Assembly (NCBI GenBank): GCA_030539275.1
Contig: JAUNSK010000013.1
Location: forward strand, 1 to 55,764
Length of the DNA stretch: 55,764 nt
Reading direction: 5' to 3'
Source: Oscillospiraceae bacterium
GTDB taxonomy: Bacteria; Bacillota; Clostridia; Oscillospirales; Ruminococcaceae
Shown here: piece after piece, positions 1 through 55,764 of the stretch
Layout of the letters: every line of letters begins with the position of its first letter
Position numbering within the stretch: position 1 is the stretch's first letter
Translations under genes and position numbers: made by a program
Notes under the pieces: generated by a model
What the model saw: only the letters and a program-made list of their open reading frames with translations
Told to the model about the DNA's origin: nothing
The model's database searches: none

Positions 1-288
1 CATGCCCGGTGACTGCACAGAAGAATTCATATCCCTTGAACGCATGGGCTGCATCATGATATCCTGATCAGACATGCCCGGTGACTGCACAGAAGAATTC
101 ATATCCCTTGAACGCATAGGCTGCATCATGATATCCTGGTCAGACATGTCTGGTGACTGCACAGAAGAATTCATATCTCCTGAGCGCATGGACTGCATCA
201 TTTCATCCTTATTCATCATGTTCATTGTCTGCACAGAAGCGTTCATATCATTGAAACACTGACCTGGCATATTAACATCTTCTGTTAT
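1..288. repeat. 72-bp in-frame tandem repeat
   Basis: Units begin at 1, 73, 145 and 217, each starting CATG, with exact 72-bp spacing. The first three are nearly identical and the fourth (217-288) is diverged. The period equals 24 codons, so the repeat expands or contracts the minus-strand protein without changing frame. The units are contiguous with no unique spacers, so this is not a CRISPR array. Confidence 0.9.
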
Positions 289-504
289 GGTATTCTGTCT
301 GCGTACAGCAGTATTCTGATTATTTTTGTTTATATAATTCCCGTCCTGTTCCATATCATCAAAGTTTTCTCTGCCATCTGTCCTCGTCATAGATGACGGA
401 AAGTATGATCGAGAAGATGTACTGTAATCAGGATTTTTTGCTCTGGCTGCTCTCATCATTTCGAGTGCCTGTTCTTTATATTTTTCAAGCATGGAGTTAT
501 CCAT
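1..504 (-). CDS. Met/Ser/Gln-rich tandem-repeat protein, C-terminus beyond window
   Basis: The frame is open from an ATG at 504 to the left edge (168 codons, no stop), so the C-terminus lies outside. A ribosome binding site (AGGGTGG) precedes the ATG at good spacing. Residues 1-70 are hydrophilic, with a short Met/Ala-rich helix near the start (EQALEMMRAARAKNP). The rest is a tandem repeat of 24 residues around NSSVQSP..MSDQDIMMQPM; the unit furthest from the edge is degenerate. There are no membrane segments and no signal peptide. I do not recognise the family. The Met/Gln/Ser-rich repeats and a possible mother-cell sigma -10 (CATAGAATA, minus strand, 602-610) would suit a spore coat or morphogenetic protein, but that is a guess. 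Confidence 0.75.
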   Translation of the reverse strand, partial: MDNSMLEKYKEQALEMMRAARAKNPDYSTSSRSYFPSSMTRTDGRENFDDMEQDGNYINKNNQNTAVRRQNTITEDVNMPGQCFNDMNASVQTMNMMNKDEMMQSMRSGDMNSSVQSPDMSDQDIMMQPMRSRDMNSSVQSPGMSDQDIMMQPMRSRDMNSSVQSPGM

Positions 505-601
505 TTTATTTTACCACCCTTCAGATTTTTGGCTTAGTGCAAAATACAGAACCGGTGTCTTAAAAATAAAAAATGCGGCATTTTGCAGTGTCGCCTAACA
601 T

Positions 602-610
602 TATTCTATG
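602..610 (-). promoter_or_regulatory. possible sporulation-sigma (SigE/SigK-like) -10 for the repeat protein
   Basis: The minus strand reads CATAGAATA about 100 bases before the ATG at 504, matching the CATANNNTA form of mother-cell sigma factors. A convincing -35 is not visible. This is a weak motif match only. Confidence 0.2.
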
Positions 611-780
611 ATTGATGTTTTCGGTTTGACTCAATGGTCAGCGTGTTATTTTAACCGGTAAAATAAAAAAGCAGTCAATGATAAACTGATTAATAGTCAA
701 ATGCATACGGACACTCTTTAAAATAACAGCATTATGTGATAAAATATCATTATGACTAATTCAAAATAAGGAATGATACT

Positions 781-1659
781 ATGCATACTTTTAAAATCTC
801 AGAAAAAAACAAGGGAATCGTGTATATAATACTTGCAGCTTTTTTCTTTGCGCTTATGAATACGCTTGTAAGACTGGCAGGAGATCTGCCGTCTATTCAA
901 AAAAGCTTTTTCCGCAATATCGTTGCAATGATATTTGCATTTGTTATGATGAAAAGAAATAATATCTCTGTGATACCTGAAAAGAAAAATCTTTCAAGAC
1001 TTATTTGCCGGGCATCATTCGGAACAATAGGGATCATATGTAATTTTTATGCGATTGATCATATGCTGGTAGCAGATGCTTCAATGCTGAATAAGCTGTC
1101 TCCGTTCTTTGCAATAATCTTTTCATTTTTACTTCTTAAGGAAAAAATAAAACCTGTACAGATAACATGTCTGATGATAGCATTTGTCGGACTGCTGTTT
1201 ATAATCAAACCAAGCTTATCGGGATTCAACGCCTGGACGATAGTCGGGATCATGGGAGGCATGGCGGCAGGAGCAGCTTATACTTTTGTAAGGATACTGA
1301 GTCAGAGAGGTGAAAAGGGTCAGTACATTGTATTTTTCTTCTCAGCATTTTCATGTCTTGTTACACTGCCTGTATTTATAGCAGGGTACAGGCCAATGTC
1401 TGCAAAACAGATACTGGTCCTTGTTGCAACAGGACTTGCCGGTGCCGGCGGACAGTTTTCAGTAACTGCTGCATATTCACATTCACCGGCACGTGAGATA
1501 TCTATTTATGATTATACTCAGATAATATTTGCGACCATTCTCTCATTTGTGCTTCTGGGGCAGGTCCCGGACAGATTCAGCTTTATCGGATACTTTATAA
1601 TCTGCAGTGCATCGCTTATAATGTTTATATATAACAATAAAAAGACATCACGCACATAA
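781..1659 (+). CDS. DMT-superfamily (EamA) membrane transporter
   Basis: This 292-residue integral membrane protein has about ten hydrophobic helices in two EamA repeats. The first repeat starts at GIVYIILAAFFFALMNTLVR and the second near residue 150 (AWTIVGIMGGMAAGAAYTFV). Length and layout match drug/metabolite exporters of the RhaT/EamA group, which move small metabolites out of the cell. The substrate cannot be read from sequence. An AAGGAATG ribosome binding site precedes the ATG. The gene stands alone and is followed by a strong terminator shared with the convergent ATP-grasp gene. Confidence 0.85.
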   Translation: MHTFKISEKNKGIVYIILAAFFFALMNTLVRLAGDLPSIQKSFFRNIVAMIFAFVMMKRNNISVIPEKKNLSRLICRASFGTIGIICNFYAIDHMLVADASMLNKLSPFFAIIFSFLLLKEKIKPVQITCLMIAFVGLLFIIKPSLSGFNAWTIVGIMGGMAAGAAYTFVRILSQRGEKGQYIVFFFSAFSCLVTLPVFIAGYRPMSAKQILVLVATGLAGAGGQFSVTAAYSHSPAREISIYDYTQIIFATILSFVLLGQVPDRFSFIGYFIICSASLIMFIYNNKKTSRT

Positions 1660-1667
1660 ACAACAAA

Positions 1668-1705
1668 GTCCCTTACAAGTCATCATTATCTGACTTGTAA
1701 GGGAC
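1668..1705. terminator. bidirectional intrinsic terminator
   Basis: A perfect 15-bp inverted repeat (GTCCCTTACAAGTCA and its complement) with an 8-base loop lies between two convergent genes. It is followed by ATTTATTTA on the plus strand and TTTGTTG on the minus strand, so it can end transcription from both sides. Confidence 0.85.
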
Positions 1706-1711
1706 ATTTAT

Positions 1712-2725
1712 TTACGGCATTAAAACAGGCTGTTCGATCTGGGAGATCTTCTTGTCTTCTTTTACAAGGTCCCATGGTTTTTCTATGCCGATAAGCTTGT
1801 TGATCGCTATATTCGGAATATTAACGCCGCTTGCCATGGAGGTCATATGTATTCCTCCTGACATACGGGTGTTGATCTCGAGAAAATACGGCTTATCATC
1901 AAGATATCGAAACTGAATATTGCATGGCATTTCAAGAGGAAGCTTTGAATAAAGCTCGCAGCACGTATCAAGTATGGTTTGATCATATCTGATATATTCA
2001 GTTCTGGTATTGCCTTTGAAACGCGGGATCATTATCGTGCCTGAGGTTGTCCTGAGGCAGTCCACGCTTACTTCATTGCCCGAAAGAAAAGGCATGATTA
2101 TTATTTTGGGGCATTTAATTGTTTGTGCAAGTGCATCAGCGATCATAGTACTGCTCATATGTCTTCCGGAAGTCCTGAATACCGAGCAGTCGGATGCAAT
2201 ATTGTCATCAATTATTCTGAAGCTTATTGCACCCTCATCCTCTGCGAATTTGCAGCAGAGTCTGCTGTATGATCCTGATAAATTTTTATATGCACTGATA
2301 AATTCCTCAGCACTCTGTGCTGAAGCGTACTGTGGAACGAGACCAATGCTGTTGGCTGACAAAAAATTATATGTTGCTACTTTGTCATGAAGGTCTGATA
2401 TGAGACTGAAATCATCTGCCATTACTTTTACATTGATATTTTCAAAGTCTTTCTTATGACGGCTGACTGACAGCTGATTATGGCGGGGAACAAATACATC
2501 AATGCAGTGCTGTTCACAGAATTTCAGACAAAAGTTTATATACTCATCATCACTTAAATGAGGATCTTCATAGTACCACTCATCACATGAAAGTCTGACT
2601 ACTGAATCCGGATTGCTGCTTGTTCCTATTACATAAAATTTTGTTTCATCATCCTGCTTTATCAGATTAATAATGTGATATGCTGTAGAGAACCAATGAT
2701 TGAACCATACGCGGATCGTTTTCAT
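1712..2725 (-). CDS. ATP-grasp domain protein (carboxylate-amine ligase type)
   Basis: This 337-residue cytoplasmic protein has the ATP-grasp layout of carbamoyl-phosphate-synthase-like ligases. There is a Rossmann-like N-terminal part (to about residue 110), then the ATP-binding lobes, ending in the Mg/ATP-binding segment FLEINTRMSGG near residue 280. The conserved Glu-Ile-Asn is present. Such enzymes join a carboxylate to an amine or thiol through an acyl-phosphate; the substrates here are unknown. It lies downstream of the 2014-residue surface protein gene but is separated from it by a hairpin, so it may be a separate unit or receive read-through. It shares the terminator at 1668-1705 with the EamA gene. 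Confidence 0.75.
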   Translation of the reverse strand: MKTIRVWFNHWFSTAYHIINLIKQDDETKFYVIGTSSNPDSVVRLSCDEWYYEDPHLSDDEYINFCLKFCEQHCIDVFVPRHNQLSVSRHKKDFENINVKVMADDFSLISDLHDKVATYNFLSANSIGLVPQYASAQSAEEFISAYKNLSGSYSRLCCKFAEDEGAISFRIIDDNIASDCSVFRTSGRHMSSTMIADALAQTIKCPKIIIMPFLSGNEVSVDCLRTTSGTIMIPRFKGNTRTEYIRYDQTILDTCCELYSKLPLEMPCNIQFRYLDDKPYFLEINTRMSGGIHMTSMASGVNIPNIAINKLIGIEKPWDLVKEDKKISQIEQPVLMP

Positions 2726-2786
2726 ATTTATAAGGACTTCTTTCTTTTAATGTTAAATGATAAAATAAATGCTGCATATTATCAGT

Positions 2787-2827
2787 ACGGCCATTATCCA
2801 CGGCAGATATCCGTGAATAATGACCGT
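2787..2827 (-). terminator. hairpin after the surface-protein operon
   Basis: A 17-bp stem (minus-strand arms beginning ACGGTCATTATTCACGG) with a 7-base loop is fully paired only as minus-strand RNA, where two positions become G-U wobbles. It lies just beyond the stop of the 2014-residue protein. The U-tract is weak (TTTATTTT about 20 bases on), so read-through into the ATP-grasp gene is possible. Confidence 0.55.
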
Positions 2828-2838
2828 AAGTCTGCTGA

Positions 2839-5800
2839 TTAATAACCGCGCTCTTTTTTCTTCTTGATGATAAAATATGTTCCTGAACCGATAAGACCTG
2901 CTCCAACAGCACATCCAGCTATCCTGAACCATGTTTTATGCATGAGGATTCGTACAATGTTTGTTGATACGAGGATATTGTCCAGAGTAAGTTCCGTGAT
3001 ATTGCCAGCCATATCTGTCAGGTCGATTTTTACTGACTGGGATGATTTTGCGCTCCTTATCTCAAATGTACATTCGTTTCCGTCAAATGTGCTGTCTGTA
3101 ATGCTGCCGTTTAAGTATACATCGACTGTGTTGATAAGGATATTATCTGTTACTGAGACATGAACTGTTTTGCTGTCTGTTTTATAAGTACCGTTTTTAT
3201 CAAGGTCAAGTACTGTGCAGCGTGGAGCCGTCTTGTCAACACCGAAAGACAGTTCAGCTTCTTTCGTTTTGTCAATACTCTTGTTTTTGTTGCCGGCATT
3301 GTCCTCAGAGTAAACAGATACTGTGTATGCTGCATCATCCGAGAAATTCTGCGAGAAGATCACGTACTCATATTCAGACCATTCGCCGGCTTTTCCTGTG
3401 TGTGTTACCTGATAGTCTGAACCTTCAGTAAGAGTAATGCTTTCTGAATCCTTGGTGATCGTGATGACAGGATCAGATTTAAGCTCGTCTACATTAATTT
3501 CCCTTATAATTATATCCTGTTCCTGACTGATATATTTATTTGCAATAGCTTTGGTACTGTCATCAAAAATATAGTTTGAGCCGAAACGGTTTACGGAGAA
3601 TGTCAGTGTACCTGTTGAAAGATTTCCTGACTTGTCCTCACATGATGCAGTAATTGTATAAATATCATCATATTCTTTTTCTTTCGGGAAGTTTTCAGCA
3701 GTGAACAGATATCCGTCATCTGTCTGAACAAACTTTCCTTCAAGACTGAGATCCTTGCCTCGTTTAGCTCCTGACATGGTTACCTGTGCTGTTTTTGTGT
3801 CAAGATTTGCATCCGTAAACAGTACTGTTGCAACAACGTCACCATTATTTGCTGACTTGTTCTTTACTCCTCCGAAAGTTACAACCGGACTCTCGTTATC
3901 AATATAGAAAGACGCTGAATAAGGGTTTGCAAGTGCATTTCCGGCTTTGTCACTGCCTGAAACCTCAAATGTGTAGAAGCCATTATCCTTGAAAGTTACT
4001 GTTGTAGTATAAGAACCGTTTACTGACTGCCATTGTGTCGGGACAGGGAATGAATCAGATTTTGAATTGAATGATCCATGGATGCTTATTCTTTCCGGAT
4101 CAAAGTTGTTGTCAGTAATTCTGATCGTTGCAGTTCTTTTATCCCCATAAAAGTTTGTATTTTTATATTTATTATTATCGAATGTCACTTCGGCAACAGG
4201 TGCGGTCTTATCAATAATAAAATCCTGAGATTTGAAAGTCTGCGCTTTGTTGTCACACATATCAGAACAGTCAGCTGTGAATGAATAGTTTCCGTCATTA
4301 AAGAAAGTTACTGTTGTCTGATATACTGCTGAATCAGTTCCCTGAGTACCGGAAACAAGGTTCCATCCTGCAGCTGACGGTACTGATGAACCGGCAGAGT
4401 TATTAATGTTAAACACAACTCTGTCTGCGGAGAAGTTTCTTTCATTTACAGTTATTGTGGCAGTTCTTGAAGCCTTGTATATATTGTTGTATTTGCCGTC
4501 AGGTGAATTATTGTCAAAGCTTACACCAATAACAGGAGCAGTTTTGTCTATGCTGAATCTGGTTTCCTGCTGTTTTGTGTTGCCTGAATTATCAGTCAGA
4601 CGTACAGTGATCATATCATCATTGCTGTTTGCCGTGACTGTAATATTTCTGGAAATGCCTGTTATAAGATTTCTGTCAGTAGAGCTGACGTTCCATTCAC
4701 CGGCCTCATCACCGTAGATATTTCCGTTTTCATCAACATTTAATGTTTTCCATGAACCATCAGGGTAATCTGATGTTGTCCATTCTATTTTCCTTATACC
4801 TGAAAAAATATCATCAACTTTAATTTGTGCCGTGACATCATTTGAATAAAGAGGTACAGAATTAATGTCGGAATACTGTGTTTCAGGAAGTGATATGCCT
4901 ATTGATGATGTTGATTCATGTCTTTGAGAGTTTTCAAGAATAAATCCACTGGGTTTTTGTTTTTCCGAAACATTATTTACAAAGTCAGTTGCATAGGCTT
5001 CAATGTTTCCTTTGAATCCTTCAGGAACAACAAACTGGTATGAATACTCTGAGTTTTCGTACTTAATGTCTGAACCGCCTGCAGTAAATTCCCTGTAAAT
5101 GCTTGAGTCCGAATTGTACAGAATACAGGTTATGCTTTCTAGTCCTGAACTTGCATTGTCATCTTTTGCTTTTACAGTAACGATCGTATCATCAAGAGAG
5201 AAGTATCCGTAAGGAATCATTGGTATACCGATGATATTCTGTATTTTTTCAGCTTTGTCATTTTTAAACTCAAAGCCTGTAATTTCAGGGCTTGTAGTAT
5301 CTTTATATACTGTAGCTTCTTTATGGTCGTTGTTTGATGCGTTGTCTGTGACTTCAGCAGTGAAGGTGAATTTGCCGTCATTGCGTTCAGCCTTGTCTGT
5401 ATTTATCTCGTATGTCTTTGATTCAACTTTAGTGTCATAGTATTCGTCTGTAGGTGTTTTATGGCCATGATTATCGTCAGATACAGAAATTTTTGTATGT
5501 CCTATTCCCGAATCCTTGTCCTTTATGGTTATTGAAGCATTGACATTGCTGCTGAACCATTTTCTGTTTTCTGAATCTGTGTATTCATTATCACCTGAGA
5601 GTATAAAGTCATCAAGAACAGGCTTTTTGTTTTCTATTACAATACTTTTGCTCTCCCTGGAGGATTGAAGTTCAATATCATCCACTTTGTTTCCTGCACG
5701 GTCATATATTGTCAGTAATGGTTCGCCTGACACAAACATCTGTTCAGAAACACTTTCCGGAATGCTGAATTGAGCTTCCTGATTATCTGAATAATATTCA

Positions 5801-8800
5801 GTACATTTCCATAGATACTCGATACCGTTAAACTTGAGAATGGCTCTGTCTATACCTGATGATGGAGCTGCATCAGTAATTCTTGTCTTAATTGTAACCT
5901 TTTTATTAAAGAATGTACCGAATGATGTTTCATTGATTCCATTTTCAGAGAAAAAGAATAGTTTGTCTGACGATGGTTTTGCATTATCAACACAAAATTC
6001 AACCGGGTCTATATCACATGTATTGCCTGCATAATCAGAGACACTGGCATTGATATGTACATGTCCTTCTACTTCAGCAGGTTCGAATGTGGCAAAAGCT
6101 TCATTTTTTTCTATGCCCTGATCATCTGTATATTTAAGTGAAGCTATTATAAGTTCCGGGTTTACCGGATCCTGTGAGAATGAAATAGAATAATTATCGA
6201 TCGAGCTGAGTTTAATATTGTCTACATTAATTGTATTGAAATTTGGATCATTATTGCTGTTGACGGAAACTTTCAGAGATCTTATGCCGGAACATATTTC
6301 TGGATTTTTGTCAGCTGCTTTTAATTTAAGTTCCGGAAATCCGTTATACCAGTTATTACCAAATACATCCTTGTATGTAGATTGTGATCCTATACTCATT
6401 TCTATATCAGGACTTGATTTATCTATAATGACGTCAGTACCGGTTTGGGCTGATATACTGCCTGCCGCAGCAGGATCATAATAATAAGTATTAGGATTTC
6501 CTGCGATGTCTGTCAGATTGATCTTGATCTGCCCTTTTCTGTCCGTTTCATCTATTTCAAAATAAGAAAGGGTCTGATCACCGACTTTTTCATGTTTTAA
6601 ATCCTTGTATACTTTACCTGCATATTCGAGCTCGACAGTTTTGATATCAGATATTGTGTCAGAAGTTTTAGTACTTACGATCAGCTTGCTGCCTTTTATT
6701 ACAATATTATTGAGTCCGCCAGGACCGTCAGTGACATTATCCGCCTGAATATAATCAAGAACCGGCAGGGAATGATCGATTTTTACATATACACTTTTTG
6801 TATTTGAAACATTTCCGCAGGCATCTCTAACGGATACATCGATTCCGCCAGCTAATTCATTAATAGTAGATTTATCAGCATCGGATAAAAGAGAAACTGT
6901 AACATTATAATCATTGTCTACACTGACAACATAGCCGCTGGCTGCAGATTCGGAAGACCTTGTCCATCCTGCATCGGTTTTTTTAAATTCGTATTTACCT
7001 ATTTTCAGATAATTGATGTCTGACTGAGCGTTACTAAGTGCACTGCTGATTTCTTCACCATATAATTCTTTACTGAAATCCTGTTTATCATCAATTATTA
7101 AGTGAAATTTAAAATCAGATTTTGACCATCCGTCAGAGTTCACTACTGAATCATCATTTTCTGTATCAAGTTCGGGACTGTCATTGTCAAGATAAAAGTA
7201 AACAGGATCAATAATAAGCTGCTGTCCGTTGCTGATAATTCCAGTAATGACAATAACCTTTGCATTGTAACTTGGCTTAGGGAATACAAAAGAAGGGGTT
7301 AAAGATGTTTCGTCTATTACAGCACTGGCGTTAAATTTGTTTAATGTACCGTCGTCATTTACAGCGACAACTTCATAAACGAGCATGGTTTCTTTCAGAC
7401 TGTCAAGTGTCAGCAGATTATATTTCATTTGATGCAGACTGGGGATGTATGCATTTTCATTAATTTTTACACATTCAGGGTCTATCATAAATCCGGTGGA
7501 GTCCGGTATGTCAGATATTTTTTTATATTCAGCTTTTAACTGTTTGTCATTATTTTCATAAGGCTGCTTCATAGTATATTTGTTTGATTTTATATTACTT
7601 ACTATTGTACTATAAAGTACAGTTTCAGGTTTACTGTTTTCGCCGTATTGATATGAAGTCAGAATATATTCAATAGCGCCATTATCATTTTTCAGAAACA
7701 GAGGAATATCTATTTGTTTCTGATCATCCAATGAAAGCCTCATGGTTTCGTCAGTAGTTTTTTCGCCATCTCTTTTTGTAATTTTAGCATCAACTGCTTC
7801 AGGTGAAGTTTCAACAACTAATGAGAAAGTTTCATCATGTGTATATGATGCAGGAATTTTAAATACTACTTTTTTATCATGTTTTAAATCCTCTGAGTAA
7901 TCATCATCACCATGTTCAACCGCGCTGCCGCTTTTATCTACAAGTATAACAGAGCCGATTTTTCTTTCTTTCTGTGCCTGAATATTAAATTCTTTATACA
8001 CATAACCATCTCTTACATTATCAAGCCAGATAGTATTGATTTTATTGTTGTCTTCTATATTGACTCCATTTAATTTAAAATAATCGTCATTCCTGTTAAA
8101 AGTAATAATAAACTTTGTCTTTTCAAAAAACAGATCTGTGTTCTCGGATCCGTTGTGAACAACCACTCCATCATGCGACCATATATTTTTGTCTTCAAAG
8201 CTCAGTTTACCTTTTACAGTATAACTTGTCTTTGGTTTGTAATCTACCAGTTTATTTTCACTGACAGACCAGACCTTATCAAGAAATTTCCATCCGTCTT
8301 TTACTGAAATGGTAAATTCTGCGCCGTATGGTACATATCCGTCTGTGTTCATTGTACTGCAGCTGAACCTGAGTCTCTGCGAGTTTATATCTTTAGCATT
8401 GTAGTATTCTGTAAGTGAAATTTCATCGTCTTTAACAGATTCAATTTTAAGTCTTACATCGCCGATGCTGATATAGGATACAGGAGTATCTGTATCATTT
8501 TCTGTGAGAACATGGCTGCTGAGACTGTCATCCGGTGGTAATGAAATGGTGTATGTATTGAGGCTTTTATTTATCTGTGAGCGTACAGTGTTGTCAAATA
8601 TGCTGTTTATTATATTCTGATAATTATCTTTATAATCATTACATCCGTTAATTTTTATTGTAAAAGTAAACTCTTTGTCTGCCTGAGTTGTAGTAGTTGT
8701 ACTCTCAGTCTGACTTGCCGGAGGTGCTGTTGTAGTGCCGGTCTCAGAAGCCGCAGGCGTGGTAGTTGTTGTCTGTGTTTCATCTGCAAAAACACTTATG

Positions 8801-8883
8801 AGCTGATTCTGGGACGCAGCAATAAATGAAAGCGCAGTTACAAAAGAAACAGTTTTTTGTAAAACCTTTTTCTTATTATCCAT
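2839..8883 (-). CDS. giant membrane-anchored surface protein with Ig-like repeats (2014 aa)
   Basis: A signal peptide (KKKVLQKTVSFVTALSF, cleavage near VFADE, about residue 33) is followed by a Thr-rich linker, a unique region and then at least nine Ig-like beta modules. Module boundaries carry IDKTAP-type signatures (IDKSSP, VDNAKP, IENKKP, IDKTAPVIG, IDKTAPVAE, IDNESP, VDKTAP), as in bacterial surface Ig folds. The C-terminus has one membrane helix (IAGCAVGAGLIGSGTYFII) and a KKKKERGY tail. There is no LPXTG, so it is held by the membrane helix, not by sortase. AGAGGGG precedes the ATG. It is the last gene of the FHA/PP2C/kinase operon, 15 bases after the cohesin-like gene. Likely roles are adhesion, cell-wall spanning or being sensed by the kinase; none is shown by sequence. 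Confidence 0.85.
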   Translation of the reverse strand: MDNKKKVLQKTVSFVTALSFIAASQNQLISVFADETQTTTTTPAASETGTTTAPPASQTESTTTTTQADKEFTFTIKINGCNDYKDNYQNIINSIFDNTVRSQINKSLNTYTISLPPDDSLSSHVLTENDTDTPVSYISIGDVRLKIESVKDDEISLTEYYNAKDINSQRLRFSCSTMNTDGYVPYGAEFTISVKDGWKFLDKVWSVSENKLVDYKPKTSYTVKGKLSFEDKNIWSHDGVVVHNGSENTDLFFEKTKFIITFNRNDDYFKLNGVNIEDNNKINTIWLDNVRDGYVYKEFNIQAQKERKIGSVILVDKSGSAVEHGDDDYSEDLKHDKKVVFKIPASYTHDETFSLVVETSPEAVDAKITKRDGEKTTDETMRLSLDDQKQIDIPLFLKNDNGAIEYILTSYQYGENSKPETVLYSTIVSNIKSNKYTMKQPYENNDKQLKAEYKKISDIPDSTGFMIDPECVKINENAYIPSLHQMKYNLLTLDSLKETMLVYEVVAVNDDGTLNKFNASAVIDETSLTPSFVFPKPSYNAKVIVITGIISNGQQLIIDPVYFYLDNDSPELDTENDDSVVNSDGWSKSDFKFHLIIDDKQDFSKELYGEEISSALSNAQSDINYLKIGKYEFKKTDAGWTRSSESAASGYVVSVDNDYNVTVSLLSDADKSTINELAGGIDVSVRDACGNVSNTKSVYVKIDHSLPVLDYIQADNVTDGPGGLNNIVIKGSKLIVSTKTSDTISDIKTVELEYAGKVYKDLKHEKVGDQTLSYFEIDETDRKGQIKINLTDIAGNPNTYYYDPAAAGSISAQTGTDVIIDKSSPDIEMSIGSQSTYKDVFGNNWYNGFPELKLKAADKNPEICSGIRSLKVSVNSNNDPNFNTINVDNIKLSSIDNYSISFSQDPVNPELIIASLKYTDDQGIEKNEAFATFEPAEVEGHVHINASVSDYAGNTCDIDPVEFCVDNAKPSSDKLFFFSENGINETSFGTFFNKKVTIKTRITDAAPSSGIDRAILKFNGIEYLWKCTEYYSDNQEAQFSIPESVSEQMFVSGEPLLTIYDRAGNKVDDIELQSSRESKSIVIENKKPVLDDFILSGDNEYTDSENRKWFSSNVNASITIKDKDSGIGHTKISVSDDNHGHKTPTDEYYDTKVESKTYEINTDKAERNDGKFTFTAEVTDNASNNDHKEATVYKDTTSPEITGFEFKNDKAEKIQNIIGIPMIPYGYFSLDDTIVTVKAKDDNASSGLESITCILYNSDSSIYREFTAGGSDIKYENSEYSYQFVVPEGFKGNIEAYATDFVNNVSEKQKPSGFILENSQRHESTSSIGISLPETQYSDINSVPLYSNDVTAQIKVDDIFSGIRKIEWTTSDYPDGSWKTLNVDENGNIYGDEAGEWNVSSTDRNLITGISRNITVTANSNDDMITVRLTDNSGNTKQQETRFSIDKTAPVIGVSFDNNSPDGKYNNIYKASRTATITVNERNFSADRVVFNINNSAGSSVPSAAGWNLVSGTQGTDSAVYQTTVTFFNDGNYSFTADCSDMCDNKAQTFKSQDFIIDKTAPVAEVTFDNNKYKNTNFYGDKRTATIRITDNNFDPERISIHGSFNSKSDSFPVPTQWQSVNGSYTTTVTFKDNGFYTFEVSGSDKAGNALANPYSASFYIDNESPVVTFGGVKNKSANNGDVVATVLFTDANLDTKTAQVTMSGAKRGKDLSLEGKFVQTDDGYLFTAENFPKEKEYDDIYTITASCEDKSGNLSTGTLTFSVNRFGSNYIFDDSTKAIANKYISQEQDIIIREINVDELKSDPVITITKDSESITLTEGSDYQVTHTGKAGEWSEYEYVIFSQNFSDDAAYTVSVYSEDNAGNKNKSIDKTKEAELSFGVDKTAPRCTVLDLDKNGTYKTDSKTVHVSVTDNILINTVDVYLNGSITDSTFDGNECTFEIRSAKSSQSVKIDLTDMAGNITELTLDNILVSTNIVRILMHKTWFRIAGCAVGAGLIGSGTYFIIKKKKERGY

Positions 8884-8898
8884 CTTTTTACCCCTCTG

Positions 8899-9891
8899 TT
8901 ATTTTTTCTTTAATTTTCTGAATATCAAAACTGATGCAGCTATTACAGCACATGAAACTGCTGCGATAACGGCCGGCAGAAATCCGCTTTTTTGTCCGGT
9001 CTTTTCCTTAAGAATATCCGTTGGAGACGTAACTGATTCAGTATTATCAGATCCGGTGCTCTTTGCTGTCTTTTCGGTAGTCTTTGCAGTTGTTGTCTTT
9101 GTGGCCTTACCTGACGTGGTCTGAGTGACAACAGCAGATGATGTTGTCTTTGTAGTGACTGCCGTTGCTGCAGTGGTCGTAGATGAGGTTGTCTGAGACT
9201 GCTGTGCCGGAGTATTGTTATTGTTGCTGCCATTATCCTGTGCAGGCTGCGGGTCATTGTTGTGAACCGGTTCTTCAGGCTGCTGTGGTTCAGGTTCCTG
9301 ATGAGGAGGATCGGCAGGAGTGTCAGGAGTCGAAGGAGGCGGTGTACTGCCTGTTATCTGTATTCCGCCGCCGCAAAGATTGCTGCAGTCAGAATATTCA
9401 TTCTGTCCCTCTAAACACATCGCGGTTGAAAAAATATCATAATGTGCAATAAAGTCAACCGGGAAGAAATCATTTACGCCCACATTATCGGGCAGCTTAA
9501 TGTTTAATTCAAGCATATCTCCGTTGTCACTTAAAGCAGAACCCTGCTGTGAAGGAACTGAAATTGACACGACATCATTGTCTTTGGTTGTACTGCAATT
9601 AATTTGAGGTATATTAGCAAAAATTTGTTGTGGATTACTGTCGTAGCTGAGCCTTGAATCTTTTCTCAGTACCATGTCCAGAACATAAAATCCCGGATTG
9701 CTGTCTATTGAGATCTTCAGAGTGATCACTCTGTTTTCAGGAATATCGTTAATGTCTATCTGTCTGGTTTCTATTTTCAGCGGAGCATCAACTGACTGCG
9801 CACTTATGATATAAGAGCTGCTGCAGTTTGACAACAGAAAAACAGATAAAAAGACACATGCTTTTTTTTGGAACTTGCTGTAAAGATTCAT
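8899..9891 (-). CDS. membrane-anchored cohesin-like surface protein
   Basis: I place the start at the ATG at 9891 (AAAGGA 8 bases upstream) and not at the in-frame GTG at 9915. The resulting 330 residues begin with a signal peptide (KKACVFLSVFLLSNC...ISAQS). A beta-rich domain of about 140 residues follows, with cohesin-like features: VITLKISIDSNPGF, then LSYD, then GDMLELNIKLPDNVGVNDF..PVDF. A long Pro/Gln/Asn then Thr-rich linker precedes a C-terminal helix (FLPAVIAAVSCAVIAASVLI) and a basic tail. Cohesins bind dockerins and build cellulosome-like complexes, and dockerin proteins are encoded at 43088 and 50663. The cohesin call is by pattern only; another carbohydrate-binding or Ig-like fold is possible. 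Confidence 0.6.
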   Translation of the reverse strand: MNLYSKFQKKACVFLSVFLLSNCSSSYIISAQSVDAPLKIETRQIDINDIPENRVITLKISIDSNPGFYVLDMVLRKDSRLSYDSNPQQIFANIPQINCSTTKDNDVVSISVPSQQGSALSDNGDMLELNIKLPDNVGVNDFFPVDFIAHYDIFSTAMCLEGQNEYSDCSNLCGGGIQITGSTPPPSTPDTPADPPHQEPEPQQPEEPVHNNDPQPAQDNGSNNNNTPAQQSQTTSSTTTAATAVTTKTTSSAVVTQTTSGKATKTTTAKTTEKTAKSTGSDNTESVTSPTDILKEKTGQKSGFLPAVIAAVSCAVIAASVLIFRKLKKK

Positions 9892-9934
9892 TGGATCTAT
9901 CCTTTCACTATGCACTTTTGCTTAATAATCAGAA

Positions 9935-10381
9935 CTAACCGATAATTTTCGGATCTGAATGTATTATAATTATATTTTTTAATATAACAAAATCATTGCT
10001 TAAGTTATCTGAGTTTTGCTGACCGGGAGATGCACCTGCTATTACAGTTCCTCCCGGGATACTCTGTCCGGATATTACAGTTCCTGTAGACTGCCTTACA
10101 GAACCGGTAACTGTATCAGATGACGTGGCTGTGTCCGAAGCAGGTAAGTATTCCTGTACAGGTATATCAGCACTCAGGTTTTTACGTACCTCTGATGTTA
10201 CGGTGTTCAGAGACTGTGTCACAGGGATCATTGCGTTCTTCTCATGCTTTTTTGAAGAAATTTCAAACCTCAGGAGAGAAAATATCTTAAATCGAATTAT
10301 CAGAACGATAGTTGATAATACAAATACAGCAGCCAGTATCAGTGAAATATCTGATATCAGCTTCCAGAATGTCAAGCCCAT
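9935..10381 (-). CDS. small single-pass membrane protein, unrecognised
   Basis: This 148-residue protein has one N-terminal membrane helix (ISLILAAVFVLSTIVLII, residues 10-30) and a basic stretch (RFKIFSLLRFEISSKKHEK). The tail is low in complexity and rich in Ser/Thr/Gly, with two similar motifs (GTVISGQSIPGG, GTVIAGASPGQQ). An excellent GAGGAGG site precedes the ATG. It sits 21 bases after the kinase gene and 43 before the cohesin-like gene, so it belongs to the phospho-signalling operon. The Thr/Ser-rich tail could be a kinase substrate if it faces the cytoplasm. I do not recognise a family. Confidence 0.75.
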   Translation of the reverse strand: MGLTFWKLISDISLILAAVFVLSTIVLIIRFKIFSLLRFEISSKKHEKNAMIPVTQSLNTVTSEVRKNLSADIPVQEYLPASDTATSSDTVTGSVRQSTGTVISGQSIPGGTVIAGASPGQQNSDNLSNDFVILKNIIIIHSDPKIIG

Positions 10382-10402
10382 TATTATACCTCCTCAAAGC
10401 CG

Positions 10403-12103
10403 CTATTTGTCATAAGAGCTTTTTATTGAACTGATGATACTATCATAGTTGCGAGTGATATCATCTTTTATCTGTCTGGTTTTATCAGTTGAAGCATTGA
10501 TGCTGTCCGTTTTGTCTTTTATCGATTCAAAAAGCTTCATCTGATCATCATAACTGACAAACAGTGAGAACTTGTAGGTGTATGCCTTGAGTGCATTCAT
10601 GGCAAGCTTATAGGTCTCCAGAAGTACTATTTCAGTTTCTGTATGATTTACATCAACAAACTCAACCATCTGATTGATGCTGCTCCAGTAATCAGAATAA
10701 ACCTGAGAATCACTGCCTTCGATAACCATCTTCTGAATATTTGAATAGAACGTACCGATATCATAGTATATCTGCGCCATCTGATAATTTTCCGGGTTTG
10801 CTTGTCTGAAGCTGTCATCAATAGCTTCAGAAAACCATTTGGTTGAAGAGGTGATCCTTGTAGTCTCATTGTCACTGTTGTTGTCAGATCCGTAATCATA
10901 GTAATACCAGTAAAGCTTGCCTATTTCAAATGCTAGACGCTGATAGGAAGGATCCTCTTTAAGTGTCTGTGAGTGTTCAGATGTAAGTTTGAGAAGAGCA
11001 GATGATTCATCTTCTGAGAATGAAACATCTTCTTTATATGTTTCGACAAGTCCGAAATATGCATCTGTCTGATCACCGTTCAGTTTTACAGCAGATGTAT
11101 AGGCTGCGATCTTTTCATTATATGAGGTCGCTTTCTGGGCTATAGTCATATAGTTATTGTAATCTGACTTCGTCATACTTTTGCATTTTAATGTTGAAAA
11201 GGCAAAAGTAAGTGAAAAGAAAACAGCAAGGGAACATGACAGTGCAGTTAGCTTTATATGTGTGCGTTTTGAAATAGAATCAAGAGCATGATAAAGTTCT
11301 TTGCATGATTTATAGCGCATATCAGGGTTATCATTGACACACCTGAGAATTATGCGCCTGAGCTCAGCATTTATATTTTTACTCTTGCTGTCAAATACGA
11401 AACGTTCATAAGAGTTCCTGCAGCCACCGTCAGAGCGGATGATCGAGACTGGTTTTTCACCGGTTGTCATATGATAAAGTGTTGCACCGATATTGAAAAT
11501 ATCAGTTCTTTTATCAAGACTCTTCTGCCTGTACTGTTCAGGTGCTGCATATTCGGGAGTATATTGTGCTGTACCTGTTTCACTTTGTATAACAGCACCG
11601 AAATCTATAAGTTTAAGATTACTGTACTTCTTGCTTTTATCAAGATTTTCAATGTTGCTGTCGGAACTCAGTATCATCAGATTGTCAGGCTTCATGTCAC
11701 TGTATATTTTTCCGTAATCATTTATGAAAGCAATAACAGAGCATATGTCTTTTCCGTATTCAATTACGTTTTTAAAAGAGAGGGGACCGGAAGAGAGAAG
11801 AACATTCATAGATTTTCCGTCTATAAAATCCATTACTATAAAAAGTGCATCATTGTTTTCTATGCGCTGAATTATATTAGGAAAGAAGTTGTATTTGTCA
11901 CGTTCATAAAGTTCCTTGATAAGAACTGACTCCTGTTTTGCAGATTCTGCTGCCTCTGCGCATCTCTTTGAAACTTCCTTTACAGCACGTACTGCCATAT
12001 TTGCCTGCAGATCACTTGCTTTGTAGACAACTGAAAGACCGCCTCTTCCTACTATACCGTCAATACGGTATCTTTTATCAAGTATGTATCCATTACTGAG
12101 CAA
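10403..12103 (-). CDS. membrane Ser/Thr protein kinase with extracytoplasmic helical domain
   Basis: The 566-residue protein starts at TTG (12103), with AAAGGTGG upstream. Residues 12-278 are a Hanks-type kinase: Gly loop VGRGGLSVVY, ATP lysine K42, alpha-C glutamate probably E58, catalytic loop YSDMKPDN (D136, K138, N141; the usual HRD is YSD), DFG at 167-169, and APE at 187-189. One membrane helix (about 283-303) leads to some 260 outside residues that look all-helical and TPR-like, not PASTA. Kinase, single helix and outside helical domain is also the layout of T7SSb EssB/YukC, whose kinase fold is inactive. Flanking genes encode the matching phosphatase and an FHA reader, and an EssC operon is divergent. 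It probably phosphorylates Thr on FHA partners or the secretion machine. Confidence 0.85.
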   Translation of the reverse strand: MLSNGYILDKRYRIDGIVGRGGLSVVYKASDLQANMAVRAVKEVSKRCAEAAESAKQESVLIKELYERDKYNFFPNIIQRIENNDALFIVMDFIDGKSMNVLLSSGPLSFKNVIEYGKDICSVIAFINDYGKIYSDMKPDNLMILSSDSNIENLDKSKKYSNLKLIDFGAVIQSETGTAQYTPEYAAPEQYRQKSLDKRTDIFNIGATLYHMTTGEKPVSIIRSDGGCRNSYERFVFDSKSKNINAELRRIILRCVNDNPDMRYKSCKELYHALDSISKRTHIKLTALSCSLAVFFSLTFAFSTLKCKSMTKSDYNNYMTIAQKATSYNEKIAAYTSAVKLNGDQTDAYFGLVETYKEDVSFSEDESSALLKLTSEHSQTLKEDPSYQRLAFEIGKLYWYYYDYGSDNNSDNETTRITSSTKWFSEAIDDSFRQANPENYQMAQIYYDIGTFYSNIQKMVIEGSDSQVYSDYWSSINQMVEFVDVNHTETEIVLLETYKLAMNALKAYTYKFSLFVSYDDQMKLFESIKDKTDSINASTDKTRQIKDDITRNYDSIISSIKSSYDK

Positions 12104-12119
12104 TTGTACGTACCACCTT

Positions 12120-12905
12120 TTATGAGATTGTTTTGATCAGCAGAGCTGTAATGTTGTCAGTTTCGTTCCTTGACATGTTAAGCTGCGTAAGACTCTCAAG
12201 TATCTGTGTCGCATCGCTGTCTGATGTGATCTTGTCAGGCCTGAGGGAAGTAAAAAGCTCGTCAGACGTGATTTTTTTTCTGAATCCGTCTGAACAGAGC
12301 ATATAGCAGCACTGAGTTTCATATTCAGATATCAGATAATCGTAAGATACGTTGGCAAGTCCGGCTCCCATACATTTGGTAAGCTGATTTTGTCTTGAAT
12401 CACTGCCTGCCATTTCCTCAGTCAGATTTCCTTTGCGTATTTCGTCGCCGACCACAGAGTGATCAGCAGTGAGTAAAGATATTCCGCTGTCAGTTATCCT
12501 GTAGAGTCTTGAGTCGCCTACATGCGCAGCAAGCATCTTGCCGAGAGTCGGAATTATGAACACAGCCGTCATTGTAGTTCCAAGGATCTTATTGTTTGTC
12601 TGTGCATAGTCATTTAGTTTGTCATTATTGCTGTGAAGATACTTATCAAGATTCTGTCTGATATCAAGCAGTTTTGCACCTGATTTCATGAGATCTGCAA
12701 ATGAAGTTTCAAACCATCGTGACAGACAGTCTATAATATATGCACTTGCGGTCTCACCGTCGCTGAGACCTCCCATCCCGTCACATACGGCAGCCATAAT
12801 GATCTGCTCGGAGCGGAATGAGGCTGTTTTTATGCAGAGTGCATCCTGATTTATCTGTTTTGCAATTCCTTCATCTGTGCTGTAAGCTGTAATATATGTC
12901 ATCAT
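12120..12905 (-). CDS. PP2C-family Ser/Thr protein phosphatase
   Basis: This 261-residue cytoplasmic enzyme has the PP2C metal ligands and motifs in order: NQDAL (residues 19-23), CDGMGG (D42), AHVGDSRLYR, a DHSV segment, LCSDGF and ETDNITALLI near the end. It would remove phosphate from Ser/Thr placed by the adjacent kinase. Two ATGs lie in tandem; GGAGG is only 2 bases from the first and 5 from the second (12902), so the second may be used. Spacing to the FHA gene (11 bases) and kinase gene (16 bases) shows a tight operon. Length is normal for the small PrpC/Stp phosphatases. Confidence 0.92.
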   Translation of the reverse strand: MMTYITAYSTDEGIAKQINQDALCIKTASFRSEQIIMAAVCDGMGGLSDGETASAYIIDCLSRWFETSFADLMKSGAKLLDIRQNLDKYLHSNNDKLNDYAQTNNKILGTTMTAVFIIPTLGKMLAAHVGDSRLYRITDSGISLLTADHSVVGDEIRKGNLTEEMAGSDSRQNQLTKCMGAGLANVSYDYLISEYETQCCYMLCSDGFRKKITSDELFTSLRPDKITSDSDATQILESLTQLNMSRNETDNITALLIKTIS

Positions 12906-12916
12906 TACCTCCGTGA

Positions 12917-14260
12917 TCAGTCCTTAATATAAAATGTGTAGCATGATGAGCAGACGCTGAATGAACAGCCGGAAAAAATGCATACCTGTTCTCCCGGTGC
13001 TACATTCTCATTTTCCACACTAAGTGATCCACATGATATATTTTTAATAAATATACTGTTGTCCGGATCATGTCTTTCAAATACTATTCCATCCATTTCA
13101 TCACTGCTAAACGGGTATGATGCCACATTAACTATACTTCCTGATTTGATATTTTTAATGTATGCTGCATACGAAGCAGGGGAGACTGAGCTTACACAAA
13201 GTGTCTGTGAAACAGCACCGGATGCTATGCAGGTTCTGGTGACTGCATCCGGACAGCTGAAAGTAAATGGAATATTATAAATATATATCTGGTCCTGATC
13301 ATTGAGCTGCTGTTTCTTTATTCTTTTTTTATTAATAAAAGTTCCGTTAGTTGAATTGTTGTCCTGAAGATAAAATGCATTATTTTCATTCAGTATGCTT
13401 GCGTGAAATCCTGAAACCTCAGGAATACTGCTGAGTGACAGATCAATATTCTGGCTTTTAGGATTTCTTCCTATATTGAAAGGAGTGTGGTCTATGACAT
13501 ATCTGCTTCCTGATGAATCTGTAAGAAATGCACAGTCTGACGAATAAGCCGGATTTTGCTGTACCGGATAAAAGTTCTGCTTGACCTGTTCCTGCACAGC
13601 GGGCGTGCTGTTTACTCTTTCGGGTTCTTTATGTACGGCAGGAGGAGCTGCATGCTGGGCAGGGGTGTTTTTAATATCATGAAGAAAATTGTACAGGTCG
13701 TTATGTGAAAAGCATGCGTTCTTGTTTTTGCATTTTTTCTGAATAAGCATATGGTGTTCAAGAAATTCCTGATATTTGCTCATTACATTTGAGTTAGAGA
13801 TTATTACGTTAGCTTTTTTGTTCATGTCATACAGGAACTTAACTATATTGGTGCTGTGACTGCTGTTTATGACAGGGAGATATGCCGCATATATTTTTTT
13901 TGAAAGTGGATCATAGTATATGTGATTCAGGCTGCAAAGCAGGTTGTTTACCGGCATTGTTGAATTGCTGCAGAACTCCATGATTTTCTGAAACTGTGAG
14001 ATAATATCAAAAAATTTGTCCTGAGGCATTTCGGATTTTATATATTCGGAAAGACAAACCAGATTACTGATGTTGAATACAAGTCTGTTTCCTGTGCCTG
14101 TTTTGGTCCATGTAACATTCAGCAGGCCGTTTTCGGATTTGTTTTCGAGAAACTGCAGCTGATTTTCATTTATGTGTTCTTTTCTTTTGAGTAAGAAAAT
14201 TAAGTAGGTGTTTTCCTGTCTGAATACTGTTTTTAGTTGGAACTCATCAAAATAACTCAT
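12917..14260 (-). CDS. FHA-domain phosphopeptide-binding protein
   Basis: This 447-residue protein has no membrane helix. The N-terminal 200 residues resemble the region found in front of FHA domains in related Firmicutes proteins (DUF6382-like; tentative). After a Pro/Gln linker comes a clear FHA domain at about 255-335: NIGRNPKSQNIDLS, then VSGFHASI, then DNNSTNGTFINKKRI, keeping the Arg, Ser/His and Asn that bind phosphothreonine. The last 100 residues may be a second beta domain. It is first in the minus-strand operon, with a promoter match at 14329-14357. It likely recruits kinase-phosphorylated partners, as Fha proteins do in type VI systems. EssC (18420) carries a second FHA domain. 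Confidence 0.88.
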   Translation of the reverse strand: MSYFDEFQLKTVFRQENTYLIFLLKRKEHINENQLQFLENKSENGLLNVTWTKTGTGNRLVFNISNLVCLSEYIKSEMPQDKFFDIISQFQKIMEFCSNSTMPVNNLLCSLNHIYYDPLSKKIYAAYLPVINSSHSTNIVKFLYDMNKKANVIISNSNVMSKYQEFLEHHMLIQKKCKNKNACFSHNDLYNFLHDIKNTPAQHAAPPAVHKEPERVNSTPAVQEQVKQNFYPVQQNPAYSSDCAFLTDSSGSRYVIDHTPFNIGRNPKSQNIDLSLSSIPEVSGFHASILNENNAFYLQDNNSTNGTFINKKRIKKQQLNDQDQIYIYNIPFTFSCPDAVTRTCIASGAVSQTLCVSSVSPASYAAYIKNIKSGSIVNVASYPFSSDEMDGIVFERHDPDNSIFIKNISCGSLSVENENVAPGEQVCIFSGCSFSVCSSCYTFYIKD

Positions 14261-14487
14261 AATCTGAATGCTCTGCTTTCTGTAAAATTATTTTTACGCA
14301 AATAAATGATATTTTTTTAGTCATTATAATTATATAATATATTATCATAATTTTCAAGTTGTTTAATCCAAAATATAGAATATTGTTTCAATTTGATAAA
14401 AACTAAAATATATTTATGCTTTTTACAAGTAATAAAGTAATATTAAATAGTAAAAAATTTACGTTGAGCCTGCAAAAAAAAACAAAA
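14261..14487. other. AT-rich leader and promoter region of the FHA operon
   Basis: Very AT-rich DNA with no credible gene. It holds the minus-strand promoter at 14329-14357 and ends at the terminator of the cupin gene. Confidence 0.6.
14329..14357 (-). promoter_or_regulatory. promoter of the FHA/PP2C/kinase operon
   Basis: The minus strand reads TTGAAA, 17 bases, TATAAT, ending about 69 bases before the ATG at 14260. This is a near-consensus housekeeping promoter. Confidence 0.7.
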
Positions 14488-14517
14488 GCACGCAGTCACA
14501 ATAGAATGACTGCGTGC
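14488..14517 (-). terminator. terminator of the cupin gene
   Basis: An 11-bp perfect stem (GCACGCAGTCA) with an 8-base loop is followed on the minus strand by TTTTG and a run of nine T. It lies about 80 bases past the cupin stop. Confidence 0.85.
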
Positions 14518-14598
14518 AAAAAAACTTATGTTCATTTTCCTTCAGCTTATGTTGTAAATGCATAATACTTTTTACCAGGCGGTCTTCCGGTATCATCT

Positions 14599-15018
14599 TC
14601 AGTCATCACTGCATTCATTTTTAGTTCTGTATACTGATCCCCTGTGAAGCTGCGGCGGTGAATACACTATTGACAGTTTCAGTTCCCTGTTTGAGGCATT
14701 GACAATATTATTCCATGTTCCGGATGCAATAAATACAGCATCACCTGCCGAGACATTTCCGGCATATTTGAGATCATGCTGTACCTGGCCCATGTAAACA
14801 CGTGCGTAACCGGATTCAACTCTGATCATCATATCAGCATACTCGTGCATTTTAACTCCTGTTTCACTTCTCAGCCCGATACTCATCAGTGCTGCCTGCA
14901 TATATCTTCCGGTCCATATCTCAGTCCTGAAATTTTTATTGTTGTAAGCCTGCCTTGTAAGATGTATAATAGCCGCATCACTGTCGTGACTGCATACAGA
15001 CTCATTTTTTTTATTCAT
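14599..15018 (-). CDS. cupin-domain protein
   Basis: This 139-residue soluble protein has a single cupin barrel. The motifs are G-VKMHEYADMMIRVESGYARVY (split here; residues about 55-75) and the second-motif region GDAVFIASGTWNNIVN. The end, SPPQLHRGSVYRTKNE, is typical of small cupins related to mannose-6-phosphate isomerase. One His and two acidic residues (H, E, D in HEYAD) could hold a metal, although the second motif has Asn where His is usual. AAAGGAGG precedes the ATG. It is monocistronic, divergent from the lyase gene. Substrate unknown. Confidence 0.75.
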   Translation of the reverse strand: MNKKNESVCSHDSDAAIIHLTRQAYNNKNFRTEIWTGRYMQAALMSIGLRSETGVKMHEYADMMIRVESGYARVYMGQVQHDLKYAGNVSAGDAVFIASGTWNNIVNASNRELKLSIVYSPPQLHRGSVYRTKNECSDD

Positions 15019-15239
15019 ACAGTACCTCCTTTTTATTTACTACTTTTATCTTATGCATAAGATGACATTGGGTGAAACGCAGAGAAATTATCTTAAAGCC
15101 GCCGTAATAATGGGTGTAAAAAATTTATTCTGCACTATATAAATTGTAAAGATGAGTCTGCCAGTTATTCTATATTTATTTTTCTTTAATATAAATAATC
15201 TGATTATTAAAGGATATGATAATATCGGAGGGATGGAAT

Positions 15240-16238
15240 ATGAATATTCAATTTGACGCCGTGTATTATGAGCCGGCGGCTATGGAGTACCAGCTTGGCA
15301 AAGAGATGCGTGAAAAATTCAAGGATCTGTCATGGACAGAAATTGAGTCGCACAACCGGATTCCGGAACTCAGCGCATCTGCAAACAAGGATTTTCCTAA
15401 ACTTAAGCAGCTGCTCATAATCGGGGTACGAAAAACACATAAGTATGTGGAAAATCATAAGGTGTCTGACTGGCTTGTTCCGTACACATCCTCCGGGTGC
15501 CGGGCAATGTGCCTCTACTGCTATCTGGTGTGCAATTATAACAAATGCTCGTATCTGCGTCTTTTTGTGAACAGGGAACAGATGATGGGCAAAATACTCA
15601 AAACTGATGCAGCTGCAGCGGTGCCTCAGACATTTGAGATCGGAAGCAACAGTGATCTTATTCTTGAAAATGTAGTAACAGGCAACCTCCCGTGGACAAT
15701 AGAGAAATTTGCAGCTTACGGACGCGGGCATCTGACACTTCCTACTAAGTTTGATATGGTGGAGCCTTTGCTTGGACTTGATCACAGGGGGAAGACAATT
15801 TTCCGAATGAGTGTAAATCCTCCTGATATAATCAGACGTGTTGAGCTTGGAACATCTCAACTTGATTCCCGTATTCGTGCTTTAAACTCAATGGCAGATG
15901 CAGGCTACCCTGTCGGCCTGCTGATAGCTCCCGTAATTCTGCTTGAGGGCTGGGAAAAAATGTACGGGGAACTTATCGATACACTCGCAGACAAGCTTTC
16001 AGACAAGGTAAGACAAACAGGATTCATTGAGATAATTCTTATGACATATAGTTTTGTACAGGATGCAATAAATACGGACGCTTTTCCGAATGCAGCTCCG
16101 ATATTTGACCGTACGATCATGACCGGACGAGGAAGAGGAAAGTACTGTTATAAAAATGATGCCCGGGCAAAAGCGGAAGCATTTCTGAAAGAGCAGATTG
16201 ATTCCAAACTTAAAATGAAGATATTGTATATTTCATGA
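15240..16238 (+). CDS. splB: spore photoproduct lyase-like radical SAM protein
   Basis: I take the ATG at 15240, with GGAGGG 7 bases upstream, over the in-frame ATG at 15216; this gives 332 residues. The radical SAM cluster motif CRAMCLYCYL (CxxxCxxC) is present. So are lyase-family segments LIIGVRKT, GKTIFRMSVN, LGTSQLDSRI and APVILLEGWE. The family uses SAM and a 4Fe-4S cluster to reverse the 5-thyminyl-5,6-dihydrothymine lesion in germinating spores. From memory of the Bacillus enzyme, the segment FEASCTSD holds the H-donor cysteine (C141); here it reads FEIGSNSD, with Ser at that place (residue 136). The enzyme may thus be altered or a paralogue. Monocistronic, with a terminator after it. 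Confidence 0.85.
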   Translation: MNIQFDAVYYEPAAMEYQLGKEMREKFKDLSWTEIESHNRIPELSASANKDFPKLKQLLIIGVRKTHKYVENHKVSDWLVPYTSSGCRAMCLYCYLVCNYNKCSYLRLFVNREQMMGKILKTDAAAAVPQTFEIGSNSDLILENVVTGNLPWTIEKFAAYGRGHLTLPTKFDMVEPLLGLDHRGKTIFRMSVNPPDIIRRVELGTSQLDSRIRALNSMADAGYPVGLLIAPVILLEGWEKMYGELIDTLADKLSDKVRQTGFIEIILMTYSFVQDAINTDAFPNAAPIFDRTIMTGRGRGKYCYKNDARAKAEAFLKEQIDSKLKMKILYIS

Positions 16239-16325
16239 CTTTGTCTGAAACTGACGTATGAAACGAATTTCTGCATGCCGTTCATCCTGGGACAGTTTCA
16301 AACTTATTAAATCAATTACCGTTTA

Positions 16326-16356
16326 ACGGGCAGGGATTCAAGGTATCCCTGCCCGT
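16326..16356 (+). terminator. terminator after the lyase gene
   Basis: A 12-bp perfect stem (ACGGGCAGGGAT) with a 7-base loop, followed by TTTGATCTT. It separates the lyase gene from the type VII operon. Confidence 0.8.
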
Positions 16357-16442
16357 TTTGATCTTAAACAGGACCTGAATGGGAAATGTTTCTGAATCAT
16401 GAAGCAATATATTTAAATGTAATAATATGCATATTTATTTTC

Positions 16443-16471
16443 TTGACTTTATTTAATGTATAATGTAAAAT
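16443..16471 (+). promoter_or_regulatory. promoter of the EssC operon
   Basis: TTGACT, 17 bases, TAAAAT, ending 36 bases before the ATG at 16508. It is well placed to drive 16508-23385. Confidence 0.65.
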
Positions 16472-16507
16472 TAGTCATAAAGCTTGTGCAAAAGGGGGAA
16501 AGATACT

Positions 16508-17449
16508 ATGGATTCACTACTTGAGCAATTGAAAAGAAAGCCTGCAATAACAGGAGAAGAGCTTGGTCTGTGCATTATCCGAAACGATATCAGCATTTAT
16601 TCTATGCAGCTTCACAATGTACATGAGAGTACAGCGCCGCTGCTTGATCAGGAGCAGCTTAACTCTTTGCTCTCAAAGATCAATTCTGTGGAAGATGCAG
16701 ATATTCTTGAATGTTATGTTCAGCTGCAGTCATTTGTACAGCGGTCCCAGGCTATGGCAAATGCATATAACCAGCAGGCACAGAATGGCTGCTGCCGTCT
16801 TATGATGTACATGACTCAGGCACAGCAGGTTGAGCATGCAAGAAAGCTGATCGAAAATCTGCCGATAATTATGACTGAAACACAGTTTCATGAGATGAAA
16901 AATCCTGGTAAGATCGCAAGAATGAGAGGCGTGGCAGTTGTCGCAAATGATTTTCCTTGCAGACCGAAATGTCTGGATATCAATGACTGCTTTATTGAGC
17001 CTGAAATAGACTGTTTTCAGGAGATGATGAGTCTTGAACGTACTGAAAGCATGGCAGACAAGATCAGATATTTCCGGGATGATCTGATGAAGCAGGGGGT
17101 AAGACATCAGCTTGCATATAACGAACTTTACATACTGATATCTGAGCGGATAGGACTTGATGAGTTTACAATATTCTGCATAGAAACAGATACTATTATA
17201 AATCAGATTAAAGAAATGAATTCACAGCGCATGGACTTTGAAAATGAGATAGCCGGAGAAGGTCCTGAGTTTGACAACAAGAAAAGAATTCTCAGCGAAG
17301 TGTTTGAGATCATTGATATAGACAGTTTGTACCCTGAAGAATGCAATATAGAAAAGGTCAGAGAAAAATTAAAAGATATTGATGTTCTGAGAACATCAAT
17401 GGATGAACTTATATCTGTACTGATGGGAGAGCAGAAGATAAATGGCTGA
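16508..17449 (+). CDS. unrecognised cytoplasmic protein, first gene of the EssC operon
   Basis: Start placed at the ATG at 16508 (AGGGGGAAAG upstream), not at the in-frame TTG at 16484; 313 residues. It is mostly helical, with no signal peptide or membrane helix. Cysteine is frequent for a cytosolic protein (GCCR, PCRPKCLDINDC, DCF, FCIE, EC), and the PCRPKCLDINDC cluster could bind metal. The C-terminal third (about 230-310) looks coiled-coil. The stop overlaps the next start by 8 bases, so translation is probably coupled with the Rep-like protein. I do not recognise the family. Position suggests a regulator or cytosolic partner of the EssC machine. Confidence 0.8.
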   Translation: MDSLLEQLKRKPAITGEELGLCIIRNDISIYSMQLHNVHESTAPLLDQEQLNSLLSKINSVEDADILECYVQLQSFVQRSQAMANAYNQQAQNGCCRLMMYMTQAQQVEHARKLIENLPIIMTETQFHEMKNPGKIARMRGVAVVANDFPCRPKCLDINDCFIEPEIDCFQEMMSLERTESMADKIRYFRDDLMKQGVRHQLAYNELYILISERIGLDEFTIFCIETDTIINQIKEMNSQRMDFENEIAGEGPEFDNKKRILSEVFEIIDIDSLYPEECNIEKVREKLKDIDVLRTSMDELISVLMGEQKING

Positions 17450-18413
17450 TTATAATGGAATTGACGGCAGTTCACAGCCCGTAGGGCGTGTACTGGAAAC
17501 AGATCTCCGTATAAATTCAGTCTCAAGAAATATCTTCTCAATTATGAGGCAGTCTACTGCAACAAACAAGCTGGCAACTCTGAAAACTGCAGACAGTATA
17601 GCAGATGCAGATGAATCAGACAGACTAAAGATTGAAAACGGAAATCTTCAGGTAACGCTTGAAAACTTTTCAACCCTCGGCAAGGGGATCAAAACAACGA
17701 CTCACAGGCTGGTTGATGCTATTATAGTAAGATTTACAGAGACAGGTTCCAAAGACAGCACGGTTTTTCTGTCTCTTGATGAATATATGAAGCTGTGCGG
17801 TCTTAAGAATCTCAAGGAGATCAGAAAACAGGTAAATTCAGAACTTAAGCTGCTATCAAACATGAAGGTAACTTTTAATAAGTCATCAAATCATGAGCAG
17901 AGCTTCTCAGACATCAGAATATGTGAAAGTGTTGAAATAAAAAATAATATAATATGTTTCAGATTCGGTCAGGAATTTTTCAGAATACTCAAAGGAATGC
18001 CTGTAATGCCTTATCCTATGAAGCTTTTCAATTTAAATAATAAAAGAAATCCGAACAGCTATTATTTCCTGAAAAAAATAGCTGAACATAAGAAAATGAA
18101 TTACTTTAAGAAAAATTCTGACACGCTGAGCGTAAAAACGCTTCTTGAATCCACACCTGAACTGCCGAGCTATGATGAGGTAGTAAATGGTGACAGGGCA
18201 GTTGCAAGGAGAATAATCGAACCTTTTGAACGCGACATGAATGAGCTTGCAGATGTACTGACATGGGAATACTGCCATACTAACGGAACGGTACTCTCTG
18301 ACGATGAGCTTGACAATTTCAGCTATCATATTTTCTATGGCCTTCTTGTCAGAGTATCATGGATCGATTATCCTGAGATTCAGAAAAGAAATAATAAAAG
18401 CAAAGGTGGGTGA
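17442..18413 (+). CDS. plasmid replication-initiator-like winged-helix protein
   Basis: This 323-residue protein resembles plasmid and phage Rep initiators of Firmicutes. After a disordered N-terminus comes KTTTHRLVDAIIVRFTETG with FLSLDEYMKLCGL and EIRKQVNSELKLL (first winged helix, about 85-150). Then follow MPVMPYPMKLFNLNNKRNP and SYYFLKKIAEHKKMNYF, and VKTLLESTPELPSYDEVV with RRIIEPFERDMNEL (second domain, about 195-275). It lacks a relaxase or HUH motif. It overlaps the upstream gene by 8 bases and ends 6 bases before essC, so it is an integral part of the operon and not a plasmid remnant beside it. It may bind DNA as a regulator, or show that the locus came from a plasmid. Confidence 0.65.
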   Translation: MADYNGIDGSSQPVGRVLETDLRINSVSRNIFSIMRQSTATNKLATLKTADSIADADESDRLKIENGNLQVTLENFSTLGKGIKTTTHRLVDAIIVRFTETGSKDSTVFLSLDEYMKLCGLKNLKEIRKQVNSELKLLSNMKVTFNKSSNHEQSFSDIRICESVEIKNNIICFRFGQEFFRILKGMPVMPYPMKLFNLNNKRNPNSYYFLKKIAEHKKMNYFKKNSDTLSVKTLLESTPELPSYDEVVNGDRAVARRIIEPFERDMNELADVLTWEYCHTNGTVLSDDELDNFSYHIFYGLLVRVSWIDYPEIQKRNNKSKGG

Positions 18414-18419
18414 TCTGTA

Positions 18420-21400
18420 ATGCTTCAGGTTACACTTATTCAGAAGGAATATGTAAATATGGCCACACTTCCGGATAAAAAGGAAGGTCATTATGGAGTT
18501 ACATATAAGACGGCTTCGGGAGATACCGGCAAAATCAATATTGACGGCAGTCAGAATTCCTGGAGGATCATGTCAGGAAACGAGTACAGGATAATTGACA
18601 GGATATCTGCAGGCAATGAAAAAGTATTTGCTGACATACATGTTCTGTCTGATCATGAAGTTTTTAAAATAGATATTGATAATGAAGACTGCATTATCAT
18701 GGTTGAACCGGTCGTTAAGGAAAGATGCAGATTTAAAAAGCTGTTTCTTAAGCAGGAAAATGCGAAGATAACTATAGGTAAAAACAAAAACAATAGTATA
18801 TGTATAGGCAGTGAGTATATTTCAGGAAATCATGCATCTGTCACAAGAGATTCAGACGGATGGAGTGTCAGTGATAATTCCAGTACAAACGGTACATATG
18901 TAAACAACAAAAGAGTCAGATCTTCAAAGCTTAACATCGGAGACACAGTATTTATACTCGGATATAAGTTTATCATTGGCTGCAATTTTATAGCAGCCAA
19001 CATCTGCAGTGACAGTGTGACATACGACAAAGGCATGTTTTTTGAAGCAAAGAGTACTGTCTCAGATAAAGATGATCATAAACTCTGGACAGATGAAGAG
19101 GATGAAGAGTATTTTTACAGGACAATAAAACTGGCAAGTGAAAGAGAAAAATCAAGGCTTATAAAGGTTGAGTCACCTGAACCAAGGGAAAAGGAGGACA
19201 AACAGTCTGTTCTTCTCACAATGGGACCGTCGGTTACAATGTGCAGTGCTTCAGTTCTTATCGCGGGTTATTCTGTTCTTGCAGCTTATTACAGAGGTAC
19301 CAGCTTCTCATATGTTGTTCCTTCACTGATAATGGCCGGAAGTATGGTAGGCTCTGCTGTCATCTGGCCTTTTGCACTTAACAAAGCAACCAGAAAGCGA
19401 AAGAAAAAAGAAGAGAATGCAAGACGTGAATCATATACTGAGTACATCAATACGATCCGCGGAGAAATAAAACGAATCATGAATGATGAATCGGATTATA
19501 TGAATGAAACATATTATCTCGCACAGAAATGTGCCCTCCTTGCATCAGGCGAGGACGGCAAACCGGACAAATATCTCTGGAGCAAAAATATAAACGACAG
19601 AGATTTTCTGACTGTCAGTATAGGAACAGGTAATACCGAACCTGACCTGAAAATCGAGTTTCCTGAGAAAAAGATCGCTGTTGTCAATGACAGCCTGAGC
19701 GACGATCTGTTCCAGCTTGCAAGCGAAGAGAGGATACTTAAAAATGTACCTCTTCCTGTATCACTTAAGGATGGCTGCATATGCGGACTTACCGGTGACA
19801 GGGAGGCTGCTGTCTCATTCACAAGAGCGGCAATTGTGCAGCTTACTTCACTGTACAGCTATGATGAACTCAAAATCGTATTTATCTACAATGAAAATGA
19901 GGAAGAATACTGGAAGTATTCAAGATGGCTTCCCCATGTATGGAATAATGACAGCACATTCAGATATGTTGCAGTATGTCATCAGGATATCAAGGAGCTT
20001 TCCTGTGTTATAGAAAAAGAGATAGATACGAGACTTGAGAAAAAGGAAGAGACATTCCCTCATTTCCTTATTGTAGCTGCAGACAGGGATCTGGCTGAAA
20101 AGCTTGATACGATGCCTCTTATATTAAAGAAGTATAAGGATATCAGCTTCAGTATGATCACACTTTTCGGAATGAGAAATTTCAGTGACTCAGAAATGAT
20201 CATTGACTTCAGAGGCGGTTCAAAAGCTGTTATGTATGACAGAAGAGAGGACTCGGAAAAGTCTTACGAATTTACTCCTGACAGTATAAACAGAGATCAG
20301 TTTGACAGGTATATAGACTCTATCGCAAATATAAGGCTTGATCTGTCAAGTGAAAGGTATAAGCTCCCTACGATGCTAACTTTTCTCGAAATGTTCAGGG
20401 TATCACGTGCAGAGCATCTTAACTGCCTGACAAGATGGGTAGATAATGATCCGACAAAATCCCTTCAGACTGCGATAGGCGTCAATCAGACAGGTGACAG
20501 CTTCTACATTGATCTTCATGAAAAATTCCATGGTCCTCATGGACTTATTGCCGGTACAACAGGTTCTGGTAAGAGTGAAACTATAATTACGCTTATTCTT
20601 TCACTTGCAGTCAACTACAGCCCTGAAGAAGTGGCTTTTGTAATCATAGACTATAAAGGCGGCGGTCTTGCTGACGCTTTTGAGAGTATTGAAAGAGTTA
20701 ATATAGACGGCAGGGTACAGGAAAAGATCGTAAAGCTTCCGCATCTTATCGGTACTGTAACAAATCTTGACGGTGCTACAATTGAACGTTCACGTATTTC
20801 AATTGAAAGTGAACTCAAGAGACGCCAGAGCCTTTTCAAGATCGCAAGACGAATATCAAATGAAGGAACAATGGATATATACAAGTATCAGAAGCTCAGA
20901 AGAAACGGAACTGAACTTGAACCGCTGCCTCACCTCTTCATAGTATGCGATGAGTTTGCAGAACTTAAGGATCAGCAGCCTGATTTTATGGATCTTCTTA
21001 TCAGTACTGCCCGTATAGGCCGAAGCCTCGGTGTTCATCTTATACTTGCGACCCAGAAGCCGGACAGCGTTGTAAGCCCTCAGATCTGGAGCAACTCACG
21101 TTTCAAGATCTGTCTTAAGGTTCAGGACCGTTCAGACAGTATGGCAGTAATTAACCGTCCTGAAGCCGCTGAGATATCAACTACAGGTAAGTTTTATCTT
21201 CAGGTCGGCTATAATGAATTTTTCAGTATGGGTCAGTCTGCATGGTGCGGAGCTGACTATATTCCGAGTGATGATTTTGTATCAGAAGATGTTGAGTCTG
21301 TTGAGATGATAAACAATACGGGAATGGTAATCTGCGAGAAGAAGAGGAAAACAGACACAGGAAAGTCAGATCAGGCTGTAGTAAGTCAGCTTGTAGCGGT

Positions 21401-23141
21401 AAGGCAGTATCTTATTGATATTTCTAAAAATATGGTAATAAGACCGCTGTGGCTTCTTCCGGTCCCATCTGTTTTGTCCATGCAGAGTCTGTACAGTGAA
21501 CGAAATGATAAGTCTGAGAAAAATATCCTTAATCCTGTTATAGGAAAATGGGATGATCTGTACAACAGAAAGCAGGACATCATGACACTCAATTTCTCAA
21601 GAGACGGAAATATCATGGTTTTCGGCTCAGCCGGCAGCGGAATGGGAATGTTCTTTACTTCACTTGTTTATTCTCTTATATATGGCTATTCACCCGAAGA
21701 GGTAAACATTTATATACTTGACTTTGACTCAGGATTTCTCAAGGTATTTGAGAAAGCTCCGCAGACAGGAGATGTGGTTATTTCTGAAGAAGATGAAAAT
21801 GTCAGAAAACTTGTTGCGTCTCTTAAGGACGAGATATTGCGAAGAAGCAAGCTGTTTGCACCATTCGGCGGTGAATACAGCGAGTACTGTGCTCATTCCG
21901 GAGAAAAGCTTCCGAATATTGTAGTTGTTCTTAATAACTTCTCATCATTTCAGGAGGAATATGAATCCTGTCTTCAGGATGTTATATACATATCACGTGA
22001 GGGAACAAAACGAGGTATTTATCTGGTAGTCGGTTCTTCAAATATAAATGTCAATTCAAGACTGCGTCAGAATATGAACCAGAATCTGCTGCTGAGAATG
22101 AATGATCCGACAGATTATTCACTTGTCCTCGGAAGAACAGGCGGAATAATCCCTTCGGCGTATCCCGGCAGAGGAATTGTAAAGTACGGTAAGCTGGTCT
22201 ATGAATTCCAGACTGCGGATATATTCGAAAAAATATACACCCCGTCAGACGATGAGACAGAAAGTGATGCTCCGACACAGGATCCTGCAGCACAGATAAG
22301 GGAACTCTGCGCAGAATCACTGACCAGATACAGCAGTGCAAGAGCAAAATCATTTATAACCAGGCGTCCTGATATCACTACAGTAATGAATATATCTGAG
22401 AGCGCGGATATACACAGCATACCTGCAGGTGCATGTACCGACAATGATGAATTATTCAGGATAGATCTGAGCGACAAGTATATCACATTCGTGTCATCAG
22501 CGAGTGAGGATAAACTCAGTTCCTTTGCACAGAACCTGGCAAAGATCATTTCACGTGACAAAAATATTGATGTCGCCGTACTTGATGCAGAGTCTTCATT
22601 TACACAGGAAGACAGCCGTGATTATGAATATGTATCGGGCAGTGATGACTTTGATAAGTGGCATGTAAAATACGGTGAAATGTGTATCGAACGTGATAAT
22701 CAGCTTTATAAGGATGAGTCAGGAAGCTACAGACTCCCTGACGGCATAAGAGATGTCTATATAATTATAAACTCCTTTGAAGCTGCTGCCAGAAAATCAA
22801 CCGAAACGGCTGCAAAGCTTATTCAGGGAATGCTGGGCTGTGAAATACACAACATACACTATATAGTTCTTGACACTCCTGAAAAAATGAATTCTTCAAG
22901 CGGATGCTATACAAATGTAATTGTCGGCAAAATAAACAATGCCATGGATTTTGAAGCAGAAAATCTGCATGAAGACTGGTTTGATCAGTTCGGAATCTGG
23001 CTTGGTGCAGGCCTTGCACGTCAGGGATTGTTCAGACTCGAACAGTCAAATGATCAGTCATCAGAGGATACTGCATGTGTAATATGTTCAAAAAGAGTCG
23101 TGGGTGTTTTCTACCCATTAACGGAGGCAAACTATGAATAA
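18420..23141 (+). CDS. essC: EssC-type FtsK/SpoIIIE ATPase of type VII secretion with FHA domain
   Basis: This 1573-residue membrane ATPase is the motor of T7SSb. The N-terminal part contains an FHA domain at about 95-185 (TIGKNKNNSICIG, ISGNHASV, DNSSTNGTYVNNKRV). Two membrane helices follow (about 267-290 and 297-320). Three FtsK-like domains come next. Domain 1 is intact: Walker A GTTGSGKSE (712-720) and Walker B HLFIVCDEF (838-846). Domain 2 has GSAGSGMGM (1069-1077), with Met in place of Lys. Domain 3 has VSSASEDK at about 1358 and looks degenerate. Length fits EssC/YukB. The gene ends overlapping yukD by 8 bases. FHA binding suggests control by the divergent kinase operon. The start ATG follows AAAGGTGGG. 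Confidence 0.93.
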   Translation: MLQVTLIQKEYVNMATLPDKKEGHYGVTYKTASGDTGKINIDGSQNSWRIMSGNEYRIIDRISAGNEKVFADIHVLSDHEVFKIDIDNEDCIIMVEPVVKERCRFKKLFLKQENAKITIGKNKNNSICIGSEYISGNHASVTRDSDGWSVSDNSSTNGTYVNNKRVRSSKLNIGDTVFILGYKFIIGCNFIAANICSDSVTYDKGMFFEAKSTVSDKDDHKLWTDEEDEEYFYRTIKLASEREKSRLIKVESPEPREKEDKQSVLLTMGPSVTMCSASVLIAGYSVLAAYYRGTSFSYVVPSLIMAGSMVGSAVIWPFALNKATRKRKKKEENARRESYTEYINTIRGEIKRIMNDESDYMNETYYLAQKCALLASGEDGKPDKYLWSKNINDRDFLTVSIGTGNTEPDLKIEFPEKKIAVVNDSLSDDLFQLASEERILKNVPLPVSLKDGCICGLTGDREAAVSFTRAAIVQLTSLYSYDELKIVFIYNENEEEYWKYSRWLPHVWNNDSTFRYVAVCHQDIKELSCVIEKEIDTRLEKKEETFPHFLIVAADRDLAEKLDTMPLILKKYKDISFSMITLFGMRNFSDSEMIIDFRGGSKAVMYDRREDSEKSYEFTPDSINRDQFDRYIDSIANIRLDLSSERYKLPTMLTFLEMFRVSRAEHLNCLTRWVDNDPTKSLQTAIGVNQTGDSFYIDLHEKFHGPHGLIAGTTGSGKSETIITLILSLAVNYSPEEVAFVIIDYKGGGLADAFESIERVNIDGRVQEKIVKLPHLIGTVTNLDGATIERSRISIESELKRRQSLFKIARRISNEGTMDIYKYQKLRRNGTELEPLPHLFIVCDEFAELKDQQPDFMDLLISTARIGRSLGVHLILATQKPDSVVSPQIWSNSRFKICLKVQDRSDSMAVINRPEAAEISTTGKFYLQVGYNEFFSMGQSAWCGADYIPSDDFVSEDVESVEMINNTGMVICEKKRKTDTGKSDQAVVSQLVAVRQYLIDISKNMVIRPLWLLPVPSVLSMQSLYSERNDKSEKNILNPVIGKWDDLYNRKQDIMTLNFSRDGNIMVFGSAGSGMGMFFTSLVYSLIYGYSPEEVNIYILDFDSGFLKVFEKAPQTGDVVISEEDENVRKLVASLKDEILRRSKLFAPFGGEYSEYCAHSGEKLPNIVVVLNNFSSFQEEYESCLQDVIYISREGTKRGIYLVVGSSNINVNSRLRQNMNQNLLLRMNDPTDYSLVLGRTGGIIPSAYPGRGIVKYGKLVYEFQTADIFEKIYTPSDDETESDAPTQDPAAQIRELCAESLTRYSSARAKSFITRRPDITTVMNISESADIHSIPAGACTDNDELFRIDLSDKYITFVSSASEDKLSSFAQNLAKIISRDKNIDVAVLDAESSFTQEDSRDYEYVSGSDDFDKWHVKYGEMCIERDNQLYKDESGSYRLPDGIRDVYIIINSFEAAARKSTETAAKLIQGMLGCEIHNIHYIVLDTPEKMNSSSGCYTNVIVGKINNAMDFEAENLHEDWFDQFGIWLGAGLARQGLFRLEQSNDQSSEDTACVICSKRVVGVFYPLTEANYE

Positions 23142-23385
23142 AATACTGACAGAAATATATTTGCCTGCTAACGGCAAAAGCTATGAGGTATATCTGCCTG
23201 AAAACATGTATGCCGGAGATGCAGCGCAGCTGCTTGCAGATCTGTTTACAGAGGCGGCAGGAGGATTTTACTGCCGTGATGATGTAAATATACTCTGTGA
23301 CAGGTTTGAAGGCCGTGCTTTTGACTCAGACAAAACTCTGAAGGAGCTGAATGTTAAGAATCATTCCATGCTTATGCTTGTCTGA
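23134..23385 (+). CDS. esaB: YukD/EsaB ubiquitin-like protein
   Basis: This 83-residue protein has the ubiquitin-like fold pattern of YukD/EsaB: ILTEIYLPANGKSYEVYLPEN (strands 1-2; quoted in part), a helix AGDAAQLLADLFTEA, and LKELNVKNHSMLMLV at the end. Family members are T7SSb parts of regulatory or assembly role and are not known to be conjugated; no C-terminal Gly-Gly is present. It overlaps essC by 8 bases, giving coupled translation and stoichiometric supply. Confidence 0.88.
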   Translation: MNKILTEIYLPANGKSYEVYLPENMYAGDAAQLLADLFTEAAGGFYCRDDVNILCDRFEGRAFDSDKTLKELNVKNHSMLMLV

Positions 23386-23386
23386 T

Positions 23387-23518
23387 ATGAAGAAAAAGGA
23401 TGGCAGTGTACAGCATTTGGAGTGGTGTGTTTCAGCAAAAAGTATGGTGAAAAACAGCAAAAAAATTTTTGAAACACCTGTTTGCGTGGATTTACAGCAC
23501 TATCAGAATCTAAAATAA
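23387..23518 (+). CDS. possible 43-residue small protein
   Basis: An ATG one base after the yukD stop opens 43 basic codons (starts MKKKDGSVQHLEW, ends QHYQNLK). No ribosome binding site is visible, but re-initiation after yukD could serve. It fills half of the gap before the first WXG100 gene. It may equally be chance. Confidence 0.2.
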   Translation: MKKKDGSVQHLEWCVSAKSMVKNSKKIFETPVCVDLQHYQNLK

Positions 23519-23566
23519 CTAAAATATTAAGGAACTGTATTTTCAGAGGGCCAAAAATACATGTGT

Positions 23567-23574
23567 GCTATAAT
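23567..23574 (+). promoter_or_regulatory. extended -10 promoter of the first WXG100 gene
   Basis: GTGCTATAAT (TG-n-TATAAT at 23566-23574) lies 57 bases before the ATG and has no clear -35, fitting an extended -10 promoter. It would let the small secreted proteins be made at levels independent of essC. Confidence 0.55.
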
Positions 23575-23630
23575 AACTACAGAAGTTAAGTTAAACAAAT
23601 CTATATAAAGCATTTAAGGAGGATAAACAA

Positions 23631-23945
23631 ATGTCAAACCAAAACAGAAGTCTTACAGAGGGTACAGCGGTTCTGAGAGCAGCAGCTAATCAGATCACAT
23701 CTATTGCAAATGATTTCTTCACTACTTATTCAAATCTTTTTATCAAGGTCAACAATGATCTTGCAAACAACTGGGTAGGTGAGGACAGCACAACATTTGT
23801 AACAAAGGCAAATACATATGAGCCGAAGTTCAAGGAAATGTACAATATCATGAACGACTACTCAAACTTCCTGATCCAGACAGCTACTTCTTATGAGCAG
23901 CAGATCCAGGATGTCAAGAACGTTGCAAACACAATCGAATTTTAA
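23631..23945 (+). CDS. WXG100-family (EsxA-like) secreted protein
   Basis: This 104-residue protein is all-helical with the WXG turn at W48-V49-G50 (LANNWVGEDSTTF) in the middle, the mark of ESAT-6/EsxA helical hairpins. There is no signal peptide. The C-terminus reads YEQQIQDVKNVANTIEF; the strict YxxxD/E signal is not met, although Tyr and acidic residues are near. AAGGAGG precedes the ATG. It is closely related in pattern to the protein at 26387 (shared NDL..WVG and YEQQ). It probably dimerises with itself or with a WXG100 neighbour and is exported by EssC. Confidence 0.92.
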   Translation: MSNQNRSLTEGTAVLRAAANQITSIANDFFTTYSNLFIKVNNDLANNWVGEDSTTFVTKANTYEPKFKEMYNIMNDYSNFLIQTATSYEQQIQDVKNVANTIEF

Positions 23946-23977
23946 TTAAAAATAATAATTATATGAGGTGAAATAAA

Positions 23978-24292
23978 ATGGCAGATACAGAGAGAATTTT
24001 TTTAAACCATGCGGAAATTAAGAACTGTGCTCAGCAGATAGGTTCTTACAACGAGAAGATCAAGGATCAGCTTGATGACTTTGCAACACAGATAAGCAAG
24101 GTACAGAGCTGGGATGCAATGGGTGCTTCAGAAATGAGAGATAACTTCAACGCTCTGAAACCTGACTTCGCAAAGTTCTATGAATATCTCAGCAAGGTAG
24201 TTAAGTTCATTAATCAGAACGTTTCTGATGATGCTATCACTCTTGATACATCAATCAAAAACAACGCAATGCCGCTTAAAAAACGTATATAA
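23978..24292 (+). CDS. WXG100-like protein with a WDAMG turn
   Basis: This 104-residue all-helical protein starts after AGGTGAAATAAA. Helix 1 (AQQIGSYNEKIKDQLDDF) and helix 2 (EMRDNFNALKPDFAKFYEYL) flank a turn reading SWDAMGASEM (W45 to G49), two residues longer than the usual W-x-G. It is probably the partner of the EsxA-like protein encoded 32 bases upstream, as EsxA/EsxB pairs are co-transcribed. A hairpin follows the stop. Confidence 0.82.
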   Translation: MADTERIFLNHAEIKNCAQQIGSYNEKIKDQLDDFATQISKVQSWDAMGASEMRDNFNALKPDFAKFYEYLSKVVKFINQNVSDDAITLDTSIKNNAMPLKKRI

Positions 24293-24298
24293 GAAAAC

Positions 24299-24328
24299 AA
24301 ATCCTGTTCATGTAAATGGGCAGGATTT
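24299..24328 (+). terminator. terminator or attenuator between WXG100 pair and lipoprotein gene
   Basis: A 13-bp stem (AAATCCTGTTCAT with ATGGGCAGGATTT, two G-U pairs) has a GTAA loop and is followed by TATC. It lies right after the WXG100-like stop and 22 bases before the next start. Partial termination would make the small proteins more abundant than the lipoprotein. Confidence 0.6.
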
Positions 24329-24349
24329 TATCAGATAGAGAGGTATACA

Positions 24350-26371
24350 ATGAAAAGAATAATATCTGCTGCAACATGTGCAGCTATGCTTATATCTATG
24401 ACATCTGTTTTTTCAGGCTGCAGTATGAGGGAATTCTTTGCTAAGGATGATCCTGCTGTACAGACAACAGCCGGTGATGACGGTGTACTTACAAACGGGG
24501 AATGGCTTTCCATGGTCAATGACGCATTCGGAATGCAGGTTGATGACAGTGCAGAAGACGGGGATCTGGCTGCTGCAGAGGAATGGGGAGTTATTGATTC
24601 AAAGGACCAGGTAAATCCTGATGAGCCGGTATCAGATCAGTTTGTAACAAAAACTCTTATGAGGGCAAGCGGTTTTGTTGATCCTGGTGCATCAGATCAG
24701 GAAATAATACAGTCTGCTATTGATCACGGTGTTATAACTCAAAATGAAGATCTGACAAAGGTCGAAACTGCTGCAGAATCTCTTAGCAATGCCAAGACTG
24801 AATGGAGTCATCAGACTTTTGAAAACAAGACTGATATTACATATCAGGAAGGTGTTCAGGACTTTACACAGAATCAGGATCTTGAGTCAGTAAACATCAG
24901 GGAGAGTGATAATACAGTAATCATGCCTTCAGAATATGCAAAGACACTCACTGCTGATTCAGTATACATACTGCCTCCGAATGCTACATTTAAAAATGGC
25001 TGTGCATATAAGGTGCTTTCCGTAAAAGATAACGGAGACGGTACTTCAACAGTTAAGAATGTACCAGCTGAGATAAAGGATGTATACTCAGATATGGATG
25101 TTTCAGGCGGATTCAAGCCGGACTGTTCAGACGTTGAAGTTCTTAATGACAATGTTACTGTAACAAGCGGTTCTGCACAGGGAATGTCCCAGACAGGCAG
25201 TTTTGATGAAGGCGCAGTACAGCAGCTCGGCTGTACTGATGACGGAAATATCCAGCCTATGGGTTCTACAGAATTCAACTCTGTTTCGTTCTCAGTTAGT
25301 CTTGATAATGTTGAATATGCGCTGAGTGTTGACAACATCGTACTTAATACAGATGTTGACTGGAGTTACGGACTTTTCTCAGGACTTGATGTAGACAGAA
25401 TATATATGGCACTTGATTATGATACAAGCGTTTCTGTCAAATACGCCTGGGAAGGTGAAAAGAATAGAGTTCTTAAACATACACAGCTTGATTCAGTTGT
25501 TGAGCCTTCAATAGCAGTAGGAAAGTTTGCAATTTATATTTGTCCGGGACTCAGCGTAAACTTCAGAGTTGAACTTGTATTCAAGGCAAATGGCGGTGTT
25601 GAGGTAGTAGTAACACAGTCAAACACCAGAGGCTTTGAAATGAAGGGATCAAGTTTCCGACAGATCAATGAAGATTCCTGTACAACAGATTTTAAGCTTA
25701 CCGGTGAAATGGGAATATATCTTGACCTGATACTTGCACTGTCACTTGACTATATTATAGGTGAAATTGACCTTGTAAGTCTTACACTTGAAGTTGGTCC
25801 TACACTCAGCGGTGAGGTCGATGTACACGAAAATGATATGGTTTGTATCTCAATCAACGGGTATCTGAAGATGTCGCTTACACTTGAACTGAATGCGATA
25901 TTCGCGTCGACGTCCGTGGAATTTACCGGATGGGATGAAAACAACAGTCCGTGGAAATTCCTTGATATTCATCTTGAAGACTTCAAGCGAGTACCTAAGT
26001 GTACATATGAAGATCAGGTAACTACAGTTACAACTGTAACAACTGAAGCTGTACGAGAAGGAACATTTGCACTCAACCAGACTTACCTGTCACTTAATGA
26101 GGGTTCGTCCAGCGCACTGCAGCTCAAATCTGTACCGACAGGATGCAGTACATCAGGACTTAAATGGTCATCAAGTGATACATCAAAGGTTACAGTTGAT
26201 TCAAACGGTAAAATCACAGCAGCAGCTGCCGGTTCAGCAACTATTACAGTAACAAGTGCTGATGGTAAGTACAGTGCATCATGTGCAGTTGTTGTTCATG
26301 AGGATTATAGTAAAAAATCTGTAAGCCGCAGTATTACATATAATCAGAACGACTATATTTTTGCAGCATAA
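24350..26371 (+). CDS. lipoprotein with Ig-like (Big_2) domain, T7SS-associated
   Basis: This 673-residue protein has a lipoprotein signal peptide with lipobox FSGC (C24). Residues about 45-130 hold acidic repeats around NGEWLSMVNDAFG and VTKTLMRASGF, weakly like S-layer homology motifs. A long beta-rich central region follows (about 250-560). A Big_2-type Ig domain lies at about 575-650: SLNEGSSSALQLKSVP, LKWSSSDTSKVTVDSNGKI, ATITVTSADGKYSASCAVVV. It is placed between WXG100 genes and so is probably part of, or exported near, the type VII apparatus, on the outer face of the membrane. I recognise no EssA/EsaA-like topology in it. GAGAGG precedes the ATG. Confidence 0.82.
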   Translation: MKRIISAATCAAMLISMTSVFSGCSMREFFAKDDPAVQTTAGDDGVLTNGEWLSMVNDAFGMQVDDSAEDGDLAAAEEWGVIDSKDQVNPDEPVSDQFVTKTLMRASGFVDPGASDQEIIQSAIDHGVITQNEDLTKVETAAESLSNAKTEWSHQTFENKTDITYQEGVQDFTQNQDLESVNIRESDNTVIMPSEYAKTLTADSVYILPPNATFKNGCAYKVLSVKDNGDGTSTVKNVPAEIKDVYSDMDVSGGFKPDCSDVEVLNDNVTVTSGSAQGMSQTGSFDEGAVQQLGCTDDGNIQPMGSTEFNSVSFSVSLDNVEYALSVDNIVLNTDVDWSYGLFSGLDVDRIYMALDYDTSVSVKYAWEGEKNRVLKHTQLDSVVEPSIAVGKFAIYICPGLSVNFRVELVFKANGGVEVVVTQSNTRGFEMKGSSFRQINEDSCTTDFKLTGEMGIYLDLILALSLDYIIGEIDLVSLTLEVGPTLSGEVDVHENDMVCISINGYLKMSLTLELNAIFASTSVEFTGWDENNSPWKFLDIHLEDFKRVPKCTYEDQVTTVTTVTTEAVREGTFALNQTYLSLNEGSSSALQLKSVPTGCSTSGLKWSSSDTSKVTVDSNGKITAAAAGSATITVTSADGKYSASCAVVVHEDYSKKSVSRSITYNQNDYIFAA

Positions 26372-26386
26372 AGGTGTGATAAAATA

Positions 26387-26692
26387 ATGAACTTAAACAG
26401 ACAGGCGCAGCTTGACGAAATGTATGAAGCTGCAAGAAACATTTCTGCAATAGCTGAGGAATACAATATCAGTTACAGAAAAATCTACAGTATAACCAAC
26501 AATGATCTTAAAAATGCCTGGGTCGGTCAGGACAGTGATTCATTTATATCGAAGATGAACAGTGTTCAGGTTAAGTTTGAGAAGATGTATGATATAATGA
26601 TCGATTACAAACAGTTTATTCTGGATGCTGCGACACGATATGAACAGCAGATGAATGAGAATAAGGATCTGGCACAGAAACTTGATTTCTGA
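26387..26692 (+). CDS. WXG100-family secreted protein (third copy)
   Basis: This 101-residue all-helical protein has the turn W45-V46-G47 (LKNAWVGQDSDSF) and the end YEQQMNENKDLAQKLDF, close in pattern to the protein at 23631. It has no signal peptide. It starts 15 bases after the lipoprotein stop (AAAGGTGTG site), so it is in the same transcript. A strong terminator closes the type VII region after it. Confidence 0.9.
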   Translation: MNLNRQAQLDEMYEAARNISAIAEEYNISYRKIYSITNNDLKNAWVGQDSDSFISKMNSVQVKFEKMYDIMIDYKQFILDAATRYEQQMNENKDLAQKLDF

Positions 26693-26733
26693 CAGCCGGG
26701 TACAAATGAGCCGGAAACACACTAATATATATC

Positions 26734-26768
26734 AAAACACTTCTGATTTTTATAGTCAGAAGTGTTTT
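26734..26768 (+). terminator. terminator closing the type VII locus
   Basis: A 13-bp stem (AAAACACTTCTGA) with a 9-base loop; the 3' arm ends in a T-run (TTTTTG). Confidence 0.85.
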
Positions 26769-26785
26769 TGTTTATATGGATATCA

Positions 26786-26814
26786 TTGACATTATACCAG
26801 CATCTGAGTATAAT
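26786..26814 (+). promoter_or_regulatory. promoter of the isochorismatase-like gene
   Basis: TTGACA, 17 bases, TATAAT: a full consensus housekeeping promoter 35 bases before the start codon. Confidence 0.85.
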
Positions 26815-26849
26815 AAGACTCATCAATTTACTAACAGGAGGAGAAGCCG

Positions 26850-27359
26850 TTGAAAAAAGTATTATTGGTTATAGATATGCAGAATGATTATCTGGATGAC
26901 GGGCGCAAAAAGCAGTTTACATATGATACACCGGGTATTGTAACAGCCGTCAACAAAATAATAGAGGAAAGAAGAAATCAGTGTGACATAGTATATATCA
27001 GGCACATTATTCAGAATATCTGGACAAACCGTGTTCTGTTCGGATATTCAATAGCCGGTACTTATGGCGCACAGCTCTACAAAAAGCTGGAGAAAGTATC
27101 TGAAAACAGTTTTGATAAACTGCTGCCTGATGCTTTTTCATCAAAACAGTTCAGAAAGTTCATACAGGATAATGGATATGACACCGCCGAAATATGCGGA
27201 ATTGATGAGTGCGGATGCGTATGTGCAACGGCGTGGGGTGCTCTGAAACACGGACTGAAAACAGAGATAATAAAAAGCGGCGTTGCGACGAAATTTCCTG
27301 AGTCAAAAATTAATAAGGTTCACAAGATGCTTACCAAAGCAGGAGCTGTTTATAAGTAA
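26850..27359 (+). CDS. isochorismatase-like cysteine hydrolase
   Basis: This 169-residue enzyme starts at TTG, with AGGAGGAG 8 bases upstream. It has the Asp-Lys-Cys triad of the family: D9 in VIDMQNDY, K90 in FDKLLPDAF and C123 in DECGCVCATAW. Members hydrolyse amides such as nicotinamide, or isochorismate; the short form without a clear nicotinamidase metal site cannot be assigned a substrate. It stands alone between a perfect promoter and a terminator, so its expression is independent of the type VII locus. Confidence 0.85.
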   Translation: MKKVLLVIDMQNDYLDDGRKKQFTYDTPGIVTAVNKIIEERRNQCDIVYIRHIIQNIWTNRVLFGYSIAGTYGAQLYKKLEKVSENSFDKLLPDAFSSKQFRKFIQDNGYDTAEICGIDECGCVCATAWGALKHGLKTEIIKSGVATKFPESKINKVHKMLTKAGAVYK

Positions 27360-27416
27360 AAAAAGTAACAGCGGCGACAGATGATCATACATATTTTCAC
27401 AGTTAAAGTAATCCAT

Positions 27417-27456
27417 AAAAATTGCAGCGTAAAGATAATCTTTCGCTGCAATTTTT
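27417..27456. terminator. bidirectional terminator
   Basis: A 13-bp stem (AAAAATTGCAGCG) with a nested AAAGA/TCTTT pair between convergent genes. A/T-runs on both sides allow it to act on both strands. Confidence 0.85.
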
Positions 27457-27460
27457 ATAT

Positions 27461-29395
27461 TTATTCAAGCTCAAAAGCACCGGTATATAAACGATAATAG
27501 GTTCCTTTTCGTTCTATAAGGCTCTGATGATCACCTCGTTCAATTATTTCACCATGGTCAAGGACCATTATAACATCTGAGTTCTTGACAGTTGAAAGTC
27601 TGTGTGCGATTACAAATACGGTACGGCCTTCCATCAGCTTATCCATGCCTCTTGCTACAAGCTCTTCAGTTCTGGTGTCGATCGATGAAGTAGCCTCATC
27701 GAGTATCATAACCGGCGGATCTGCCACAGCAGCTCTGGCAATTGAAATAAGCTGTCTCTGTCCCTGCGACAGTCCGCCTGAGTCTCCCTTAAGAACCGTA
27801 TTGTAGCCTTCCGGGAGCATTTTGATAAAGTTATGTGCGTTTGCAAGCTTTGATGCAGCTATGCACTGTTCATCAGTAGCTTCCGGATTTCCGTAACGTA
27901 TATTTTCCATTACTGTGCCTGTAAACAGGTTGACATCCTGAAGAACAACACCGAGAGAACGGCGCAGATCACTCTTTCTGATCTTGTTTATATTGATCGC
28001 ATCATACCTGATCTTACCGTCCGCTATATCATAAAATCTGTTTATCAGGTTTGTAATAGTGGTCTTTCCGGCACCCGTAGCACCGACAAATGCTATTTTC
28101 TGACCGGAATGTGCATACAGCGATATATTATGCAGAACTAGTTTATCCGGAACATATCCGAAATCCACGTCATCAAGAACAACATTTCCTTCAAGTTTTG
28201 TATATGTTGTTGTACCGTCTCCATGAGGATGCTTCCATGCCCATGTACCGGTTCTTTTTTGCGTTTCATTTATTACACCGTCTTTAATATCAGCCCGCAC
28301 AAGTGTAACATAACCATCATCTGTTTCAGGTTCTTCGTCCATAAGCTCAAATATTCTTGATGCTCCGGCCAGCGCCGTAATGATAGAATTAAACTGATTT
28401 GAGATCTGTGCAATAGGATTTGTGAAGTTTCTTGACAGTGTCAGAAATGATGCTATCATACCGAGAGTCATTGTATTTGTACCGGTTACTGTCAGATTAA
28501 CAGCTTGAGAAATTGCCAGATATCCGCCTGCTACAGCGATAATTACATACTGCATGTAGCCGAGAGCATTAACCATAGGCATCATAGTATTGGCATATCC
28601 GTTTGCGTTCTGAGCACTTGTTCTCCAGTAGTCATTCTTCTTTTCAAAGGCTTCCATTGTCTGTTCTTCGCGGCAGAAGATCTTTACTACTTTCTGACCT
28701 GCTGTCATTTCTTCAATATATCCGTTGAGTTCTCCGAGTGACTGCTGCATCTGCATAAAGTATCTGCCGCTTTTTCTGGTTATGAACTTTATGAGCTGCA
28801 TTATAAAGTAAATTGATACGATGACTATAAGTGTAAGCCAGACACTCAGATACAGCATTGAGAAAAAGACTGCAATAAGAGAAAATACACTTGAAATGAT
28901 CTGTGCCAGCGACTGAGCTATCATTTGCCTCAGGGTATCTGTATCATTTGTATAATGGCTCATTATGTCTCCATGGGTATGCCTGTCAAAATAACTTATC
29001 GGGAGAAGCTGCATTTTTGCAAACATTTCATCACGTATCTTTTTCAGCGTTCCCTGTGCGATGATAACCATAAACCTGTTGTACATCCAGGTAGCCACGA
29101 TCCCGGCAAGGTATATAAGGCCCATGGCTATGAGAACTTTTATAAGATCTGAATAGTCCGGAACAGCTGAGTTGAGAAGAGGATCAATGAAGTTATCAAT
29201 AAGAGTTCTGATAAAGAGAATTGAAGCTACTCCTGCCAGTGAACTGATAAGAATGCATATGATAACAGCAATAAGCCGCAGCCTGTATTGAGAAAGATAT
29301 GAAATAAGCCTTTTTGCAGTTTTCATATCCAGCTTGTTTTTGGGATTGTGTCCGGGTTCTTTTGTGATGTCGGGACTAATATTTTTTTTATTCAT
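27461..29395 (-). CDS. ABC exporter half-transporter, canonical catalytic residues
   Basis: This 644-residue protein is an ABC exporter (permease plus ATPase). Six membrane helices occupy about 30-330. An unusual insert of roughly 45 residues with GTWAWKHPHGDGTTTY separates permease and ATPase. The ATPase has Walker A GATGAGKTT, signature LSQGQ (Gln in place of the first Gly), Walker B MILDEATSS with the catalytic Glu, and switch AHRLSTV with His. It overlaps the upstream half-transporter gene by 8 bases. Together they form a heterodimer of the LmrCD/BmrCD/TM287-288 type, exporting drugs, lipids or peptides. AAAGGAG lies 8 bases before the ATG. Confidence 0.92.
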   Translation of the reverse strand: MNKKNISPDITKEPGHNPKNKLDMKTAKRLISYLSQYRLRLIAVIICILISSLAGVASILFIRTLIDNFIDPLLNSAVPDYSDLIKVLIAMGLIYLAGIVATWMYNRFMVIIAQGTLKKIRDEMFAKMQLLPISYFDRHTHGDIMSHYTNDTDTLRQMIAQSLAQIISSVFSLIAVFFSMLYLSVWLTLIVIVSIYFIMQLIKFITRKSGRYFMQMQQSLGELNGYIEEMTAGQKVVKIFCREEQTMEAFEKKNDYWRTSAQNANGYANTMMPMVNALGYMQYVIIAVAGGYLAISQAVNLTVTGTNTMTLGMIASFLTLSRNFTNPIAQISNQFNSIITALAGASRIFELMDEEPETDDGYVTLVRADIKDGVINETQKRTGTWAWKHPHGDGTTTYTKLEGNVVLDDVDFGYVPDKLVLHNISLYAHSGQKIAFVGATGAGKTTITNLINRFYDIADGKIRYDAININKIRKSDLRRSLGVVLQDVNLFTGTVMENIRYGNPEATDEQCIAASKLANAHNFIKMLPEGYNTVLKGDSGGLSQGQRQLISIARAAVADPPVMILDEATSSIDTRTEELVARGMDKLMEGRTVFVIAHRLSTVKNSDVIMVLDHGEIIERGDHQSLIERKGTYYRLYTGAFELE

Positions 29396-31139
29396 TTGAA
29401 GAAGCTCCTTTCATCTGTGTTTCAAAAATCTCACTGTAAATACTGCAGGATTTCAGGAGCTCTTCATGTGTTCCGATGGCGTTTATCTTTCCGTCATCCA
29501 AAACAATTATTTTATCAGCATTCTGAACTGATGATATTCTCTGGGCAATAATGATTTTTGTTGTTTCAGGAATATAGCTTTTGAATGATTTCTGTATTAT
29601 CGCATCTGTTTTTGTATCTACGGCGCTAGTTGAATCATCGAGTATGAGTATCTTCGGCTTTTTGATAAGTGCCCTGGCAATACAAAGGCGCTGCTTCTGA
29701 CCACCTGATACGTTAGTTCCGCCCTGTTCAATATAGGTATCATATCCGTCCTTCATCGATGAGATAAATTCATCTGCACAAGACAGACGGCATGCGAGTT
29801 CGATCTCTTCATCAGATGCATTTTCATTTCCGTATCTTAAATTTTCTTTTATTGTTCCTGAAAACAGGACATTTTTCTGAAGAACTACAGCGACCTCGTT
29901 TCGGAGCACGTCAAGATCATAGCTCCTGACATCCTTTCCGGATACGCTGACGCTTCCGCCGGAGGTGTCGTAAAGACGCGGGATAAGCTGTATAAGGGAA
30001 GATTTTGATGATCCGGTTGCTCCGATTATTCCTACAGTTTCACCTGTCCGGATGCTGAAGCTTATATCATCGAGAACCTTCTTGTCTGCATTCTTTTTAT
30101 ACATAAAGCTCACGTGATCAAATGTTACGCTGCCGTTTTCAACCTCAGTGACCGGCTGCTGCGGATTTGTTATGTCGCTTGTTTCATTAAGTATCTCAGT
30201 AATACGCTGTGCAGATGACTGTGCTATTGTTATCATGGCAAATACCATTGAAAGCATCATAAGACTGACAAGTATCTGTATAGCATAGGTTATCAGTGCT
30301 GTAAGCTGACCTGTGGTAAGTCCGAGAAGCTCATTGTTTGAACTGAGTACGATAGCTTTTGCGCCGAACCATGAGATAAATATAAGGCAGCCATACATAA
30401 AGAACTGCATGATAGGTGAGTTAAGTGCGATTATTTTTTCAGCTCTTGTAAAATCACTGAATATTTCTTCAGAGATAGCATTAAACTTTCCGGTTTCATG
30501 TTTTTCCTGATTAAATGACTTTACAACACGTATTCCACGAAGATTTTCCTGTACTACATTGTTGAGTTTATCATATCTTTTAAATACACGCTCAAATATA
30601 GGAAATACTTTTCTGATTATGAGATACAGCAGAAAACCAAGTGCAGGAATAACTGCAAGAAAAATAAGCGAGATCTTATGATCGATGCTGAAAGCTACAG
30701 CAAGTGAGAAAATAAGCATTCCAGGGCTTCTTACAGCCATTCTGATGATCATCTGATAGGCATTCTGAACATTTGTAACGTCAGTAGTCAGACGTGTTAC
30801 TATTGAGGCTGTTGAAAATCTGTCTATGTTTGAAAAGGAAAAGGTCTGGACATTTTTAAAGATATCATGTCTCAGATTTGCAGCGAATCCGGCCGCTGCT
30901 CTGGCAGACAGAACTGCAGCGAGCATACCGGTTGCAAGCTGAAGGAGAGCCAGAACCAGAAGAATAACGCCGTATTTTATTACGACATTCATCTGTCCTG
31001 CAATAATTCCTTTGTCGAGAAGCCGTGCCATGCATAATGGGATAAGTATCTCGAAAATTACTTCAAGTGTTATATACACAACACTTTTCACGGATGTTTT
31101 TTTATACTCGCGGATGCTTTTCGAAAGGGTCTTTAACAT
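29388..31139 (-). CDS. ABC exporter half-transporter with degenerate ATP site
   Basis: This 583-residue partner of the exporter has six membrane helices (about 15-320) and an ATPase domain. The signature SGGQKQR is canonical. Other key residues are altered: Walker A reads GATGSSKSS (Ser for the second Gly), Walker B LILDDSTSA has Asp where the catalytic Glu belongs, and the switch AQRISSV has Gln for His. This is the usual division in heterodimeric exporters, where one of two ATP sites is non-catalytic. It is first in a two-gene operon with a promoter at 31202-31230. Confidence 0.92.
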   Translation of the reverse strand: MLKTLSKSIREYKKTSVKSVVYITLEVIFEILIPLCMARLLDKGIIAGQMNVVIKYGVILLVLALLQLATGMLAAVLSARAAAGFAANLRHDIFKNVQTFSFSNIDRFSTASIVTRLTTDVTNVQNAYQMIIRMAVRSPGMLIFSLAVAFSIDHKISLIFLAVIPALGFLLYLIIRKVFPIFERVFKRYDKLNNVVQENLRGIRVVKSFNQEKHETGKFNAISEEIFSDFTRAEKIIALNSPIMQFFMYGCLIFISWFGAKAIVLSSNNELLGLTTGQLTALITYAIQILVSLMMLSMVFAMITIAQSSAQRITEILNETSDITNPQQPVTEVENGSVTFDHVSFMYKKNADKKVLDDISFSIRTGETVGIIGATGSSKSSLIQLIPRLYDTSGGSVSVSGKDVRSYDLDVLRNEVAVVLQKNVLFSGTIKENLRYGNENASDEEIELACRLSCADEFISSMKDGYDTYIEQGGTNVSGGQKQRLCIARALIKKPKILILDDSTSAVDTKTDAIIQKSFKSYIPETTKIIIAQRISSVQNADKIIVLDDGKINAIGTHEELLKSCSIYSEIFETQMKGASSNE

Positions 31140-31201
31140 TAAAATAACTCCTTATTTAAGATTATATATATTAAACTAGTTTACCCTCTTTTATATATCA
31201 A

Positions 31202-31230
31202 ATACTATAAAACTCTGGGCGTACTGTCAA
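31202..31230 (-). promoter_or_regulatory. promoter of the ABC exporter operon
   Basis: The minus strand reads TTGACA, 17 bases, TAGTAT, 63 bases before the ATG at 31139. Confidence 0.65.
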
Positions 31231-31237
31231 TATTTTA

Positions 31238-31266
31238 TTGATTTATTAAAATATGTATGATACAAT
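31238..31266 (+). promoter_or_regulatory. promoter of the ADP-ribosylglycohydrolase gene
   Basis: TTGATT, 17 bases, TACAAT, 37 bases before the ATG at 31303. It lies back to back with the exporter promoter. Confidence 0.6.
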
Positions 31267-31302
31267 ATACATAAAAGATATGCAGAGGAAAGGAGAAAAG
31301 AT

Positions 31303-32250
31303 ATGAATAAAGATGTGATATCTTCAGCGGTTCTGGGGAGTGCCGTTGGTGATGCACTCGGGGTGCCGTACGAATATGAGACCAGAGAATACATGGAGAA
31401 CCATCAGATTTCGGGTATGAGTGCGTACGGAACACATAATCAGCCTGCAGGGACATGGTCAGATGATACATCAATGACACTTGCACTTCTTGACAGTCTC
31501 TCATCGGGCCGCCTGGATCTGGAGGATATTGCAGGCAGGTTTGTCAGCTGGTACAGAAACGGAGAATATACACCTCATGGGATAGTATTTGATATAGGGA
31601 TAAGTACTGAAAAGTCTGTTATAATGCTTGAAAATGGTTCTGATCCATACTCATCAGGTGCAAGCTCTCAGTTTGACAATGGAAATGGTTCACTTATGTA
31701 CATAATGCCTCTGGCGTTATTTCTGTATAATGAGGAGAACTCAGAAAAAAGGATGCGTGATGTTTTCAGCGTATCCGGGATCACACACAATCACATAAGG
31801 TCAAAAATCTCATGCTTTTTTTACAATGAGCTGATAATTGCTGCGGTAAAGTACAGGGATATAGAGAAAAGCTATGCATCAGCCTGCAGCAGCATAAACA
31901 ACAGCGGGATATTTGATATATACCCGGAAGAGTATGATAATTTTGAAACACTGCTCCGGGGCAATATCAAAGATCTTCAGATAAACGATATCAGGTCCTC
32001 AGGTTATGTGATCAATACACTTGAGGCAGCACTATGGTGCGTTTTTAATTCTGAAAGTTACTCTGATGCAGTACTGAGTGCTGTAATGCTCGGAGAAGAT
32101 ACTGACACGACAGCATCAGTAACAGGAGCATTAGCAGGAATTATCTTCGGATATGACAGTATTCCGCGCAAATGGATCAGTTCGCTTGCAAATTTTGAAC
32201 TTATAAAAAGTATCATAAAAAAATTCAGCAATATGAAAACTGTAATGTAG
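31303..32250 (+). CDS. ADP-ribosylglycohydrolase family protein
   Basis: This 315-residue soluble protein is of the DraG/ARH fold. N-terminal LGSAVGDALGVPYEY, then TWSDDTSMTLALLDSL (metal ligands), and C-terminal LGEDTDTTASVTGALAG with IPRKW give the two-Mg binding set of active members. The family removes ADP-ribose from proteins or small molecules. AGGAAAGGAG precedes the ATG. No ADP-ribosyltransferase partner is visible nearby, so the substrate is open. It converges on the helicase gene with only 10 bases between the stops and no clear terminator. Confidence 0.9.
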   Translation: MNKDVISSAVLGSAVGDALGVPYEYETREYMENHQISGMSAYGTHNQPAGTWSDDTSMTLALLDSLSSGRLDLEDIAGRFVSWYRNGEYTPHGIVFDIGISTEKSVIMLENGSDPYSSGASSQFDNGNGSLMYIMPLALFLYNEENSEKRMRDVFSVSGITHNHIRSKISCFFYNELIIAAVKYRDIEKSYASACSSINNSGIFDIYPEEYDNFETLLRGNIKDLQINDIRSSGYVINTLEAALWCVFNSESYSDAVLSAVMLGEDTDTTASVTGALAGIIFGYDSIPRKWISSLANFELIKSIIKKFSNMKTVM

Positions 32251-32260
32251 TTGTCTGTTG

Positions 32261-34408
32261 TCATATTACTGAGATGATGTTGTTATTTATACAGAAGGAA
32301 ATATCAAATGACCTCTCATCACCGGTACCGTCAATCGATACTTTGCACTGCGGAAAACTGATGCTGGTAATTATTCCGTTTCCGTATGTGGAGTGACAGA
32401 TCCTGGTACCTTTTTTGTACATCTTAAGAATTTCATTTTTAGAAAATCTGTTTTTTTCGGTCTTCTTAGCCGTGGGAGCATCTTTGATCATGTTCTCTGC
32501 GGTTTTTTGTTTTTGCGGCGTTTTTTTCTGAGGAGCAATGCCAAGAAAACTGTCAGTGAATGAAGATGGCTCGCATTTAACACCGTATGCTGCTTCGTAG
32601 CTGAAAAGAGTCAGAGTGTTTTTCGCTCTTGTCGCACCAACATAAAAAAGTCTGCGCTCTTCTTCAAGCGCATCACTCATTTCTTTCGGGACTGACTTTT
32701 CATCATCTTCTGATATTTCAACACTTGGAAACAGACCGTTGCGTACATCTATCATAAGCACATTGTCATACTCAAGACCTTTGCTTGAGTGTATTGTGGA
32801 CAGTATTATCCGGCTGTCAGGGTCAGATGATCCGTTGAGCACAATCTGTCTTAACGAGATGATCCGCTCAAGAAAAACCGGAAGCTCAGGATTCTGGTTT
32901 GCAATAGACAGCAGTGTCTTTACCTTGCTCTCATCGAAGCCGTGTTTTTTTATGTAGTCGCTGTATTCCATATGTCCTAGTATGTAGGTAATAGCTGAAT
33001 AGCTGCCGAGCCTTCTGAGATGTGCAAAGCTCTTTCTCAGTTCAATAAGCTTCTTTATCTGCCACTTCTCAACAGCAGGATGACTGCAGAGCGTGTCGAT
33101 AAAACAGAGGTCAGAGTGCCTGTGGATCCTGGCTGCATCTTCTATAATGTTCTTTTTGATCCTCAGTCCGACCTTATAGTAAAAGTCACAGAAAAGTTCT
33201 GCATTGCTCTGGTCAAATGAAAATCTGAGGATCGCCACTATATCAAGGATCGTGTTTGTTGAAAAGAACAGTCCGTCATTTTCCTTCAGTCTGTATCCTA
33301 TGTTGTTTTTTTCAAGCAGATCAATAATAGGGAGTGCACAGTCATTGTTCCTGTAGAGTATTGCGAGCTCATCATCTGAGTCTGATATCATTTTGAGTAT
33401 ATAATTGTACTGATATTTGTAATCTTTGAGAACGATGTTTTTTACAGGTATACAAAGCGTGCTGTCAGTACACATATTTTTGTCATGCCTGCATTTGTTC
33501 AGTTTTATAAATCTATTGGCCTTGTCAACAATATCCGTTGTTGAACGATAGTTTTTTTCCATAAGCAGAACTTTTGAATCAGGATATACAGTAGAAAACT
33601 GAAGCAGTGCCTGTGGATATGCTGCACGGAATCCGTATATACTCTGATCCTCGTCTCCTACCATAAAGATATTTTTATATCTTCCTGCGAGAAGCCTGAT
33701 GATCATGTGCTGGATCTTGGAGGTATCCTGAGCTTCGTCAACATTTATGTACCTGTATCTGTTCTGGTAATATGCAAGGATGTCGGGATTTGAAACAAGG
33801 ATCCTGAGTGCAAATTCCAGCTGGTCATCATAGTCCATGATCTTATTCTGATATTTGTACTGTTTGTAAGCAGTGAAAAAATCAAAAAAATTGATTTCAC
33901 CGACTTTTATTTTTTTAATTTCTTCTTCCCTGAGCATCATATTACGGGCAAATACAAGTTTTGTCTTTATGTCCCTGATCGTGCTTTCCGAAGGGAATTC
34001 ATTTGTCATGTTCACATAGATCGCCCTGATGATCTTTGTCGACTGTGTTTCCTGCATAAGTGCAAACGCATGTGTATGTTTTATTCTCTCATAGTACATG
34101 ATCACCGTTGCACAAAAGCCGTTGATTGTCCTGAATTCAAGACGGCCTGTATTCTGGACGCCAAACTTAGATATAAATCTGTTTTTCATATCTGCTGCTG
34201 CTGATACATTATATGTCATAGTAAGGATATTGCCGGACGGAATATTGCAGCACAAAAGCATATATCCCAGCCTTGATACTATAACAGTTGTTTTTCCGCT
34301 TCCCGGAATCGCAAGAACGAGTGTCTGTCCTTCAACCTGAACTACTGCCGATTCCTGCTGCGGATTAAGAATTATATTATATTTTTTTTTAAATTCTCTG
34401 TAATTCAT
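32261..34408 (-). CDS. UvrD/PcrA-like superfamily 1 DNA helicase
   Basis: I use the ATG at 34408 (GGAGAG upstream); the in-frame GTG at 34435 lies about where transcription should start. The 715 residues carry the SF1A set: LNPQQESAV (Q motif), AIPGSGKTT (Walker A), YINVDEAQDTS (Walker B), GDEDQSIYGFR, LEKNYRST-like LMEKNYRST, TIHSSKGLEYDNV and EEERRLFYVGATRAK. The C-terminus (YGNGIITSISFPQCKVSI) resembles the PcrA Tudor domain that binds RNA polymerase. It unwinds DNA 3' to 5' in repair or replication-transcription conflicts. Slightly short and divergent, so it may be a second helicase beside a housekeeping PcrA. Confidence 0.9.
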   Translation of the reverse strand: MNYREFKKKYNIILNPQQESAVVQVEGQTLVLAIPGSGKTTVIVSRLGYMLLCCNIPSGNILTMTYNVSAAADMKNRFISKFGVQNTGRLEFRTINGFCATVIMYYERIKHTHAFALMQETQSTKIIRAIYVNMTNEFPSESTIRDIKTKLVFARNMMLREEEIKKIKVGEINFFDFFTAYKQYKYQNKIMDYDDQLEFALRILVSNPDILAYYQNRYRYINVDEAQDTSKIQHMIIRLLAGRYKNIFMVGDEDQSIYGFRAAYPQALLQFSTVYPDSKVLLMEKNYRSTTDIVDKANRFIKLNKCRHDKNMCTDSTLCIPVKNIVLKDYKYQYNYILKMISDSDDELAILYRNNDCALPIIDLLEKNNIGYRLKENDGLFFSTNTILDIVAILRFSFDQSNAELFCDFYYKVGLRIKKNIIEDAARIHRHSDLCFIDTLCSHPAVEKWQIKKLIELRKSFAHLRRLGSYSAITYILGHMEYSDYIKKHGFDESKVKTLLSIANQNPELPVFLERIISLRQIVLNGSSDPDSRIILSTIHSSKGLEYDNVLMIDVRNGLFPSVEISEDDEKSVPKEMSDALEEERRLFYVGATRAKNTLTLFSYEAAYGVKCEPSSFTDSFLGIAPQKKTPQKQKTAENMIKDAPTAKKTEKNRFSKNEILKMYKKGTRICHSTYGNGIITSISFPQCKVSIDGTGDERSFDISFCINNNIISVI

Positions 34409-34443
34409 TTGCTCTCCGTTCAAATATATTTTCACATTAAAAT

Positions 34444-34472
34444 ATTATATCACGACAGAGTCTATAAAACAA
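34444..34472 (-). promoter_or_regulatory. promoter of the helicase gene
   Basis: The minus strand reads TTGTTT, 17 bases, TATAAT, 36 bases before the ATG at 34408. Its position argues against the upstream GTG start. Confidence 0.6.
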
Positions 34473-34504
34473 GTTATAAAAACGGACAAAGGTGTAAAAA
34501 AATG

Positions 34505-34534
34505 TTGACAATTAACAGATAGAATATATATAAT
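34505..34534 (+). promoter_or_regulatory. promoter of the GNAT gene
   Basis: TTGACA, 18 bases, TATAAT, 60 bases before the ATG at 34594. Confidence 0.6.
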
Positions 34535-34593
34535 TAGATTATCACTGTAAATTTTGCAGAAAGATAAATACCGCAGGGAAAAGGTAATGTTAT

Positions 34594-35220
34594 ATGGAAG
34601 AAATGTATAAGTTCGTTTACCGGCCGTCAAAGCCGTTTGAGCCGCTGTTTACTGAGGAATCACTTATATTTGCAGATAAGGGTGACAGGGAAGAAATACT
34701 GTCTCTTGATTTCTTTGATGATGAATATGAGGTAGACAGATTCACGCAGGAAAAATCTATATATCTGCTGCGTCAGGAAGGAAAACTGATCGCACTCGGA
34801 AGTCTTATTCCGGCATACTGGAGAGAGGATCTGACAGATCCGGATATCAGGGAGGTCGGAATGTATGTATCCCCTCAATACAGGGGCCGCAATCTTGGAA
34901 GAAGCATGGTATGGCTGATGACGCAGATATGTCTTGAAAAAGGTCTGGTTCCTATTGCGGAGTGCCTATTTTCAAATAAAGCATCCAGAGCGACTCTTGA
35001 AAGCATAGGATATGTTCTTGATATAAGGATAAACGTCTGCACGGTCCATGACGGGATTTCTGTAAGAGCCCTGGCACAGGATAATTCAGTTATAGCACAT
35101 GCGGATTCAGTAAAGACAAATGACGGTTATTCATTCGGACCTGTTGAGATTAGACCGGAGTTTGAGAACTCAGGAATTGAGGAAAAAATACTTTCATTTA
35201 TACGTGAAGGATTGTTCTGA
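34594..35220 (+). CDS. GNAT-family N-acetyltransferase
   Basis: This 208-residue protein has a GNAT core: VGMYVSPQYRGRNLGRSMVWLM carries the acetyl-CoA loop (RGRNLG, near residues 97-102), followed by CLFSNKASRATLESIGYV. The N-terminal 40 residues and the C-terminal 60 are not typical. The acceptor is unknown; members acetylate small amines, tRNA or proteins. It stands alone with its own promoter; no ribosome binding site stronger than AAAAGG is seen. Confidence 0.8.
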   Translation: MEEMYKFVYRPSKPFEPLFTEESLIFADKGDREEILSLDFFDDEYEVDRFTQEKSIYLLRQEGKLIALGSLIPAYWREDLTDPDIREVGMYVSPQYRGRNLGRSMVWLMTQICLEKGLVPIAECLFSNKASRATLESIGYVLDIRINVCTVHDGISVRALAQDNSVIAHADSVKTNDGYSFGPVEIRPEFENSGIEEKILSFIREGLF

Positions 35221-35440
35221 TAAAAATAAATTGTTCGTTTATATTTCGGCATGATCAGCCGGTATAAAGATCCAGGTATATTTCTGTAATACAATTTAAC
35301 CAAATAGAGTATTGTAAAATCATATAATATTTGATATAATTATTATACTTTAATAATTTTAGTTGTTCATTACAGTCAAAACAAAATAAATCTGATGGTA
35401 TGACGATTGAGGAAAAGACAAAAAAAGAGAGTGTGTAAAA

Positions 35441-36373
35441 ATGAATAGAGAAATTGAAGCTCTTATACAGAGCATAGAAAAGGTAATAGTAGGTAAGAGA
35501 AATGTAATAAAACTTGTGCTGTCTGCACTGCTGTGTGAAGGACATATTCTTATCGAGGATGTTCCCGGTGTAGGAAAAACTCAGCTTATTGCAGCACTTG
35601 CAAAGTCGCTTGAGGGCAAATTTAACCGTATACAGATGACACCTGATATTATGCCTTCCGATATTCTCGGCTTTTCAATGCTTAACAGCATTACTCAGAC
35701 ATTTGAATACAAACCGGGTGCTGCAGTATGCAATTTTCTGCTCGCGGATGAAATAAACCGTGCTTCACCTAAGGCACAGTCAAGTCTGCTTGAGGTAATG
35801 GAAGAAGGACAGATAAGTCTTGACGGATTTACTCATAAGCTTCCTGTACCTTTCATGGTTATGGCAACTCAGAATCCTGTTGAAACATACGGCACCTATC
35901 ATCTGCCGGAAGCACAGATGGACAGGTTCTTTATGAAAGTCAGCATGGGCTATCCGAACTCAGCCGAGGAGCTGATGATCCTTGAAAGAACGCAGTATCA
36001 GAATCCTCTTTCAGCTATCACATGTCCGGCATTGTCTCTGACAGATGTAGCAAGGCTTATCAATGAAACTAAAAAGGTAGCTGTGGTTGACAGTGTAAAA
36101 CAGTATATTATAAGTCTTGTAAATGCCACAAGAAATAATGACAACATTTCACTCGCGGTAAGCCCGAGAGGAAGCATTTCATTATATAAGGCATCAAAGG
36201 CAATTGCATATATAAATGACAGGAACTATGTAACCCCTGATGATGTAAAGGAAATTGCAGTCAGTGTTATGGCTCACCGGATCATACTATCAAGCAAAGG
36301 CAAGACAAAATATGAGTCAGCAGCGCAGCTTGTAGATCAGATACTCAGTACTGTTCCTGTACCGATGCAGTAA
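35441..36373 (+). CDS. MoxR-family AAA+ ATPase
   Basis: This 310-residue ATPase has Walker A EDVPGVGKTQ (near residue 43), Walker B LLADEINRASPKAQ and the sensor ATQNPVETYGTYHLPEAQMDRF, all typical of MoxR. MoxR proteins act as chaperones for assembly of VWA or DUF58 protein complexes at the membrane. It starts a tight plus-strand operon with DUF58 and transglutaminase genes, a combination common across bacteria. The ribosome binding site is only GAGAG. Confidence 0.93.
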   Translation: MNREIEALIQSIEKVIVGKRNVIKLVLSALLCEGHILIEDVPGVGKTQLIAALAKSLEGKFNRIQMTPDIMPSDILGFSMLNSITQTFEYKPGAAVCNFLLADEINRASPKAQSSLLEVMEEGQISLDGFTHKLPVPFMVMATQNPVETYGTYHLPEAQMDRFFMKVSMGYPNSAEELMILERTQYQNPLSAITCPALSLTDVARLINETKKVAVVDSVKQYIISLVNATRNNDNISLAVSPRGSISLYKASKAIAYINDRNYVTPDDVKEIAVSVMAHRIILSSKGKTKYESAAQLVDQILSTVPVPMQ

Positions 36374-36395
36374 GGAAAGGTGCGGTGAAATATAA

Positions 36396-37580
36396 ATGAA
36401 AGCTGCCATTTCCTATATATTTGTTTTTTTGTGCGCCGTGATGTACATGATCCTTTTTGATACCGTATCAGGAGGTATAATGGTAGTTTTCTTGTTCTTT
36501 ACTCCTATTATATCTGTTGTGTTTTCCATAATAGCGTCCAGAAAAATAGATTTTTCTCTTACTGCAATGGATTCAGAAATCAAAAAAAATGAGCAGGCGG
36601 CACTTCAGATAAAAGCATATAAATACACATTTATTCCTGTTCCTTTTATCAGTGTCTTCATAGATACATCTGAACATTTTGAACCAATGTTCTATTCCGA
36701 ATATAAGTTCTCAATGTCATCCCAGAAAGAAACTGCTATCGATCTGACGCTGATGCCGCAGATATGTGGTATGGGTCATGCAACACTTCATAATATGTAT
36801 ATAACCGATTACCTCGGTATATTTAAGTTCAAAATAAAAAGTGCCGTTATAACGTCTAGAAATATATTTATCCGTCCGGATATCAGAGAGATCGATGACA
36901 ATAAAAAGCTGTTTGCCAATATTTCAAGTATGATGCTTGACAACGATGAAGATGAAACAACACAGTCTGTGCTCGGAGGTTCGTCTGTTCCCGGATATGA
37001 ATACAGGGACTATATTCCGGGTGACAGCATGAAACGAATAAACTGGAAGCTGTCGTCAAAACGCAGAAAGCTGCTTGTCAGAAAGGATGAGGCTGCGAGT
37101 ATCAATATTCCTGCTGTTTATCTGGATGCATCCGAAACTGCTCTGAGCTGCAGTGAACGTGATAAACTTATGTACCAGGAAAAAGTAATTGAATGTTCAC
37201 TTTCACTTCTGCTGTTCTGCGTTAATCTTGGAATTGAATGTACTTATAGTTATTACTATGATGGAATTTTTCATGAGGAATCAGTTTCAACAGAGGAACA
37301 GATAGAAAAGCTGTCGTTTCAGGTTTGTCACAGCGTATTTTCTGATTCTGCTGCAGGAAAACTGTTTTCTCATAAAGCTGATAACAGTAAATCTAAAAGC
37401 ATTAATATTATATACACATTAAACCCTGCAAAAGTATTGAACAATCCATCAGCAGCGATAATGAGAGCAAACGGTGCAGTCAATCTGGTTGTTCCGCAGA
37501 AAATTGCAGATACAGCAAAAATCAGAGACTGTGATATCTGGGCTGTATCAGATGAATATTCGCTTGTTAAATATTTGTGA
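36396..37580 (+). CDS. DUF58-family membrane protein
   Basis: This 394-residue protein has two N-terminal membrane helices (about 4-50), then a beta-rich part and the DUF58 signature VPGYEYRDYIPGDSMKRINW at about residue 197, which includes the Y-x-GD-x-x-R-x-I-x-W core. The C-terminal part looks like a degenerate VWA fold. It follows moxR by 22 bases and precedes the transglutaminase gene by 11. MoxR/DUF58/transglutaminase sets are thought to work on exported proteins or the envelope, but the reaction is unknown. Confidence 0.9.
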   Translation: MKAAISYIFVFLCAVMYMILFDTVSGGIMVVFLFFTPIISVVFSIIASRKIDFSLTAMDSEIKKNEQAALQIKAYKYTFIPVPFISVFIDTSEHFEPMFYSEYKFSMSSQKETAIDLTLMPQICGMGHATLHNMYITDYLGIFKFKIKSAVITSRNIFIRPDIREIDDNKKLFANISSMMLDNDEDETTQSVLGGSSVPGYEYRDYIPGDSMKRINWKLSSKRRKLLVRKDEAASINIPAVYLDASETALSCSERDKLMYQEKVIECSLSLLLFCVNLGIECTYSYYYDGIFHEESVSTEEQIEKLSFQVCHSVFSDSAAGKLFSHKADNSKSKSINIIYTLNPAKVLNNPSAAIMRANGAVNLVVPQKIADTAKIRDCDIWAVSDEYSLVKYL

Positions 37581-37591
37581 GGGCGTGAAAA

Positions 37592-39811
37592 ATGATAAAA
37601 ACAAAAATAAGGGATTCTGTTCTTAAAAATATAATACCTCTGAGTTTATGTATTGCTATTATCGTTATATGTATGTATAACTATGGAAAACAATATATTG
37701 CTCTGTACTTTGCTATAGCAGCTGTTTTTCAGACAGCTGTATTCATTTTTTTTGACTACTTGTCAACAAAGTCAGTGCTTCTTAGATTTGTCTCTATTCT
37801 GGGTTCATTTTTTGCAATGTGTGCTATGGTCTTTCTGTCTGTTAAATTAGGCTATAATACCAACAGCATAGAGTTTTTTGTCTGGTTTCTGTCTCCTCAG
37901 GCTCTTGTTGATTTTTCTGCATCATACATAGTTGCAATATTTATAATAATGAATTTTTTCATATCATCTACAGTTTATTATTTTTCTATTGTAAGATACA
38001 GAATCTCAATGACTTTTCTTATAACGCTTATTCCATTTGCCTTTTACAGAAAAGAAGGAGAAAAGATCCCGGTAGTGTTTGCAATGATTCTTCTTGTACT
38101 GTATGTTGCACTTATGATACACTGCAGACATTCCTTCAGGCCTCAGCATCAGAAGGTAATAATAAACAACGGCTACAGAACATCTCTGTTAGTCTTCCTT
38201 GCTTTTACCGTTATGATAGCAATAATCTGTCCCAAACCGCAGTTTCAGGCGGCCAATAATTTTGTAAATACACTTCTTGATTCAGAAAAGTTTTCTGACT
38301 ATATGCTCAAACAGCTCGGGATCGTATCGGATACTTCTTATGTAACCGATATGTTTACCAGTCCTACGAACAAGGAACTGTTCTCTTTTGTTGTAGAGGA
38401 GACTCCGATCAATCTTAAGTCCCAGACTTACAGTATATATAATTATGATAAAAATGTCTGGAAAACACAGGATGACGATGTTCACGGCACGCTGTTCAAT
38501 ACCGATAAATTTACGTATAATGACCAGCAGCTGTTTTATGAGGCTGTGGCTTTAGCTGCACAGGACAGTGATTTTGCAGACAAATATGATCTTCATGATC
38601 TGAAGCCTGAGCTTAACGGTGAATATAAAAGAAAACTGACTCTGATCAATTCAGTTATCAGTACAAAATATTGTCTTGTACCTACTACTGTATATGATGT
38701 CGGCATAAACGCAGGCCTTTATATCGCACCGAACGGAATGGTTTTCAAGGATGCCCAGTCAGCTTCAGATTACTCCGTGAGGTACTATTCCTCACAGATT
38801 CTATATGAAGCTGATTATGTAAAGGTGCTTGAAAAACTTAATAATGAAAACTTTCTTGATTTCACAGCTGATGTTTACTCAAACCTTGAACAGCAGAGTG
38901 ATGATATTTTTCAGAAATATAAATATTCAATACTTAAATTTTATACTGAAAGTTCTTCCGCATACACTTATCTTGATGATATTCAGGATGATCTTCCTCA
39001 GAGCATATCAGATATTGCTCACAGCATCACAGACAAGTATGATTCAGTATACGAAAAAGCAAATGCCCTTGAGGCATATTTTGCACGCAATGATTTTAAA
39101 TATGATCTGTCATACAAAAGACCGTCGGATTACAATATGGAGTATTTTCTTACAGAAGGAAAAACAGGCATATGTACTGATTATGCGACAGCAATGGTCA
39201 TACTGGCAAGAAGTATAGGTATTCCGGCAAGATATACTGAGGGTGTAGCAATACTTGAGGCAGACCCTGATACAAACATAGCGCATGTAACTGACGCTGA
39301 TCTTCATGCTTTTCCTGAACTGTATATACCGGGATTCGGCTGGAAATCATTTGAGCCTACTCAGGTTGAAGAAGCAGGTAATTCTATGCACTATAATTAT
39401 GTTCTTACACTGACAATAATAATTTCTACACTTGTCATTATAGGGCTGTGCTTTGTATTTATAAAGTTTATCTATCCGGGACTGTATGTAATGATTCTTG
39501 AATTCAGGGTCATGCATGCAGATGCGCGCAAAGCTGCAGGAATGATTATGAAAGAAACAGGGAAATGTATTAATGCCCATGACAGTATGACTTCTGAGGA
39601 GATATCGGCTCAGGTACTGAGAAAGTATAGCTTTGACATAAGTAAGATAGCTCAGACTTTTGAATCAGCAGTATATGGAGACTGTGCTGTTTCTGATAAT
39701 GATCTGACTGAGAGTATGAAAGTCTATGTGGATCTCAGAAATACGATAAAACAGACCGAAAAAGCTCAGAAAGCAGAGAAACGTAATAACAGAAAAAGGG
39801 TGAAAAGATGA
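37592..39811 (+). CDS. membrane-bound transglutaminase-like protein
   Basis: This 739-residue protein has about six N-terminal membrane helices (10-220) and a large outside region. The transglutaminase core lies at about 520-590: GKTGICTDYATAMVILARSI (Cys nucleophile), ARYTEGVA, then DLHAFPELYIPGFGW (His) and FEPT (Asp region replaced by EPT). A further membrane helix (about 605-630) and a basic cytosolic tail end it. The family acts as cysteine protease or cross-linker outside the membrane. It overlaps the nucleoside phosphorylase gene by 4 bases (ATGA). Confidence 0.9.
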   Translation: MIKTKIRDSVLKNIIPLSLCIAIIVICMYNYGKQYIALYFAIAAVFQTAVFIFFDYLSTKSVLLRFVSILGSFFAMCAMVFLSVKLGYNTNSIEFFVWFLSPQALVDFSASYIVAIFIIMNFFISSTVYYFSIVRYRISMTFLITLIPFAFYRKEGEKIPVVFAMILLVLYVALMIHCRHSFRPQHQKVIINNGYRTSLLVFLAFTVMIAIICPKPQFQAANNFVNTLLDSEKFSDYMLKQLGIVSDTSYVTDMFTSPTNKELFSFVVEETPINLKSQTYSIYNYDKNVWKTQDDDVHGTLFNTDKFTYNDQQLFYEAVALAAQDSDFADKYDLHDLKPELNGEYKRKLTLINSVISTKYCLVPTTVYDVGINAGLYIAPNGMVFKDAQSASDYSVRYYSSQILYEADYVKVLEKLNNENFLDFTADVYSNLEQQSDDIFQKYKYSILKFYTESSSAYTYLDDIQDDLPQSISDIAHSITDKYDSVYEKANALEAYFARNDFKYDLSYKRPSDYNMEYFLTEGKTGICTDYATAMVILARSIGIPARYTEGVAILEADPDTNIAHVTDADLHAFPELYIPGFGWKSFEPTQVEEAGNSMHYNYVLTLTIIISTLVIIGLCFVFIKFIYPGLYVMILEFRVMHADARKAAGMIMKETGKCINAHDSMTSEEISAQVLRKYSFDISKIAQTFESAVYGDCAVSDNDLTESMKVYVDLRNTIKQTEKAQKAEKRNNRKRVKR

Positions 39812-40644
39812 ATACAGAGGAAAAACTGATAAAATGCTTTAAAAGCATAGAGGACAAAATACCGTTCAATCCACGTATAGCAGTTGTACTTGGATCCGGT
39901 CTCGGTGATTATGCGTCACAGATGAAAATACAGAAAACCATAAGATACGCTGATATTGACGGTTTTCCCTTATCAACTGTCGAGGGACATAAGGGGCAGT
40001 TTGTATTCGGATATATGGACAGGATCCCTGTAGTGATGATGCAGGGACGTGTTCACTACTATGAAGGCTATGACATGTCAGATGTAGTTTTGCCGGTACG
40101 CCTTCTGAAGCTTATGGGCTGTGAGTTCCTGATACTGACAAATGCAGCAGGAGGAATAAATCCTGATTTCAGATCCGGGGACCTGATGATGATAACAGAT
40201 CATATTGCTTCGTTTGTTCCAAATTGTCTGAGAGGAAAAAATATAGATATGCTGGGAGAACGATTCCCGGATATGTCTCAGGTATATGATGTGCAGCTTT
40301 GCGAAATAATCCGTGAGTCGGCTGAAAAGACAGAAATTCAGATAAAGGAAGGCACATACATTCAGCTGAGCGGTCCGTCATATGAAACCCCGGGTGAGGT
40401 GAAAATGTGTGCGGCCCTTGGTGCAGATGCTGTTGGAATGAGTACGGCATGTGAGGCAGTTGCCGCAAATCATATGAAAATGAGAATATGTGCGATCTCA
40501 TTTATATCAAATCCTGCTGCAGGGATATGCAGCAAAAAGCTTTCTCATGAGGATGTTCAGAGTGCAGCAAGGGATGCACAGGACAGATTTACTAAGCTTG
40601 TAACGCAGATAATTACTGAAATAGGATTAAGGTACTGCAGTTAA
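39808..40644 (+). CDS. punA: purine nucleoside phosphorylase
   Basis: This 278-residue cytoplasmic enzyme is a trimeric-type phosphorylase. It has VVLGSGLGDYA (phosphate loop), VEGHKGQFVFG, GRVHYYEGYDM, TNAAGGINPDF, SGPSYETPGE, and the base-binding EAVAANHMKMRICAISFISNPAAG with its Glu and Asn. It splits inosine and guanosine into base and ribose-1-phosphate for salvage. It overlaps the transglutaminase gene by 4 bases, which is housekeeping metabolism placed in an envelope operon. The symbol may differ by species (pupG/punA). Confidence 0.93.
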   Translation: MNTEEKLIKCFKSIEDKIPFNPRIAVVLGSGLGDYASQMKIQKTIRYADIDGFPLSTVEGHKGQFVFGYMDRIPVVMMQGRVHYYEGYDMSDVVLPVRLLKLMGCEFLILTNAAGGINPDFRSGDLMMITDHIASFVPNCLRGKNIDMLGERFPDMSQVYDVQLCEIIRESAEKTEIQIKEGTYIQLSGPSYETPGEVKMCAALGADAVGMSTACEAVAANHMKMRICAISFISNPAAGICSKKLSHEDVQSAARDAQDRFTKLVTQIITEIGLRYCS

Positions 40645-40672
40645 TATTATTAACAATTCCGGAGGTTTTCTG

Positions 40673-41245
40673 ATGAATGAGACTGAATATAAATTCCTGG
40701 TTACCAAAAATAAATTCTACTCTATTTTATCGGGTATAAAAAGCCGTTATCCTGAGGCAAGAATATCGGAAAAGATACAGATAAATTACTACTACGATAC
40801 TGATGATCAGTATCTTATGTCCAATCATACTACGCTCAGAATCAGACAGATAGAAAATAAACTGACTCTTCAGATGAAGGAATCTATGCCGGCGTTCAAA
40901 GATTTCTCATCAAGCAGGGAGACCTGCCGTGATATCAAGTGTCTTATGCCTGAAATAACATTAAAGGAAGGCAGATATGCCTGGATTCCTTTTGCACTTC
41001 AGGGAAGTCTGACTACAAAAAGAATAAGTATTTCGCCGGAAAAGGGACTTTCAATTGACTTTGATATGAACTGTTATCTCGGGATATGTGATTTTGAGAT
41101 CGAAATGGAGTTTAAGACTGACTGCGAGAAATTTACAGCCGATCTGGTTGATGATATGAAACTTATGACATTCAAAAACCAGTCAGGCGGAAAGGCTTAC
41201 AGATTTTTTGCGGCAAAGGACAAATTACTGGGAGGCCGTAACTGA
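40673..41245 (+). CDS. CYTH-domain protein (triphosphate tunnel fold)
   Basis: This 190-residue protein begins with the CYTH motif ETEYKFL (ExExK) and continues with basic/acidic strands: YYYDTDDQYL, LRIRQIENKLTLQMKE and FEIEMEF. This matches the triphosphate tunnel metalloenzyme family, which acts on inorganic triphosphate, thiamine triphosphate or related compounds. GGAGG precedes the ATG, and the stop overlaps the uvrC start by one base. Confidence 0.85.
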   Translation: MNETEYKFLVTKNKFYSILSGIKSRYPEARISEKIQINYYYDTDDQYLMSNHTTLRIRQIENKLTLQMKESMPAFKDFSSSRETCRDIKCLMPEITLKEGRYAWIPFALQGSLTTKRISISPEKGLSIDFDMNCYLGICDFEIEMEFKTDCEKFTADLVDDMKLMTFKNQSGGKAYRFFAAKDKLLGGRN

Positions 41246-43083
41246 TGCATCAGCTGATAAATGAAAGGCTTCCATATCTCAGGGAAAAGACATCACTGCT
41301 GACAACTATGCCCGGTGTATATAAGATGAAAAACAAGGACGGGAACATTATATATATCGGAAAAGCAAAGAATCTTAAAAACAGGGTCACAAGCTACTTC
41401 AGGGAATCAGCTGACCATACACCCAAGGTGGCTAAAATGGTCGAAAATGTTTTTGATTATGATTTCATAGTCACGGATTCAGAGTATGAGGCACTTGTAC
41501 TTGAATGTAGCCTTATCAAGCAGCACAAACCAAAGTATAACATTTTACTTAAGGATGACAAGGGGTATCACTATATCCATGTGTCTGATGAACACTACCC
41601 GAGGATCACAGCACAGAAGCAGATGATCACGACAGGAATCACACTCGGTCCTTATACAAGCCAGAGCGTGACAAAGCAGACAGTATCTGAACTTAACAAG
41701 GTGTTCAGACTTCCGACCTGCAGAAAAAAATTTCCTCAGGAGATCGGAAGAAACAGACCGTGTCTTAATTTTTACATTAACCAGTGCATGGGTGTATGTA
41801 CCGGCAGTATTTCGGAAGATGAGTACAATGATATAATAAATCAGGCAGTCGAATATGCAAAGTCCGGAAGCAAGCAGTCTGTTGAACGTCTTAAAGCAGA
41901 GATGACTGAGGCAGCTGAAAATCTTGATTTCGAAAAAGCTGCCCGCATAAGAGACAGGATATCTTCAATAGAAAAAGCAAGTGAGACACAGAAGATCGTT
42001 GACAGTGAGCTAGCAGATACAGATATTATTGCTTCAGTTTCAGATTCAAGAGGAACATGTATATCAGTGCTGATTTACAGAAACGGCAAACTTGTTGACA
42101 AGGTTACGAATTATTTTGAGGATGCAAGTTCTGATGAGGAGTTGATGGGGAACTTTATCGCTGCAAATTATACCGACCCGGCAGAGATTCCTAAAAATAT
42201 ATTTGTAGAGTATGATATTGAAGACTCACAGATTATTGAACAGTTGCTGCGGGAACTATGCGGACGTGCAGTACACATTATATACAGACAAAAGGGCAGC
42301 ATGATGAAATATATCATGATGGCAAGAAACAACGCAAGTGAATTGCTGTCCATGAGATCAGGAAGAACAGGAAAGGAACTTATTGCGCTTGAGGAGCTGT
42401 CAAAGCTTCTCGGACTTCCAAAGCCTCCTGAATACATTGAAGCGTATGATATATCAAATATGGGATCATCTGCTATGTGTGCAAGTATGGTCGTTTTTGA
42501 AAACGGACGTCCTCTTAAGAGCAGATATAAGAAGTTTTCGATCAAAAATGTAAAGATCCAGAACGACTATGCCTGTATGCACGAGGTTCTTGAGCGCCGT
42601 TTCAGACATTATCTCGATGAATCGGAAACAGATGAAGGTTTTAAAAAAATGCCTGATCTCGTTTTTCTGGATGGTTCAAAAGGGCAGGTTAATGCTGTTG
42701 AACCGTATCTCAGGGAGATGGGGATCGGTGTTCCTGTTTACGGCATAGTAAAGGACAACAAGCACAGAACCAGAGCAATATCTACAGGCGGCAGCGAAAT
42801 ATCAGTATCAAGTCTTAAGTCAGCCTTCAGTCTTATTACAGCTATACAGGATGAAATGCACAGATGCGCTATAACATACACGAAAAAACTACACAAAAAA
42901 CTATCATACGAGACAAGAATCACATCAGTAAAGGGAATAGGACCAAAAAAAGCACAGAAAATACTAATGAACTATAAAACCCTGTCAGCAATCAGAGATG
43001 CTGATGCAGATGAACTGGCTAAAGTAGCCGGAATAAAACCCGAAACAGCCAGGGAGCTTATTGATGTTATCAAAGAGGGGTAA
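41245..43083 (+). CDS. uvrC: excinuclease ABC subunit C
   Basis: This 612-residue protein has full UvrC length. GIY-YIG nuclease at the start (MPGVYKMKNKDG, IIYIGKAKNLKNRV), Cys-rich region (PTCRKKFP, PCLNFYINQCMGVC), UVR motif (NLDFEKAARIRDRI, about 225), RNase H-like nuclease (YDISNMGSSAMCASMVVFEN, DLVFLDGSKGQVNA), and C-terminal helix-hairpin-helix (SVKGIGPKKAQKILMN, VAGIKPETAREL). It makes both incisions in nucleotide excision repair with UvrAB. It lies in an operon with the CYTH gene (1-base overlap) and a dockerin gene 4 bases on. Confidence 0.96.
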   Translation: MHQLINERLPYLREKTSLLTTMPGVYKMKNKDGNIIYIGKAKNLKNRVTSYFRESADHTPKVAKMVENVFDYDFIVTDSEYEALVLECSLIKQHKPKYNILLKDDKGYHYIHVSDEHYPRITAQKQMITTGITLGPYTSQSVTKQTVSELNKVFRLPTCRKKFPQEIGRNRPCLNFYINQCMGVCTGSISEDEYNDIINQAVEYAKSGSKQSVERLKAEMTEAAENLDFEKAARIRDRISSIEKASETQKIVDSELADTDIIASVSDSRGTCISVLIYRNGKLVDKVTNYFEDASSDEELMGNFIAANYTDPAEIPKNIFVEYDIEDSQIIEQLLRELCGRAVHIIYRQKGSMMKYIMMARNNASELLSMRSGRTGKELIALEELSKLLGLPKPPEYIEAYDISNMGSSAMCASMVVFENGRPLKSRYKKFSIKNVKIQNDYACMHEVLERRFRHYLDESETDEGFKKMPDLVFLDGSKGQVNAVEPYLREMGIGVPVYGIVKDNKHRTRAISTGGSEISVSSLKSAFSLITAIQDEMHRCAITYTKKLHKKLSYETRITSVKGIGPKKAQKILMNYKTLSAIRDADADELAKVAGIKPETARELIDVIKEG

Positions 43084-43087
43084 CATT

Positions 43088-44281
43088 ATGAATACACGAA
43101 ACATCCTGAAAAATATCACAGCACTTTGTTTAACATTTTGCGTTTTATCTTCTTCATCAGTCGTAAATGCCATAGTACAGGGCGATATAAATTCTGATGA
43201 GAAGCTTGACTGCAGTGATGCTGTCATAATGAGAGATATTCTGCTGGGCTGCAGGACAAGCGATAACTATGATACAGCTGCAGCAGATTTCAACAACAAC
43301 TCAAAAACAGATATTTATGATTACATTATTCTTAAAAGCACAATTCTTCAGTCACGCAGTCAGACAAACAAAATCATAGTGTCAGATACACAGAGTCTTA
43401 TGAATGCTGTTAAAAATGCATCTGCCGGAGACGAGATAATAGTAAGACCGGGTGTATACGAGACCGATACCGGCCATACAAAAGGCTCTCTTTTTATAGG
43501 TACAGCTGACGGGACAAAGGAAAAACCAATTATTCTCAGAAGTGAGGACCCTGAAAATAAGGCTGAACTCAAAGGTATTGATCCTGCAAACAGGATCGTT
43601 TTGTATATTACAGGAGACTTCTGGCAGATAGAAGATCTGAAAATCAGTACTGCACAGAAGGGCATAGTTCTTGACAACTCAAACAACAGCGTAATTTCCG
43701 GGTGTGAGGTATACAATACCGGTTCAGAGGGAATCCATCTGAGAGACAACAGCAGCGACAATATTGTATCTGACTGCAGTGTTCATGACAACGGCGTTGT
43801 TTCACCGTCGTATGGTGAGGCTGTCTATATCGGAAGTGCAAAAAGCACCTCGGGTTATGGATATGAGTGCAACAACAACGTGATCTCAGGCTGTAAGCTG
43901 GGACCGCAGACTGCTGCAGAACACGTAGACATAAAAGAATATACGACAGGCAATATAGTTGAGAACTGCATTTTTGACGGTACAGGAATGTCGGGTGCAA
44001 ATTATGCAGACAGCTTTGTGGATGTCAAGGGCAATGAATGCATAATCAGAAACAATACCGGCTACAGAAACAATAATTCTAATATCACAGAGGCAGTCCA
44101 GCTGCACGTTCAGGTCGAAGGCTGGGGAGAAAACAATATATTCTGCAATAATATATTTTATATGGATGATGAATCATCATATATAACTAAGGCCTGGAGC
44201 GGCTCAGTAACCGTTTATGCAAATGAACGTTATCCTGACGGTCTTATGTATGAAGGAGACAGTGTTATTGTAAAGGATTAA
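43088..44281 (+). CDS. secreted N-terminal dockerin plus beta-helix protein
   Basis: I start at the ATG at 43088, after GAGGGG, 4 bases past the uvrC stop; 397 residues. A signal peptide (MNTRNILKNITALCLTFCVL...VVNA) leads at once into a type I dockerin with two calcium loops: GDINSDEKLDCSDAVIM and ADFNNNSKTDIYDYIIL (about 36-95). The rest is a right-handed parallel beta-helix with regular turns (IVLDNSNNSVISGCEVYN, IHLRDNSSDNIVSDCSVHD, NNNVISGCKLG, NIVENCIFDG), as in polysaccharide lyases or related plant-wall enzymes. Dockerins are more often C-terminal. It would dock onto a cohesin scaffold outside the cell. Confidence 0.85.
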   Translation: MNTRNILKNITALCLTFCVLSSSSVVNAIVQGDINSDEKLDCSDAVIMRDILLGCRTSDNYDTAAADFNNNSKTDIYDYIILKSTILQSRSQTNKIIVSDTQSLMNAVKNASAGDEIIVRPGVYETDTGHTKGSLFIGTADGTKEKPIILRSEDPENKAELKGIDPANRIVLYITGDFWQIEDLKISTAQKGIVLDNSNNSVISGCEVYNTGSEGIHLRDNSSDNIVSDCSVHDNGVVSPSYGEAVYIGSAKSTSGYGYECNNNVISGCKLGPQTAAEHVDIKEYTTGNIVENCIFDGTGMSGANYADSFVDVKGNECIIRNNTGYRNNNSNITEAVQLHVQVEGWGENNIFCNNIFYMDDESSYITKAWSGSVTVYANERYPDGLMYEGDSVIVKD

Positions 44282-44354
44282 TAAAAAAATAAAACAAATG
44301 ACAGCTGAAAAGCTGCATGGTATTGTGTATATTTTAGATTTTGTATTCAATCTA

Positions 44355-44383
44355 TAGACATAATAAAAAAAATGTTGTATAAT
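44355..44383 (+). promoter_or_regulatory. promoter of rsmD/coaD
   Basis: TAGACA, 17 bases, TATAAT, 62 bases before the rsmD ATG. Confidence 0.6.
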
Positions 44384-44445
44384 ATTTTTCATATAAGTTT
44401 GTACTTTGCTATTAATTTTGAAAATTTAAAAGGGGAATCTTATAA

Positions 44446-44988
44446 ATGCGTGTAATTACGGGTTCAGCAAGGGGCAGAAAGCTCAGAATGCTGGAAGGAA
44501 AAGATGTCAGACCTACTACTGATAAGGTAAAAGAGGCTGTATTTTCAGCCATACATTTTCAGATTCCCGGTTCTCAGGTTCTTGACCTGTTTGCAGGGAG
44601 CGGACAGCTTGGTATTGAGGCTCTCAGCAGAGGCGCATCAAAGGCGTTTTTTGTTGACAGTGCAAAAACATCCATCAACATAGCAGCTGAAAATATCGAG
44701 ACGACAGGATTTACACAAAACAGCAGGCTGATCAACATGGCAGCAGAAGATTTTCTTAAGTCTACAGATGAAATGTTCGATATTGCTCTTCTTGATCCTC
44801 CATACAGCAAAGGTATCCTGGAAAAAGTCCTTCCGCTTCTTGAACCTCATATAAAAGAAAATGGAAGAGTAATCTGTGAGCATGAAGCAAAGCTTGTGCT
44901 CCCAGAAAAAATAGGCTGTTTGCACTTGAAAAAAACATATAAATATGGTAAAATAGAATTAAGTCAATATGTTAGTTGTCACGATTAG
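44446..44988 (+). CDS. rsmD: 16S rRNA (guanine-966-N2) methyltransferase
   Basis: This 180-residue methyltransferase has N-terminal RVITGSARGRKL, the SAM loop VLDLFAGSGQLGIEALSRGA, and the catalytic LLDPPYSKG. These are diagnostic for RsmD, which methylates G966 of 16S rRNA in the small subunit. It is followed by coaD, the conserved rsmD-coaD order of Firmicutes. AGGGGAA precedes the ATG. Confidence 0.95.
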   Translation: MRVITGSARGRKLRMLEGKDVRPTTDKVKEAVFSAIHFQIPGSQVLDLFAGSGQLGIEALSRGASKAFFVDSAKTSINIAAENIETTGFTQNSRLINMAAEDFLKSTDEMFDIALLDPPYSKGILEKVLPLLEPHIKENGRVICEHEAKLVLPEKIGCLHLKKTYKYGKIELSQYVSCHD

Positions 44989-45017
44989 CTTTTATGCTAG
45001 GTTAGGAGTACCCCATA

Positions 45018-45515
45018 ATGAGAAGGATAGCAGTTTGTCCGGGAAGTTTTGATCCCGTTACGTTGGGACATGTTGATATTTTCAACCGAGCTTCAAAATT
45101 GTTCGATAAGGTAATAATACTTGTTTCAACAAATTTATCAAAGCAGCCTTTATTTACTCCTACAGAGCGTATAAAGATGATTATGGAAGTAACAAATGAA
45201 ATGAATAATGTTGTAATAGACATACTTGACGGTCTGCTTGCTGACTATGTCAAAAATGTCGGTGCAGTAGCTATAGTCAAGGGCTTGCGTGCTGTCAGCG
45301 ATTTTGAATACGAATTTCAGATGGCACTGGCAAACAAAAAGCTGTATCCGGATGCAGAAACAGTTTTTCTTACTACAAGTACAGAAAATATGTATCTGAG
45401 TTCAAGTGTTGTAAAACAGATAGCGACATTCGGAGGAGATATCAGTAGCTTTGTTCCTGAACAGATCCGTGAAAATATAATTACAAGGATCAGAACCCAG
45501 GGTAACAATGCATAA
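45018..45515 (+). CDS. coaD: phosphopantetheine adenylyltransferase
   Basis: This 165-residue nucleotidyltransferase has CPGSFDPVTLGHVDIFNRA at the start (with the T-x-G-H nucleotide motif), IVKGLRAVSDFEYEFQMA in the middle, and TSTENMYLSSSVVKQIA near the end. It transfers AMP to 4'-phosphopantetheine to form dephospho-CoA. It lies 29 bases after rsmD and is read from the same promoter. Confidence 0.97.
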   Translation: MRRIAVCPGSFDPVTLGHVDIFNRASKLFDKVIILVSTNLSKQPLFTPTERIKMIMEVTNEMNNVVIDILDGLLADYVKNVGAVAIVKGLRAVSDFEYEFQMALANKKLYPDAETVFLTTSTENMYLSSSVVKQIATFGGDISSFVPEQIRENIITRIRTQGNNA

Positions 45516-45548
45516 GTTATGATTGCAATATAGTTTTGATTATCATGA

Positions 45549-45592
45549 AAGGAGAAAACCGTATAGTCTTAAGCGTTACGGTTGTATGAATG
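45549..45592 (+). promoter_or_regulatory. structured spacer between ribosome binding site and start
   Basis: AAGGAG (45549-45554) is 35 bases from the ATG at 45590, too far for normal initiation. Between them lies a 7-bp stem (AACCGTA, 45557-45563, with TACGGTT, 45577-45583). Folding would leave 2 + 6 bases, an effective spacing of 8. A 14-codon frame (ATG 45545 to TGA 45589) also ends right at the start codon. Confidence 0.5.
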
Positions 45593-46063
45593 ATGAATAA
45601 TATTGATGATATACTTGAGCAAATGGACGAGTTACTTGATAAGTCCGCTTCTGTCCCGTTTGCAGCACATAAAGTAATGATTGATGCAGACAGAATGAGA
45701 GAACTGATCAGCGATATTAGACTTAACATCCCGCAGGAAATAAAAAGAGCAAAATTAATTGATTTTGACTGCGAGAGAATTATCAAAGAGGCAGAGCAGA
45801 AAGCTGAGCTTATTGTCCAGCGAGCTGAGGAAAGAGCAAAAACTCTTGTGGCAAATGATGCTATAATAAAAGAGGCAAAGCAGAAAGCTCTTGAACTTCT
45901 CACTCAGGCACAGACCAGATCCAAGGAAATAAAAAATGCTACCAGTCAGTATGTTGACAATATGCTTCATGATGCAGAGATCTACTTTACAAAAGGTCTT
46001 CAGGATGTAAAGAGAACATCACAGGAAATAAGCAGAGTCAAGGGCGCTGGCAATAACGATTAA
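45590..46063 (+). CDS. coiled-coil cytoplasmic protein
   Basis: This 157-residue protein is mostly helical and charged. A long coiled coil covers about 60-150 (DCERIIKEAEQKAELIVQ, ERAKTLVANDAIIKEAKQ). It resembles ATP synthase b-subunit or DivIVA-like helices but has no membrane segment. Such proteins commonly follow coaD in related Firmicutes (from general knowledge). No ribosome binding site lies within normal distance; see the structured spacer. Function unknown. Confidence 0.8.
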   Translation: MMNNIDDILEQMDELLDKSASVPFAAHKVMIDADRMRELISDIRLNIPQEIKRAKLIDFDCERIIKEAEQKAELIVQRAEERAKTLVANDAIIKEAKQKALELLTQAQTRSKEIKNATSQYVDNMLHDAEIYFTKGLQDVKRTSQEISRVKGAGNND

Positions 46064-46120
46064 TAAAATAAATAAATATATATATATAAATTAGTATTTC
46101 TAAACTTGAATATCACGCAA

Positions 46121-46160
46121 AGAGGCGTATCGTTTTATAACGGTACGCCTCTGTCTTTTT
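46121..46160 (+). terminator. terminator, possibly an attenuator for the Lrp gene
   Basis: A 14-bp stem (AGAGGCGTATCGTT, one G-U pair) with a 4-base loop, followed by GTCTTTTT. The AAGGAGG of the next gene starts right after the T-run, so no promoter fits between hairpin and gene. Confidence 0.75.
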
Positions 46161-46177
46161 AAGGAGGAAAATATTGT

Positions 46178-46633
46178 ATGGATAAAATTGATGCAAAACT
46201 TATCAGTCTTCTTCAGGAAAATTCGAGATATCCTTTAAAACTTCTGGCTTCTAAGGTTTTTCTGTCTGCACCGGCAGTATCATCCCGAATTGAAAAGCTT
46301 GAAAAGCAGGGGATAATTACAAATTATAATACCGCAATTGATAAGCAGAAGCTTGGTTATCATATAACAGCATTTATAAATCTTGAGATTTCTGCTTCTC
46401 AGAAAGCGGAATTTTATCCTTTCGTAAATGATTGTCCTAATGTACTGGAATGCAATTGTGTCACAGGCATATATTCAATGCTTCTGAAAGTTGCATTCCC
46501 AAGCACAGAGGACCTTGATAAATTTGTCGGAAGGCTGCAGGCGTTCGGCAATACATCCACACAGATCGTTTTTTCAACTCCTGTACCTCATCGTGAGATA
46601 AGAATTACAGAATTTGATTCTAACGCAGGTTAA
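46178..46633 (+). CDS. Lrp/AsnC-family transcription regulator
   Basis: This 151-residue protein has an N-terminal helix-turn-helix (MDKIDAKLISLLQENSRYP, LLASKVFLSAPAVSSRIEKL) and a C-terminal RAM domain (TAFINLEISASQKAEF, CNCVTGIYSMLLKVAF). Members sense amino acids and act as octamers. The ligand is not evident. It sits directly behind a terminator hairpin, hinting at attenuation. Its 3' end overlaps the convergent membrane-protein gene by 14 bases. Confidence 0.93.
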   Translation: MDKIDAKLISLLQENSRYPLKLLASKVFLSAPAVSSRIEKLEKQGIITNYNTAIDKQKLGYHITAFINLEISASQKAEFYPFVNDCPNVLECNCVTGIYSMLLKVAFPSTEDLDKFVGRLQAFGNTSTQIVFSTPVPHREIRITEFDSNAG

Positions 46634-47009
46634 GAACAAGCCTTGTTGTCTCAGGAACCTGTGTTGCCTCGGCAGGGGCTTGCGTAACTGCAGGCTGACT
46701 GATGCCCGGAACCTGGGGAGCGCCGCTTATAACAGGATCAGACTGTCCATCAGGAACATTTGTTACATATTCACCGGAAACAACATTACCGTTTTCATCA
46801 GTAACTTCTGAAGTCTCTGATCCGGCGGTGCTCTGAAGAGCATTTACCTTGTCCCAGAAATCAAGTGTTGTTGACTGCATAACCATTGTAAAATCCTGAC
46901 TTGGCGGTTCGGTTTTCTTGCGTTCAGGCTTAGGTGAAGAATTTATTATGATTGCAAAAATAATAACCATTGCTGCAAGGCAACCCATTATGTATACTGT
47001 ATTTTTCAT
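46620..47009 (-). CDS. small membrane-anchored Pro/Thr-rich protein
   Basis: This 129-residue protein has an N-terminal helix (YIMGCLAAMVIIFAIIINS, residues 6-24) acting as anchor or uncleaved signal. A basic patch KPERKK and a disordered outside tail rich in Pro, Gln, Thr and Val (VISGAPQVPGISQPAVTQAP) follow. GAGGAG precedes the ATG. The stop lies inside the lrp gene on the other strand. The tail style recalls the 148-residue protein of the kinase operon. No family recognised. Confidence 0.75.
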   Translation of the reverse strand: MKNTVYIMGCLAAMVIIFAIIINSSPKPERKKTEPPSQDFTMVMQSTTLDFWDKVNALQSTAGSETSEVTDENGNVVSGEYVTNVPDGQSDPVISGAPQVPGISQPAVTQAPAEATQVPETTRLVLNLR

Positions 47010-47179
47010 GATATCACTCCTCTTTTTGTTTTAATATCTTGTTATCATTATAGCAGAACAATATTGATGTGTAAAGATTTCCTTAAGATATATTTAGAAA
47101 ACAAACTGTAATGGTTAATTTGCCTATTGACGAATAATGCTGTAAAAACTTTCTTTAAGAAAATAGAAACGAAAACTAC

Positions 47180-47208
47180 TTGAAAAAAGAACGATTCTGT
47201 AGTATAAT
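47180..47208 (+). promoter_or_regulatory. promoter of the NifU-like/GGGtGRT operon
   Basis: TTGAAA, 17 bases, TATAAT, 51 bases before the ATG at 47260. It is near consensus, fitting high expression. Confidence 0.8.
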
Positions 47209-47259
47209 AAAAAAGTAATGCGTATATAATCAAAATACTGAAAGGAGTATTTTAAGACT

Positions 47260-47952
47260 ATGAATTATTCTCATGAAGTTGAAACTATGTGTCCTATCGC
47301 ACAGGGCGTAGCTCATGGTGCTGCTCCGATTCCGGAGGAAGCAAAGTGGGTAAAGGCAAAAGAGGTTAAAGACATTTCCGGTTTTACACACGGAATTGGC
47401 TGGTGTGCTCCGCAGCAGGGTACATGTAAGCTCACACTTAACGTAAAGGAAGGCGTTATTCAGGAATGTCTCGTTGAAACAATCGGATGTTCAGGTATGA
47501 CACATTCAGCAGCTATGGCTTCTGAAATTCTTCCAGGCAGAACAATTCTCGAAGCTCTTAATACTGACCTCGTTTGTGATGCAATTAACACAGCAATGAG
47601 AGAGCTTTTCCTTCAGATCGTTTACGGTCGTTCACAGAGTGCTTTCTCTGAAGACGGTCTTGTAATCGGTGCTGGTCTTGAAGATCTTGGTAAGGGACTT
47701 CGTTCACAGGTTGGTACTATGTATGGTACTCTTGCAAAGGGTCCTCGTTACCTTGAAATGACAGATGGTTATGTAACAGGCATCGCTCTTAATGAAGATA
47801 ATGAAATCATTGGTTATCAGTTTGTAAACTTTGGAAAGATGATGGACTTCATCAAAGCCGGCGATGATGCTAACACAGCATTTGAAAAGGCTAAGGGTCA
47901 GTACGGCAGAGTTGCAGATGCTGTAAAGATCGTTGACCCAAGAAAGGAATAA
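47260..47952 (+). CDS. NifU-like iron-sulfur scaffold-type protein
   Basis: This 230-residue protein contains the conserved cysteine segments of iron-sulfur scaffold relatives: GWCAPQQGTCKLTL and VETIGCSGMTHSAAMASEIL, with LVCDAINTAMRELF. It differs from IscU in length and in its C-terminal half (VGTMYGTLAKGPRYLEMTDG). It is the usual partner of the GGGtGRT protein, which starts 16 bases downstream. It likely binds an iron-sulfur cluster or metal; the pathway is unknown. A near-consensus promoter and frequent use of abundant codons suggest strong expression. Confidence 0.8.
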   Translation: MNYSHEVETMCPIAQGVAHGAAPIPEEAKWVKAKEVKDISGFTHGIGWCAPQQGTCKLTLNVKEGVIQECLVETIGCSGMTHSAAMASEILPGRTILEALNTDLVCDAINTAMRELFLQIVYGRSQSAFSEDGLVIGAGLEDLGKGLRSQVGTMYGTLAKGPRYLEMTDGYVTGIALNEDNEIIGYQFVNFGKMMDFIKAGDDANTAFEKAKGQYGRVADAVKIVDPRKE

Positions 47953-47968
47953 GGAGGATTAACATACA

Positions 47969-48967
47969 ATGGCTTTATTTGAATCATATGATAGAAGAGA
48001 AAAACAGATTCTTGCTGTACTCAAAGAATATGGTATTAATTCTGTTGAAGAATGTGCTGAAGTATGTAAGGCAAAGGGCCTTGACATATATAAACTTGTT
48101 GAAGGCATCCAGCCAATCTGCTTTGAAAATGCAAAGTGGGCTTACACTGTAGGCTGTGCTATTGCAATCAAGAAGGGCTGTAAGAAGGCAGCTGACGCTG
48201 CAGCAGCTATCGGCGAAGGACTTCAGGCTTTCTGTATCCCTGGTTCAGTTGCTGATCAGAGAAAAGTTGGTCTTGGACATGGTAACCTTGGCAAGATGCT
48301 TCTTGAAGAAGAAACAGAATGTTTTGCATTCCTTGCTGGTCACGAATCATTTGCAGCTGCAGAAGGTGCTATCGGTATCGCTGAAAAGGCTAACAAGGTT
48401 CGTCAGAAACCACTCCGTGTTATTCTTAACGGACTTGGTAAAGACGCAGCTCAGGTTATTGCAAGAATCAACGGTTTTACATACGTTGAAACAGAAATGG
48501 ATTATTATACAGGCGAAGTTAAGGAAGTATTCCGTAAGGCATATTCTGAAGGACTTCGTGCAAAGGTTAACTGCTACGGCGCTAACGACGTAACAGAAGG
48601 CGTTGCAATCATGTGGAAAGAAAACGTTGACGTATCTATCACAGGTAACTCAACTAACCCTACAAGATTCCAGCATCCGGTTGCAGGTACATACAAGAAG
48701 GAACGTATTGACGCTGGCAAGAAATACTTCTCAGTAGCTTCAGGCGGCGGTACAGGACGTACACTTCATCCTGATAACATGGCTGCAGGTCCTGCTTCCT
48801 ACGGTATGACAGATACAATGGGAAGAATGCATTCAGATGCACAGTTCGCAGGTTCTTCATCAGTTCCGGCTCACGTTGAAATGATGGGACTTATCGGCAT
48901 GGGCAACAACCCGATGGTTGGTGCTACTGTTGCATGTGCAGTTGCAGTTGAGGAGTGCATGAAGTAA
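47969..48967 (+). CDS. GGGtGRT family protein
   Basis: This 332-residue cytoplasmic protein bears the family signature SGGGTGRTLHPDNMAAG, followed by SYGMTDTMGRMHSDAQF. The N-terminal half has alternating helices with CxxxC-like pairs (ECAEVCKAKG) and a Gly/Ala-rich VILNGLGKDAAQVIAR that looks nucleotide-binding. The family is conserved in anaerobic Firmicutes, always near a NifU-like scaffold, with no proven reaction. AAGGAGG precedes the ATG. A terminator follows the stop. Confidence 0.9.
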   Translation: MALFESYDRREKQILAVLKEYGINSVEECAEVCKAKGLDIYKLVEGIQPICFENAKWAYTVGCAIAIKKGCKKAADAAAAIGEGLQAFCIPGSVADQRKVGLGHGNLGKMLLEEETECFAFLAGHESFAAAEGAIGIAEKANKVRQKPLRVILNGLGKDAAQVIARINGFTYVETEMDYYTGEVKEVFRKAYSEGLRAKVNCYGANDVTEGVAIMWKENVDVSITGNSTNPTRFQHPVAGTYKKERIDAGKKYFSVASGGGTGRTLHPDNMAAGPASYGMTDTMGRMHSDAQFAGSSSVPAHVEMMGLIGMGNNPMVGATVACAVAVEECMK

Positions 48968-48996
48968 TTCATAACTCACTTAAATACGTAGCTTTT

Positions 48997-49028
48997 AACG
49001 CCTCCGGTATTTGTATGCCGGGGGCGTT
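48997..49028 (+). terminator. terminator after the GGGtGRT gene
   Basis: A 14-bp stem (AACGCCTCCGGTAT, two G-U pairs) with a TTGT loop, followed by TAATTTTAT. Confidence 0.75.
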
Positions 49029-49368
49029 TAATTTTATATAGAAGATATCAGAACATAATTTTTGTATAAAATCTACGCCAGTTCCACATTATTCATGGTT
49101 CATGTCCACATATCAGTCAAACTAAAAACAGTCAGTATAATATTCAGATCCGCCTGCAAATCATTTCTTAATACTTTTGAGAACTAAGGAAAAAACATTA
49201 AAATCTTCTTCATATAAATTCATAAGATTTATTAAACATAATGACACGATATTTATAGGACCCGATAAAAATAGAATGCAGGTACTGTTTAGCAGTTATG
49301 AAAGTTACTTAATGTAATTTTATTAAAATTAAAATAACGAATTAACAAAAACAATATCAAAAACAGGA
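49029..49368. other. AT-rich intergenic stretch, no gene seen
   Basis: About 340 bases with stops in all frames and no hairpin or promoter I trust. Confidence 0.6.
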
Positions 49369-49397
49369 TTGACATGTAATATTCAGTGATGTATTCT
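49369..49397 (+). promoter_or_regulatory. promoter in front of the dockerin-like remnant
   Basis: TTGACA, 17 bases, TATTCT. It could drive the gene at 49660 with a long leader, or be the promoter of a gene now decayed. Confidence 0.5.
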
Positions 49398-49443
49398 ATA
49401 TAGTAAAAAGGTAACAGAATAACAACTGGTTAATGCAATACTT

Positions 49444-49540
49444 TATAATCCTGATGTAACTGTACCTGCTGCTTAACTTGATGACGGCAAGATAAACGGA
49501 TCAAATAAACTATGAAAAATATGTTACACAGAATGATTAA
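49444..49540 (+). pseudogene. possible dockerin remnant
   Basis: One frame reads YNPDVTVPAA, stop, LDDGKINGSNKL, stop; one base shifted it continues KYVTQND and ends at a stop. LDDGKINGSNKL resembles a dockerin calcium loop (D-x-D/N-x-D-G-x-I/V-N) and KYVTQ the helix after it. Two stops and a frameshift show decay. The stretch is short, so this stays tentative. Confidence 0.35.
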
Positions 49541-49659
49541 GTGATCTGTGACCTGTGGATTATTAAACATAAATATCTTTTGCTCTTATACTAGATCATC
49601 CCGGATTTCAGGAATGTGTTAGTTGTACTGATAGTAATGACAATAGAAAGGGAAACAGC

Positions 49660-50208
49660 ATGAACAACGAAGGAACAATTATAAGGCGAACAACAAAAAT
49701 CGAAGAACTGGAGGGCTGCTATTATAAGATACCGGAGTATGTATATTATAAAATTCCGGTTGAATATCATAAAGAGGTAGTACAGAAGTTTTCATTTAAA
49801 AAGCTGCTGACAGCATGTATATCACTTTTCGTCTTTGTAAGCACATTTAAATATCTGATAAATGACGGCTTTCAGATAAACAGTGTCTGTGCCTCGTTTC
49901 CGATATTCGTGATATCACTTTTAATTTTTTATTGTAGTGTATCAACAAGCAAGCGATATGTTGCGAAGGATTCGCAGATAATTGAAGCTGAGGTTAAAAA
50001 CGTAGAAGTTTACAAGCGTGGTCAAGGTTCAGTGGCTTATATAGCCACTCTGTATGTTCCGTCTGTTAATAAAGAAGTTGAAGTAAATTTTGGTCAGTCT
50101 GTAACAGCCGGAAGGCAGGTTGTAATAGTCAAAACCCCGAATTACCCTTTATTTATCAAAATGCATGATAACTATGTTCCACAGTATATGTCTGAGGACC
50201 GATCCTAA
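49660..50208 (+). CDS. two-helix membrane protein, unrecognised
   Basis: This 182-residue protein has a Tyr-rich N-terminus (GCYYKIPEYVYYKIPVEY), two membrane helices (about 48-66 and 75-92, FPIFVISLLIFYCSV) and a C-terminal beta domain of about 80 residues (IIEAEVKNVEVYKRG, VAYIATLYVP, VEVNFGQSV, VVIVKTPN) like the DUF3592 type seen in small membrane proteins. AGAAAGGGAA precedes the ATG. It stands between a dockerin remnant and a secreted dockerin protein. Function unknown. Confidence 0.75.
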   Translation: MNNEGTIIRRTTKIEELEGCYYKIPEYVYYKIPVEYHKEVVQKFSFKKLLTACISLFVFVSTFKYLINDGFQINSVCASFPIFVISLLIFYCSVSTSKRYVAKDSQIIEAEVKNVEVYKRGQGSVAYIATLYVPSVNKEVEVNFGQSVTAGRQVVIVKTPNYPLFIKMHDNYVPQYMSEDRS

Positions 50209-50391
50209 GCAGGCTAAGAGATCTTATACGATTGATTACAGCGGTGGATAATACCGTAGTTTTCATTTAATCGGCTATCTCCCGGCGAATAAACCTTATA
50301 GGTTTGGGGACGCAATCAAAAATATCATGCAGTAAATCAGGGCGTCTGAGTTATAAAGTATACTTACGATTACATAGAAACTAATATATAA
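50209..50391 (+). other. leaderless intergenic RNA-like stretch
   Basis: No gene is visible. It has small hairpins (CGGT..ACCG near 50240; AAACCT-TAT-AGGTTT near 50290) next to GGGGACGCAA, a string reminiscent of the c-di-GMP-I riboswitch core. The pairing set of that riboswitch is incomplete, so I do not call it one. Confidence 0.25.
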
Positions 50392-50421
50392 AGCCGATTC
50401 GGAAATTATGTCGAATCGGTT
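50359..50421 (+). repeat. 3'-end repeat element, copy 1
   Basis: About 63 bases, similar to 51515-51576: TATAC, then GATTACATA, then an AGCCGAT..CGG hairpin. Both copies lie after a gene and end in a terminator-like stem. Confidence 0.6.
50392..50421 (+). terminator. terminator after the two-helix membrane protein gene
   Basis: A 10-bp stem (AGCCGATTCG with CGAATCGGTT) and a 10-base loop, followed by ATTATTTTA. Confidence 0.65.
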
Positions 50422-50662
50422 ATTATTTTATGTACAGCCATATTGATAACCGAATGTTGAAAGTTTACACATATATATAATTTAAATACAAAAATTAATT
50501 AAATATATATTATGGATGTACAAATATGTTTATAATATACAAAATTCATAAACAATATAGGAATAAATTACAAAATATCTTAACTGATATTGAAATATAT
50601 GGCAAATCGACGTATAATAAATATATACAGTACTGTAAAATAATTAAAAAGGAAGAATAAAT
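50422..50662 (+). other. AT-rich leader of the dockerin protein gene
   Basis: Very AT-rich; apart from the promoter at 50590-50618 I see nothing in it. Confidence 0.6.
50590..50618 (+). promoter_or_regulatory. promoter of the secreted dockerin protein
   Basis: TTGAAA, 17 bases, TATAAT, 44 bases before the ATG. Confidence 0.75.
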
Positions 50663-51496
50663 ATGAAAAAAACTACAAAGCGCCTTTGCGCTGCATTAGT
50701 TACTGCTATTTGTGCATTATCGACAATAGGAGCAGCATCAGTAAGCGCTATTACAATAAACACACCGGTCGTACAATCACCTATGAGACAGGACTGGGTT
50801 GGCCACGTATATGCCAATCAGGCTTTTAACATTTTCAAAGTACATTATCCTGATAGGTCATACTGGGTTGGCGGCGATCCGCGTTCATGCTTAACAACAA
50901 ATCCACAGAATAAGCCATCAAACCATTTTATGATTGATGACGTTTTAACGGATGGTTTTTACCAGGCCACTATTAACTATGATTGTACTAAATCCAAGGG
51001 ATTTGCTTTGAATTGTGCAGCTGAATTCTTTGCAACCAAGTCATTTATGCAGATAGGCAGTTATCATGATCAGAACGGTCATTACAACCCAAGACCAGGT
51101 GATGTAACATACCTTTCTGATACAAATACCTGGATCTATGTATGTAAAGAATCAGGCGGTACATACGATTATGCAGAATGCAATAATACTACCTGTCAGG
51201 TGCGTTGGAAGACAATGACAGAAGCTCAGCTGATAAGTCGTGGTTCATCAGTAATGCGTCCTATGATGGAAGGAGATATAAACGGAGATTCATATGTTGA
51301 CCAGACAGATTTAAGCTATATTCAGGATTATATCATGCATGTGAGAAATGGTCTTCCGTTTAACTACAACAATAATTTCTGGAAAGGCGCTGCTGATATA
51401 GACAAAAACGGAACAGTAGATCTTGCTGATTCACTTAAGTTAAGTCTTGCATTACAGAATGGCAATAATATGTACTACCTGAAGAGACAGGCTTAG
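50663..51496 (+). CDS. secreted dockerin protein with peptidase-like domain
   Basis: This 277-residue protein has a signal peptide (KKTTKRLCAALVTAICAL...SVSA). The central domain (about 60-190) resembles papain-fold CHAP/NlpC-type domains of ruminococcal secreted proteins: SKGFALNCAAEFFATKSF, HYNPRPGDVTYL, YDYAECNN and CQVRW. In relatives I recall, Cys stands before GFA and His before the strand after the GD loop; here these are Ser and Thr/Trp, so it may be inactive. A type I dockerin ends it: GDINGDSYVDQTDLSYI and ADIDKNGTVDLADSLKL. It would attach to a cohesin outside the cell. AAGGAAGAA precedes the ATG. Confidence 0.75.
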   Translation: MKKTTKRLCAALVTAICALSTIGAASVSAITINTPVVQSPMRQDWVGHVYANQAFNIFKVHYPDRSYWVGGDPRSCLTTNPQNKPSNHFMIDDVLTDGFYQATINYDCTKSKGFALNCAAEFFATKSFMQIGSYHDQNGHYNPRPGDVTYLSDTNTWIYVCKESGGTYDYAECNNTTCQVRWKTMTEAQLISRGSSVMRPMMEGDINGDSYVDQTDLSYIQDYIMHVRNGLPFNYNNNFWKGAADIDKNGTVDLADSLKLSLALQNGNNMYYLKRQA

Positions 51497-51514
51497 TAAA
51501 TCAAAACGAGAAAA

Positions 51515-51576
51515 TATACCTTGATTACATAAAACCTGATATATTTAGCCGATCCGGTAAGTATGCCGGATCGGCT
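51515..51576 (+). repeat. 3'-end repeat element, copy 2
   Basis: Similar to 50359-50421 in the same order: TATAC, GATTACATA, then the AGCCGAT hairpin. Confidence 0.6.
51547..51576 (+). terminator. terminator after the dockerin protein gene
   Basis: An 11-bp perfect stem (AGCCGATCCGG) with an 8-base loop, followed by GGTTTAATA. Confidence 0.7.
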
Positions 51577-51868
51577 GGTTTAATATATTTGCAGATACAG
51601 TGTTATGAATATTCAGATGCATCAATATATCTTCTAGGGTGTATGATTTAATTAAAAATAATTATCCCTTTGTAATATTATAATTAATATTGTTGATCAT
51701 GGGTATTTAATGAGATTGTCAATATAAAAGTTTAATACAGAGACTTATAAAAGAATGAGTAAAATACTCAGATAAATCAAAATACCGCTTTGTAGTTAAA
51801 AAATGCAAAGCGGTATTTTTGTTATATATCACATATATAAAAATAATAAATAATAACATCTAATAGAT
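51577..51868 (+). other. intergenic stretch between two terminators
   Basis: No open frame of note. Since a second terminator (51780-51818) lies here with no gene before it, a small RNA could be made from it; I see no clear promoter for one. Confidence 0.3.
51780..51818 (+). terminator. second intrinsic terminator before the RTX gene
   Basis: A 13-bp perfect stem (AAATACCGCTTTG) with a 13-base loop; the 3' arm ends in TTTTTG. Confidence 0.75.
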
Positions 51869-51897
51869 TGACTTATTTTACTAAAAATGTTATAATA
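51869..51897 (+). promoter_or_regulatory. promoter of the RTX gene
   Basis: TTGACT, 17 bases, TATAAT, giving a leader of about 80 bases to the GTG at 51987. Confidence 0.8.
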
Positions 51898-51986
51898 AAT
51901 TCTCCAAATTTTTATAAGATTCGGAAATCACAACTGTATACATCAGTATATTTTATGAAATTTTTAATGAAGGGAACTATTGACAA

Positions 51987-54900
51987 GTGGAAAATAGTAA
52001 TACGATTATTGAGTTCGTAACTCAGTGGCGCAGTAATAATAATATTGCTGACTCAGAAGTCCTTACGGAAGAACAGGCAAAGACATTTCTTGCTGATTTT
52101 AAGGCACAGCTAAATATTTCAGCATCTGAATCATTGTCTTATATCATTATAAACAGTGATGATCTGTATGCACAGGCGAAGGAAACTGCAGAAAAGATTA
52201 TTGAAGATAATCCTGATGCAAATGTAAAACTATTGAGTGATGTTCCGGAAATTCAGATAATCAACAGCGTGGAGTTTAAAGAAACTTTATTAGCTGCCGT
52301 AGGTGATCAATGGTATGAACGGATCTACTCAGGCAGCATGTCTGACGGAGAAAATAAAGGCTATGCTTTTGACGGATCAATAAGTGTGAAAGATTATACA
52401 TATCGTGAAGCTTTAAAAAGCAATATGGCAGATGAAGCAGTAGCAGTAGTTTCTGAAGATACTTCGGACAGTATATTCAACAGAACATTATTGTCAGAAA
52501 TACTTGCGGACGAATCTGTAAAGAAAATCAATTCAGTACCAAAAGATGATATACTTTCAATGGCCGCTTACAGTGTCAGGTATCTTTCATATACAGCAGA
52601 CGAGGCAGCTGAGTTTGTACAGCAGTATGTGGAATTCCTTTCTACTGCATATACTGAGAATACTCTGGTATCGTTGAAAGAAAATGAAAGCTATTCAGAT
52701 TATTTTGCACGAGTAAAAGAAAATCAGAGCTATGACAGATATACAAAGATTATAGATTTCCAAAGGGACGTTAATGATTTAAAGAGTGATATTATCTATT
52801 TTCTTGGTGAATACGGTCAGTATATTGATAATGAATCTGTTGAAGAACTTTCTCAGATTGCCGGAATCAGAAGCGTTGATATAGACATATATACAAGTGC
52901 TATAATAAAAGTATTTGGCGACAGGTACTCTTATACATCTGATTACATAAAAAGATGTGTGGAATCTGTAAAATCACAGATCACCGCAGGTGATGATAAA
53001 AAAGAAGACAGTGAAAGTGACAGGATATCCGATGCTGTATCTGATACGAATCCGGATAATAATGACAACAATGATCAGCCGACACAGCCAGACAACAGCA
53101 ATGAGAAAAATACTGAAACTGGATATCCATCTCAGTCTGAAGTAAGCCATGAGGATACTTCTGATGTGACAGCAGGTACACCTGAAAGTACACATGATGC
53201 TACTTCTTCAACAGTAACACCTGAACAGCCTGTAAATACTTCAAACTCTAAAAAAGCTTCCATTACAGCCGTTAGCACTTTGCCAGCCAGTGTAACCGGT
53301 ACAGGATCAGGCGGAGCACATAATCCAGTCAATACATCACAGACGTCTCCCGGTACATCTGACACTTCATCTCAGAATCCTGATACGGATACAGATGATA
53401 GATATTATGATGATGAGCAGGATGTCAATAATATAGCTTCTCAGATAATAACATTCTTTGGAGGCGCGTCCGCTGCAGGTTCGCTATCTGCAGCACTTAA
53501 TGGTCCTCTGTGTGAATTGTCCAGAGGTGCAGGTCTTGGATTTGTAATTGCAAATGCTATTAGTTCCGGAGAAGATCCTGCAGACGCGGCTGGAAGATAT
53601 GTATTTGGTACAGTTGCATCCCAGTTTGCTACAAATATTGCTATGGGTGTAGGTTTGGGTACTGCTGCAAACGGTATATTTCTGGGAGGAGTGAGCAATG
53701 CAGCAATCGGAGGGATAACAGGAACTACAGCCGGTGCTGCTATAGCTGCAGCCTGTGCTGATCTGCCTGTCGGACTGATTGCGTTAGGCGTTTGTGAAGT
53801 GGCGTTTATAGGAAATGTTGCAGGTGAAACGATATTTGACTGTGTTGATGCATGGATGAATGGTGAATCCGCAAATCCATTTAAAGTTTTCGCAGATAAT
53901 TGGGTGGAAGACTCAGAGGCTATTTTCTTCCCAATATTTGATGCGATAGGTCTTGATAAGCTTATTAACTGGTTTGACAGTTCCAAGACAGCGAGGGTAG
54001 TTGTTGATCCGCTTATAGTAGATATTGACGGCGATGGATTTACGATCATTGATAAGGCGAACGGTGTGTACTTTGATAAGGATAATAACGGATACAAGGA
54101 ACGGATTGACTGGACTTCTGCAGATGCATTTCTGGTTCTTGACCTTAACGAAAACGGAGTAATAGATAATGGGTCAGAGTTATTCGGAGACACTACATAC
54201 CTTGCTGATGGTACTTATGCCAAGAATGGTTTTGAAGCACTCGCTCAGTACGATGAAAACGGGGATACAATAATAAACAGTGCGGATTCTGTATTTGACA
54301 GACTGCTGTTGTGGACTGATGCAAATGCTGATGGTGTATCACAGTCTTCTGAACTTAAAAAGGTAACAGACCTCGGAATTACTTCTTTTTCAACAGTTGC
54401 AAATGAAGAAAAAATATCAACAGGTACAGAGGCAGTTATTGACGGAACTTCAGAATTTACGTTCAGTGACGGCTCAAACGGACATTTTGGTGCACTTTGG
54501 GCTACATCCAATCTTTATGATACAAAAGAAACAGGTGAAAGTGATATATCACTGAGTTTCAACATAGGTCATATCGGAAACATACCTTCATTGTCTGTTG
54601 CCCTTGCAAACGATGACGGTACGTTAAAGGGCTTTATAGATTCATTTAATCAGGCAGTTACCAGTAAAGAAAAAATGGAGTGCCTGGATAACATTTTATA
54701 TGCAATGACAAATTCGCTTGATATTGCAGCGAATGCAAGAGGCACAAATATTGATGCAAGAAAACTTAATGTTATAGAAACAATGATGGGTGAAAGTTTT
54801 GTAGGAGTAAATGGTGCTAATCCAAATTCCACTGCAGCAAACTTACTTAAAAATATCTATAATAATATTTCAGACGCTTACTATACTGCATTTATAAGTC

Positions 54901-55764
54901 AGTCTGTAAAGCCATATCTGAACTATCTTGTACCGTATGAGACCCAATCAGGAGGCAAAAGCTATTACACAGGTTACCTTTGTTTTGCAGTTGACTATGA
55001 GATGAAAAAAAATCCTGATTCAACGATACTGAACGATATCTGCAAATATCTGGTTTATTACGGTATCAACAACGAAATAAATTATGATGTTTTAACATCA
55101 CTTTCCGGTTATTTTTCATACGATAACAAGTATAAGTCTTCTCTTGATAAACAAATGAATTCACATGGAATATATATCGGTACTAATAGTGATGATATTA
55201 TCAGGGGTACCGGCAATTCAGATACACTTATCGGAGGCAAGGGAAATGATACGCTGTACGGAGGCTATGCAAACGACACATATATCTTCAATAAAGGAGA
55301 CGGAGCAGATACTATCAATGAAGAGGGAGTAAACAGTGGATTTGACAAGGTAGTATTCGGGGAAGGAATCAGTAAAGAAGATATAACAGTAACAAGAGAC
55401 TCAAATGATATGGTTCTGCTCATAGGAAACGAGGGAGACAGTCTGCGAATAACAAGGACCTATACCAACAGCAGTTACCAGGTAGAACAGTTTGAGTTTG
55501 CGGATGAATCAGTAGTAAAGCTGGATGAATACCTATCAACAAGTTTGCACATAACAGAAAGCGAAAACGGAGTGATCGGGGATTACGACGGAGGCTACGG
55601 AACGAGAAATTCAACACTAATAGGAACAGATAAGGCAGAAACAATATATGGATACAGCGGAGATGATACACTTATCGGAGGCAAGGGAAATGATACGCTG
55701 TACGGAGGTTATGCAAACGACACATATATCTTCAATAAAGGAGACGGAGCAGATACTATCAATG
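51987..55764 (+). CDS. RTX-type calcium-binding giant protein, 3' end beyond window
   Basis: From GTG at 51987 (stop TGA just upstream at 51981; AGGGAA 10 bases before) the frame stays open for 1259 codons to the window edge. The N-terminus (MENSNTIIEFVTQWRSNN) is no signal peptide. Order: helical region (1-345); Ser/Thr/Asp/Pro linker (345-475); Gly/Ala-rich hydrophobic stretch (about 490-610, with VIANAISSGED and GGITGTTAGAAIAAACADL), perhaps membrane-inserting; VVVDPLIVDIDGDGF (about 670-684); DLNENGVIDNGSELFGD (719-735); LLLWTDANADGVSQSSEL; then RTX nonapeptide-type repeats from 1065 (LIGGKGNDTLYGGYANDTY). This is the layout of type I-secreted RTX proteins of Gram-negatives. Whether it is toxin, adhesin or enzyme is open, and the export route is unknown. 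Confidence 0.9.
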   Translation, partial: MENSNTIIEFVTQWRSNNNIADSEVLTEEQAKTFLADFKAQLNISASESLSYIIINSDDLYAQAKETAEKIIEDNPDANVKLLSDVPEIQIINSVEFKETLLAAVGDQWYERIYSGSMSDGENKGYAFDGSISVKDYTYREALKSNMADEAVAVVSEDTSDSIFNRTLLSEILADESVKKINSVPKDDILSMAAYSVRYLSYTADEAAEFVQQYVEFLSTAYTENTLVSLKENESYSDYFARVKENQSYDRYTKIIDFQRDVNDLKSDIIYFLGEYGQYIDNESVEELSQIAGIRSVDIDIYTSAIIKVFGDRYSYTSDYIKRCVESVKSQITAGDDKKEDSESDRISDAVSDTNPDNNDNNDQPTQPDNSNEKNTETGYPSQSEVSHEDTSDVTAGTPESTHDATSSTVTPEQPVNTSNSKKASITAVSTLPASVTGTGSGGAHNPVNTSQTSPGTSDTSSQNPDTDTDDRYYDDEQDVNNIASQIITFFGGASAAGSLSAALNGPLCELSRGAGLGFVIANAISSGEDPADAAGRYVFGTVASQFATNIAMGVGLGTAANGIFLGGVSNAAIGGITGTTAGAAIAAACADLPVGLIALGVCEVAFIGNVAGETIFDCVDAWMNGESANPFKVFADNWVEDSEAIFFPIFDAIGLDKLINWFDSSKTARVVVDPLIVDIDGDGFTIIDKANGVYFDKDNNGYKERIDWTSADAFLVLDLNENGVIDNGSELFGDTTYLADGTYAKNGFEALAQYDENGDTIINSADSVFDRLLLWTDANADGVSQSSELKKVTDLGITSFSTVANEEKISTGTEAVIDGTSEFTFSDGSNGHFGALWATSNLYDTKETGESDISLSFNIGHIGNIPSLSVALANDDGTLKGFIDSFNQAVTSKEKMECLDNILYAMTNSLDIAANARGTNIDARKLNVIETMMGESFVGVNGANPNSTAANLLKNIYNNISDAYYTAFISQSVKPYLNYLVPYETQSGGKSYYTGYLCFAVDYEMKKNPDSTILNDICKYLVYYGINNEINYDVLTSLSGYFSYDNKYKSSLDKQMNSHGIYIGTNSDDIIRGTGNSDTLIGGKGNDTLYGGYANDTYIFNKGDGADTINEEGVNSGFDKVVFGEGISKEDITVTRDSNDMVLLIGNEGDSLRITRTYTNSSYQVEQFEFADESVVKLDEYLSTSLHITESENGVIGDYDGGYGTRNSTLIGTDKAETIYGYSGDDTLIGGKGNDTLYGGYANDTYIFNKGDGADTIN
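55221..55764 (+). repeat. 444-bp RTX module repeat
   Basis: The 100 bases at 55221-55320 recur at 55665-55764 with a single C/T change, offset 444 bases (148 codons). The window ends inside the second copy. Such identity points to recent duplication or gene conversion. Confidence 0.9.

Follow-up and report, generated by a model that had tools for sequence, protein, structure and literature searches.

The closest described relative of the locus analysed here is T7SSe, a kind of type VII secretion system that was defined in 2024 by the same gene set (PMC11217815). That study is sequence-based and, in the part of it available to us, proposes that T7SSe is controlled by threonine phosphorylation, with the T6SS as a parallel, and leaves the phospho-acceptor unnamed. 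A phosphothreonine pocket is described there as conserved on the FHA domain of T7SSe EssC, though no requirement for it is stated. According to the same part of the source, the EssC FHA domain of T7SSb has no phosphothreonine site, yet binds EssB, and IreK affects T7SSb through transcription in Enterococcus; in T7SSj, EssC clusters with T7SSf and T7SSb, the kinase is a TPR kinase and there is no TseH. Among the literature searched, PMC11217815 is the only source that uses the names T7SSe and T7SSd or that brings DUF6382 together with type VII secretion. An earlier note on this DNA had presented a phosphorylation trigger for type VII secretion, modelled on the T6SS, as new. Because such control had already been proposed for T7SSe with the same analogy, the central idea is not new. 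What we describe is an already published type of system, altered in lineage-specific ways, together with a more precise and testable conjecture as to which part carries the phosphate and which part reads it.

The window (the whole stretch of 55,764 nucleotides analysed, contig JAUNSK010000013.1 of an Oscillospiraceae bacterium) belongs to the genome designated G000; compared loci carry L numbers. Among the matches listed, the closest named relatives are Ruminococcus. The locus spans positions 2839-26692 and consists of two halves, a minus-strand signalling series and a plus-strand transport series. The range given in the earlier note, 10403..23385, is too short: the gene series extends beyond both ends. 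Past the kinase lie genes for proteins of 148 aa (one TM), 338 aa (membrane protein) and 2014 aa (Ig domains), and past the YukD-like gene those for three WXG100-type proteins and one Big_2 protein. The genes it had read within that range are all present, the minus-strand FHA, PP2C and membrane kinase genes by profile matches, and the plus-strand FHA-bearing EssC together with a gene that is YukD-like by position and relatives, its Pfam match being weak. The features are the following.

2839..8883, minus strand: TseI-like protein, 2014 aa; hydrophobic N-terminus (by eye), Ig-like domains, C-terminal TM
8899..9915, minus strand: predicted cohesin-fold membrane-anchored protein, 338 aa; Thr-rich linker, C-terminal TM
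9935..10381, minus strand: TseK, 148 aa; one N-terminal TM, tail with TVISG and TVIAG, conserved C-terminal segment
10403..12103, minus strand: TseD, membrane Ser/Thr kinase; Pkinase E=1.8e-30, catalytic residues present
12120..12905, minus strand: TseF, PP2C/PPM phosphatase; PP2C_2 E=5.2e-9, metal-binding Asp present
12917..14260, minus strand: TseJ, DUF6382 (E=2.5e-9), FHA with complete pocket (E=4.3e-17) and C-terminal strand-rich domain
14599..16238, between the two halves: cupin (minus strand) and spore photoproduct lyase-like (plus strand) genes
16484..17449, plus strand: 321-aa protein, no assigned family; upstream of EssC in Ruminococcus-clade loci
17442..18413, plus strand: Rep3-type winged-helix protein (PF01051 E=2e-5); upstream of EssC in Ruminococcus-clade loci
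18420..23141, plus strand: TseC, the EssC ATPase, with N-terminal FHA (E=1.2e-14); TIGR03928 875 bits (cut-off 778)
23134..23385, plus strand: TseB, YukD/EsaB-like, 83 aa; by position and by matches to same-place genes in relatives
23631..23945, plus strand: TseA, WXG100 protein
23978..24292, plus strand: TseA2, WXG100-type, below the Pfam cut-off
24350..26371, plus strand: Big_2-domain protein, lipoprotein-like start (by eye)
26387..26692, plus strand: third WXG100 protein

The cupin and spore photoproduct lyase-like genes are probably not part of the system, since they are missing at the equivalent place in L001 and L002. The Pfam ubiquitin match of TseB (E=0.061) lies, like the match of TseA2, below the curated cut-off. 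Domains recognised in the TseI-like protein are Big_13 (E=9.9e-10) and Big_3_3 (E=3.6e-7), with the TM at residue 1988; a PDB sequence search with this protein gave no match, and an iterated TseI profile recognises genes that follow TseK in loci of Neobacillus, Clostridium and Bacillaceae. The Big_2 protein is possibly a substrate or an envelope part, and the third WXG100 protein a possible co-secretion partner. No second small one-TM gene that could correspond to TseH was seen in the locus, the criterion being gene size and TM and not comparison with a TseH sequence. Rfam and tRNA scans of the window returned no match. The Rep3-type protein (17442-18413) is a replication initiator-like winged-helix protein encoded upstream of EssC, and a large open-ended ORF with RTX calcium-binding repeats occupies positions 51987-55763.

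In a FastTree tree of 112 EssC rows, from which same-locus repeats (L021, L100-L103, L118) and EssC frames shorter than 1,200 aa had been left out, the window EssC falls in a 52-row group (local support 91) with Neobacillus rows (L032) and a Coriobacteriia row, L071, which sits on a long branch. This group is apart from four T7SSb rows, labelled by the YukC/EssB next to EssC in their genomes, and from four FHA-less rows and one T7SSf-like row, the labels T7SSc (for the FHA-less rows) and T7SSf-like being assigned in this analysis. EssB and EsaA gave no match at E≤0.001 in the window's genome (96% complete); the B. subtilis control was detected. The features of T7SSe that were found comprise the FHA-bearing EssC, TseD, TseF, a DUF6382+FHA TseJ, TseK, TseI, WXG100 proteins and the YukD-like TseB. 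In T7SSe, EssC is allied to TsdC/TseC and not to T7SSb, TseK has one TM and a cytoplasmic portion that is short and unstructured, TseI combines a signal peptide with Ig-like domains and a C-terminal TM, and TseH is a single-TM protein. Judged by its sequence, the locus is of the T7SSe type, with a signalling half opposite in strand to the transport half. A second, shorter EssC (about 1,370-1,400 aa, N-terminal FHA) occurs in G000:C27 (L007), L008 and L016-L018, and is adjoined by a LytTR gene in L018.

Of at least 79 relatives' loci listed, 37 were taken further. In L001 and L002 the two halves adjoin each other in divergent orientation, and the cupin and photolyase genes are missing from between them; TseI was not found beside the cassette in these two loci, and the cohesin-fold gene likewise lies outside the fetched stretch. 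In Ruminococcus flavefaciens FD-1 (L100, L022), the genes for TseJ, TseF, TseD, TseK, the cohesin-fold protein, TseI, the 321-aa protein, the Rep3-type protein, EssC and WXG100 follow each other on one strand, and it is because the same genes are co-stranded there that we regard the two series as halves of one locus. All labelled genes of both halves also share one strand in three further records (L101-L103 with L023-L025), TseF being uncalled in L102, and TseF, TseK and the 321-aa gene in L103. In Neobacillus mesonae (L032) the order is EssC, TseB, two TseA, TseJ, TseF, TseD, a small one-TM gene and then TseI, and 16 of 20 Bacillaceae TseJ loci have EssC within the fetched stretch. Within the genus (11 genomes), an intact EssC of at least 1,554 aa is found in four (G000, G005, G008, G010); all four carry the cassette, and it is adjacent in the three where contigs allow. 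Besides these there are untyped EssC matches that are incomplete or shorter, for example at G005:C197, G005:C198 and G010:C26 and, as a C-terminal piece, in G003, which gave no cassette match; an EssC in G010 (L015) has internal stops and was left unaltered. The linkage of the two groups asserted in the earlier note is borne out by these arrangements, whereas a strict link, by the co-occurrence test that it named, is opposed by cassettes lacking EssC and by a DUF6382 family found mostly elsewhere; the two sister loci in which TseI is missing beside the cassette also speak against it.

Thus, a second TseJ-TseF-TseD-TseK cassette of the same genome (L006, G000:C47:5890-10234) has no EssC in the fetched stretch; it lies next to a vWA+FHA gene and a two-component system, and its TseJ gives two FHA matches. 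A cassette of the same four genes without EssC in the stretch is also found in L009 (G001:C6). The sole EssC of that genome (96% complete) measures 1401 aa and lies on another contig, none being intact above 1,401 aa. The window kinase is closer to the kinases of L006 and L009 (2e-195, 3e-217) than to those of L001 and L002 (2e-151, 1e-160), while TseJ shows the opposite trend, being closer to L001 and L002; an exchange between cassettes may possibly account for this mismatch in sequence. Across 398 genomes sampled from the phylum, EssC (E≤1e-120) is present in 20 and DUF6382 in 34, and since only two of these 34 have EssC within 10 kb on one contig, the DUF6382 family as such is not bound to EssC. 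In L104 and L120-L122, genes for DUF6382+FHA proteins for which two TMs are predicted lie among other membrane genes, with no EssC in the stretch and in surroundings that, by eye, resemble a Tad-type cluster. It could be argued from the cassettes without EssC, and from the DUF6382 proteins far from any EssC, that kinase, phosphatase and TseJ form a portable signalling cassette with another output, placed beside EssC by descent or chance. This is improbable in our estimate: the cassette is a near neighbour of EssC in loci of Ruminococcus, Neobacillus, Clostridium and Bacillaceae, and genes that probably correspond to the vWA+FHA gene adjoining the G000:C47 cassette, judged by their size, TMs and gene neighbourhood, are found near the second EssC of L008 and L016-L018.

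Turning to the enzymes of the signalling half, TseD has one hydropathy-predicted TM near residue 283 and retains the Lys, the HxD Asp, the Asn, the DFG Asp and the APE Glu; it has Ser-Asp at a site that is Arg-Asp in 24 of the 32 cassette kinases. TseF matches the Stp1 model with E=1.5e-44, yet remains under that model's cut-off, and is one of five PP2C matches in the genome. Kinase and phosphatase residues are kept in 31-32 of 32 cassettes. These catalytic residues and the FHA pockets (see below) fit the threonine-phosphorylation switch that the earlier note had put forward, as far as residues can indicate.

The same note had made the FHA domain of EssC the reader of the phosphate. The pocket residues Arg, Ser/Thr and Asn (with His) are what we take to be the phosphothreonine-binding site. 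In the window EssC these read Lys-Ser-His-Asn, so that the pocket reported as conserved in T7SSe is incomplete here, Arg being replaced with Lys; the Arg position is occupied by Gln in L001-L003 and L022, and by Ser in L024 and L025. The broader association of pocket and kinase was scored in 76 EssC loci, 36 of the 112 rows being uncounted because the FHA or its Arg column was unreadable or because no kinase was seen and less than 7 kb lay downstream. A full pocket (Arg, Ser/Thr, Asn) is present in 31 of 43 loci with a kinase and in 5 of 33 without, and Ser/Thr plus Asn are kept in 41 of 43 and 9 of 33, respectively; this association is mostly one deep split of the tree, and an independent-pairs test (7 pairs) shows nothing. 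EssC and TseJ pockets were then compared in 31 kinase loci, L129 and L140 having been dropped for EssC frames without an N-terminus. The full pocket is on EssC only in 23 loci, on TseJ only in 6, on both in 2 and on neither in none. Loci with the TseJ-only pocket (the window, L001, L002, L022, L024 and L025) form one clade, and L023, of the same clade, has a full pocket on both proteins, as expected of a halfway state; outside this Ruminococcus clade most TseJ proteins are without a full pocket. Because the complete pocket is on TseJ alone in the window, TseJ rather than EssC is likely to read phosphothreonine in this organism. The EssC FHA domain is, for its part, well formed and keeps Ser, His and Asn, its pocket is complete in 25 of the 31 loci with kinase and TseJ, and the Lys might still hold a phosphate. 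Given the substitutions of Arg throughout the clade and the intact TseJ pockets of the same six loci, we nonetheless rate a phosphothreonine-reading EssC in this organism as the least probable of the alternatives considered.

TseJ was searched for with a DUF6382-only profile, as an FHA-inclusive profile drew in EssC FHA domains and missed true TseJ. In an AlphaFold model of the window TseJ (mean pLDDT 78), the best fold matches of the FHA domain are GarA, OdhI and EmbR; FHA domains filled the fold searches, which thus speak to the FHA part of TseJ. The C-terminal strand-rich domain aligns with the second FHA of the L006 TseJ. When 66 DUF6382 sequences were aligned by hhalign with the cytoplasmic portions of four EssB proteins (assigned to YukC by Pfam), the probabilities were 82% and 64% in the two directions, over 165 columns. 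DUF6382 against true kinases gave 82% over 77 columns, EssB against those kinases 13%, and unrelated controls (PP2C, two EssC parts, YukD-like) at most 1.4%. DUF6382 thus resembles the EssB pseudokinase at the level of sequence profiles.

The tail of TseK, whose TM is assigned by hydropathy and whose cytoplasmic placement is presumed, is the candidate phosphate carrier. No Pfam family matches the window TseK. A profile made from 16 Bacillaceae TseK C-termini and searched over 2514 ORFs gave 25 matches at E≤0.01, namely the 16 builders and nine others (eight genes) in the place of TseK; the window TseK match is weak (E=0.0031), and most Ruminococcus-type TseK proteins lie above the limit. In a discovery set of 15 tails, T[VIL][LIV] occurs 36 times against 11.8 in shuffled sequences, the Ser control being also raised (26 vs 10.8). 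The TseK rule and two patterns were fixed before 20 further Bacillaceae loci were fetched. The preset rule gave TseK in 16 of these loci; it was missing in L126, L128, L135 and L139, and that of L135 was recovered by the C-terminal profile. In the 16 held-out tails, which come from one family (Bacillaceae) and include near-identical members, T-x-[LIV]-[LIV] occurs 150 times against a shuffled mean of 20.2 (maximum of 1000 shuffles, 35) and exceeds the tail's own shuffles in every case (p≤0.021 each). T[VILAST][LIVP] occurs 136 times against 55.0 (maximum 74), with p<0.05 in 9 of 16 tails taken alone; the Ser control gave 11 vs 33.8 and the polar controls 59 vs 62.6 and 162 vs 164.9. A narrower pattern, T[ETSAMV][VLI]L, chosen after the held-out tails had been viewed, is found 136 times in TseK tails (4.3 expected from shuffling) and 30 times in 20 TseJ linkers (1.8), as compared with TseI (4 vs 9.7), TseD (3 vs 3.3), EssC (7 vs 9.3), TseB (0 vs 1.3) and WXG100 proteins (0 vs 1.0). 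It is also above chance in PP2C (15 vs 3.3), and some instances therefore need not be phosphosites.

Nine Ruminococcus-type tails, all within the discovery set where the motif was first seen, have T[VIL][LIV] 20 times (5.7 in shuffles) and T-x-[LIV]-[LIV] 15 times (5.6), against controls of 8 vs 6.4 for Ser and 18 vs 21.0 for polar residues; three of the nine are significant alone. The window tail has two sites of the form Thr-hydrophobic-hydrophobic (2 vs 0.65, p=0.12) and zero T-x-[LIV]-[LIV]. The repeats suggest that TseK tails carry a ladder of phosphothreonine sites, the window tail being a weak case. One might suppose instead that the contacts made by the FHA and pseudokinase domains serve structure and do not depend on phosphate, as in T7SSb, where a site-less EssC FHA binds EssB and IreK works through transcription (see above), with kinase and phosphatase acting on expression or on some other target. 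That each of the 31 loci has a complete pocket on one of the two proteins, EssC or TseJ, and that TseK tails bear threonine repeats, makes such an arrangement unlikely, if less so than the other two alternatives.

On balance, and by a narrow preference, we favour a joint model in which TseD writes on TseK, TseF erases, the TseJ FHA domain binds, TseJ docks on EssC and transport is turned on. The membrane kinase TseD would sense the outside or the state of the envelope and phosphorylate threonines in the cytoplasmic tail of the neighbouring TseK, from which TseF would remove the phosphates. The phosphorylated tail would be bound by the FHA domain of TseJ, while the EssB-like DUF6382 of TseJ would dock on the FHA region of EssC in the manner of EssB in T7SSb. 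In this way phosphorylation would bring TseK, TseJ and EssC together at the membrane and start transport. Most of the other T7SSe-like loci read differ in that EssC has the complete phosphothreonine pocket. More tentatively, and at somewhat less than even odds, it seems conceivable that the TseK ladder (up to 17 candidate sites), written by TseD and erased by TseF, grades FHA recruitment and thereby fires type VII secretion, and that in the Ruminococcus clade the role of reader has passed during evolution to TseJ from EssC, which TseJ would hold as a bridge through its EssB-like domain. Should TseK prove to be the acceptor, and TseJ or EssC the reader, a few purified proteins and short peptides would suffice to test whether type VII secretion is under post-translational control.

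The 338-aa protein has no Pfam family below E=0.07 and no match in a PDB sequence search. Its AlphaFold model, built from 5 sequences, has an overall pLDDT of 56, with residues 41-160 at about 69-94, and all 35 best PDB rows in Foldseek are cohesin, cohesin-dockerin or scaffoldin entries (best E=1.1e-6), the top entry being ScaE of R. flavefaciens. The gene is found in the Ruminococcus clade only, among the loci examined, and two dockerin proteins are encoded in the window. The predicted cohesin fold may point to a link of the secretion system with the Ruminococcus cellulosome.

Compared with T7SSe, the window shares the FHA-bearing EssC, the YukD-like TseB, two WXG100 proteins, the membrane kinase, the PPM phosphatase, the DUF6382+FHA protein, the one-TM TseK and the large Ig-domain TseI. 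It differs in the opposite strand of the signalling half, in the replaced Arg of the EssC FHA and in an unrecognised TseH, and it adds the cohesin-fold, 321-aa and Rep3-type proteins and the extra C-terminal domain of TseJ. T7SSj has the kinase, phosphatase, J, K and I parts in common with the window, and TseH is absent from it in the available part of PMC11217815; its EssC is near those of T7SSf and T7SSb, whereas the window EssC is outside the T7SSb and T7SSf-like rows of our tree, which holds no known T7SSj sequence. With T7SSb the window shares the EssC ATPase, YukD, WXG100 and, in DUF6382, a likeness to the cytoplasmic domain of EssB; the window has a kinase and a phosphatase, and EssB and EsaA are the parts not found in its genome. 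In GarA, according to the part of PMC5448819 available, an ETTS phosphosite in an unstructured extension binds the protein's own FHA domain. Bacillaceae TseJ linkers similarly have GTTVLG-like sites before the FHA; GarA, however, is a metabolic regulator, and the linker of the window TseJ is without the GTTVLG-like form. Finally, the threonine phosphorylation pathway of the T6SS reportedly runs through PpkA, Fha and TssL, and its phosphatase is PppA. A membrane kinase, an FHA reader, a phosphatase and, as proposed here, a phosphorylated membrane partner would be common to both, but the T6SS is an unrelated secretion machine, to which the window system is analogous without being a member. If the proposal is true, two unrelated machines, the T6SS and the T7SS, share the same control logic.
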